From a virus, in the IMG/VR virus record IMGVR_UViG_3300030106_003144, positions 1,269-40,835 of that record: a stretch of 39,567 nt of DNA; one strand, given 5' to 3'. Shown one piece after another: positions 1 to 39,567 of this stretch (position 1 is the first letter of the stretch; every line of letters starts with the position of its first letter). The notes below the pieces were generated by a model that was given only the letters and a program-made list of their open reading frames with translations, ran no database searches and was not told the origin of the DNA. The translations under genes and the position numbers were made by a program.

Positions 1-215
1 TAGGTAATGGCGGTCCTGTTGGGCGTAAAGCGTCATCTTCGTCGTCATCTTCGTTGACTTCGCAGCACAAACGCATGGCTATGGGAGAGAAAGTTCCACA
101 AGGAACATCTCCTGTTAGAATGCGGGGCGGCGGCGCTGCCATGAAAAAAATGAAAAGAGGCAACGGCCCTCTAAGGATGCGAGGCGGCGGCGCAGCAAAA
201 CGTAGGGGCGGCTAA
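1..215 (+). CDS. small basic Gly/Arg-rich phage protein, 5' truncated
   Basis: An open frame enters from the left edge (first full codon at base 3) and ends at the TAA at 213-215, whose last A is the A of the next ATG. The visible 70 residues are a Ser-rich tract followed by a Lys/Arg- and Gly-rich tail. The tail contains the octapeptide RMRGGGAA twice, about 20 residues apart. Short, basic, glycine-rich proteins of this type are frequent in the structural regions of marine phages, but I cannot assign a function. The start lies outside the window, so the protein could be the tail of a larger one. The TAATG junction places it in the same late operon. Confidence 0.6.
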   Translation, partial: GNGGPVGRKASSSSSSSLTSQHKRMAMGEKVPQGTSPVRMRGGGAAMKKMKRGNGPLRMRGGGAAKRRGG

Positions 216-1102
216 TGGCAACTTCGTCTTCTACTGATTTTGAGCTTGATGTAGCTGACTACATCGAAGAGGCGTTTGAGCGGTGCGGACGCACTGTGCG
301 AACAGGTTACGACCTGAAAACGGCAAAACGCTCACTCAATCTTTTGTTAGCAGAGTGGGCTAACAGAGGCTTAAATCAGTGGACCATCAAAGAAACAACA
401 ATAGATTTAGCGGCTAACATTCGGGTTTATCCGGGCGGCACTTTAAACATGGCTGTGGCTGCTACAGCCAACTTTTCTATTGGTGAAACTTTGACGGGAG
501 GCACTAGCGGAGCTACGTGTCAAATTACAAGCATACCGAGTGCAACAAGTTTTGCAATAACTATTCCTACAGGGACGTTTTCTAATGGAGAAAACATCAC
601 CGGGGGAACAACAGGAACGGTCACCACTTTGTCCTCGGCTATCAATTTTGAAGATGTCAGAAGCACTATTGATTTTTTAAGTGCAGTAATACGTCGAGAC
701 AACACTGACTACTCTATTCCTCGCGTCAGTCGGGATGATTATTTAACCATTCCAAATAAAACAACAACGGGACGAGTAGATCAATTTTTTCTCAATAGGC
801 TAATAACACCGCAGCTTGAAGTTTGGCCTACGCCCGCTAATAACACGGATAAAATTATTTTTAACAGGCTGACGCGGATACAGGATGCCGATACGTTTAT
901 TAACACAATGGAAGTACCTTTTCGGTTTTATCCATGTTTAGCAGCAGGATTAGCTTATTATTTATCGTTAAAACTTGCTCCAGATCGAACGACCATGCTC
1001 AAAACCTTGTATGAAGAAGAGTTTATTGTAGCGGCAACAGAAGACAGAGATAGAGCCTCCTTTACTATTCAGCCTTCTATTGCTTATGCGAGGCCCATTT
1101 AA
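215..1102 (+). CDS. head-tail adaptor / tail accessory protein (P22 gp4-like, tentative)
   Basis: A 295-residue protein. Residues 8-60 form a helical region with a pattern (RTGYDLKTAKRSLNLLLAEW) typical of phage connector proteins that ring the portal, comparable to P22 gp4. Residues 235-290 form a second helical segment (FRFYPCLAAGLAYYLSLKLA). Between them, residues about 84-142 are a beta-rich insert made of two similar halves, each with a GE-x-[LI]-TGGT-[ST]-G motif. The gene is joined to both neighbours by TAATG stop/start overlaps. The adaptor role rests on the helical pattern, size and position; a tail-tube role is possible. The virion location is inferred from context. Confidence 0.6.
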   Translation: MATSSSTDFELDVADYIEEAFERCGRTVRTGYDLKTAKRSLNLLLAEWANRGLNQWTIKETTIDLAANIRVYPGGTLNMAVAATANFSIGETLTGGTSGATCQITSIPSATSFAITIPTGTFSNGENITGGTTGTVTTLSSAINFEDVRSTIDFLSAVIRRDNTDYSIPRVSRDDYLTIPNKTTTGRVDQFFLNRLITPQLEVWPTPANNTDKIIFNRLTRIQDADTFINTMEVPFRFYPCLAAGLAYYLSLKLAPDRTTMLKTLYEEEFIVAATEDRDRASFTIQPSIAYARPI

Positions 1103-1815
1103 TGAGCAAGTTTGCAGCCGGTAAATACGCGCTAGGCGTCTCTGATCGCTCCGGCTTTGTGTACAAATTAAATGATATGCGCTTAGAGTGGACAGGAGCT
1201 TTAGTGGGTCCTGATGAATGGGAAAAGAAACAACCTCAATTAGATCCGCGCAAACATATTAGTGATCCGCAAGCTTTAAAAAATCCTCGACCCACCACTC
1301 CAATGGTTTTATCTATTTATGTAGGGGTTCCTTTGGTTGAAGACCCTAACTTGAGAAACCTTACTGCTTTTGGATTTGTAGGCGACGTTACCGTTAACAC
1401 CAACTTAAATGATGTGACGGTTTCTTTAACTGGTCTGGGATCTACGTCTAGCGTAGGGTCTGTCAGCGTTACGCCAACTACTACATACACAGTAACTGTG
1501 GCTAATCCGGGTTCGGGTAATAAGTTTTACATAGACGGCGTACAACAAGCGACTCTTAACTTAAACGAAGGTTCCACGTACAGGTTTGATCAATCCGACT
1601 CTTCTAACGGCTCTCCCACGCATCCTTTGCGTTTTTCTACAATAAGCGATGGTACATGGGGCGGCGGGTCGGAATATACCACCGGCGTGACTACAGCGGG
1701 CACACCGGGCACTTCCGGAGCTTACACCGAAATCGAAGTGGCTACTGGTGCGCCTACTTTATATTATTATTGTTCTAATCATTCAGGAATGGGAGGACAG
1801 GCGAATACGCCGTGA
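1102..1815 (+). CDS. virion protein with C-terminal cupredoxin-like domain
   Basis: A 237-residue protein in three parts. Residues 1-90 match a conserved marine-phage structural domain as I remember it (FAAGKYALGVSDRSGF and EWTGALVG near the start). Residues 104-121 hold one SLTGLGSTSSVGSV unit, related to the repeats of the gene at 3668. Residues 127-237 resemble a cupredoxin-fold domain, with H174 in an HPLRF segment and a terminal YYYCSNHSGM giving C224, H227 and M230. Cys-x2-His-x2-Met plus an upstream His is the classical type-1 copper ligand set. Copper binding is inferred; such domains recur in marine phage virion proteins, and the fold could be purely structural. The protein probably sits on the virion surface or in the tail. 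Confidence 0.72.
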   Translation: MSKFAAGKYALGVSDRSGFVYKLNDMRLEWTGALVGPDEWEKKQPQLDPRKHISDPQALKNPRPTTPMVLSIYVGVPLVEDPNLRNLTAFGFVGDVTVNTNLNDVTVSLTGLGSTSSVGSVSVTPTTTYTVTVANPGSGNKFYIDGVQQATLNLNEGSTYRFDQSDSSNGSPTHPLRFSTISDGTWGGGSEYTTGVTTAGTPGTSGAYTEIEVATGAPTLYYYCSNHSGMGGQANTP

Positions 1816-1819
1816 GATT

Positions 1820-2056
1820 ATGGAACGTCGAGTAAATTTAGGGGCAGGTTGTCCTTTGCGTATGAACAAAGGCGGCGAAGCCAAAAAGTCAAAAGTTAAC
1901 GAGGCCGGAAACTACACTAAACCCGGTATGCGTAAGCAGTTGTTTAACAGAATTAAAGCGGGTGGCAAGGGTGGTAATCCGGGCCAATGGTCGGCAAGAA
2001 AAGCGCAAATGTTGGCTAAAGAATACAAGGCAAAGGGCGGAGGTTATCGTAATTAA
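1820..2056 (+). CDS. small basic conserved phage protein
   Basis: About 78 residues if translation begins at the ATG at 1820, four bases after the stop of the preceding gene. An alternative start at 1862 would give 64 residues beginning MNKGGEAKK. A longer frame back to 1748 would overlap the preceding gene and begins with residues that are antisense-like and hydrophobic, so I reject it. About a quarter of residues are Lys or Arg. The core NYTKPGMRKQLFNRIKAG followed by PGQWSARKAQ is a conserved block of small proteins in uncultured marine phages. No function is known to me; the charge suggests nucleic-acid binding. The stop overlaps the next ATG (TAATG). Confidence 0.75.
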   Translation: MERRVNLGAGCPLRMNKGGEAKKSKVNEAGNYTKPGMRKQLFNRIKAGGKGGNPGQWSARKAQMLAKEYKAKGGGYRN

Positions 2057-2295
2057 TGGCTCTTAAAAAATCGCAAAAGTCTTTAAAAAAATGGACTAAG
2101 CAAAAGTGGGGCACAAAATCAGGCAAGCCCAGCGCAAAAACCGGAGAAAGATATTTGCCAAAGAGTGCAATAAAGTCGTTGTCTCCACAAGAATATGCAG
2201 CAACAACACGTAAAAAAAGGAAAGACACAAAGGCGGGAAAACAATTTTCTTCCCAACCTAAAAAGATAGCAAAGAAAACGAGAAGACATAGATAA
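2056..2295 (+). CDS. small highly basic conserved phage protein
   Basis: A 79-residue protein in which 27 residues are Lys or Arg. The pattern LKKWTKQKWGTKSGKPS, then TGERYLPKSAIKSLS and AATTRKKRKDTKAGKQF, is a conserved marine-phage small protein I recognise as a family, but without a known role. It has no cysteine, no signal peptide and no membrane segment. It is joined to both neighbours by TAATG overlaps and sits between two head-tail adaptor-like genes. A role in binding packaged DNA, or in a transient contact with DNA at the connector, is possible but is only inference from charge and position. Confidence 0.75.
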   Translation: MALKKSQKSLKKWTKQKWGTKSGKPSAKTGERYLPKSAIKSLSPQEYAATTRKKRKDTKAGKQFSSQPKKIAKKTRRHR

Positions 2296-2945
2296 TGGCG
2301 TTTACATACGATCAACTTAAAACAGCAATTCAGGATTACACGCAGAATACCGAAACGTCTTTTGTAACTAATCTGCCTGTTTTTATCCGTTCGGCAGAAG
2401 AACGTATTCTCAAAACTGTGCAGTTAACTTTATTTCGTAAAAACAGCACAGGAAATATGACGGCTAGTGATGAGTACTTAATACAACCTACTGATTTTCT
2501 TGCGCCTTTTTCGTTGTCTTTTACCGATGCCAACAATGACAAGAAATTTTTAGATTTTAAAAGCGTTAACTTTATACAAGAATTTAACCCTGACCGTACA
2601 GTCACCGGAGAACCGCGTTACTACGCTAACTTTGACGTAAGCTCTTTTATTTTGGGTCCAACGCCAAACAGTGGCTATGCTGTTGAATTACATTATTATT
2701 ATCGCCCTGCAAGTTTGACAGCGGGGGCGGGTAGCGGTGAAACATGGTTGAGTCAAAATGCAGAATTAACTTTATTATACGGATGCTTAATAGAAGCTTA
2801 TGTTTACATGAAAGGCGATCCGGGTCTGATGCAAGAATATGAACAGCGTTATGCTGAATCATTAGTTGCACTCAAACAGTACGGTGAAGCTAAAGAAGTT
2901 ACCGATGAATATCGCACAGGCATGGTTATACGGGAGAAAACATGA
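2295..2945 (+). CDS. head-tail adaptor protein (SU10-adaptor-like)
   Basis: A 216-residue protein. The first 50 residues (YDQLKTAIQDYTQNTE, then FIRSAEERILKTVQ) are the conserved start of a podovirus adaptor family that I associate with the phage SU10 adaptor. The middle is beta-rich. The last 60 residues are helical (NAELTLLYGCLIEAYVYMKGD, ending in a YEQRYAESLVALK helix). Known members form a ring below the portal that links the head to the tail nozzle, so this supports podovirus-like architecture. Start ATG overlaps the upstream stop (TAATG), and the stop overlaps the next start (ATGA). Family placement is by eye. Confidence 0.7.
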   Translation: MAFTYDQLKTAIQDYTQNTETSFVTNLPVFIRSAEERILKTVQLTLFRKNSTGNMTASDEYLIQPTDFLAPFSLSFTDANNDKKFLDFKSVNFIQEFNPDRTVTGEPRYYANFDVSSFILGPTPNSGYAVELHYYYRPASLTAGAGSGETWLSQNAELTLLYGCLIEAYVYMKGDPGLMQEYEQRYAESLVALKQYGEAKEVTDEYRTGMVIREKT

Positions 2946-3232
2946 TTACAAACGGTTTAACAATGTCTGCCGGAGCAGTAGAAGTTCATACTACGACAAA
3001 TCGAGGTTTTACTCCCGAAGAAGTAGCTTCGCGCTGTGTGGACAGAATTATTAGTATTTCGGATCAAGCTAACCCTATATTGCAACAACAGGCTCATGCT
3101 TTTAAAGGAAATATAGAGTCGGTCATTGCTCATTACATTAAAGAAGCAATTCAAAGTGACAGAACTACGATCTATAATGCGTTAAACGATGCTGGACAAC
3201 CCAAACTAGCCGATTTGATTAGGAGATTATGA
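2942..3232 (+). CDS. conserved small phage protein of unknown function
   Basis: A 96-residue protein beginning at an ATGA overlap with the adaptor gene. The sequence is predicted mostly helical after residue 20, with the conserved stretches NRGFTPEEVASRCVDRI and SDRTTIYNALNDAG. Proteins of this size and pattern occur widely in marine phage late regions, nearly always beside an adaptor gene. I know of no experimental function. No signal peptide, membrane segment or metal motif is present; its single Cys (position 32) is not in a recognisable motif. The fixed neighbourhood suggests a connector assembly or virion role, which is inference. Confidence 0.75.
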   Translation: MITNGLTMSAGAVEVHTTTNRGFTPEEVASRCVDRIISISDQANPILQQQAHAFKGNIESVIAHYIKEAIQSDRTTIYNALNDAGQPKLADLIRRL

Positions 3233-3233
3233 C

Positions 3234-3668
3234 ATGGCTTTTACTGGAAATTATATGTGCACTAGCTTTAAAAAAGAGCTAATGCAGGGTATACACAATT
3301 TATCTCTTTCTGGAGGTAACACTTTTAAAATGGCGCTCTATACAGACGCTGCTACTTTGGACGCAAGCACCACCGCTTATACTACGTCGAACGAAGTATC
3401 TGGGTCGGGTTATAGTGCTCCAGGTAAAAATTTAACTAACGTAGATCCTCTGACTAGTGGCACGACTGCTTATGCAGAGTTCGGTGATCAAACGTGGTCT
3501 ACTTCTACGATTACGGCACGAGGAGCTTTGATCTATAATGACACTGCTTCTGGCGATCCTTCTGTAGTAGTTTTGGACTTTGGATCAAACAAATCGTCAA
3601 GCGCAGGTGATTTTGCAGTTGTAATGCCTACGTTTAACTCAAGTTCGGCGCTTATTAGGATTGCCTAG
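3234..3668 (+). CDS. conserved beta-rich virion protein
   Basis: A 144-residue Ser/Thr-rich, almost cysteine-free protein starting at ATG 3234 with an AGGAG element about eight bases upstream. It begins YMCTSFKKELMQGIHNL and then continues as alternating beta strands (FKMALYTDAATLDAS, ITARGALIYND, VVVLDFGSNKSSSAGDF). This is a recurrent protein in marine phage genomes, usually placed among fibre or decoration genes. The beta-sandwich look fits a capsid decoration or tail appendage protein, but no activity is known to me. The stop TAG shares its G with the GTG start of the next gene, suggesting coupled translation. Confidence 0.72.
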   Translation: MAFTGNYMCTSFKKELMQGIHNLSLSGGNTFKMALYTDAATLDASTTAYTTSNEVSGSGYSAPGKNLTNVDPLTSGTTAYAEFGDQTWSTSTITARGALIYNDTASGDPSVVVLDFGSNKSSSAGDFAVVMPTFNSSSALIRIA

Positions 3669-4366
3669 TGGCTACGGACGTAACCATCCGCTTAGAAGGA
3701 TGGGGTGTTTCCAGTTGGGGTTCTTCGACCTATGGCTGGGGGCAAACCTCCGCAGGAGTAGAGGCTACCGGGGGTGTTGGTCAGGTTACACTTGCAGGTG
3801 ATTCTAGTGTAACTTTGACAGGAGTAGAAGCTACCACCGCCGTTGGTTCGGTGTTGGTCAACGTGATATTTCACGTTACTGTCAATTTGACAGGTGTGGC
3901 CGCTACTACCAGTGTAGGAACGGCAGTTGGAAGCATTCCCGTTACCATACCGTTGGATGGTTGGGGAATAGGCGATTGGGGTGATGCCGGTTGGGGTTAC
4001 TCTAGCGCCGGATCAGAGGCTACAACGGCTGTGGGTCAAGTTGATGCCCAAGCTGAAGGCACTGCCAACGTCGATGGCGTCGAAGCCACGACGGCTGTAG
4101 GGTCCGTTACGACTACAGGTACAGCTAATGTAACGCTAACCGGAGTAGAAGCTACTGCTTATGTGAATGCCGTAACGCCGAGTATACCGGCGATTTTTGG
4201 TGTAACAGGCGTGTCAGCTACCGGAGAAGTTGGTACAGTAACGCAAAGTACAAGTATTACAGTGAATTTGACGGGAGTACAGGCAACGGGACACGTGGGC
4301 GGTACTTCAATGTGGATTGAAATTCAGCCGTCACAAACACCTAATTGGGTTCCGATGGCAGCTTAG
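3668..4366 (+). CDS. repeat-rich virion or fibre protein, GTG start
   Basis: A 232-residue protein started by GTG at 3668, overlapping the preceding TAG by one base. It holds eight copies of an eleven-residue motif of the form G-V-x-A-T-x-x-V-G-x-V, at residues 30, 52, 76, 115, 137, 159, 181 and 203. Spacing is about 22 residues except for one 39-residue step. The first half is partly duplicated: Trp-rich segments GWGVSSWG and GWGIGDWGDAGWG each precede a repeat. Composition is extremely low in charge and suits a fibrous beta structure. One related unit also occurs in the cupredoxin-bearing protein. A virion appendage is the likely role; the exact location is unknown. Confidence 0.68.
   Translation: MATDVTIRLEGWGVSSWGSSTYGWGQTSAGVEATGGVGQVTLAGDSSVTLTGVEATTAVGSVLVNVIFHVTVNLTGVAATTSVGTAVGSIPVTIPLDGWGIGDWGDAGWGYSSAGSEATTAVGQVDAQAEGTANVDGVEATTAVGSVTTTGTANVTLTGVEATAYVNAVTPSIPAIFGVTGVSATGEVGTVTQSTSITVNLTGVQATGHVGGTSMWIEIQPSQTPNWVPMAA
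3755..4306 (+). repeat. eight-copy GVEAT-type repeat
   Basis: Eight eleven-residue motifs (G-V-x-A-T-x-x-V-G-x-V) with a main period of 66 bases inside the gene at 3668. DNA copies differ at many third positions, so these are old or strongly diversified repeats rather than fresh duplications. Confidence 0.8.
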
Positions 4367-4379
4367 TGAGGGCTAAACA

Positions 4380-5390
4380 ATGGCAACTTATGTAAACAAT
4401 TTAAGACTCAAAGAGATCGCTACGGGTGATGAGAGTGGTACTTGGGGTACTTCAACGAACACCAACCTTGAGTTAATTGGTCAGGGATTGGGTTATGGCA
4501 CAAAACAAATGTCTGCGGATAGTAATGAGACTTTTACTATGGCAGATGGGTCTTCGGATTCAACCCGTGCCTTTTATCTTAAAATCACATCAGCGGTAAG
4601 TTTAACTACTACTCGCACGGTGACATTAGCACCTAATACGGTTTCTAAGATGTGGATTGTTGAGAACTCTACAAGCGGTTCTCAGTCAATTAACATCAAG
4701 CAAGGTTCTGGTAACGAAGTTACGATTGCCACGGGTAAGGCGGTTATCTTGTATACCGACGGTGCAGGAGCTACAGGTGCTGTAAACGACGCTCTACAAT
4801 TTGTAGATGTGGGCGATGGTACGGTGACTTCGGTAGGCGGTACAGGTACGGTCAACGGTTTAACTTTGAGTGGTACAGTCACCTCTTCGGGTGATTTAAC
4901 ACTGGGCGGTACATTAGCCAATGTCGATTTAGCGGCAGCCGTCACTGGCACTTTGCCGGTAGCCAACGGTGGCACAGGGGCAACGTCGCTTACAGCGAAT
5001 GCTGTTTTAATAGGCAGCGACACCTCTGCTATTAGCACTGTGTCTCCTGGAACTTCCGGCAACGTACTTAAAAGTACAGGTTCGGCATGGGCTTCCTCTG
5101 CACCGAGTGGACAACCCGATCCTACTTTGACAGGTGTCAACTTAGCCGCTACAGCAGGGCAGTTTATTGTAGCGACAGCAGGTAGCATTACGATTACGTT
5201 ACCGGCAGCACCGTCGGCGGGTGACTTTGTTATCGTGAAGGATGGGACCGGAGCCGCTGCCACTACGAGTTTTGCGGTAGCCCGTAACGGTAGCAACATT
5301 GCCAGTTCAGCTACTGACCTGACATTTGATAAAAACTTCGCTGAAATAACAATGACCTACATCGATGGAACCATTGGTTGGAGCGTATAA
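4380..5390 (+). CDS. tail fibre protein
   Basis: A 336-residue protein with a GAGGG element seven bases before the ATG. The N-terminus (MATYVNNLRLKEIATGDESG, then TWG) is a common phage fibre beginning and probably attaches to the tail. Residues 190-200 carry GTLPVANGGTG, a hallmark short repeat of phage tail fibres, followed by VLIGSDTSAIS and GNVLKSTGSAW. The last 80 residues form a beta-rich tip (LPAAPSAGDFVIVKDGTG, ending IDGTIGWSV). It directly precedes the propeller genes with no gap (stop at 5390, next ATG at 5391). It may be a base fibre to which those proteins bind; that link is inference from order alone. Confidence 0.8.
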   Translation: MATYVNNLRLKEIATGDESGTWGTSTNTNLELIGQGLGYGTKQMSADSNETFTMADGSSDSTRAFYLKITSAVSLTTTRTVTLAPNTVSKMWIVENSTSGSQSINIKQGSGNEVTIATGKAVILYTDGAGATGAVNDALQFVDVGDGTVTSVGGTGTVNGLTLSGTVTSSGDLTLGGTLANVDLAAAVTGTLPVANGGTGATSLTANAVLIGSDTSAISTVSPGTSGNVLKSTGSAWASSAPSGQPDPTLTGVNLAATAGQFIVATAGSITITLPAAPSAGDFVIVKDGTGAAATTSFAVARNGSNIASSATDLTFDKNFAEITMTYIDGTIGWSV

Positions 5391-7991
5391 ATGACGAATT
5401 TAGCCGATCTGCTGCCAGCAGGTGGCGGTCAAAACAATACAGAGTTCGTAGCTGACGGAAACGTATCGGCGGGTGCGCCTGTCATTCTCACAGCGGCGGG
5501 TAAGGCGGCTCCTATCGCTCAAAGCCCTGTATCCGCAAGTATAACTGCCAACGGCAATTTTAATACTCTAAACACAAATATCTATATTGACTCGTGTTAC
5601 GACAGTAATAACGATAAGTTAGTCATAGTTTATGTTGCTGTGCATCCGTCTGGCCATAACGCCCTATATGCGATTGTCGGTACGATTGCATCTGACGGAA
5701 GTATTTCATACGGCACTGCTGAATTAGTATACAGTGATGCTAGTTATCAAGTAACTAGTTGTGCCGCGTGTTTCGATAGCACTAATAATAAAGTTATCGC
5801 AGCCTATACGAGAAATTCTGACAACTCAGGTAGGGCGCTTGTCGGTACAGTTTCGGGCACATCCATCTCTTTTGGTAGTGAAACAATATTTGAAAGCGGG
5901 GATGTTAATTCAACTATGAGAATGGCATTCGATAGCGTTAATGGCAAAACAGTAATTTGTTACAGAGATGGGGGGGCTTTAAACAGGCCCAAAGGGATTG
6001 TAGGAACAACTTCAGGTACGAGCATTAGTTTTGGTTCTGCAACAACAATTCAAGATGTTGATATACAAATAACTTCTGGTATTGGTTTTGATAGTAACTT
6101 AGGAAAAATAGTGTTTGCCTATCGAGACAATACCAACAGCTATTATGGAACGTGCGCTGTGGGAACGGTTTCTGGCACTAGTATCTCGTTTGGTACGCAA
6201 GTAGTTTGGGAGTCGGTTAATGTGCAAGCAATAGCTCCTAAAATTCCTTTTGACTCTACAAATAACAAACTTGTGTTTGTTTATGCCTACAGTGACCAAG
6301 ACGGTTATGCCATAGTAGGTACGGTTTCTGGCACTAGTATCTCGTTCGGTTCTAATGCAGAGTTTGAAAACGCAAACATAGACTACGTGGCAGCAGCCTA
6401 TAATCCTGACTCGGAAAAAGTAGATATATTTTATATGGATCAAGGTAATTCTAACTATGGCACATATGTTTTAGGCACAGTTTCAGGTACCTCTGTCTCT
6501 TTTAATACACCTGCGGTATTTAGGTCAGCCCAATGTCAATTTAATGCTACGACTTTTACCATTGAGGGAAGAACCGCTAACAGTTATGCGGATATTGGAA
6601 CTAGTTCTTACGGATCAAACCTTATTTATCAAGGTGCTTACGATGCAACAAACCTCACCGCAACCAACCTCTTAGGTCTTGCCCCAGAAGCCATCAGCGA
6701 CACAGCGACAGGCACGATTAATACTTGGGGTAGTCGGTGTGAGAGTTCGAGTCTTTTAGCCGATAGTTTGTCTTTAGCTTCTGCGGATACCACTTCAGGC
6801 AATACCAACAAAGAAAACGTGTCAATGGCGTATGACAGCAATGCTGACCGCACAATTTTAGTTTATCGTGACGGTGGTGATTCAGACAAATTAAAATGTA
6901 TTATCGGAACTCTGTCAGGTACTTCAACCAGTTGGGGAACCGCTGTAGAGATTGTAGGAGCCACAGCAGGGAACAGAGGGACGGCAGTAGTTTACGATAG
7001 CAATGCTCAAAGAGTATTGATTGCTTACACCAAAGCCTCGGATAATTATACTTATGTGCGTGTTGGTGAAATAAGCGGTACAAGTGTGACGCTAGGCACA
7101 GAGGTCGCGGCTTCAAGTTCAAACTCATATTACCCAGAGTTGAGTTACGATGTTGCAGATCAAAAAGTGTTATTGGTTTTTGCTAATGCGGGGGATAACT
7201 ATTATCCCTATAGTGCAGCCTGTACGATAACTGCCGTGGGTAATTCTGTAGCGGTGACTACACCTGCATCAATTGCAAGCCGTAACGCTTATGACCCTTT
7301 TGGGTTGGCTTACAATGTAAATGATGGAAAACACGTTTTGGACATTACTGATAACACCTCCACGGGTTATGCGTATGTTTTAACGATGTCTTCAGGCTCT
7401 ATCAGTGTGGGAGCAGAAGCCAGTTACAGCCCCGGATTTACACCAAGGCAATCTTTTTGTGTGTATGATTCTTCAGCCCAGAAGATAGTGCGAGGCTATT
7501 ACAGCAACAGTGACCCCCGTCCGGTTGAGTTTGCGGTAGCGTCTATTTCGGGAACTAATGTGAGCTTTGGAACGGCTGCTACGTGTTTTGCGGGGAATTC
7601 AGGAATGCAGGTATCTGGAACATTTTATTCCAGTATTAATCAACTTGCTTTTTTTAATATGCCTTTTGCTACGACAAGCGTTGAAACTAATTTTGGTACG
7701 GTTTCAGGAACAACGATTACTTTTGGGACAGCAACTACTGTTGCTTCTTCTGGGGTTAGTTCCGGTGCTTACTTTGACATAACTTACGACTCTACTGCTC
7801 AAAAATTAATATATGCCTATAGAGCAAGCACTTTTGATGCAGTGGTAGGGTCTTTTGGCACTACACCTTTAACCGTAACCTCTGATTACTACGTCCAAGA
7901 AGATGGAACTATATCCACCGATACAGGCGGTCAGCTAATAGGCAACGCGATAAAGACAAATCAGATTAACATCAAGGATTACACAGGATGA
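5391..7991 (+). CDS. double seven-bladed beta-propeller fibre protein
   Basis: An 866-residue protein. After an N-terminal cap (MTNLADLLPAGGG, then GNVSAGAPVIL), residues 69-420 hold seven repeats of about 50 residues. Their consensus is FDS-x2-NK-x-V-x-AYRD, an NS-x-YGTA loop, then GTVSGTSISFG and VFES; the seventh is degenerate. A short module (LTATNLLGLAPEAISD) starts at 421, and a second set of seven, more diverged repeats fills about 480-826. The tail is SDYYVQEDGTIST. Seven repeats of this length fit a seven-bladed propeller, the usual shape of glycan-binding or enzymatic domains; I see no catalytic signature. It is one of three paralogues in a row, joined to the next by ATGA. Confidence 0.78.
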   Translation: MTNLADLLPAGGGQNNTEFVADGNVSAGAPVILTAAGKAAPIAQSPVSASITANGNFNTLNTNIYIDSCYDSNNDKLVIVYVAVHPSGHNALYAIVGTIASDGSISYGTAELVYSDASYQVTSCAACFDSTNNKVIAAYTRNSDNSGRALVGTVSGTSISFGSETIFESGDVNSTMRMAFDSVNGKTVICYRDGGALNRPKGIVGTTSGTSISFGSATTIQDVDIQITSGIGFDSNLGKIVFAYRDNTNSYYGTCAVGTVSGTSISFGTQVVWESVNVQAIAPKIPFDSTNNKLVFVYAYSDQDGYAIVGTVSGTSISFGSNAEFENANIDYVAAAYNPDSEKVDIFYMDQGNSNYGTYVLGTVSGTSVSFNTPAVFRSAQCQFNATTFTIEGRTANSYADIGTSSYGSNLIYQGAYDATNLTATNLLGLAPEAISDTATGTINTWGSRCESSSLLADSLSLASADTTSGNTNKENVSMAYDSNADRTILVYRDGGDSDKLKCIIGTLSGTSTSWGTAVEIVGATAGNRGTAVVYDSNAQRVLIAYTKASDNYTYVRVGEISGTSVTLGTEVAASSSNSYYPELSYDVADQKVLLVFANAGDNYYPYSAACTITAVGNSVAVTTPASIASRNAYDPFGLAYNVNDGKHVLDITDNTSTGYAYVLTMSSGSISVGAEASYSPGFTPRQSFCVYDSSAQKIVRGYYSNSDPRPVEFAVASISGTNVSFGTAATCFAGNSGMQVSGTFYSSINQLAFFNMPFATTSVETNFGTVSGTTITFGTATTVASSGVSSGAYFDITYDSTAQKLIYAYRASTFDAVVGSFGTTPLTVTSDYYVQEDGTISTDTGGQLIGNAIKTNQINIKDYTG
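5595..6650 (+). repeat. seven-blade repeat array P1
   Basis: Seven tandem protein repeats of roughly 50 codons (residues 69-420 of the 866-residue fibre). Six are clear and the seventh, just before the LTATN module, has lost the YRD and GTVSGTS signatures but keeps length and spacing. These are the least diverged repeats of this gene: blades four and five share a 26-base identical stretch. Confidence 0.7.
6165..6346 (+). repeat. 26-base exact direct repeat in adjacent blades
   Basis: Bases 6165-6190 and 6321-6346 are identical and lie exactly 156 bases (52 codons) apart. They encode the TVSGTSIS core of two neighbouring propeller blades. Recombination between them would remove or add exactly one blade in frame. 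Confidence 0.85.
6828..7868 (+). repeat. seven-blade repeat array P2
   Basis: Seven more diverged repeats (residues 480-826). The consensus YDS-x2-QK-x-[VL] opening persists in most blades while the GTVSGTSISFG core is often changed, for example to GEISGTSVTLG. No LTATN-type module follows; the array runs straight into the C-terminal YYVQEDG tail. Confidence 0.68.
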
Positions 7992-9424
7992 CAAATTTAA
8001 GCGATCTGTTTCCTGCGGGTGCAGGTAAGCAAGTAAGTTTCACGGCAAGTGGTAACGTCACCTCGTCTGGTAAGCCTGTTGTCTTAAACAGTGATGGGAC
8101 TGTGAGTGAGGTGAGTGGTTCTTCTGACAGCGTAGGTTCATCAGCGATTTTTGGAGGAGACCCTTATTACCCTGCGGTAACTTACGATACGGCTAACGAT
8201 AAGATTGTGGTGGCGTACAGGGACGAGGGAGATTCAGGATATGCCAAGATGGTTGTTGGTACAGTTTCGGGAACCTCAATAACGTGGGGTACTCCTGTAA
8301 GTTTAGGAGTTGTGGCTAATTACACCGCAGTAACGTATGACGTTAACAGTGGCAAAGTTGTTGTAGCGTTGGTAAATGTAAATACGAATGAAGGTTTAGC
8401 TGCCTCTTGTACGGTTAGTGGGACAAGTATAAGTGCGGGTACATTGTATACTTTCAACAATGCAAACACAGAAGATATAAACATTGACTATGACTCGAAT
8501 GCTCAGAAATGTGTGATTTCATATTCTGACAAAGGTAATTCTGATTATGGCACTGCTATTGTAGCAACTGTTTCAGGCGCAACTTTAAGTTTTGGAAGTG
8601 AAGCGGTGTTCGCCGCTGGCACAGTTCAGCCATTGGGAGCAGCGTTTGATTCAACTAGCAATAAAATGATTTTTGCGTATCGAAAAAACAGCGTTGGTAC
8701 TGCTTGCGTGGGAACCGTCAGTGGCACTTCAATTAGCTTTGGAAGTGAAGTTGTATTCGAAAGTGGTGAGGCGTATGACATATCGGTTGTACACGATGTT
8801 AGCCAAAACAAAAACCTTATTGCATATCGAGATGTCAACAATTCTAATTATGGAACGGGCATTGTCGGAACCGTTAGCGGAACTTCAATCAGTTTTGGAA
8901 CTGGTGTAGTTTTTGAAAGTGCTGCTGTTAGACAAGTAAAGGCTGTTTATGATTCTAACAACAGCGCAACAGTAATAGGATATAATGATGATGGTAACAG
9001 TTACTACGGCACAGCGGTTTCCGCCACAATCAGTGGAACTACTGTTTCTTTTACTGACCCTTACGTTTGGCTATCAGGTAGACCGGGATTTTTAGGAGCG
9101 GGTTATGATCCTGACACTAACCAAGTAATTTTCGCTTATCGAGATAACAGCAATTCTAATCAAGGTACAGGGATTTGTTTTACGCCCGGAGCAACCAACC
9201 TTACCGCAACAAACTTTCTTGGCATCTCAGACGCAGCGATATCAAGCGCAGCTAGTGGGAACATCACCATCAAAGGCGGCATAGCAGCCACAGGTCTAAG
9301 CTCGTTGACTCCTGCAAGCGATTACTACGTCCAAGACGATGGAACAATAACGACTGTCACCAGTGATGTAAAAGCGGGTAAAGCCCTGTCAGCCACAGCA
9401 ATTAACTTGGAGTATCAATCGTGA
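7988..9424 (+). CDS. single seven-bladed beta-propeller fibre protein
   Basis: A 478-residue paralogue of the preceding gene, overlapping it by ATGA. The cap MTNLSDLFPAGAG is nearly identical to those of its neighbours. Residues 64-403 contain seven repeats with the same consensus (YDS-x2-NK, AYRD, NSNYGT, GTVSGTSISFG, VVFES). Then come the LTATNFLGISDAAISS module at 404 and the tail ASDYYVQDDGTITT. It therefore has the layout of one half of the neighbouring proteins plus the shared tail. It is probably a trimmed or ancestral form. The role is likely receptor or glycan binding on the tail; a purely structural spacer is possible. It ends by overlapping the next start (GTGA, with GTG at 9421). 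Confidence 0.77.
   Translation: MTNLSDLFPAGAGKQVSFTASGNVTSSGKPVVLNSDGTVSEVSGSSDSVGSSAIFGGDPYYPAVTYDTANDKIVVAYRDEGDSGYAKMVVGTVSGTSITWGTPVSLGVVANYTAVTYDVNSGKVVVALVNVNTNEGLAASCTVSGTSISAGTLYTFNNANTEDINIDYDSNAQKCVISYSDKGNSDYGTAIVATVSGATLSFGSEAVFAAGTVQPLGAAFDSTSNKMIFAYRKNSVGTACVGTVSGTSISFGSEVVFESGEAYDISVVHDVSQNKNLIAYRDVNNSNYGTGIVGTVSGTSISFGTGVVFESAAVRQVKAVYDSNNSATVIGYNDDGNSYYGTAVSATISGTTVSFTDPYVWLSGRPGFLGAGYDPDTNQVIFAYRDNSNSNQGTGICFTPGATNLTATNFLGISDAAISSAASGNITIKGGIAATGLSSLTPASDYYVQDDGTITTVTSDVKAGKALSATAINLEYQS
8177..9196 (+). repeat. seven-blade repeat array P3
   Basis: Seven tandem repeats, residues 64-403 of the 478-residue fibre, each 47-52 residues. All seven open with a [VA]-x-[YFH]D-type strand, and five keep a GT-[VI]-SGT core. 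The count of seven equals that of the other four arrays. Confidence 0.72.
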
Positions 9425-12006
9425 GCAATTTATCTGATCTACTCCCCGCAGGAGCGGCAGCAAAACAACTGACCTTTACCGATAGTGGCAGCGGGATAGC
9501 AACCAAGAAGCCTGTGATACTCAATAGTGATGGGACGGTTACGGAAGTGGGAACAACTACTCTCTCTATAGCAGTAGGTTCAGCAATAGATTTTAGTGGA
9601 GGTACGGCTACTGGTAAGGGTTATTACGCATCAGTTTGTTATGACACGGCTAACGATAAAATATTTATTGCTTATCGAGATGCAGATAACAGTGGGTACG
9701 GAACAGGGGTGGTGTGTACGGTTTCTGGTACTACTTTGTCTGTAGGAACTCCGGTTGTGTTTTCAAGCAATTTGACAAGTTATACGTCTTGTTGTTTTGA
9801 TTCTAGCAATAATAAAGTTTTTGTGGCTTATCAAAACTCAAGTGGTCAAGGTGAAGCCGTAGTCGCTACAATTAGTGGAACCAGTGTTTCTTATGGAGCG
9901 GCAGGTCGTATAGAGGGAGGAGGCTCACAGCAAGCAGGTTACATTGAAGCTGTGTATGATGCTAACGCAAGTAAGGTTTTTACCGCTTATTACGATAGCT
10001 ACAATGTTGGTGCTTATGGAACGGTACATACCATTTCAGGCACAGGTTTCAGTTCTGGAAGTCCTGCTAGTTTTGGCAGTTATTACTATCCTTTAGGAAT
10101 AACCTATGACTCAACTGCTCAAAAAATAATTACGACCATACAAACATCGGTAAGCACCTTGTTTTCTGTATCTGTGACTATATCTGGAACAAATTGGGCT
10201 AATGGAACTTATTTAAGTATTGGCCCTTGTAATGGAAACGCTGATGTTTCGTATGATCCTGTACAAGATAAAACTTTGCAGTACTTTAATGATGCGACCG
10301 CTAATACGGGGAAAGTAGCTGTACTTTCTTTGTCAGGTACGACTTTATCAAGCGGATCACAAGTTGATAATACGGGGAGTGGCGAAGGTTACCTCAAAGC
10401 TGTTTACAACGCAGCATCAGCAAGTCATGTAATTATGTGGAGTACAGGTTCGGCAGGAAAAGCTAGAGATGTCACCATTAGCGGAACGACCCCAACACTT
10501 AACGCAACAACCACTGATTGGTCTAGTGATTATTTAGACTACATTGGTGCAGCGTATGATGAAGATCAAAAAGTAACAGTAATTGCCACGGCTAATGATG
10601 TTGCTCCTAAATGCTACGCCATTGCTTATCAAAGTGCTTATGAAGGAACCAATCTTGACGCTACTAATTTCGTAGGAGTAGCCGACTCTGCTATATCTTC
10701 CAGTGCTGCGGGTAGCATAATCGTGCAGGGCGGTACGGTTAGCGGGGTGGCAGGGCCGTCTACATTGAGCGCAGGAAGTCCTGTTACCTATTTGTCTGCG
10801 GGAGGGTATTACGGTGCAATAGCCTATGATACTAATTCTGATAAGGTGGTAGTTGTAAATCGTGACGATAGCTCTACACCGAGCGGGTATGGAGTGGCGT
10901 ATGTAGGAACAGTAAGTGGAACGAGTATTTCTTATGGAACGCAAGTTGTTTTCAATTCAGGAACCTCTACTAACTATATTGATATATGTTTTGATGCGTC
11001 TAATAACACCGTTGTCGTTGTATACAAAGATGGTGGTAATTCTGGATACGGTACAGCTATCGTGGGAACAGTTGCAGGAGGTAATATAACTTTCGGTTCG
11101 GAGGTTGTTTTTAATTCTGCATCAACCGATGCTTGCAAAGTTGTGTATGATTCTTCCAACAATAAAGTAGTAGTCAGCTACAGAGATACTGGTAATTCTA
11201 ATTATGGCACAGCTATCGTGGGGACAGTTTCAGGGACGAGTATAAGTTTCGGAACCGCAGCGGTTTTTGATTCTCAGGCTATAGAGGCAGATAATGGTAG
11301 TGCCATAGCTTTTGATACATCTTCAAACCAAGTAATTATTCTTTACAGAGAATCAGCGACTTACTACATAAATGCTGTAACAGGGTCGGTGAGTGGAACA
11401 AGTATTACTTTTGGAACTCCTGTGGACATTAGTACAGATGGAATAGGGTCTTATCACGATTACCCAAGTGTTTGTTACGATTCCACTGCAAACAAACTTC
11501 TTTTTGCTTTTAGGTGGGCCAGTTCTACAGGAGCGGGACTTGCAAAAGTAGGAACTGTAAGTGGAACTGCGATTAGCGTAGGAACAGTAGTAGAGTTTGG
11601 AGCAAAAGCAAAATACCTTTCTTCTGTTTTCGATACATCATTAAATCAAGTTGTTATTTCCTATCAAGAATACGGAACTACTACTTATGGATATTTAGTT
11701 AAAGCAACTATTAGCGGGACAGATGTTACTTTTTCAACTCCTGAAGTTTGGTCAGGTACAACCCCTGTTACTTACTTAGATACAGTGTACGATCCAGACA
11801 CACAATCTATTGTTTCTACATTTGCCGATTCAGCGGCAAGTTATTATGGGAAAAGTATAGTTGCTAAGTTTTCTACAGACCTAACCGCAGGAACCAAATA
11901 CTACGTCACCACCTCTGGTGGCTTTTCAAGTTCAGCAGACACGCCAAGCGTTAATGCAGGATTAGCGATTTCAACAACATCATTACTTTTAAACGGAGAC
12001 TCGTAA
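9421..12006 (+). CDS. second double seven-bladed beta-propeller fibre protein, GTG start
   Basis: An 861-residue paralogue starting with GTG inside the stop of the previous gene. The cap MSNLSDLLPAGAAAK matches the other two. Residues 72-410 hold seven repeats, many quite diverged (blades four to seven lack the YRD loop). The module TNLDATNFVGVADSAISSSA starts near 410. Residues 467-821 hold seven better-conserved repeats, including AIVGTVSGTSISFG. The tail KYYVTTSGG resembles YYVQEDG of its paralogues. The order cap, propeller, module, propeller, tail is the same as in the 866-residue protein. No catalytic residues are recognisable. The likely role is host-surface recognition, inferred from fibre context. 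Confidence 0.77.
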   Translation: MSNLSDLLPAGAAAKQLTFTDSGSGIATKKPVILNSDGTVTEVGTTTLSIAVGSAIDFSGGTATGKGYYASVCYDTANDKIFIAYRDADNSGYGTGVVCTVSGTTLSVGTPVVFSSNLTSYTSCCFDSSNNKVFVAYQNSSGQGEAVVATISGTSVSYGAAGRIEGGGSQQAGYIEAVYDANASKVFTAYYDSYNVGAYGTVHTISGTGFSSGSPASFGSYYYPLGITYDSTAQKIITTIQTSVSTLFSVSVTISGTNWANGTYLSIGPCNGNADVSYDPVQDKTLQYFNDATANTGKVAVLSLSGTTLSSGSQVDNTGSGEGYLKAVYNAASASHVIMWSTGSAGKARDVTISGTTPTLNATTTDWSSDYLDYIGAAYDEDQKVTVIATANDVAPKCYAIAYQSAYEGTNLDATNFVGVADSAISSSAAGSIIVQGGTVSGVAGPSTLSAGSPVTYLSAGGYYGAIAYDTNSDKVVVVNRDDSSTPSGYGVAYVGTVSGTSISYGTQVVFNSGTSTNYIDICFDASNNTVVVVYKDGGNSGYGTAIVGTVAGGNITFGSEVVFNSASTDACKVVYDSSNNKVVVSYRDTGNSNYGTAIVGTVSGTSISFGTAAVFDSQAIEADNGSAIAFDTSSNQVIILYRESATYYINAVTGSVSGTSITFGTPVDISTDGIGSYHDYPSVCYDSTANKLLFAFRWASSTGAGLAKVGTVSGTAISVGTVVEFGAKAKYLSSVFDTSLNQVVISYQEYGTTTYGYLVKATISGTDVTFSTPEVWSGTTPVTYLDTVYDPDTQSIVSTFADSAASYYGKSIVAKFSTDLTAGTKYYVTTSGGFSSSADTPSVNAGLAISTTSLLLNGDS
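9634..10650 (+). repeat. seven-blade repeat array P4
   Basis: Seven tandem repeats, residues 72-410, preceding the LDATN module. Blades four to seven are strongly diverged but keep the ~48-residue period and a TISGT- or SLSGT-like core. Confidence 0.68.
10819..11883 (+). repeat. seven-blade repeat array P5
   Basis: Seven tandem repeats, residues 467-821. Blades one to three are close to one another at both the protein and DNA level (compare around 11050 and 11207), suggesting recent copying, while blades six and seven are diverged. Confidence 0.72.
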
Positions 12007-12007
12007 C

Positions 12008-12370
12008 ATGAGCCAAACTATAACTCGAAATGACGGCAACGTAAGCGTTTATGTTTTTAACGATAGCGTTAATGTCGATTTATCAGCAACACCTAACGCG
12101 ACTGTGCGTAACAACGGCGACAACGATTTTGATATTGGTGATCTAAATGCCAGTAATGCCACTCTGCACACCGGAGTTACTGCTCCAGATGGATGGCAAG
12201 GCGGTAAGCACACCTATGACGGCAGTTCTTGGGGCGATGTCAGCGGATGGGTTGATCCCGCAGCGGGTATGCTAGAGCAAGACAAAGTTCGATATGAAGC
12301 TAATGCGACTTACAGCTCAACTTTTACTGATGCGGTACAGACTGAAATAGACCGTATTAAAGCGTTGTAG
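12008..12370 (+). CDS. small conserved virion-region protein
   Basis: A 120-residue protein with GGAG nine bases before its ATG, one base after the last propeller gene. It is acidic and beta-rich, with Asn/Asp-rich segments (NDGNVSVYVFNDSVNVDLS, RNNGDNDFDIGDLNASN) and a Trp-containing centre (GWQGGKHTYDGSSWGD). The end is a short helix (FTDAVQTEIDRIKAL). Similar small proteins follow fibre genes in marine phages; I know no function. Position directly after three fibre genes suggests a fibre-associated protein or assembly chaperone. This is inference from neighbourhood only. Confidence 0.65.
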   Translation: MSQTITRNDGNVSVYVFNDSVNVDLSATPNATVRNNGDNDFDIGDLNASNATLHTGVTAPDGWQGGKHTYDGSSWGDVSGWVDPAAGMLEQDKVRYEANATYSSTFTDAVQTEIDRIKAL

Positions 12371-12379
12371 AGATGCAGC

Positions 12380-12574
12380 ATGGTGCTTTTCATACTGATA
12401 ATAAGTATTGGAGGGCAAGATGTATCGCGTTCTTGTGAACAGGCGTTGTGTTTTAAGGATATTAACAGATGTCTATATTTTGCTGAAAAAATAAAACAGC
12501 AGCCGGACACCCCTGATATTAACGCATACTGCCAGCCAATCAACGCAGATGAAGACAGCAGGTGGTACAAATGA
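12380..12574 (+). CDS. small Cys-containing envelope-associated protein
   Basis: A 64-residue protein. The hydrophobic start (MVLFILIISIGG) looks like a short signal or membrane segment. The rest has Cys at positions 19, 24, 31 and 51 in a pattern (FKDINRCLYFAEKI, then AYCQPI) that I associate with small proteins of cyanophages and other marine phages. Its TGA overlaps the ATG of the next gene (ATGA), which supports translation. The ribosome site before ATG 12380 is weak. Four cysteines and an N-terminal hydrophobic stretch suggest export and disulfides. Function unknown; its place at the head of the lysis cassette suggests an envelope role. Confidence 0.6.
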   Translation: MVLFILIISIGGQDVSRSCEQALCFKDINRCLYFAEKIKQQPDTPDINAYCQPINADEDSRWYK

Positions 12575-13059
12575 TCGGTGAAGCTTTACTTGCAATCAAA
12601 GCCCTAGACAGCGCATTTGTCGTTGTACAGTCGGCTATTGCCAAGAAAAAAGAAGTCGAGGACATGGCTGGTGAAGTAGGCCGATTTTTTACCGCCAAAA
12701 AGAAAGTTGAAGAGCAGATGCAAAAAGCTCGTCAGGCTGGAAACGATGATTTATTGGTAGGTTCTGCGTTAGAGGAAGCTATTACCATAGACCAGCAAGA
12801 AGAACGCATAGAAAAGATGATGGAAAAAATCCGTGACCATTATATGCGTCAGGGAAAGACACACAGATGGGGCAAGATCAAAGCTGAAGCAGCCAAGATT
12901 GAAAAGAAACGGGAAGTTAAAAGAAAGCAAAAAGCCGCCGCAGAAAAAGCAGAGGACGCTTTGATACGTGATTTAGCCGTGATGTTTGCATGGTTAGTAG
13001 GTACGGTTGTTTTTATTTTCGGTGCGGTATTTTTAATTTTTGGGATTGGAGCCGAGTAA
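12571..13059 (+). CDS. C-terminally membrane-anchored coiled-coil phage protein
   Basis: A 162-residue protein with start chosen at ATG 12571, where ATGA overlaps the upstream stop; a GTG at 12562 adds only three residues. Residues 21-130 are highly charged and helical (AKKKVEEQMQKARQAG; EKKREVKRKQKAAAEKAED). Residues 135-160 are one strong membrane segment (LAVMFAWLVGTVVFIFGAVF). It thus looks like a tail-anchored protein with a basic coiled coil on the cytoplasmic side. Related proteins occur near lysis genes in cyanophages as I recall. It could assist holin function or act on the inner membrane. Known inner spanins have the opposite, N-terminal, anchor, so I do not call it one. Confidence 0.68.
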   Translation: MIGEALLAIKALDSAFVVVQSAIAKKKEVEDMAGEVGRFFTAKKKVEEQMQKARQAGNDDLLVGSALEEAITIDQQEERIEKMMEKIRDHYMRQGKTHRWGKIKAEAAKIEKKREVKRKQKAAAEKAEDALIRDLAVMFAWLVGTVVFIFGAVFLIFGIGAE

Positions 13060-13802
13060 TGAAACTAGACCCTGTACTGCTTAACATGGCGTGTTCTTGG
13101 AGTATGAAGGCTTATGACGATGAGAACAAAAAAACCATAAAGATAGAAAGCCGACTCACTTCCACTACGGTCTACATAGCCAAACGTAAATCCATAGACG
13201 TAATTGCTTTTAGGGGTACACAACAAGGTCGGGATTGGCTAACTGATGCTATGGTGATACCTATTCCTTATGCAGGAAGGTTATGCCACGGGGGATTTGT
13301 AGCTGCTCATGCGTCCGTATGGCGGGAAATTAAAAAACACCTAGATATGAAGAAACGTACATTAGTCTGTGGGCATAGCCTTGGTGGTGCGTTGGCAGAG
13401 CTAACTGCGGCCAAGTTGTGGAAGAAACACCCTAACCTCAATCTTATTACCTTTGGTAAGCCAAATACGTTCTTCAAGGGTTTTAAACGCCCTATGACTT
13501 TAGACAAACAAATTTCCTGTGTGGCTGGTTCTGATATGGTGGCTCGTATACCCCGTATTTGCTATGGCCCGTCTAAGTCACAGACAATGCTATACTTTGC
13601 TAATAATGGGCAGGACTTGATTGATCCTGAGAAACAAGTACGTGACGAAGACAGAGGTGGGTTAAAAGACCGAATTACTGACCACTTTATGGAGGGCTAT
13701 AAAGAACGGTTAGAAGGATTCTTAGACAACCAAGACAAAGAACTTAGTGAAGAAGAAGTGAAAGAATTAAAAACACTTATTGATGAGGCTGAAGATGCTT
13801 AG
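13059..13802 (+). CDS. class 3 lipase-like alpha/beta hydrolase
   Basis: A 247-residue enzyme with start chosen at ATG 13059, where TAATG overlaps the preceding stop; a longer reading to 12990 would overlap a real gene in another frame. The class 3 lipase pattern is clear: VIAFRGT with DWLTDA at 48-64 (oxyanion strand), CHGGFVAAHASVW at 76-88, nucleophile S107 in VCGHSLGGALAEL, D159 in AGSDMVARIPR, and H209 in ITDHFMEGY. Spacing and context of this Ser-Asp-His triad fit triacylglycerol or phospholipid hydrolases. There is no signal peptide, so it would act from the cytoplasm or after holin opening. It lies between a membrane-anchored protein and a lipoprotein, suggesting membrane-lipid hydrolysis at lysis. 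The substrate is unknown. Confidence 0.85.
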   Translation: MKLDPVLLNMACSWSMKAYDDENKKTIKIESRLTSTTVYIAKRKSIDVIAFRGTQQGRDWLTDAMVIPIPYAGRLCHGGFVAAHASVWREIKKHLDMKKRTLVCGHSLGGALAELTAAKLWKKHPNLNLITFGKPNTFFKGFKRPMTLDKQISCVAGSDMVARIPRICYGPSKSQTMLYFANNGQDLIDPEKQVRDEDRGGLKDRITDHFMEGYKERLEGFLDNQDKELSEEEVKELKTLIDEAEDA

Positions 13803-14004
13803 AATTGTTGCGTTGTGTGTACTAATGGCTGGTTGTACAGTTTCTGAAGAGATGATAGCCAACAAAGAACTATACTGCTCTGGGATATACAAAGGCATAC
13901 GGGCTGTAGGGCGCGTCACTACTGAGGTAACTACTGGCATAGCCATACCAGACGTATGCGATACGATTGACGAGATCGTGGAGGAAGACTCCACGGGAAA
14001 GTAA
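13795..14004 (+). CDS. small outer-envelope lipoprotein
   Basis: A 69-residue protein starting at ATG 13795, with GAGG six bases upstream and overlapping the lipase stop; ATG 13783 is an alternative adding four residues. The N-terminus MLRIVALCVLMAGC is a short lipoprotein signal with lipidation Cys at 14 (the -3 residue is Met, slightly unusual). The mature part has Cys at 28 and 55 (ELYCSGIYKGIRAVGRV; IPDVCDTIDEIVEED), which could pair. Such small lipoproteins recur in the lysis region of marine phages. An outer spanin-like role is possible, but no partner inner spanin is evident and the protein is neither proline-rich nor coiled, so this remains a guess. Confidence 0.68.
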   Translation: MLRIVALCVLMAGCTVSEEMIANKELYCSGIYKGIRAVGRVTTEVTTGIAIPDVCDTIDEIVEEDSTGK

Positions 14005-14047
14005 TTAACGAACTAGAGGCACTTATAAAAGTGTATTTGTTACTACA

Positions 14048-14515
14048 ATGAAATTAGGTGGACTACTTAAATCTCTTGCCCCTACTATAGCCAGCGCAGC
14101 AGGTGGGCCTATGGCGGGTATGGCTGTCAAGATGGCCGCACAGAAGTTAGGTGTACCAGATGCTACAGCTAATGAGATAGAAGACATTATCGAGCGAGAG
14201 CCAGAGAAAGCGGTGCTTCTCAAGGAAGCAGACAATGACTTTAAAGACCGTATCCGAGAAATGGAGATTGATCTGGAGTCGTTTAAAACTGAAGTGGAAG
14301 ACAGACAACACGCGAGAGAAACCTTCAAAAACGATTGGACACCCAAAGTGTTTGGGATACTAGCGTTACTGTTGTACGGAGCTTATGTAATGGCTGTAAC
14401 TATTATGCCTCACGATCAGAATGACGAGACTATTATCTCACTGGTGCTAGGTCAGTTAAGCGGTATTTTAGGGACTATGGCAGCATTTTGGTTCTCTGGG
14501 TCTAGTACGAAATGA
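14048..14515 (+). CDS. holin-like protein (three-segment type)
   Basis: A 155-residue protein with a hydrophobic Ala/Gly-rich N-terminus (14-32), an acidic and basic helical middle (45-95) and two strong membrane segments: about 100-119 (KVFGILALLLYGAYVMAVTI) and 129-149 (IISLVLGQLSGILGTMAAF). The junction DRQHARETFKNDWTPK before the first strong segment and the LGQLSGILGTM core are typical of the 3-TM holin superfamily also found in gene-transfer agents. Holins make inner-membrane lesions that let endolysin reach the cell wall. The gene overlaps the lysozyme gene by ATGA, the expected neighbour. It follows the only sizeable gap (43 bases) of the cassette. Confidence 0.8.
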   Translation: MKLGGLLKSLAPTIASAAGGPMAGMAVKMAAQKLGVPDATANEIEDIIEREPEKAVLLKEADNDFKDRIREMEIDLESFKTEVEDRQHARETFKNDWTPKVFGILALLLYGAYVMAVTIMPHDQNDETIISLVLGQLSGILGTMAAFWFSGSSTK

Positions 14516-14946
14516 GTAACATGAAAAAGTTAATCGCCATGTTAAAGCGCCATGAAGGTGTGGAAACTCATGCTTATGAGTGTTCTGAAGGAAAGATTAC
14601 TGTTGGGGTAGGTAGGAATATCGACCAACGGGGCGGCATAGGGCTGTCTGAGGACGAAGTAGAATATTTGCTGGAAAATGATATTGAGCGTGTTATCAAG
14701 GAGTTAGCAGAAGAATACTCTTGGTTTAACTCACTAGATGATGTACGTAAAGATGCGATGATTGACATTGGCTTTAATCTTGGAGCAACAAGGTTAAGAG
14801 GATTTAAACGTGCTCTGGCTGCTATGGAAGCAGGGAACTATGCAGAAGCTGCTACTGAGTTCCTAGACTCACGTTGGGCTAAACAAGTGGGTGGTAGAGC
14901 ATTAGAGCTTACTGACTTAATTAAAACAGGGGAATACGTGGAGTAG
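14512..14946 (+). CDS. endolysin, T4-type lysozyme (GH24), Glu-Cys-Thr variant
   Basis: A 144-residue muramidase. RHEGVETHAYECSEGKIT, then VGVGRNID, carries the family signature: E15 is the general acid, T30 matches T4 T26, and the position of T4 D20 is C24. The spacing E-8-C-5-T is an accepted natural variant of E-8-D-5-T in this family. Later segments (AMIDIGFNLGATRLRGF; AATEFLDSRWAKQVGGRALE) fit the helical lobe, with the typical SRWAKQVGGRA motif. There is no signal or anchor peptide, so release depends on the holin next door (ATGA overlap). ATG 14521 is an alternative start three residues later. It cleaves peptidoglycan glycan strands at the end of infection. Confidence 0.92.
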   Translation: MSNMKKLIAMLKRHEGVETHAYECSEGKITVGVGRNIDQRGGIGLSEDEVEYLLENDIERVIKELAEEYSWFNSLDDVRKDAMIDIGFNLGATRLRGFKRALAAMEAGNYAEAATEFLDSRWAKQVGGRALELTDLIKTGEYVE

Positions 14947-14948
14947 TT

Positions 14949-16823
14949 ATGCCACTTAAAAAACTTCAATTAAAACCGGGAGTTAACCGCGAAAACACTC
15001 GTTACACTACAGAGGGCGGGTGGTATGAGTCTGATAAAGTCCGGTTTCGTCAGGGTATGCCTGAAAAGATTGGAGGGTGGGAACGTATTTCAGCAAACAC
15101 GTTTCTGGGAGTATGTCGTTCACTTTGGAACTGGATTACGTTAGGTAAACAAAACCTCGTAAGTGTGGGGACACACCTTAAATACTATATAGAGCGTGGT
15201 GGTGGGTACAACGACATTACACCTATTAGAGAAACTACAGCAGCGGGAGATGTAACCTTTGCTGCCCTTAATGGTTCTCCTACGCTGACGGTTTCAGATA
15301 CAGCTCATGGGGCTGTTGTAGGTGATTTTGTTACTTACTCAGGTGCGGTGAGTTTGGGGGGTAACATAACAGCGGCTGTGCTTAATATTGAGTATGAAAT
15401 AGTCAGTGTGGTTAACGATGATTCCTACACCATAACTGCTGCGGTAAGTGCCAGTGCGGGAGATACAGGCAACGGTGGGGCTTCTACAGTAGGTGCATAC
15501 CAACTAAACACAGGGTCAGCTACAGGTGTACCGTTCACTGGTTGGGGCGCAGGAACATGGGGACAAGGTACTTGGGGTAATGGTGGTATAACTACTTCTC
15601 CGATCAGGCTTTGGAGTCAATCAAATTACGGGGAAGATTTAGTATTTGCTTATCGTGGTGGGCCATTATGCTATTGGGCGGCAAACACAGGTGTGTCCGT
15701 ACGAGGCAAAGTAATTAACACTACCAATTATCCTTCGTCTACCGATGTGCCTTCTATCACTAATTTTGTAACAATTTCAGATATTTACCGCTTTGTATTT
15801 TGTTTTGGTGCTAACACTTTGGGTACAGCAGTCCAAGACCCTATGCTTATTCGGTGGTCAGATCAAGAAGATGTGTTTAACTGGACTCCTTCAGCTACTA
15901 ATTTTGCTGGGAGCCAACGTCTTTCTCGCGGCACAGAGATTATAACTGCAAGGCAAGCAAGACAAGAGGTGTTAGTTTGGACAGATGCCGCTTTGTACTC
16001 TATGCAATATGAAGGTGGAGATGCCGTGTGGAGTGTTCAGTTACTCGGAGATAATATTTCTATTGCAAGCCAAAATGCTACTGCGTATGCAGGAAGTACG
16101 GCCTATTGGATGGGTAAAGATAAGTTTTACAGGTATGACGGTACGGTGATGACATTACCCTGTAATGTTAAACGTTATGTTTTTAATGACATAAATACTG
16201 AGCAGTTTAATCAAGTAGCAGCCGGGACTAATGAAGGATTTAATGAAGTATGGTGGTTTTATCCGTCTGCTGGAGAAACTACGAATGACCGTTATGTGGT
16301 GTATAACTACCAAGAAAATGTGTGGTATTACGGCACGTTAGCTAGAACCGCATGGTTAGACTCAGGATTGCGAGACAGACCTATAGCAGCTACTTATAGT
16401 AATAATTTGGTAGAGCACGAAAAGGGCAATGATGACAAACAAACAAGTGTGACGGCTGCTATTACTGCTTCTATTACTTCTTCTGAGTTTGATTTGGATG
16501 ATGGGCATAGTTTTGTGTTTATAAGCCGAATGCTGCCTGATGTGACTTTTGACGGCTCCAGTGCAGTAAGCCCAGCGGCTACGATGACTATTTCACCTAT
16601 GTCTAATTCGGGGTCTGGGTATAACAATCCATTGTCTGAAGGGGGTGATGCAGCAGGTACGGTAACACGGTCAGCAACAGTGCCAATAGAGCAGTTTACA
16701 GGTCAAGTGTATTTACGTTTACGTGGGAGGCAAGTAGCTTTTAAAATGGAGTCTACAGCAGAGGGAGTGGCATGGCAGTTAGGTTCTCCACGATTAGATA
16801 TGCGGCCTGATGGTAGACGGTAA
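14949..16823 (+). CDS. tail hub / nozzle protein (P22 gp10 or T7 gp12-like)
   Basis: A 624-residue protein. The N-terminus (LKPGVNRENTRYTTEGGWYE, then VRFRQGMPEKIGGW) is the recognisable start of podovirus stabilisation or tail-hub proteins such as P22 gp10, which close the portal channel below the adaptor ring. Residues about 100-175 are an inserted immunoglobulin-like module (TVSDTAHGAVVGDFVTYSG). Near 198-210 lies a Trp/Gly-rich segment (GWGAGTWGQGTWG) resembling that in the gene at 3668. The remainder has beta-propeller-like strands (ALYSMQYEGGDAVWSVQLLG; YNYQENVWYYGTLARTAW). It is encoded after lysis genes, separate from the adaptor genes. The nozzle role is by family resemblance; confidence in virion location is high. 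Confidence 0.78.
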   Translation: MPLKKLQLKPGVNRENTRYTTEGGWYESDKVRFRQGMPEKIGGWERISANTFLGVCRSLWNWITLGKQNLVSVGTHLKYYIERGGGYNDITPIRETTAAGDVTFAALNGSPTLTVSDTAHGAVVGDFVTYSGAVSLGGNITAAVLNIEYEIVSVVNDDSYTITAAVSASAGDTGNGGASTVGAYQLNTGSATGVPFTGWGAGTWGQGTWGNGGITTSPIRLWSQSNYGEDLVFAYRGGPLCYWAANTGVSVRGKVINTTNYPSSTDVPSITNFVTISDIYRFVFCFGANTLGTAVQDPMLIRWSDQEDVFNWTPSATNFAGSQRLSRGTEIITARQARQEVLVWTDAALYSMQYEGGDAVWSVQLLGDNISIASQNATAYAGSTAYWMGKDKFYRYDGTVMTLPCNVKRYVFNDINTEQFNQVAAGTNEGFNEVWWFYPSAGETTNDRYVVYNYQENVWYYGTLARTAWLDSGLRDRPIAATYSNNLVEHEKGNDDKQTSVTAAITASITSSEFDLDDGHSFVFISRMLPDVTFDGSSAVSPAATMTISPMSNSGSGYNNPLSEGGDAAGTVTRSATVPIEQFTGQVYLRLRGRQVAFKMESTAEGVAWQLGSPRLDMRPDGRR

Positions 16824-17716
16824 TGCCTACGTCAACAGATAGCACGAGCCGAGTAGTTGCGCCAGCTTTACCCACTGGCCCAGAAACATACAGTAAAGGG
16901 TATATAGATCGTCTTAATAATATATTACGTCTATATTTCAATCAGTTAGACAACGCATTGAGGAACGCTGTGGCAAATACAGTCCCCTATAATTTAAGAG
17001 TTGCCCAAGGCCAAGTGTCAGGGGCTACTGCCTTGTATCAATTTGGTTTTAATGCTGATGTAGATATTACTGAAGAAACCGTGTGGTCAGAGGGGGGTAA
17101 TATTACCTACCCCGGTGCAGCAGGAGAGGTGTATATCTCTAGCAGTGACACTAATGATGTAGCCACCACAGGTACTGGAGTGCGTACTATTAAGGTACAG
17201 GGTCTGGATGCTAATTACTTGCAGATTGAAGAAGACATTGCAATGAACGGTCAAACGCAGGTAATCACCACTAAAGAATATCTAAGGATATTAAAAGCTT
17301 ACGTACTTACTGCTGGATCAAATGGGGGAAGTGCAGGGACAGTTTATGTTGGCACAACAGGGGCTACAGCGGGTGTACCCCCTACGGTGTATGCTAGTTT
17401 TGGTGACTCCAACCAGACGCAAATGGCTGTCTACACCGTACCAGCAAGTAAGACCCTGTACATAGACGAGATAGCGTTTACCGCAGCCATAGCTTCAGCT
17501 ACTAATTCTGCAACTGTTAAGCTCAAAACACGAGAGAACGCTACTAACGCATTTAGAACACGGTTTATTCAAGTGTTGGAAAGCAATACTACAGTAGCAC
17601 CGTTTGCATATCCTTTAGCTATACCAGCAAAAACAGACATTGAGTGTCGCGCCATAGCGACTACAAACAACAACCAGATAAGCGCCTCGTTTGAAGGCGT
17701 GTTAATAGACGGGTAG
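16823..17716 (+). CDS. virion fibre-like or tail accessory protein
   Basis: A 297-residue protein joined to the tail hub gene by TAATG. Residues 25-48 are helical (GYIDRLNNILRLYFNQLDNA), possibly an oligomerisation coil; the rest is beta-rich. The segment ITEETVWSEGGNITYPGAAG starting near residue 82 and the C-terminal KTDIECRAIATTNNNQISAS are conserved blocks of a marine-phage structural family. Only one Cys is present. It has the look of a trimeric short appendage with an alpha-helical stem and beta head. No enzymatic motif is seen. Placement right after the hub suggests attachment to the tail tip or capsid; I cannot decide between them. Confidence 0.68.
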   Translation: MPTSTDSTSRVVAPALPTGPETYSKGYIDRLNNILRLYFNQLDNALRNAVANTVPYNLRVAQGQVSGATALYQFGFNADVDITEETVWSEGGNITYPGAAGEVYISSSDTNDVATTGTGVRTIKVQGLDANYLQIEEDIAMNGQTQVITTKEYLRILKAYVLTAGSNGGSAGTVYVGTTGATAGVPPTVYASFGDSNQTQMAVYTVPASKTLYIDEIAFTAAIASATNSATVKLKTRENATNAFRTRFIQVLESNTTVAPFAYPLAIPAKTDIECRAIATTNNNQISASFEGVLIDG

Positions 17717-17719
17717 ATA

Positions 17720-19582
17720 ATGGGTACTTGGACAACACCTAACAATAGAAGTTCTATATCATTTGGTGGTTTCACTTTTAATATTGGTGATGCAAGGAAC
17801 GCAGGTTATAACCCGTTCCAACCTCAGAATATTCCTTTTGGGGTACTCAGAGGTTTGGCAAGAATGAACCAAATGAGAAACCCTTTCGGTTCTGGGAACC
17901 CCCTTGCCATAGGTACACCCGGTGAAGACACTTACATTGACAACTCCTTTGCCCAAGCATCCGATCAAACCAGAGCTTCTTGCGCTGCTATGGGGCAAGG
18001 CTTTGATTCTGTATTACAAGTTTGTATACCTAAAACATCAAGTGACGGTATTGGTGGGGCAGTAGGTCAAGCAGCAGAAAAGGCAGAAGACATTCTTACT
18101 ACAGTGGTTGGCGGCATAAGTAGTGTCACTGGAATAGATGGTTTAATTGATAAAGCAGGAGAAGGTATAGCTGAGGTAGTAGGAGGAATTGTAGGGACAT
18201 TAGTTCCGGGTTTTGATGCAGATGTAGTTATAAACCCCACTGGAGGGGTAAGTGCTACTGTTACAGCTCCTAATACCAAGAAAAACCCTAACACTACTCA
18301 AAGTGGAGTTACCGTAGGCTCAACTTCAAATACACAAGGAGGAACTACCACTGTCTCTGTAGATGCAGGAGATATAGGGAATTTAGTTTTGGGCGGGGGA
18401 AGAATTGCAGATGCAGTAGATATTATTACAGGCGAAGGAACGGAAGGTGGCTACACACAAAGTGATTTAATCCTTCAAGCCGCGTGTGTTGCACAAGGTA
18501 AAGAGTACGACTACACATCCGGTATGTGTGTAGAAAAATCAAATAAACAAAAACCTCCTGCCCCCGGTGGTAGTGCGGTCAATCCCGGTGGGGGGGATAC
18601 GTCTTCTTCTGGTGGTAATACTACTGTCACCGTAGGAGGTAAAACGGATGCGGAGTTATGTGCACAGACAGGCTATGCTATAGCCAATGCAGCTAAATGT
18701 AGGCCATTTTGGGAACAATGTTCAGATGGTAAGTGGGCAATTAAAGGAACATGCCCCGATCCTACAACCACAATCACAGGCACAGATACAACTACAGACA
18801 AAGCTGCCATTTGCCCTGATAACACAGATAAAAAAGGTCAAACTATTCCTGATGGACAAACGGTAGCGTGGTGTACTAATGCTGCAACCACAACCACAAC
18901 CACAACTACAACTACAGACAAAGCTGCCATTTGCCCTGATAACACAGATAAAGCAAAGCAAGAAATTCCCGCTGGAGAAACGGTAGCGTGGTGTACAACC
19001 ACAACCACAACTACAGACACAGGCACAGGCAAAGCTGCTATTTGCCCTGATGGTACAGATAAAGCAAAGCAAGAAATTCCTGCTGGGCAAACAGTAGCGT
19101 GGTGTACAACCACAACTACAGACACAGGCACAGACAAAGCTGCCATTTGTCCTGATGGTACAGACAAAGCAAATAGGGAAATTCCTGCTGGGCAAACAGT
19201 AGCGTGGTGTACTGAGGCGGGTGGTGTAGACCCTAAATGTGATGAAGTAAGGGCTGAATGTGCTAAATTAGGCAAAGCAATGAAAGACGATTGTTCCGGG
19301 TGTGTAGATACAGTAGTTGCGGGGGGAGGAACCTCATCAGGTGGGGGTTCTAGTTTACCTTCCTTTATACCCAGAAGTGCTTTAAACGTAATAAAACAAG
19401 ATAAACCTGATGTAGTTGAAATTGATTATTTGTATGACATAGGGGGAGAAAGTATTTTTGCCCCTGATATACAACGAGCGGCCATAGATGGCAATCCGTA
19501 TGCGACTCGCGCTAAAAAAGGCGGTATTATAGGCAACGCAAACACAGTAGACCAAATAATAAGTTTACTGGGGGAAAAATAA
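17720..19582 (+). CDS. Cys-repeat virion-associated protein
   Basis: A 620-residue protein. The N-terminal 60 residues are rich in Asn, Gly, Phe and Arg. Residues 135-185 form a Gly/Val-rich hydrophobic stretch (AEVVGGIVGTLVPGF). Two cysteine-loop units, RASCAAMGQGFDSVLQVC and a related AACVAQGKEYDYTSGMC, precede four tandem modules at 360, 400, 437 and 472, each of form DKAAICPD-x-TDK-x4-IP-x-G-x-TVAWC, joined by poly-Thr linkers. After the array are four more Cys (KCDEVRAECAKLG; DDCSGC). The C-terminus ends with KKGGIIGNANTVDQIIS. Function unknown; the modules look like small disulfide or metal-bound knots. It heads a run of internal-protein-like genes, so I place it in the virion. Confidence 0.65.
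   Translation: MGTWTTPNNRSSISFGGFTFNIGDARNAGYNPFQPQNIPFGVLRGLARMNQMRNPFGSGNPLAIGTPGEDTYIDNSFAQASDQTRASCAAMGQGFDSVLQVCIPKTSSDGIGGAVGQAAEKAEDILTTVVGGISSVTGIDGLIDKAGEGIAEVVGGIVGTLVPGFDADVVINPTGGVSATVTAPNTKKNPNTTQSGVTVGSTSNTQGGTTTVSVDAGDIGNLVLGGGRIADAVDIITGEGTEGGYTQSDLILQAACVAQGKEYDYTSGMCVEKSNKQKPPAPGGSAVNPGGGDTSSSGGNTTVTVGGKTDAELCAQTGYAIANAAKCRPFWEQCSDGKWAIKGTCPDPTTTITGTDTTTDKAAICPDNTDKKGQTIPDGQTVAWCTNAATTTTTTTTTTDKAAICPDNTDKAKQEIPAGETVAWCTTTTTTTDTGTGKAAICPDGTDKAKQEIPAGQTVAWCTTTTTDTGTDKAAICPDGTDKANREIPAGQTVAWCTEAGGVDPKCDEVRAECAKLGKAMKDDCSGCVDTVVAGGGTSSGGGSSLPSFIPRSALNVIKQDKPDVVEIDYLYDIGGESIFAPDIQRAAIDGNPYATRAKKGGIIGNANTVDQIISLLGEK
18797..19210 (+). repeat. four tandem Cys-containing modules with Thr linkers
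   Basis: Four direct repeats with starts at 18797, 18917, 19028 and 19133 (periods 120, 111 and 105 bases, all multiples of three). Each encodes about 26 residues with two Cys. Linkers are runs of ACA/ACC threonine codons of differing length, which accounts for the changing period. Antisense long open frames here are artefacts of the repeat. Confidence 0.85.
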
Positions 19583-19583
19583 A

Positions 19584-20687
19584 ATGGCAGATGTTTCTAT
19601 TCCTGAGTACGTAGGTATCCGCAGTGTAGTACCCGGAACTTATGACCCTACTCGTAGAGCAGGAAGTGGTGGGCAACGCTACTTTACAGATGTGCAATAT
19701 GTACCAGCTCCTAGTTTTAGGGGTGATAGGGCTATGTACGATGTAAAAAATTATTTAGCAGCTAACCCTGATGTTGTAGCCGAATATGAAACTAACAAAG
19801 AAGAGTTAATAGAAGGTGGTGATGAACGATTTGAAACTGTAGAAGGGTTTGGTAAATACCATTATGAAAATTTTGGAAAGTATGAAGACCGTCCTTTGAC
19901 TTTAAATCCAGCAGGTGACCCGGTAGCTATAGCTCAAAATGCTGCTGATGCAGCCGCCTTGGTGTATCAACAACAAAATGCCGATAATCCAGCCCGACAA
20001 GGGTTAGCAAGTTTGCAACGTGTTACTAATGACATCATTAAAAAAGACATGGGTGATATACAAGCTTCAGGGGCTACGGAAAGAGAGCAAATAGAACAGA
20101 CTAGGGGGTATATGAATAAAAATGCCGTGTCCCCCTACCGTATGTCACAAGCTACTCAAACACCTTTAGCAGGTATTCAAGAGTCATTATCACCTTATTA
20201 TCAAACTGAAGCTGAACAAGCTCAATATGATTTACCGAATGTAGGTATACAAAATGCCCTACAAAACGCGGTAGATATGGTTTCTGTTAATGATTTGATT
20301 GGCAGTGGGCAAATTACAGTAGAAGAGTTAGCCAATTATTTTGGTCGTCCTGTAGAAGAAGTGCGGGAGTTTTATCTAAACCAAATGGGCAACTCTGGTT
20401 TTAATCAAGGTGGTATAGCCAGCGTACAGCCTTCACAAAACAGGTATTTAGGTGGGGCTACTGACGGGATGGCTGATCGTGTGCCAGCGTCTATAAACGG
20501 TAATCAACCTGCTGCTTTAAGTGATGGAGAGTTTGTAGTTCCCGCTGATGTAGTAAGCCATCTAGGTAATGGCAATTCAGATGCAGGAGCTAAACAACTT
20601 TACAGTATGATGGACAGAGTACGTGAAGCACGTACAGGTCGAAAAGAACAAGGGCAAGAAATAGACCCTAATAAATTTTTAGCGTGA
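19584..20687 (+). CDS. internal virion / ejection-type protein with NPDV motif
   Basis: A 367-residue protein. Residues 51-102 hold YDVKNYLAANPDVVAEYETN, later KYHYENFGKYEDR. This is the YLAxNPDV ... HYxxxGxxEgR motif otherwise met in bacterial secreted and surface proteins. The middle is helical and Gln/Asn-rich. Residues 255-275 (TVEELANYFGRPVEEVREFY) resemble a small helical DNA- or partner-binding domain. GGI occurs at 276-278. The last 78 residues (GGATDGMADRVPASINGNQ, then LSDGEFVVPADVVSHLGNGN) are a conserved C-terminal domain on many marine phage virion proteins. The role is probably inside the capsid or ejectosome, inferred from position before other such proteins. Confidence 0.68.
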   Translation: MADVSIPEYVGIRSVVPGTYDPTRRAGSGGQRYFTDVQYVPAPSFRGDRAMYDVKNYLAANPDVVAEYETNKEELIEGGDERFETVEGFGKYHYENFGKYEDRPLTLNPAGDPVAIAQNAADAAALVYQQQNADNPARQGLASLQRVTNDIIKKDMGDIQASGATEREQIEQTRGYMNKNAVSPYRMSQATQTPLAGIQESLSPYYQTEAEQAQYDLPNVGIQNALQNAVDMVSVNDLIGSGQITVEELANYFGRPVEEVREFYLNQMGNSGFNQGGIASVQPSQNRYLGGATDGMADRVPASINGNQPAALSDGEFVVPADVVSHLGNGNSDAGAKQLYSMMDRVREARTGRKEQGQEIDPNKFLA

Positions 20688-20697
20688 GGTAATACAC

Positions 20698-21498
20698 ATG
20701 CCAGATCCAGTAGGTCAAGAAAGTTATAGGCAAGAGTCCCTTTCTGATTGGGCGGCTCCTTTTGTTACAGATACATTGGCAAGAGGTAAAGCGTTATCTG
20801 AAATGCCTTATACCCAATACACTGGGCCGTTAACTGCGGGGCAATCAGATTTACAAACTCAAGCCTATCAAGGGATTGCAGGGTTAGACATACCTACTTC
20901 GCAAATGGGTGCTTTTAATCCTACTTCTTTTACTCAGGGCAATACTGCTCAGACTTACATGAACCCTTACCTACAGGCTTCTTTGGAACCTCAAATAGCC
21001 GAAGCGCAACGTCAAGCTCAAATACAGCAACGTCAAAATGCGTCACGATTAAGCAGAGCTGGTGCTTATGGAGGGTCGCGTCAAGCCATTATGGACTCCG
21101 AAAGCCAACGTAATTTATTGCGGAACTTGGCTGATATAACAGGTCGAGGCTACGCTACAGCGTACGATAAAGCTGAACGACAATTTAACACTGAACAAAA
21201 TCGTTTACGGGATGCCCAAAGGGACACAAACAAATATGGTTTAGATGCTTTGAGGCAGATGGCTCAGTTTGGTGATACTCAAAGAAAAATTGAGGGAGAA
21301 GGAGTTGCTGCTGACTATGCTCAGTTTAAAGAAGAACGGGATTTTCCGTTTAAGCAAGTACAGTACGCCCAATCTTTATTGCAAGGTTTACCTGTAGAGG
21401 CGATGGCCCGTGAGTATGTTGAGCCTTCTCAACTAGCTGAAATTCTAGGTTACGGTGGTACGTTGGCTGAAATAATTAACATTTTAAGGGGAGAGTAG
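20698..21498 (+). CDS. internal virion protein, helical (ejection protein candidate)
   Basis: A 266-residue protein. The N-terminus (PYTQYTGPLTAGQSDLQTQA) and the central block SRAGAYGGSRQAIMDSESQR belong to a widespread marine-phage family. Residues 92-225 are almost continuously helical and rich in Gln, Arg and Ala (EPQIAEAQRQAQIQQRQNAS), without cysteine. The segment around 122-126 (GAYGG) breaks the helices. Long, Gln/Ala-rich amphipathic helices in a protein of about 270 residues fit a small ejection protein in the manner of T7 gp14, but sequence identity is not implied. It precedes two larger internal-type proteins, as in podovirus ejection modules. The cytoplasmic role, if any, is unknown. 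Confidence 0.68.
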   Translation: MPDPVGQESYRQESLSDWAAPFVTDTLARGKALSEMPYTQYTGPLTAGQSDLQTQAYQGIAGLDIPTSQMGAFNPTSFTQGNTAQTYMNPYLQASLEPQIAEAQRQAQIQQRQNASRLSRAGAYGGSRQAIMDSESQRNLLRNLADITGRGYATAYDKAERQFNTEQNRLRDAQRDTNKYGLDALRQMAQFGDTQRKIEGEGVAADYAQFKEERDFPFKQVQYAQSLLQGLPVEAMAREYVEPSQLAEILGYGGTLAEIINILRGE

Positions 21499-21502
21499 CG
21501 TA

Positions 21503-23641
21503 ATGGCGTTTATGGAATCTTCTTTTGATACTGATGTTGAAAATGCTGAAAACTTAGGCATCCGTCAGCTTACCCAATTACAACAAGAGTACCCCCGCTT
21601 TGCTGTCGGTGTGGCTATGGAGAATCTTAAACAAGACCTCGTAGCTCAAGAAAGACAACGGCAAATGGACAACCAACCTGCTCCTCAGTCTCCTGATGTT
21701 ATTACTCAAACAGAACAGGAAGTAATGGGGATGTTAGCGGGGGGTGGGCAACAACCCCCTATGCCCCAACAAGGCATGGGAATAAGTCAATTACCTGCGG
21801 ATAACATGGCTATGCCAATGGCGGCTGAAGGTGGGATTGTTGGATTTGCAGGAAAAGGCCCATCTATGGTCAAGGAAACACCTCAAATGGGAAGTGTTTC
21901 TCCTAAAGCAGTAGATAGTGCTCAGATAAAACAATTTGCTGACTTGTACGAAAACTTAGAAAAATCTATTGCTACTGCTACAGACCCTAGGGAAAAATCT
22001 ATACGCGCAGGTGCTCTTAGAGATTTAGTTAAACAAATGGGTGACCAATTTATTTATGTTAAACAGTACCTTGATAGTAAAAAAGGTGTCGTACAACCCC
22101 GCACTCAAATGGCAGGAGGGGGTATCGTAGCCCTACAAGAAGGTGGACTGCTAAAAGTAGGAGATATAGTAGAGGGTGGAGAAACTATCGTAACGATAAT
22201 ACCTGCATCCCGCACAGGAACAGGTGAGGATATTCCTGTCACCCAAGCCGAATATAACACCTATTTAGAAAGTAATACTTTACCCCCCAATAGAAATGCT
22301 AATCGTACTGCAAGTAGTGAAGAAGGTATTCCTGCTGCACTAGAACGTTCTACCCCAGAAGATATTTTGGGGAAAAGACTGCAACAAGTAGATGAAGCAA
22401 CAGGAAATGTATTTACTGGGGAAGGGGGGCTTATGCAAGAGTTACAAGCTATAGCAGCCGACCCTGCTTATGATTCATGGTGGAAACAATTAGGGGCAAG
22501 TGGGGTAGCAGCAACCGAAGCAGTAGGCCAAGGGTTACTTAAAAGTCTTGGTATTCTTGGGGCTGATGCGGAATATTTAGGTAGAGGAATAGGAGATACG
22601 CTTGTAGGGGGTGGAGAGAAACTGGATGAAAGAACTGCTGAACAAGTAGAAGCAGCGCGACAACAAATAACAGCTCAAACCCAACAAGCTATTGATGCAC
22701 TTGAAGAAGAAAGAAATGCTATTAGTAATAATCCTGATATGTTCAATACTGAAGAAGGTAAAGCTAGACTTGCAGAGATTGGGGAAGAAATAGCAAACCA
22801 AACAGCAGGATTGCAAGCTCGATTAGAGGGATTAACAAATGTACCTGCTCCTACTGAGGCATTGACAGAAACAATAACAAGTCTTCCACAGCAAGGGTTC
22901 AACCTACTGGACAGCATGTTTGAGCAGTATGAGAAAAATGTAGCTGCTGGTGAAGCCGCTAGAGAAGCTGAAAGAAAAGAAGCTTTACGTAGAGATATAG
23001 ACGCAGCTTCAAATGAAGCTATACAAAGTCAGCGAGGCACTTTATCGGATGATGACTACAAGCTAGGTCAGATGGCCCAAGCTATGTTCAAAGGCCAACC
23101 GGGTAGTCAACAACCCCCTTCAGAAGTAGAAGGCTCTTCTACCGAAACTAAACGAAGTGGGCTAGATAAAATTTTAGACATTGCTTCTTTGCTAGGCGGG
23201 GCGGCAGGATCGTCTAAAGGGTATGAAGGCCAAAGTATACTCAACCAGCAACGTCAAGACAGAATCCTAGAAGATCAACAAGCGTTTGAGTTAGCTAAAC
23301 AACAAGCACTTTTAGATCAACGCACCGAAGAACGACAACTTATTGAAGAGCAAAGACTTGCAATAGCCAGAGCTGGAGAAATGGCTCAAATTGATATAGG
23401 TCAAATAATGCTTGACCCTGCTGTCAGACAGAAAAGGGAAGACCTCATAGAGAAACATGATGAATGGTTTGGATATGATGAAGAAGCAGTCGAACGTGAG
23501 TTAAATGCTTTTATACTTCAGTTACTTAAACAAAGACGGCAAGAAGTAGGAGCTTTGTATGACACTATGCAAAGCGGGGGAGGCACTTCTTCTGCCCTCC
23601 CTCCTGTCCCTCCCGATGTGACTGTAACTAGAAGTCCTTAA
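21503..23641 (+). CDS. large coiled-coil internal virion protein
   Basis: A 712-residue protein. The first 55 residues are helical (MESSFDTDVENAENLGIRQL). Residues 56-120 are Gln/Pro/Met-rich and end at EGGIVGFAG. A second such point, MAGGGIVALQEGG, lies near 203. Residues 365-515 are long charged helices (EARLEGLTN-, EAAREAERKEALRRD-like segments). Residues 590-640 are strongly Gln/Glu coiled (QQRQDRILEDQQAFELAKQQ). There are no cysteines in recognisable motifs and no membrane segment beyond a weak Ala/Gly stretch near 330-350. Size, coils and position fit the middle-sized ejection protein of a podovirus internal core. That is inference; sequence similarity to T7 gp15 is not evident. Confidence 0.65.
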   Translation: MAFMESSFDTDVENAENLGIRQLTQLQQEYPRFAVGVAMENLKQDLVAQERQRQMDNQPAPQSPDVITQTEQEVMGMLAGGGQQPPMPQQGMGISQLPADNMAMPMAAEGGIVGFAGKGPSMVKETPQMGSVSPKAVDSAQIKQFADLYENLEKSIATATDPREKSIRAGALRDLVKQMGDQFIYVKQYLDSKKGVVQPRTQMAGGGIVALQEGGLLKVGDIVEGGETIVTIIPASRTGTGEDIPVTQAEYNTYLESNTLPPNRNANRTASSEEGIPAALERSTPEDILGKRLQQVDEATGNVFTGEGGLMQELQAIAADPAYDSWWKQLGASGVAATEAVGQGLLKSLGILGADAEYLGRGIGDTLVGGGEKLDERTAEQVEAARQQITAQTQQAIDALEEERNAISNNPDMFNTEEGKARLAEIGEEIANQTAGLQARLEGLTNVPAPTEALTETITSLPQQGFNLLDSMFEQYEKNVAAGEAAREAERKEALRRDIDAASNEAIQSQRGTLSDDDYKLGQMAQAMFKGQPGSQQPPSEVEGSSTETKRSGLDKILDIASLLGGAAGSSKGYEGQSILNQQRQDRILEDQQAFELAKQQALLDQRTEERQLIEEQRLAIARAGEMAQIDIGQIMLDPAVRQKREDLIEKHDEWFGYDEEAVERELNAFILQLLKQRRQEVGALYDTMQSGGGTSSALPPVPPDVTVTRSP

Positions 23642-23643
23642 GA

Positions 23644-26600
23644 ATGCCTACATTTACTGTACAATTTCCAGATGGGGCTAAGTACGATGTAGATGCTCCT
23701 GAAGGCACTACGGACGCGCAAGCGTATAATTATGTACTTTCTCATCTTTCTTCTTTGCCCGACCCCATTACTCGCCAGAGTACTTTTGGGGAAGAAGTTG
23801 AGCGGGGTGTTGCACGTAGTTTAGAAGCCAAACGATTAGGTATTGAGCAACTGTTGGGGGATGACCCTAACCAAGCTATTTTAGATTCCATCCAGCGTGA
23901 ACGGGAAACAGCCGAAGGGTTAGGTATCCCTCCTTCTTTAGACAGAATCACCAGTATTGCCAAAGAAGATGGCCCATTTAAAGCTGTGACTGAAGCTGTA
24001 AGTGATATACCGAGAGCTGCGGGTCAACAAGCAGGTGTGTTAGCCACAATGGGTGCAGGTGCGAGAGCAGCCTCAATGTTAGCCCCCGGTATGTTAAAAG
24101 TTCCTGCTGGCATTATTGGTGGTGTAGCTGCCCTTACTCCTGATTTAGCCGCCTCCAGTATGCAACGTAAAGCACAAGAGCAGATAGCACGTGGGGAAGA
24201 AGTAGACGTTGATGTAGGGGATGCGTATAAAACCGCAGGGTTGCAAGCTGCATTAGAGGCAGGTGGTACAGCTATATTTTTAGGTAGAAATATACTTCGT
24301 GCTATTACCGGAATAGGGCGCTCCTCTGCAACTAATACAGCAAGACAAGCTGAAATGTTACGTCAAGCTGCACAAAGAAGTGTGGCAGGAACCACTGCTC
24401 GTGGTTTAGCAAGGGGTGCTCCTGAAATACCAATAGAAATAGGTCAACAAATTTTAGAGCGTGATTTTGCTGGTTTAGACCTTACTTCTGATGAAGCGTT
24501 AGCTGAATATGGTGAAGCTGCGTATCTGGCTGGTCTAGTAGGTGGTTCCTTTGGTGTAACGGGTAGTTTTGCTGACCGATTAGTAGCTGGTCAAGCTGTA
24601 GCCCCCACTCCTCAACAAGAAGCAGCCCAAGTTTTAGAAGACGTATTTAATGAACCTGATGCCGCAGAGCAGACAGTAGCACAAGCCACAGGGCAAGAGA
24701 CTACTGTTGGGGAAAAAGTTGCTCCTGAACCTACACCTGAAGCTGCTCCAGAAACTACTGATACAGAAACCACAGAAACTATTGATACAGAAACCGTAGA
24801 AACTGCAACAACTGAAGCTGCACCTGAACCTACTACTGAAAATCGGGAAGAAGCTAGGAAAGCAGAAGAAGAATTACGCAAGACAGAAGAAGCACAAGCG
24901 GCTGAAGAGGTAGTAGTTAAAACAGAAGAAAATGTTGCACGTCAAGAATTTACACCTCAAAAAGTTACACCAGAACAACGTAAAGCCGAACAACAGTATG
25001 CGGCTGACATGGCGGCTAGGAGACAGGCGGCTGGTCGGGGAATAGCCCCTGAAGGTAGGACAGAAACAGAAGGATTTTTTGCACCTGACTATTCTGGATT
25101 TGACGAACCCATAAGTTTAAGGGTTGAAGAACAAGTTGATGTAAGTGATGCGGCTGGAGAAGTCGTAGTTAATGAGGATGAAGAAGTTGTAGTTAGTGAA
25201 AACCAAAATGACAATCAAGCAGATTTAAACGCAGAAGTAGTTGACAAAGAATTTGCAGACGCACTTCAAAGACAGGTAGATGAAGAACAGGCCAATGTGG
25301 ACACCCCTCCAGTTGATACTGTCCCAGTTGATACTGTCCCAGTTGATACTGCTCCAGTTGACGTTAGCCCTTTACTTACCCCCCAAGGGTTAGCAGATGT
25401 AGGGATAAGTAAAACAGGAATAAACAAGTTTTTTAATAATAGGAAAACCAATCGCATTGCCGATTTTGTAGAGGGACTAGAACCTACCAATGAAAATTTA
25501 GCGCGACAACAAGAACATTTAACAGCGTATGCCGCCAGTGGGGTTTCTAAAAAACAAAGTGATGCGGCTCTTGCTGAAGCTGCAAGAATTGCTAGAGAAA
25601 TAGATAACCGCGCAAAAGTGCCTGAAGGTCAAATCATAGGTGACGAAGGGCAAGCTGTTGCTATTGATAATAATATTGTTGAGGAGACAGGAGCAGAGGA
25701 AGAGCAAGACAGTGATGTAGTGACAGCAGACCAAGAAATCTCTCCTACAGATGAATCTTCTAACTTGGAAGAGGAGGTAGTAGATGTTGACGTAGTGGCT
25801 CTACAAAGTGAATTAACTACCAACCCAGATGGAGATGTAGCAGCTTATCTTGACCCAGAACCTTCTGTAGGTAGTTTTATTAGTAACCTTACATACGCAA
25901 CAGATTTAGACCAAAAGGCTCGTGTAGAAACATGGATTAAGGAAAACCTTTCTAAAAAAACTAGGAACGAATACATAGATGCTAAAAAAGCTATGAGAGA
26001 AAACTTGATAGACGAAGGGTTTTTAGATGGTAATGAGGATTTTCTTTTACTAGAAGGGGTTTCTAAATTAGCTCCTCCAGTTGCCCCTAATGTGTTGGAG
26101 TCTTTGCAGGATGGTAACCTAGCACAGGCATTGACTAACCTACGGTTAAGTCAGGGAAGAGGTAACAGGGATGTGGCGCGAATCATTAACGCGCTGTCAA
26201 AGGGTATAGGCACAACTCAAGTTGAACTAAGAAGCAACGTAGTAGATAACTTTGGTCGGCCAGCAGCCGGGTATTTTTCTCCACGCACTAACACCATTGT
26301 ACTTAATCAAGACGTGGCTGTTTCTACACACACTCTTTTACACGAAGTAGTTCACGCAGTAGCTTCAGCTCAGTTAGCTAACCCTGCAAGTCCCGCAGCA
26401 CGACAAATGAGAGCGTTGTTTGATGCTGTTAAAGACAGGTTAGGTACAGCTTACGGTGCACAGGATGTGGATGAGTTTGTCTCGGAAGCATTGGGTAACC
26501 CAGAATTTCGTGCAGAGTTAGGCCGAATAAGTCGGGATACTAAAGGAGGAAACGCCCTTCAACAGTTCGTTAACATTATTAAGAATATGATTAGAGCACT

Positions 26601-29600
26601 AAGAGGGTTGCCTTCTCGTGCTATTAACTCTGTACAGAGTGAAGTCGATGCCTTGATGGATGAGTTAATTGCCCCCGCACCAGAATTTCGTAATGCTGAT
26701 GATATGTTTCTGGCCTCTACTCCCCAGCAACAACAGAACATACTTACCCGATCAATGGCAGCAGCCGCAGGTAAAGTAACTAACACAGATGTTCAAGAAG
26801 TGGGAGACTATCTAAACTCTGCTTCACGTACAGCTAGACGAGCAGCTTTGCAAGTTTTACCCCTTGACAGTATTGCGCGATTGGTGGAACGGGAATTTCC
26901 TGCATTAGCCGCAGCTATTAGAGAGTTGTTTAGTATTATCAATCAAAAACGTGGCAGCAGGAATCAGTACCTTGAAAAGATAAGAGGTACAGCCAGAGAA
27001 ATAAAAGCAGCTTTTAAAAATGATCGTGAAGCACGAGAACTTTTTGGTCAGCTTGCTACTGAAAGTACTCGATTGGGTTATGACCCCACTCGTGATTTAG
27101 ATACTTATATAAAGTATTACTACACTTACTTTGACCCTACTACTAACCAGAAAAAATCCAGCATTGGGTATACCACTGAAGCTGAACGTAATGCTGCTCT
27201 TAAAAAAGACCAAGCAAAACCTGAATTAAAAGATGTGCGCTTCCTTAGACGCGACCCGGAAGAAGAAAGCGAGGCAAGAAAAAAATACAACTATGTAAAG
27301 GATATGTATACGCGGTTAGATGGAGGGAAATATTCTGGTGTAGGTGACGATGTAGGGCCACAACAACAAGCTTATGCAACTTTACGTGATGCCTATTCAG
27401 AAGTCTTTGAAGACCTTAAGGCTACACTTCTTGCTCGATTAGAAAGCATTGAAGCTGACCCTGCATTAAAGAAAGATTTCAGAAACAAGCTACTGTACGA
27501 AGTACTTTACCGCCAAGAGATAAGCCCTTACTTCCCACTTTCTCGTAAAGGTAATTTGTGGCTTACCTATCAAGGGATTGATCCTTTTTCCAGAGGGGCT
27601 AATGGGGAATTACAAGTTGGTACATTTAAAGAAACGTTTACTACAGACATAGACAGAAATAGACGCATAAGAGAACTACGCGCTGATCCTGTGTTTAGAC
27701 AAGAACTAGCTCAAATATCACCAACGTTAGCTGCAAGTATTGATAGTGATGATTTTTTTGCAACCAGAGACATTAGTGAAAAAGAAACCTTTGAAAGGAT
27801 GGGTGAAACAGCTTTTGGTATGGCATTGCTGGCAGAAGTAAAAGGTGCTGGAGCAGAAGCTATAAGTAAAGTAAGGCGGGATGTATTAGACGCAGGAGGG
27901 AGTGAAGCGGAAGCTGACGCTGCTGCTAATGCAACTTCACAAGGTAGAACACAACTAGAGAAGATAGTGCTTGAAGCTGTTATTAGAGCTGCACCTGAAC
28001 GCTCTCTGTTACGTACCTTTCAACCACGTGAAGGTACTTTAGGTTATGAAACTGATGCCATTACTACTTTTGAAGAACGAATGCCAATTTTTACTAATCA
28101 GGTAAATACTCTACGGTATGCTCTTCCTTTGGAACAAGTAGGCAATAAAATAAACCAAGCAGCAATCGGTGCATCTGGGTCTGCGGATAGGCAGCAGTAT
28201 GCGAGTGACATAGCAGACCACGTACAAGGTTATATAACCTTTGCTCAGAACCCTAACATTTCTAACTGGAGTAAAATTGGTAAATCATTAACTTTCCTTT
28301 GGACACTTGGGTTTAACGTAGCTTCGGCCATCATAAACTTATTTATTCTACCTACCGTTGTGTTTGCGTATTTAGGTGGGAAGTACGGCTACACTAAAAC
28401 TATGCGGTACATGATAAGAAATATAGGGCGTTATTTTAGTACAGGGACAAGCCGAGATATAAAACGATTTGGTGGTGATCCTATTGAGTCGTTTGCCTAC
28501 CAAGGGCCGGGATTAGGCAATGTGAATTACCGTGCAGGGGATGTACCTCAAGGTCTTGAAGATTACTCCATCCTACAACAAGTTCTTATACAGGAAGGTT
28601 ATGACAACCAAACTACCATAGGAGACATGTTGGATACAGATACTCCTGTGTCCACAGGTATTAATAATGTAATGGGTTACGTGTTCAACCAAACTGAACG
28701 ATTGAACCGCCATGTTACTGCTATGACTTATTACGATTTAGAAATGGAAAATCAAGGTGGTGCAGCTAATCTTACTGATGACCAAAAAAGAGACATAGCC
28801 AGAACAGCTATTCTTGAAGCCGAGTACACTAATAGTGGGGCATCCATAGATACAGCTCCTAGGATTAGTCAAAACGATATAGGTAGTTTAGCTTTCATGT
28901 ACAAACGTTTTGGTGTGTCCATGATGTTTTTTCAAATGCGAACTTTTAGGGATGCAATGTCCCATGTGTTTGGTAAGACACAAACCACCCGTGCTGATGG
29001 AACTCCACTAAGCCAAGAAGAGCAGGAAGCTATTGCTTTAGAAAAACGAAATGCTCTTCGTCAAGGTGCTATGCTATTTGCAAGTAGTGCACTACTAGCA
29101 GGAGCACAAGGTGTGCCTTTAATTGGAACTGTACGATTTATCTGGAATGCAACAAAAGATGATGACGAGGAAGATTTTGATAGTGCCTTAAAAGGATGGG
29201 TAGGGGGAGAACCTGTATTTTATGAAGGGGTTCTCAATGCAGTTACTGGAGCTGACATAGCCCCACGTATAGCCATGAACTCATTGCTATATCGCACAAT
29301 GCCTAATCAAGCAGAACAAAGTTTAATGGAAGATGTAGCTGAACAATTAGGTGGCCCTGCATTAAGTTTGTTGACACGAATGTTTGGAGAAAATGGAACA
29401 TTGGAATTGTGGAAAGAAGGGGCAGAACAAAATGACCCTGCTCTTTTTTACCGTGGACTAGAACGAGCTGCCCCAGCCGCTGGTGGAAACATTATGCGTT
29501 TTAGTCGTTACGTCAGCGAAGGAGGTGCAAAAAACTTACGAGGTGATTATATCCTTAAAGATGTAACTACAGGAGGTTTGATAGGCCAGTTGTTTGGTTT

Positions 29601-29931
29601 TGCTCCTGCGTCTTATACTCGACAGTTGGAACAAAATGCACGTGACAAAGCCATTGATTTAGCTGTTACTCGTGAAAGAACTAATCTACTAGGAAGGAAC
29701 AATAGACTAAAACGTTATGGTATTCCTGATAATTCTTTGGACGCTGACATTGCTGATTTCAATATGAGGCATCCTGAGTATCCTATCACTGAAGAATCAA
29801 AAGACAGGTCTTATGCGGCTTCTACTCGTATGGATATTACAATGGATTTGTTTGATGGGGTAAGTATTTCTACTCCTCGGCAACTAGAAGTACTCATGGA
29901 ACGCCTGTACGATGCAGGAGATTCATTTTAA
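23644..29931 (+). CDS. giant internal virion / ejection protein with zincin motif
   Basis: A 2095-residue protein. Residues 1-35 form a small beta/helix domain (TFTVQFPDGAKYDVDAPEGT). Hydrophobic Ala/Gly-rich segments lie near 130-170. Residues 340-430 and 510-580 are acidic, low-complexity linkers, including PVDT repeats near 556-575. A zinc-protease motif HEVVH is at 900-904 in STHTLLHEVVHAVASA, followed by DVDEFVSEALGNPEF at 941-955; E944 or E948 could be the third ligand. The second half is helical, with membrane-like stretches near 1550-1580 (FNVASAIINLFILPTVVFAY) and 1810-1830. This fits the largest ejection protein of podoviruses, which enters the cell with the DNA. It is the last gene of the late operon. 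Confidence 0.75.
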   Translation: MPTFTVQFPDGAKYDVDAPEGTTDAQAYNYVLSHLSSLPDPITRQSTFGEEVERGVARSLEAKRLGIEQLLGDDPNQAILDSIQRERETAEGLGIPPSLDRITSIAKEDGPFKAVTEAVSDIPRAAGQQAGVLATMGAGARAASMLAPGMLKVPAGIIGGVAALTPDLAASSMQRKAQEQIARGEEVDVDVGDAYKTAGLQAALEAGGTAIFLGRNILRAITGIGRSSATNTARQAEMLRQAAQRSVAGTTARGLARGAPEIPIEIGQQILERDFAGLDLTSDEALAEYGEAAYLAGLVGGSFGVTGSFADRLVAGQAVAPTPQQEAAQVLEDVFNEPDAAEQTVAQATGQETTVGEKVAPEPTPEAAPETTDTETTETIDTETVETATTEAAPEPTTENREEARKAEEELRKTEEAQAAEEVVVKTEENVARQEFTPQKVTPEQRKAEQQYAADMAARRQAAGRGIAPEGRTETEGFFAPDYSGFDEPISLRVEEQVDVSDAAGEVVVNEDEEVVVSENQNDNQADLNAEVVDKEFADALQRQVDEEQANVDTPPVDTVPVDTVPVDTAPVDVSPLLTPQGLADVGISKTGINKFFNNRKTNRIADFVEGLEPTNENLARQQEHLTAYAASGVSKKQSDAALAEAARIAREIDNRAKVPEGQIIGDEGQAVAIDNNIVEETGAEEEQDSDVVTADQEISPTDESSNLEEEVVDVDVVALQSELTTNPDGDVAAYLDPEPSVGSFISNLTYATDLDQKARVETWIKENLSKKTRNEYIDAKKAMRENLIDEGFLDGNEDFLLLEGVSKLAPPVAPNVLESLQDGNLAQALTNLRLSQGRGNRDVARIINALSKGIGTTQVELRSNVVDNFGRPAAGYFSPRTNTIVLNQDVAVSTHTLLHEVVHAVASAQLANPASPAARQMRALFDAVKDRLGTAYGAQDVDEFVSEALGNPEFRAELGRISRDTKGGNALQQFVNIIKNMIRALRGLPSRAINSVQSEVDALMDELIAPAPEFRNADDMFLASTPQQQQNILTRSMAAAAGKVTNTDVQEVGDYLNSASRTARRAALQVLPLDSIARLVEREFPALAAAIRELFSIINQKRGSRNQYLEKIRGTAREIKAAFKNDREARELFGQLATESTRLGYDPTRDLDTYIKYYYTYFDPTTNQKKSSIGYTTEAERNAALKKDQAKPELKDVRFLRRDPEEESEARKKYNYVKDMYTRLDGGKYSGVGDDVGPQQQAYATLRDAYSEVFEDLKATLLARLESIEADPALKKDFRNKLLYEVLYRQEISPYFPLSRKGNLWLTYQGIDPFSRGANGELQVGTFKETFTTDIDRNRRIRELRADPVFRQELAQISPTLAASIDSDDFFATRDISEKETFERMGETAFGMALLAEVKGAGAEAISKVRRDVLDAGGSEAEADAAANATSQGRTQLEKIVLEAVIRAAPERSLLRTFQPREGTLGYETDAITTFEERMPIFTNQVNTLRYALPLEQVGNKINQAAIGASGSADRQQYASDIADHVQGYITFAQNPNISNWSKIGKSLTFLWTLGFNVASAIINLFILPTVVFAYLGGKYGYTKTMRYMIRNIGRYFSTGTSRDIKRFGGDPIESFAYQGPGLGNVNYRAGDVPQGLEDYSILQQVLIQEGYDNQTTIGDMLDTDTPVSTGINNVMGYVFNQTERLNRHVTAMTYYDLEMENQGGAANLTDDQKRDIARTAILEAEYTNSGASIDTAPRISQNDIGSLAFMYKRFGVSMMFFQMRTFRDAMSHVFGKTQTTRADGTPLSQEEQEAIALEKRNALRQGAMLFASSALLAGAQGVPLIGTVRFIWNATKDDDEEDFDSALKGWVGGEPVFYEGVLNAVTGADIAPRIAMNSLLYRTMPNQAEQSLMEDVAEQLGGPALSLLTRMFGENGTLELWKEGAEQNDPALFYRGLERAAPAAGGNIMRFSRYVSEGGAKNLRGDYILKDVTTGGLIGQLFGFAPASYTRQLEQNARDKAIDLAVTRERTNLLGRNNRLKRYGIPDNSLDADIADFNMRHPEYPITEESKDRSYAASTRMDITMDLFDGVSISTPRQLEVLMERLYDAGDSF

Positions 29932-29935
29932 AAGT

Positions 29936-30157
29936 TTATTTTTTACGCCACACTCGCACTCCATATTTTCCGTCTTCAATCGTTACCCTTGAAATAATAT
30001 TGCGCTTAGTAAATTTGTTTACACGAACTACATGATTGACTGCTTTAACAGTATTGATGGAAGGAATAAAAACAGATGAACCCGGCACAAATTTATCCCA
30101 CTCCACTTTAATGGGTATACCGTCAGGAGCAATATCAATTAACCTTGTGTTGCTCAT
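29936..30157 (-). CDS. small conserved protein of the replication operon
   Basis: About 73 residues, using the ATG at 30157 that overlaps the end of the primase gene by 23 bases; ATG 30166 is an alternative, and a longer frame to 30214 is unlikely. The sequence (LIDIAPDGIPIKVEWDKFVPGSSVFIPSI with a basic middle and the ending DGKYGVRVWRKK) is a recognisable small family in marine phages, always near the end of the replication genes as I recall. It is basic and beta-rich, suggestive of nucleic-acid or protein binding, but its function is unknown to me. Its stop lies four bases from the stop of the converging late operon. Confidence 0.75.
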   Translation of the reverse strand: MSNTRLIDIAPDGIPIKVEWDKFVPGSSVFIPSINTVKAVNHVVRVNKFTKRNIISRVTIEDGKYGVRVWRKK

Positions 30158-33023
30158 CCACCCCATCCTCAAACAAAAGAGTAGGTTCAGCATCTGTAGC
30201 CACGTATTTATCATGGTTCCACGATAACTCTAAAACATGTTGTGTAGGAAGATCAATCTTAGTGCCACGACCTAAACGCATTTTAAGTGCTCTACCCCCC
30301 AACTCCTTTATTATCAAACTCCTTATAGCACTGTAGTGATGCCCTTGTTTTACAACCCACTCTTTAAAAGGTTTGGGTAGTATGTACAACTTATTAATAT
30401 CATATTCATGTCGTCCGACCCATTGATACATAGGACTGTTTTCTGGGGTAACAAGGTGCTCTACATTACTTTCCGCACGGTTATCATCGGTGCTTTTAAC
30501 ACGTAAAAATCCACGTGGGTGATCTTGATAAAATTGACCTACCAAATCTCCTATATCTATCTCCATGTCTTTCATGTCGTGACGCATTCTTTTAAGCTTG
30601 GCTACTATCCAAGTATAAAAATCATCTAAATCCCAATCAATCAATTCAAGGTGTTTAGCGATCATCGCTCCTGTAAATGTTGCCCCTGCTTGGGCTGACC
30701 AAAATCGGTTTTGTGAATCTAACCCAGCATCCAAAATTATCTTTTCTATATTAGAATTAACTTCTTCACTTACTTTGCTTTTGTTTTGTAAAAGATGGCG
30801 TATGTATATTTCCCCTGCATGACCGTAGTTATTATACAAGTCCTCGTTTAACGCCCGTGCTGATAAGGTTTCATCTGCTGAAGTTAATTTTTTGTGGACA
30901 GCCCCTTCCATGACTCGTTGGGCTTCTCCTTTTGGTAGAGAACGAAATTTAATTATTTTGTCCAGTAAACTTTGATTGCCAGTAGAGCCACATAAAAAAC
31001 TCCACCCTTCCCCTCTAAACCGTTCTTTATTAGTAGGAGAGTTTGATTGGCGATTACGCTGTTCACCGTCACTTACTGCATACGCAAAGTTACTAGACTC
31101 TTTAGGTTCAAGATTGGAGAGTTCATCTACGTACAAAACAATGTTTTTGTATATTTCAGCACGATTCCAAATAGAGTTTCCTGTATCCTTACCTTTAAGT
31201 ACCAACCGTTTTGGGTCACCCCACACGGACGCTCCTGCAAACATACCTGTGGTTTTACCATACCCAGACTCCGCACTAGTTAAATGGTAAATAGCTCCTG
31301 CAATGTTTGGCACAAATTCCATCAAAGGTGAGCCAAACGATAAAGCAAACATGTATTGGTGCTCTTCAAATCCGGGTCGATTATAAAACTCAGTAACCCG
31401 TTTCCATCCTTCTAAACTTCCTTTCTCCATAAAAAAAGGAAAGTACTGAGCTGTACGTGCACCCGGTGGGTTAGATAAAGTTTGGTTAGCAAAAATTTCT
31501 TTATCACCTACTACAAAAGATTCACAATCTTCAGTCCACCCAAACTGAGTGCGTACATCTATTTGATCCATGTTTTCCCTGAGTTCTTCTACCCAAGCTT
31601 TAACGTACTGCATTAAATTCTCCGCATCTTTTCTCAATAAAAATACGTCATTCATCCCCATAACAGTTCTAAAACTTTCAGGTGATGATAGCTCTGTACC
31701 TATCCCCATAAACTCACGAACTCCCTCTCGTTTTGTATGGTGTCTAAATACATAGCACGGGCCATCTACAGGGTCAAGCAATCGCCTTACAGGGTATATA
31801 TCTTCTTTGTACACTTCTATTTCTATAGGGTTTCCTTTTTTGTCTTTAGCTTTTTTATACACACCTCCGTGTGCACCTCTGAAATAAGGGGAAGGGTAAG
31901 TAGGGATTCTATAGGTTGAAGGTACAGGAGTTAACAAATTAGGATTAGGGTCAAGCGTCACTACATTACCTTTATCATCCACTACATTATCTTCTTCTGT
32001 AGCTTCCATAACTTCAATGCACAAACTAATTGGAGATTTAATTTCTCCTTTATGTATACACCCTTCACAGGCTTGTGAATAATGTTCTTCAAATGTAGTG
32101 CAGTAGTGAGGTGCTTCAATAGAAGCGAGTACTGTGTTTGTTTCTTCTGCTGTGTAGGTAGAATGCCCTTTAGAAATTTCATGGGCAAGCACCGCTGACT
32201 CTTCACAAAATTTTACAACGGACAGAGTAGCTAACCATTGGTTGTAAGTTAAATCTTCTGGATTAGTCACCGCCCTTAATAGCTGCTTGCATCCCTTCCC
32301 TTCTTCGTAAGTCCCGTCCAACAAACGTTTAAATCTTTTGCGTTTGTTACCCATGATAGCGTTTATCGTAGCTATATCATGCTCTGAGTAATGCTTAGAA
32401 GAAGATACTGGTATCAGAGATTCAGGTAAACAAGATTTGAATTTATCAAAACAAACCAAAGGGTTTTCTGTACCTAGAAATCCTGTAGGTTGAGGCGGCT
32501 CTGATTTGTGGTTAAGTGACCCCGGAAAACGTAACACCCGTGCACCATCTGCTGTGGGTGCAGGGTCAACTTGAAAGCCAAAATCTACACAAGCTTGTTT
32601 GAGTTGGTTAGCCACAGGCTTCCAATCTTCAAAGGAAACAGGATGTTCTAGCCCCCAGTAAACATGCAAACCAGAACCTGAACTAACAACTCGTGTCCAG
32701 TAAGGTAAACCGTAATGTTTACGAAAAGCTTTAAGAGCAACTATGGCATCATTCTTTGTGGAGTAACCTTTACCGTCACCGCAATCCAAGTCAAGAAAAA
32801 AAGCTTTAAGGTACTTTATATTATCAGTTTCACGTTTCTCTGTAAGAAAAGTACCTAAAGCAAAAAACACATCGTAGCCACCTTGCTGCAATACAGACGC
32901 AGAGGACATAACCGAATCTAATGTGCTAGAAAATTTCTGACTAGGTATACCGTTTTTAAAACCTACTACACAATAATAACCATCGTCACTCAGAACTTTG
33001 CTAAGAAAGTTTTGAGTATCCAT
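30135..33023 (-). CDS. primase-polymerase fused to DUF927-like helicase
   Basis: A 962-residue replication protein. Residues 10-180 form an archaeo-eukaryotic primase: FFLDLDCG gives metal-binding D78 and D80, SGSGLHVYW gives H120, and GARVLRFPGSLNHK contributes R165 and K173. Residues 306-336 hold HYC with QACEGCIHKG (C308, C319, C322, H324), a probable zinc site. The C-terminal half has a Walker A motif at 583-592 (SAESGYGKTT, K590) and Walker B at 628-634 (IVLYVDE), in the style of DUF927/D5-type helicases. One chain would prime synthesis and unwind DNA at the fork. No separate DnaB or DnaG is in the window. The start at 33023 lies six bases after the SSB-like gene. Confidence 0.87.
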   Translation of the reverse strand: MDTQNFLSKVLSDDGYYCVVGFKNGIPSQKFSSTLDSVMSSASVLQQGGYDVFFALGTFLTEKRETDNIKYLKAFFLDLDCGDGKGYSTKNDAIVALKAFRKHYGLPYWTRVVSSGSGLHVYWGLEHPVSFEDWKPVANQLKQACVDFGFQVDPAPTADGARVLRFPGSLNHKSEPPQPTGFLGTENPLVCFDKFKSCLPESLIPVSSSKHYSEHDIATINAIMGNKRKRFKRLLDGTYEEGKGCKQLLRAVTNPEDLTYNQWLATLSVVKFCEESAVLAHEISKGHSTYTAEETNTVLASIEAPHYCTTFEEHYSQACEGCIHKGEIKSPISLCIEVMEATEEDNVVDDKGNVVTLDPNPNLLTPVPSTYRIPTYPSPYFRGAHGGVYKKAKDKKGNPIEIEVYKEDIYPVRRLLDPVDGPCYVFRHHTKREGVREFMGIGTELSSPESFRTVMGMNDVFLLRKDAENLMQYVKAWVEELRENMDQIDVRTQFGWTEDCESFVVGDKEIFANQTLSNPPGARTAQYFPFFMEKGSLEGWKRVTEFYNRPGFEEHQYMFALSFGSPLMEFVPNIAGAIYHLTSAESGYGKTTGMFAGASVWGDPKRLVLKGKDTGNSIWNRAEIYKNIVLYVDELSNLEPKESSNFAYAVSDGEQRNRQSNSPTNKERFRGEGWSFLCGSTGNQSLLDKIIKFRSLPKGEAQRVMEGAVHKKLTSADETLSARALNEDLYNNYGHAGEIYIRHLLQNKSKVSEEVNSNIEKIILDAGLDSQNRFWSAQAGATFTGAMIAKHLELIDWDLDDFYTWIVAKLKRMRHDMKDMEIDIGDLVGQFYQDHPRGFLRVKSTDDNRAESNVEHLVTPENSPMYQWVGRHEYDINKLYILPKPFKEWVVKQGHHYSAIRSLIIKELGGRALKMRLGRGTKIDLPTQHVLELSWNHDKYVATDAEPTLLFEDGVDEQHKVN

Positions 33024-33029
33024 AACTAT

Positions 33030-33779
33030 CTAGTCATCAAACTCGTCTAACAATGCACCAAGGTCATCATCATTTTTAGGTTTAGGTTTAGTGTTTGATT
33101 TTTTTACTTTAGGTTCCTCAAACACATCATCACTTACCGCTTCTTGTTTCGGAGCTGGTGCATCATCAGCAGGAAAAAGTTCATCAGCAGATGGTTCAGC
33201 TTTTTCTTGTGTGCCACCACTATCAAACCCGTCATTCACAACATCAAATGGTGAACGGTCAGCCATAGGCACATACTTAATAACCTGCACTGCCCGTAAC
33301 CGCAACGAAACTCCTCCACCGTCTGACCTATCACTAGGGCCATAAGGAACAAACTGTACGCTTATATTTACCGTACTGTTGGAAGTTAAAAGAAAATCGT
33401 CAGGTAAGACAGTATTCTTGGAATCAAATTGTTTAGGGGGAGTGGTACGTTGTTTGTTGTAAGCTCCTTTCAAGGAAGCTTTCCCTATCCATACATTCCC
33501 CTCTGCTTCTTCTTTGTGAAAAGGCATAGCCAACTTCTTATCCCACTTGTCAGTACGTCTATCCGCATTAACAAATGATTCATTCATAGCGGCGTACAAC
33601 TCTTTGGCCTGATCTTGTGACATCTTAAAGTTAAGAGTATAGGCAGCTCCATCTGCATCAGGGTCACATGGAACACTTTTACCGTTTGCACCTGCATTTC
33701 TATCAAACTTGTAGGTCTGATTGATTTTAGGGTAAAGCGCATCTACGTTTTTAATTACGTAAGAGGTTGTATCTGACAT
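33030..33779 (-). CDS. single-stranded DNA-binding protein with acidic tail
   Basis: A 249-residue protein. Residues 1-175 have the beta-rich pattern of phage OB-fold ssDNA-binding proteins (gp2.5 or DUF2815 type): YTLNFKMSQDQAKELYAAMN, then WIGKASLKGAYNKQ and VNISVQFVPYGPSDRSDGGG with SLRLRAVQVIKY. Residues 185-249 are a flexible Pro/Lys/Asp tail ending LGALLDEFDD, the acidic aromatic tip through which such proteins recruit polymerase and helicase. An AGGAG element lies six bases before the ATG, the clearest ribosome site of this operon, fitting a need for high expression. It sits just before the primase-helicase. It coats displaced strands during replication. Confidence 0.8.
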   Translation of the reverse strand: MSDTTSYVIKNVDALYPKINQTYKFDRNAGANGKSVPCDPDADGAAYTLNFKMSQDQAKELYAAMNESFVNADRRTDKWDKKLAMPFHKEEAEGNVWIGKASLKGAYNKQRTTPPKQFDSKNTVLPDDFLLTSNSTVNISVQFVPYGPSDRSDGGGVSLRLRAVQVIKYVPMADRSPFDVVNDGFDSGGTQEKAEPSADELFPADDAPAPKQEAVSDDVFEEPKVKKSNTKPKPKNDDDLGALLDEFDD

Positions 33780-33802
33780 TATTTTCTCCTGTCATAATAT
33801 TA

Positions 33803-34564
33803 TTAAAATGTAAATCCTTCCGTTGCTGCGAAAGGCGATTGTACATCGAGAGCAAATGCCAATATTGCATCTGACTCTGGATTCTTTTGAACATCTACAG
33901 CTAATTTAAACTCATTCTCTGTAATTGCTCGTTTAGGTTTGAACAATAGTTTAGGTATATCACTACTTCTATCAAAATAAATTTCTGTAATTACGGCTGA
34001 TAAGGGTGTCTTATGGTGTGTCAAATGTTTCACATACGCTTGTAATCCCATCTTCTGCGAGTTATCCCCGAAGACACTCGTAGCAGGTAAATGTATTTGG
34101 TATAGAGTGTTATCAGAAACAATACCCTCGTCTGCTACCATAACCCCTATACGAGAATGAAATCGGCAACCTCTACTGTCACCTTTTCCTGAACCTTTTA
34201 CATTCCACACACAATCAAAACAAGTTTGAGATTGTACGTTTTGGCGACTTACATTGGGTGATGGTCTACCCGTGCGGGTATCATCTGACCAACAAAAAGG
34301 TTTAGCAGGTTTATTCTCATCAAAATCCTTTTCGTAATATGAACGTTGGATTGCAGAGGCTTTAACTACAATTACTTCTATCAACTTTTCTGTAGTGCGC
34401 CCCGTTTCTTGTCCACCCTTATAAAAATTAAATGCCAAGTTTTTTAAGTTAATTTTATTACCATTAAATACAGGAACAACTGATGGTGCAGTTTGTCCAT
34501 CTTCCGCATTTTCAAGCACTGCTAACAAATCGTTAACACGAGTATTCGATTTATCCTGTCCCAA
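33803..34564 (-). CDS. four-Cys zinc protein, possible ssDNA-binding partner, TTG start
   Basis: A 253-residue protein whose frame opens with TTG at 34564 after an AGG element seven bases upstream; no in-frame ATG lies near. Residues 91-133 carry PFCWSDD, then TCFDCVWNVKGSGKGDSRGCRF, placing C91, C115, C118 and C133 as a likely zinc site. The surrounding strands (LYQIHLPATSVFGDN; ITEIYFDRSS) are OB-like. It belongs to a family in marine phages always adjacent to the SSB-like gene. It is probably a nucleic-acid-binding replication accessory protein. I know no experimental function. The next gene starts after a 23-base gap carrying its ribosome site. Confidence 0.7.
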   Translation of the reverse strand: MGQDKSNTRVNDLLAVLENAEDGQTAPSVVPVFNGNKINLKNLAFNFYKGGQETGRTTEKLIEVIVVKASAIQRSYYEKDFDENKPAKPFCWSDDTRTGRPSPNVSRQNVQSQTCFDCVWNVKGSGKGDSRGCRFHSRIGVMVADEGIVSDNTLYQIHLPATSVFGDNSQKMGLQAYVKHLTHHKTPLSAVITEIYFDRSSDIPKLLFKPKRAITENEFKLAVDVQKNPESDAILAFALDVQSPFAATEGFTF

Positions 34565-34573
34565 AACGTTTAC

Positions 34574-34840
34574 CTACAATTCGTCATCAAAATTAAAAGG
34601 TTCATCTGGCAATTCAAAATCAGAAGTTTCAACCTCACTTTGTTTAGCTTCTACTTCTTTTTTGTTAGCCTTTTTTAAAGCCTCAAGCACAGCAGGTATA
34701 TCAAAGCGGTATGCTTTCCGGCCCACATTGATGTAACAGTCTGAAGGTATCTGACCCTGCTTTACCCACTTACGTATGGTAGCCACGTGAACGGATAAAG
34801 TGTTAGCCAAATCCTCTATTGGTAAATACTTGTCGGTCAT
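34574..34840 (-). CDS. excisionase/MerR-type helix-turn-helix protein with acidic tail
   Basis: An 88-residue protein. Residues 3-55 form a winged helix-turn-helix of the excisionase type: YLPIEDLANTLSVHVATIRK as helix-turn-helix, WVKQGQIPSD as the recognition turn, and GRKAYRFDIPAVLEALKK as wing and closing helix. Residues 60-88 are an acidic tail ending PFNFDDEL, similar in style to the SSB tip encoded nearby. No integrase or attachment site is visible in the window, so it is more likely an operon regulator or origin-binding protein than an excisionase. It lies one base after the upstream stop, with AGGAG eleven bases before the ATG. Target sites are unknown. Confidence 0.8.
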   Translation of the reverse strand: MTDKYLPIEDLANTLSVHVATIRKWVKQGQIPSDCYINVGRKAYRFDIPAVLEALKKANKKEVEAKQSEVETSDFELPDEPFNFDDEL

Positions 34841-34841
34841 T

Positions 34842-35249
34842 TTACTTGCTTCTCCTCACAGTAATGGTGTAAGCACTATCCACATTTAAACCCGGTGGTA
34901 GTTTGTCGGGGTTCTCCTCTAAAAACTGACGCATGTTTCCCTGATGTAATCGTTTCTCCAATAAGTCCACCGCGTCATTGTCCTTAATAAACTTGTTCAT
35001 AGACTCCCAATCGGAAGTCCAATATTTAGTATGGATTTTCCTAAAGAATGTCCCACGTGAAGTACGTACAGATTCCACGTTGTTTGTTTTGCAATGCTCC
35101 AGCAATGCTGCTTTAACTACCTCAAGCTTATCGTTAAGAAGAGCTTCTTCCTCTTTAAGTTGAGCAGCAATCTGTGCTTTCTTTTCGCGTATTTTAATAT
35201 AGACAGAGACAAGTCTATCTACACTAACTGCATCAGTAGTATTGGCCAC
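34842..35249 (-). CDS. conserved coiled-coil replication-region protein, GTG start
   Basis: A protein of 135 residues when started at GTG 35249, which has GGGGAG seven bases upstream. The ATG at 35264 lacks any site and its first residues (GRII) encode that very Shine-Dalgarno element, so I reject it. Residues 8-55 are a coiled coil (YIKIREKKAQIAAQLKEEEA). The rest is conserved: VESVRTSRGTFFRKIHTKYW, then FLEENPDKLPPGLNVDSAYT. It resembles Gp157-type phage proteins of recombination or resistance regions, and is frequent in marine phage replication operons. It could bind DNA or inhibit a host nuclease; neither is shown. It is the first gene after the promoter at 35301-35328. Confidence 0.72.
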   Translation of the reverse strand: MANTTDAVSVDRLVSVYIKIREKKAQIAAQLKEEEALLNDKLEVVKAALLEHCKTNNVESVRTSRGTFFRKIHTKYWTSDWESMNKFIKDNDAVDLLEKRLHQGNMRQFLEENPDKLPPGLNVDSAYTITVRRSK

Positions 35250-35256
35250 AATTATT

Positions 35257-35262
35257 CTCCCC
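35257..35262 (-). promoter_or_regulatory. ribosome binding site deciding a GTG start
   Basis: GGGGAG on the minus strand lies seven bases upstream of GTG 35249 and overlaps the ATG at 35264. It therefore indicates the GTG as the true start of the coiled-coil gene. Confidence 0.7.
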
Positions 35263-35292
35263 AATGATTGTGTTTAGTAATGTTTACTAGCT

Positions 35293-35306
35293 TATAATTA
35301 ATTATA
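35293..35306. repeat. 14-base perfect palindrome in the operon gap
   Basis: TATAATTAATTATA is a perfect inverted repeat that contains TATAAT on both strands. It overlaps the -10 element of the minus-strand promoter and lies in a 68-base gap between two genes. It could be an operator for a dimeric repressor or simply a symmetric -10 region. Confidence 0.5.
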
Positions 35307-35328
35307 GTGCATTATTATTAACTTTCAA
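35301..35328 (-). promoter_or_regulatory. candidate sigma70-type promoter within the replication operon
   Basis: On the minus strand TTGAAA (35328-35323) and TATAAT (35306-35301) are separated by 16 bases. The -35 box falls in the last codons of the helicase gene. Predicted transcription would start near 35294, about 45 bases before the GTG at 35249, and serve the coiled-coil, helix-turn-helix, zinc, SSB and primase genes. The match is five of six and six of six to consensus; spacing is one base under ideal. Confidence 0.6.
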
Positions 35329-36859
35329 GTACTTCTTCGTATAAATCTATCATTTTTGTATGAACGTTAATTCGGTTGTCTAACATCCTGTAAACGGCTT
35401 TCTCAACAGGCGAACCTTGTAGCTGTACCACAGTACAGGGGTGAGTTTGCCCTGACCTGTGCACCCTTGCATTGGCTTGAGCATAAGTCTCTAACGAAGA
35501 TGTTGGCCCCCACCACACAATAGTGTTTGCAGCAGTAAGGGTTACCCCGTGTGCAGCAGCTTGAGGTTGAATTATTAATACTTGAGGGTCAGGCGTGTTT
35601 TGAAATTCATCGAATATACGAGTCCGATTGTTGGCACTTACATCACCTCTAATAATATCCGTAGTTACTCCATCTTTTTCTAGCTTTTCCTGAAGCAAAT
35701 CAATTACATGCTTAAAAGGTACAAACACCAGAACCTTCTGGCTTGATTCATTAATAACTTCTTGTAGGACTTTATAACGATTCTTTATGTCAAACTCTAT
35801 TGTCTCTCCTGAATCGGTGTACACAGCCCCACACGACAGTTGTAAGAGTTTGTTCATGTTAACGGCTGCATTGGCTGCGGTAATTTGTTCCCCATCAGCT
35901 ATTGCCACCATTTGACTCTTCAGTATCTTATAGTATTTCTTTTGCTGTGGTGTAAGGGCTACTTCCCTATGAGTGTAAGTCATCTCCGGTAAATCTAAAC
36001 ATTGGTCTTTGGTAAAACGGATAGCAGGTTGCAAGGCATTGAATACTATTTCAGTAGCGTTAGGTTTAGGAATCCATTTGAATTGAGTTATTTTGTGCAT
36101 GACCAACTCTCTAAACGCCCCAAAAAACATAGGAACCTTCTTAGGATTAACAAGTTTAGCTAACCCATATCCGTCTAATGGGGATTGGGCGGCAGGTGTG
36201 CCTGTCATCATCCATAACCATGTATCTGGTTTAAGCAAAGAGTTAAGTACTTTCCACCGTTTTGATTGTGCATTTTTATAGTGCGTAGCTTCATCAGCAA
36301 TGATTAAGTCAAAATTCCCATTAGCAATAACGTCTTTAACTATCTCCACCCCATCGTAATTGATAATGACATACTCAGCACCGTTGTTAATTATTTTCTC
36401 TCGTTTAGCTTTTGGCCCATGTGCTATGTCCACACTTCGGTGCATAGCAAACTTAAACAAGTCAGCTCTCCATGCAGAATCCATAATGGAAAGAGGGCAT
36501 ATTATGAGGACACGTTTAATTAACCCTTCCTTCATTAAAAAATCTGATGCCCATATTGCACTGGCCGTTTTACCCGTGCCTTGTTCATTAAAACAAAAAG
36601 CCCTGCGGTTCAGAGTTAAAAAAGCAGATGTAGTTTTCTGATGTTCAAAGGGTTTATGTCTACCACCCCATTGGTACTTACCCATGATAGGGGAAGGTAC
36701 GTCTTTTATGTTGAGGTTTTTAAGTACACGAGACTCATCTACGCCCCACTTTACCAGTACTTTATTGCACCCCAAGTCCTTGCTGTTGGGTATAGCTGTA
36801 GTGATTTTGTTAGGGTTGCGTACTCTGAGCAACAGCCCTCTGTTATCTACCACCCGCAT
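35318..36859 (-). CDS. SNF2-type superfamily 2 DNA helicase
   Basis: A 513-residue helicase. Motif I FNEQGTGKTAS (K97) follows the Q-like HKPFEHQKTTSAF. Motif II is IIADEAT (D189, E190), a DEAT rather than DEAH box. Motif III is MMTGTPAA at 218-224. The second RecA-like domain has VLVFVPFKHVIDLL, then IIQPQAAAHGVTLTAANTIV and motif VI ANARVHRSGQ. This order is that of SNF2/RapA-like translocases carried by many phages. It probably unwinds or remodels DNA or displaces proteins during replication or recombination. Start ATG 36859 overlaps the preceding stop (TAATG), with GGAG six bases upstream. Confidence 0.9.
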   Translation of the reverse strand: MRVVDNRGLLLRVRNPNKITTAIPNSKDLGCNKVLVKWGVDESRVLKNLNIKDVPSPIMGKYQWGGRHKPFEHQKTTSAFLTLNRRAFCFNEQGTGKTASAIWASDFLMKEGLIKRVLIICPLSIMDSAWRADLFKFAMHRSVDIAHGPKAKREKIINNGAEYVIINYDGVEIVKDVIANGNFDLIIADEATHYKNAQSKRWKVLNSLLKPDTWLWMMTGTPAAQSPLDGYGLAKLVNPKKVPMFFGAFRELVMHKITQFKWIPKPNATEIVFNALQPAIRFTKDQCLDLPEMTYTHREVALTPQQKKYYKILKSQMVAIADGEQITAANAAVNMNKLLQLSCGAVYTDSGETIEFDIKNRYKVLQEVINESSQKVLVFVPFKHVIDLLQEKLEKDGVTTDIIRGDVSANNRTRIFDEFQNTPDPQVLIIQPQAAAHGVTLTAANTIVWWGPTSSLETYAQANARVHRSGQTHPCTVVQLQGSPVEKAVYRMLDNRINVHTKMIDLYEEVLES

Positions 36860-37176
36860 TATTTGCTCCGTTTCTTGACTGTTGTTTTGGTGATGCGCCC
36901 ACCTTTTTTAGCTACATTCTTGTAGTTACGAGCACGGTTTTTACTGCGACTCTCTATCTTTATGCCATCTTTATTGCTTCCCCCACGACTTAAGGCTTTG
37001 TTATGACTAACATCTTTACCTTCCCGCTTGTCAGCCTTACCGTTGTTGTTAGCGTCCCTTCCTGTCCTGTCAACCGCACGTCTGGCCCGTTGTCTCTCCA
37101 TTCTGGCTTTAAAAGCGGCACTACCTACAGGTTTGTTTTTTTGTTTGGGTCTATCTTTTGGGTTCTTGTAAGCCAT
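36859..37176 (-). CDS. small basic HNH-like protein with EF-hand-like loop
   Basis: A 105-residue protein with 35 Lys/Arg. Residues 41-52 (DANNNGKADKRE) fit a canonical EF-hand or dockerin calcium loop: D41, N43, N45, G46, D49 and E52. Directly after comes DVSHNKALSRGGSNKDG, then SRSKNRARN, resembling the core of an HNH nuclease: H58, N68 and N80 or N84. It lacks the cysteine pairs of many HNH enzymes and is short, so activity is uncertain. It is in tight overlap (TAATG) with the RecB-like nuclease upstream and the helicase downstream. A nucleic-acid-binding role in recombination or packaging is likely; nuclease activity is a hypothesis. Confidence 0.7.
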   Translation of the reverse strand: MAYKNPKDRPKQKNKPVGSAAFKARMERQRARRAVDRTGRDANNNGKADKREGKDVSHNKALSRGGSNKDGIKIESRSKNRARNYKNVAKKGGRITKTTVKKRSK

Positions 37177-37853
37177 TATTTCCTCCCGTTATGTGGACAT
37201 TCCAACACGATGCAATGTGCTCGACACAACCCCGTAGGTCGTGGATTCCATACATCTAGTTCATAAGCTTTTTCCATTTTACCGTATTCACTTAACCATT
37301 TTTGCCAGAGGGTAGGTTCATTCTCAATAGTGTAAGTGTCTTTAACAAACGCATTACACACCACAAAAAGTAAACCACCCTTGACTATTTTTATCTCAGG
37401 GAAGTGCTTGAACGTAGCCAACGCCATCAGTTCAAGTTGCCCTTTGTCTGCATACTTTGCTGACTTCCCTGTTTTGTAATCAATAACTTTAGCTGTCCCT
37501 TTTTCCCTATTAAGTATGGTTAGGTCAGAAACCCCACGCCACCACACGTCTTTATCAAAAAACCCACAAGGTTCTAAGTTAGCAGTTAACCCCATCCTGT
37601 ATTCGCACAGTTTTTCTCCATCCATATTATTAAGTTTATCTAATATGGGTTTAGCAAATCCAAAACGTGGGTCTAAAGGTGTGTTCTCACCTATGTATTC
37701 TTCAGCCGCCTTATGGAACTCATTACCATAAAGAATAGGTTCTGTTTCAAAATCCTCTTTGTAATCTTTAACCACTTTTAAGTGGTAATATTTTTTAGGG
37801 CATTGGTCAAACGTTTTTATGCTACTGAATGACCACGCGGGTTTGGTGTCCAT
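37176..37853 (-). CDS. RecB/Cas4-like PD-(D/E)XK nuclease
   Basis: A 225-residue nuclease. SFSSIKTFDQCPKKYYHLKV at 8-27 and GNEFHKAAEEYI at 43-54 are the opening motifs of RecB/Cas4 nucleases. WWRGVSDLTI with D110, then KVIDYKTGKS with D125 and K127, forms the catalytic core, followed by Q139. C18 with C210, C214 and C219 (GLCRAHCIVLEC) recalls the four-cysteine iron-sulfur site of Cas4 and AddB. It would process DNA ends during recombination-dependent replication. The gene overlaps the polymerase end by 37 bases and its own stop overlaps the next start. No CRISPR locus is present, so a Cas4 adaptation role is not suggested. Confidence 0.85.
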   Translation of the reverse strand: MDTKPAWSFSSIKTFDQCPKKYYHLKVVKDYKEDFETEPILYGNEFHKAAEEYIGENTPLDPRFGFAKPILDKLNNMDGEKLCEYRMGLTANLEPCGFFDKDVWWRGVSDLTILNREKGTAKVIDYKTGKSAKYADKGQLELMALATFKHFPEIKIVKGGLLFVVCNAFVKDTYTIENEPTLWQKWLSEYGKMEKAYELDVWNPRPTGLCRAHCIVLECPHNGRK

Positions 37854-39567
37854 ACTACAGATTCCCCATAGTTTTTTCCTACCTCAACGTCACCACGAAC
37901 AGGCAAGCCCTCTGCCCATTCTGGAGTCCAAGACATACACTCATCGACAAAAGCCGCAGCTTCGTCTACTTGTTTGTCTGGTACACAGCATATCACAGAA
38001 TCATGCACAGTAAGTAAAACACGATACTGTTTAGAAATTTGTACCATTTGGTCAGCCATTACACATCGTGCCAGTGCTTGGCAAACATTCTCTACTACTT
38101 TACCACCGTAGATGTTTGTGTAGCCAGTTCTAGTTTTATAAGCGAACTGTACTCCCTTCTCCCCCTCGGTAGCTTTCAGTCCATCGTAAAACATAAAAAG
38201 ACCAGAGGGTAGTTTTATACCAAACACATCAGGCTGTACAGTTAAGACTCCTTCACGCCCGAAACTTGTTGCATCCCCGTTATACATATTTGTTAACATG
38301 TCCTGAGCATTACGCCACAGAGCAGTAATAGCTCCACTGGCTGTACGATATTTCCGTATTATTCTAGTTGCCTCATCTGCATCTACCTCAACCCCAAAAG
38401 ATTTAAGTTGTGCACGAAATTTAACTGCGCCCATACCATACCCACAACCTAATACTGTTTGCTTGCCGATGAAACGTTCCTCTGAAGTTACTTCGTCTTC
38501 AGACTTATCATAAATTTCCGCTGCCATTATTTTGTAAACATCCCTCCCATCTTCAAAAGCAGCAAGTAGATCATTTTGTTTAGACAGCCACGCAAGCATC
38601 CGTGCTTCTATCTGTGCTGAATCGGCTTCTACCAAAGTGTGTCCCGTAGGAGCTTCAATGCAAGACTTAAGTACCTTCGCGTTCTCACCCCGACTAGGGA
38701 GGTTTTGTAAATTTATTTTATCTGAGCCACCCCATCTTCCTGTATGGGCTGCATAGTATTTAATGGGTACAGGCAACGCACCTCGTGATGCAATATCTAA
38801 AAACCTTTCAGTGCGTGTTTCCTCTAACGTACTTTTAAGCCCAATCCGTGCAGCCACTAGTTCACGCACTCTTACGTCTTCATGTTCCTGTAATGCCACA
38901 AAACCTTCATCGTTTTTAGCCAAAGCAAAAGTTTCTTTACCTGTACGTAAACTTATTTTTGTAGGGGCTTCAACTCCCAGCTCCTCCAATGCTTTAGCAA
39001 ATTTAGGGTTAGACATAAGATCGTCCTTGGAAATATTAACTCGCTGAATAAGCTTCTCTTTCTCACCTTTAATGGTGTCTAAGTGACCCTTCAGCTTTTG
39101 CGTGTTAAGTGTTAGTACGGGTTGGATAAACATACGAAGAGTTAGATCAATCACTTTAAGCTCACTGGTCTTAAAATTATTAGTCCGTACTAGCTTGGAA
39201 AACAAAGCGTAAGTTAAGTCCACATCGTTTACACAATAATCTCCATATTTAGAAAGGTCATCATCACCAAAGTCTAAACGATGTTTGCCCAACGCGCTCA
39301 CCACCTCGTCCCCTTTTTCTCCAAGATTGTACTTCTGGGATAACGTTGCAAGAGAAGACGATACTTCTGTCCCATTAACAGCACGACCCATACACAAAGT
39401 ATCAAGATATAACTTAGGACGAATATCAAAAACCCAATTAAGAATAGCACCATCAAACATAGTGTTATGAGCAAGTAAAGCACTTGTCCCCCAAGAAAAG
39501 TTATCGTGTAAGTAAGTGCGTAACTCATCAATCTCTCCTGATAACCAAATAGTTTCCCCACCATTTA
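37817..39567 (-). CDS. polA: family A DNA polymerase, 5' truncated
   Basis: The frame is open at the right edge and gives 582 C-terminal residues; the internal ATG at 39460 lies inside the exonuclease motif HNTMFDGAI, so it is not the start. Proofreading motifs are HNTMFD, LYLDTLC and YCVNDVD. Numbering from that Met, polymerase motif A is LVEADSAQIEARM (D280), motif B RFIGKQTVLGCGYG (R329, K333) and motif C LLTVHDSV. TGRWGGSDKINLQNLP is also present. The residue equivalent to E. coli 762 is L337, the most common state in marine phages. No 5' nuclease domain is visible. It replicates the phage genome with the adjacent primase-helicase and SSB. It heads the visible part of the operon. Confidence 0.93.
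   Translation of the reverse strand, partial: NGGETIWLSGEIDELRTYLHDNFSWGTSALLAHNTMFDGAILNWVFDIRPKLYLDTLCMGRAVNGTEVSSSLATLSQKYNLGEKGDEVVSALGKHRLDFGDDDLSKYGDYCVNDVDLTYALFSKLVRTNNFKTSELKVIDLTLRMFIQPVLTLNTQKLKGHLDTIKGEKEKLIQRVNISKDDLMSNPKFAKALEELGVEAPTKISLRTGKETFALAKNDEGFVALQEHEDVRVRELVAARIGLKSTLEETRTERFLDIASRGALPVPIKYYAAHTGRWGGSDKINLQNLPSRGENAKVLKSCIEAPTGHTLVEADSAQIEARMLAWLSKQNDLLAAFEDGRDVYKIMAAEIYDKSEDEVTSEERFIGKQTVLGCGYGMGAVKFRAQLKSFGVEVDADEATRIIRKYRTASGAITALWRNAQDMLTNMYNGDATSFGREGVLTVQPDVFGIKLPSGLFMFYDGLKATEGEKGVQFAYKTRTGYTNIYGGKVVENVCQALARCVMADQMVQISKQYRVLLTVHDSVICCVPDKQVDEAAAFVDECMSWTPEWAEGLPVRGDVEVGKNYGESVVWTPNPRGHSVA

Follow-up and report, generated by a model that had tools for sequence, protein, structure and literature searches.

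Propellers are already known in phage host-binding proteins, with phi11, PRD1 P2 and phiKZ gp131C as examples (PMC4901313). PhiKZ gp131C carries a seven-bladed propeller in a tail appendage at the baseplate periphery and is suspected of receptor binding (PMC4901313). The receptor-binding protein of the S. aureus phage phi11 also contains a propeller, and its receptor is a teichoic-acid sugar (PMC4901313). In the podovirus SU10, the nozzle protein of the tail has a seven-bladed propeller with inserted domains (PMC9509320). Here we describe a locus in which the relationship between propeller and host domain appears to be organized differently.

The locus lies in a stretch of 39,567 nucleotides of viral DNA (IMG/VR record IMGVR_UViG_3300030106_003144, positions 1,269 to 40,835), which we call the window and whose positions are used throughout. 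Three tandem open reading frames, all on the plus strand, occupy positions 5391-12006 exactly as the original prediction had placed them. They encode proteins A (slot 1; 5391-7991, 866 residues), B (slot 2; 7988-9424, 478 residues) and C (slot 3; 9421-12006, 861 residues), and both the A/B and the B/C pairs overlap by 4 nt. Directly upstream on the same strand, a 336-residue tail-fibre protein (4380-5390), the putative stem or anchor, ends in a TAA stop that abuts the ATG of A. Downstream, also on the plus strand, a 120-residue protein (12008-12370) is a possible fibre chaperone or tip.

Several other genes of the window were recorded alongside the cluster. Upstream of the fibre gene, positions 3668-4366 encode a 232-residue protein with short repeats of the TGVEATTAVGSV type, which was matched in 31 related loci and has no family match. 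A Class 3 lipase-like gene (12990-13802; PF01764, 68 bits) sits between the fibre cluster and the holin and lysozyme genes. A 2,095-residue open reading frame at 23644-29931, with no PHROG or Pfam match, probably encodes a large DNA-ejection or internal virion protein.

Seven repeats per array and a predicted propeller fold

The repeat arrays were counted with a blade HMM that was seeded with the seven repeats of B only and then iterated on A, B and C. It finds seven units in each array (7+7 in A, 7 in B and 7+7 in C), which makes 35 units in five arrays. The units score 21-75 bits, compared with a best score of 6.5 bits in 100 shuffles of the three proteins, and the earlier count of exactly seven repeats per array in a 2+1+2 arrangement is borne out. 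Seven per array is a trait of the family, beyond the window: among 100 arrays from relatives and window, 88 have seven units by direct count and 98 if undetected units are allowed for. The two arrays counted as having eight blades, both in relatives, include extra matches that are short or overlapping, and these counts were rejected.

The arrays are predicted to fold as propellers. An AlphaFold model of B, built from an alignment of 51 relatives, has a mean pLDDT of 86.9 and reaches about 97 in the propeller (8132-9202, residues 49-405). With VIA-align, this model superimposes on YncE with a Z-score of 32.5 (rmsd 2.5 over 305 residues) and on the seven-bladed lectin BP39L with a Z-score of 31.9. 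The model of A, built from an alignment of 22 sequences (pLDDT 75.7, pTM 0.47), contains two propellers. The region containing the first (5559-6626, residues 57-412) matches BP39L with a Z-score of 32.7 when model residues 64-418 are compared, and that containing the second (6780-7868, residues 464-826) matches Sec12 with a Z-score of 28.9 over model residues 457-825. Outside the propellers, the cap, the LTATN module and the tail are modelled poorly, the cap and module with low confidence, and the orientation of one domain to another is left undefined, as the pTM of 0.47 for A indicates. The models thus support closed rings of four-stranded blades for the single array of B and the two of A, and the closed seven-bladed propellers that had been expected agree with solved seven-bladed folds at Z-scores of 28.9-32.7. 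For C, we infer the two propellers (9574-10626, residues 52-402; 10774-11883, residues 452-821) from the repeats alone.

Sequence alone assigned the proteins to no family. When A, B and C were searched singly against PHROGs and NCBIfam, and B against the PDB, nothing useful came back, and a propeller profile had zero matches to PLL lectins at E 0.1. Pfam matches to Cyclophil_like2 were short, fell inside the repeats and were judged to be due to chance.

Seven-bladed lyases and glycoside hydrolases are found among the structural neighbours (Z 28-29.6), as would be expected if the propellers were enzymes that degrade or modify surface polysaccharide in the manner of propeller-fold sialidases or rhamnose-glucuronate lyases. 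However, non-enzymatic lectins and WD40 proteins stand equally among these neighbours. Moreover, in 51 relatives with a single array, conservation of 90% or more is confined within the propeller to T142, G145, G197, D221, G246, S349 and G350, all of which belong to the repeated YD and TVSG motifs, and nothing among them resembles one conserved catalytic set. We therefore regard an enzymatic role as very unlikely.

One small domain interrupted by propellers

The original prediction described three modules shared by the proteins, namely a cap, an LTATN-type module after the first array and a YYV tail. All three parts are indeed present in A, B and C, but relatives that lack propellers show that they do not stand as separate modules. 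Judged from sequence, they make up a single domain of about 110 residues that is split by the propellers, and we refer to this domain as the frame. In A, the blade HMM boundaries and the comparison of excised frames give a cap at 5391-5558, an LTATN module at 6627-6779 and a tail at 7869-7988 with the slot-1 ending INIKDYTG. The module and tail of B (9203-9421) end in INLEYQS, characteristic of slot 2, and the tail of C (11884-12003) has the slot-3 ending SLLLNGDS.

Excising the propellers from 73 proteins leaves 108-113 residues, and a profile of these excised frames finds the domain in unbroken form within a 1,699-residue tail fibre of the related locus L049 (46.6 bits; residues 285-383 in profile-search numbering). 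This natural, empty frame is 34-47% identical to most of the excised ones, and the same fibre contains a second frame with a propeller-like insert. In four further loci (L025, L033, L071 and L072), a 120-residue slot-2 gene joins the slot-2 cap to the slot-2 tail without a propeller. It is because such propeller-free versions exist in nature that we read the frame as one domain. The frame profile also matched PLL lectins weakly, and this match was set aside, as it was the sum of pieces of less than 9 bits each. We also observed a propeller-free slot-1 frame (L015:1376-2494) followed by about 250 glycine-rich residues at the C-terminus, which seem to be another type of tip.

What is inserted into the frame varies among relatives. 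Proteins of about 480 residues have one seven-blade array, those of about 860 residues have two, and those of about 750 residues have one array plus a different domain. This domain, found in proteins of about 740-760 residues in L005, L008, L010, L014, L026 and L028, has five repeats of about 50 residues with the pattern FSVSSQDT...FNxDGTKMFVVG, as read by eye and roughly counted. Its Pfam matches include SGL, a propeller family (31.7 bits, cut-off 26.3), and it is probably a five-bladed propeller from a second repeat family unrelated to the seven-blade one. The insertion sites differ as well: the second seven-blade array enters before the YYVQxDG motif, and the five-repeat domain enters after it, one hairpin later in the frame.

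These combinations show that the 2+1+2 arrangement does not define the family, as it is only one of ten layouts among 17 complete related clusters. Three propeller genes are present in 14 of the 17. In L033, which was counted as a two-gene cluster, the empty 120-residue gene sits between the two genes. In clusters of only two genes, the proteins at L007:7211-8698 and L022:2373-4970 combine a cap resembling that of slot 2 with the tail of slot 3, as would result if a deletion had fused these two slots.

Variable and conserved faces of the propeller

Because the strands are antiparallel, one face of the propeller is made up of blade positions 9-14 and 31-39, and the second face of positions 20-25 and 47-3. 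Across eleven close array pairs, amino-acid changes affect 16.3% of the first face compared to 5.8% of the second, with a Fisher p of 2.5e-13 that overstates the certainty because the pairs are not fully independent and blade positions were pooled. Synonymous changes in the same pairs are equal on the two faces (16.3 and 15.7%). The arrays begin near blade position 1 and end near position 51, so both chain ends should exit on the conserved face, toward the frame. In the predicted fold, the face that has varied recently therefore lies opposite the chain ends and points away from the frame. This variable face is probably the binding face, and its ligands are probably surface glycans.

Frames keep their slots and propellers move between them

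Frame and propeller behave differently with respect to slot. Median identity within the same slot compared to different slots is 75% versus 55% for the cap, 64% versus 40% for the module and 60% versus 42% for the tail, whereas for the arrays it is 31.1% versus 31.5%. By this measure the frame parts are slot-specific and the arrays are not. At an identity of at least 70%, 73 of 179 arrays fall into 31 clusters. Ten of these clusters occur in more than one slot, compared to 22.5 expected under shuffled slot labels, and slot fidelity is thus partial, with exchange rarer than free mixing. None of the 31 spans array positions, where 10.6 would be expected by chance.

Close pairs show exchange at the level of DNA. 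Window positions 1775-5491 are 92% identical to L039, and this identity ends inside the slot-1 cap, beyond which the arrays differ with one exception. The exception is the second propeller of A, as window positions 6774-7874 are 93.5% identical to positions 8015-9115 of L039, which encode the second propeller of the slot-3 protein, given as 93% identical to that of A. In A, this common segment covers residues 462-828 and the propeller residues 464-826, so the edges of the two agree within 2 residues. The slot-3 proteins of L033 and L053 have a second propeller 95% identical to that of C, yet their first propellers are at most 52% identical; the first propeller of C is 90% identical to one in slot 3 of L028. 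In the one pair examined, no recombination site common to the cassette edges was evident. The 40,835-base record, possibly an incomplete one, was searched for an RVT_1 domain, as would mark a diversification (DGR) reverse transcriptase, and none was found.

An important caveat is that every high-identity relative is a metagenome contig, and single contigs could be misassembled. Sharing of cassettes between slots could then be an artefact of assembly, or of slot labels that were set wrongly. We consider this highly improbable, because ten separate clusters show slot sharing, the DNA-level pairs have intact reading frames with edges at propeller boundaries, and slots were assigned from caps, tails and a gene order that are all conserved. 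Genuine exchange of whole propellers is the reading that we carry forward.

A probable role in host recognition at the tail fibre

The neighbouring genes point to the tail fibre. In its N-terminal half, the 4380-5390 protein shares 54-56% identity with the tail fibres of Roseobacter phages CRP-901/902, and its C-terminal 110 residues are common to other annotated tail fibres. This gene was matched in 54 related loci and the 12008 gene in 38, the latter having a relative in phage ICBM2 that is annotated as tail assembly chaperone / tail fiber protein. The two flank the propeller genes in the 17 complete clusters: the fibre gene lies 2-3 nt ahead of slot 1, and the 12008 gene comes directly after the last propeller gene. 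Two natural fusions point the same way, a fibre stem joined to a propeller protein in L044 and the propeller-like insert within the long (1,699-residue) tail fibre of L049. A, B and C also have features of receptor-binding tail-fibre proteins, namely a fibre gene as neighbour and a conserved attachment part combined with a variable tip part.

Because of this synteny and the two fusions, the fibre assignment made in the original prediction gains support, and we consider it likely that A, B and C are tail-fibre host-recognition proteins, in which slot-specific frames carry exchangeable propeller cassettes at fixed loops.

The frame itself raises a different possibility, as it resembles the capsid protein family Phage_cement_2 (PF09956). 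The excised slot-2 frame of L003 scores 25.1 bits, above the cut-off of 24, and the empty frame of L049 is a weak match at 18.5 bits, below the cut-off; the excised frames of A, B and C have no match. A cement-like frame could bind the head and leave the propellers on the outside, where they would serve as lectins and improve adhesion to cells, and decoration proteins can have a part in binding target cells (PMC7602432). However, the position of the genes between the tail-fibre gene and the 12008 gene, the fusion to a fibre stem in L044 and the inclusion in the tail fibre of L049 would not be expected of capsid proteins, and we regard capsid decoration as unlikely.

The SU10 nozzle protein, which has a seven-bladed propeller with inserted domains (PMC9509320), suggests another structural role, and an SU10-like adaptor is encoded in the window. 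A better nozzle candidate, however, is the conserved single gene at 14949-16823, whose relatives are annotated as stabilization or needle protein. Three propeller genes that are variable, exchangeable and sometimes propeller-free are ill-suited to form a channel, and the chance that A, B and C are nozzle proteins seems close to negligible.

Returning to tail-fibre host recognition, we propose an arrangement in which location in the virion, docking order and oligomeric state are features that we infer. Each protein would consist of a small slot-specific attachment domain, the Phage_cement_2-like frame of about 110 residues, plus inserted propeller cassettes. Loop 1 would take the first seven-bladed propeller, loop 2 the second and, in relatives, loop 3 the five-repeat domain that is probably a propeller. 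The frames would dock on the stem (4380-5390) and on each other, and such docking would explain why frame ends and slot order are constant. It would be the conserved face, where both chain ends exit, that attaches each propeller to the frame. Host range could then change when whole cassettes are swapped between phages, and sometimes between slots, with assembly undisturbed.

A more far-reaching version is a plug-in system, in which three scaffolds that function even when empty take none, one or two propellers at sites particular to each loop, cassettes are shared across the population and across slots, and each virion has several binding specificities. We offer this version tentatively, as it may be slightly less probable than its converse.

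A search of the genome collection gave no clear host, only two distant matches in MAG contigs, one of them with clear fibre-like neighbours. These contigs, L068 (Acidimicrobiaceae MAG) and L069 (Planctomycetaceae MAG), contain frame-like and propeller-like genes and are probably phage contigs binned with bacteria. The fibre and lysis neighbours in L069 resemble those of the window.

Implications and comparison with known systems

Marine phages must keep pace with changing host surfaces. In this family the variable unit can be seen to be a whole propeller, gained or lost at fixed points of the scaffold in three slots, and versions with none, one or two propellers occur naturally. The recent pair of the window and L039 gives an example: their upstream tail regions are 92% identical, and a 1.1 kb cassette sits in a different gene in each. 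The number of specificities per phage and their exchange become directly testable, and the empty frames provide minimal constructs for structural work.

The nearest described systems each share part of this architecture. The PLL and BP39L seven-bladed lectins rank at or near the top among structural matches to the propellers of the window (Z about 30-32.7), but they are free lectins with only 8-13% sequence identity to them (PMC6943638). In the SU10 nozzle, the inserts lie in the propeller and the role is structural, whereas in A, B and C the propellers appear to be inserted in another domain and to form a variable tip (PMC9509320). Phage_cement_2 is a capsid cement family, whereas the similar frame here is attached to probable tail-fibre proteins and is interrupted by propellers. 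The only cultured-phage match is gp49 of Lentibacter phage ICBM2 (MF431616), which is 33% identical, has the same repeats and is likewise followed by a relative of the 12008 gene. However, it is a single such gene, annotated as hypothetical, and its N-terminus is unlike those of the window proteins.

Among proteins with a known or suspected receptor-binding role, that of phi11 differs from A, B and C in being five-bladed and trimeric, with a stem and tower and one propeller per chain (PMC4901313). In phiKZ gp131C, the single propeller is C-terminal, and the account of it mentions no interrupted frame, tandem slots or exchangeable inserts (PMC4901313). The earlier view that no phage fibre with this layout had been described therefore holds in part: seven-bladed propellers in phage tails were known from phiKZ gp131C and the SU10 nozzle, but a search of open-access literature, in which most subscription journals are missing, turned up no account of exchangeable propellers set into a frame that tandem slots have in common. 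Propellers in phage host-binding proteins are thus an established theme, and what appears to be new in this locus, as far as we have found, is the architecture of exchangeable inserts.
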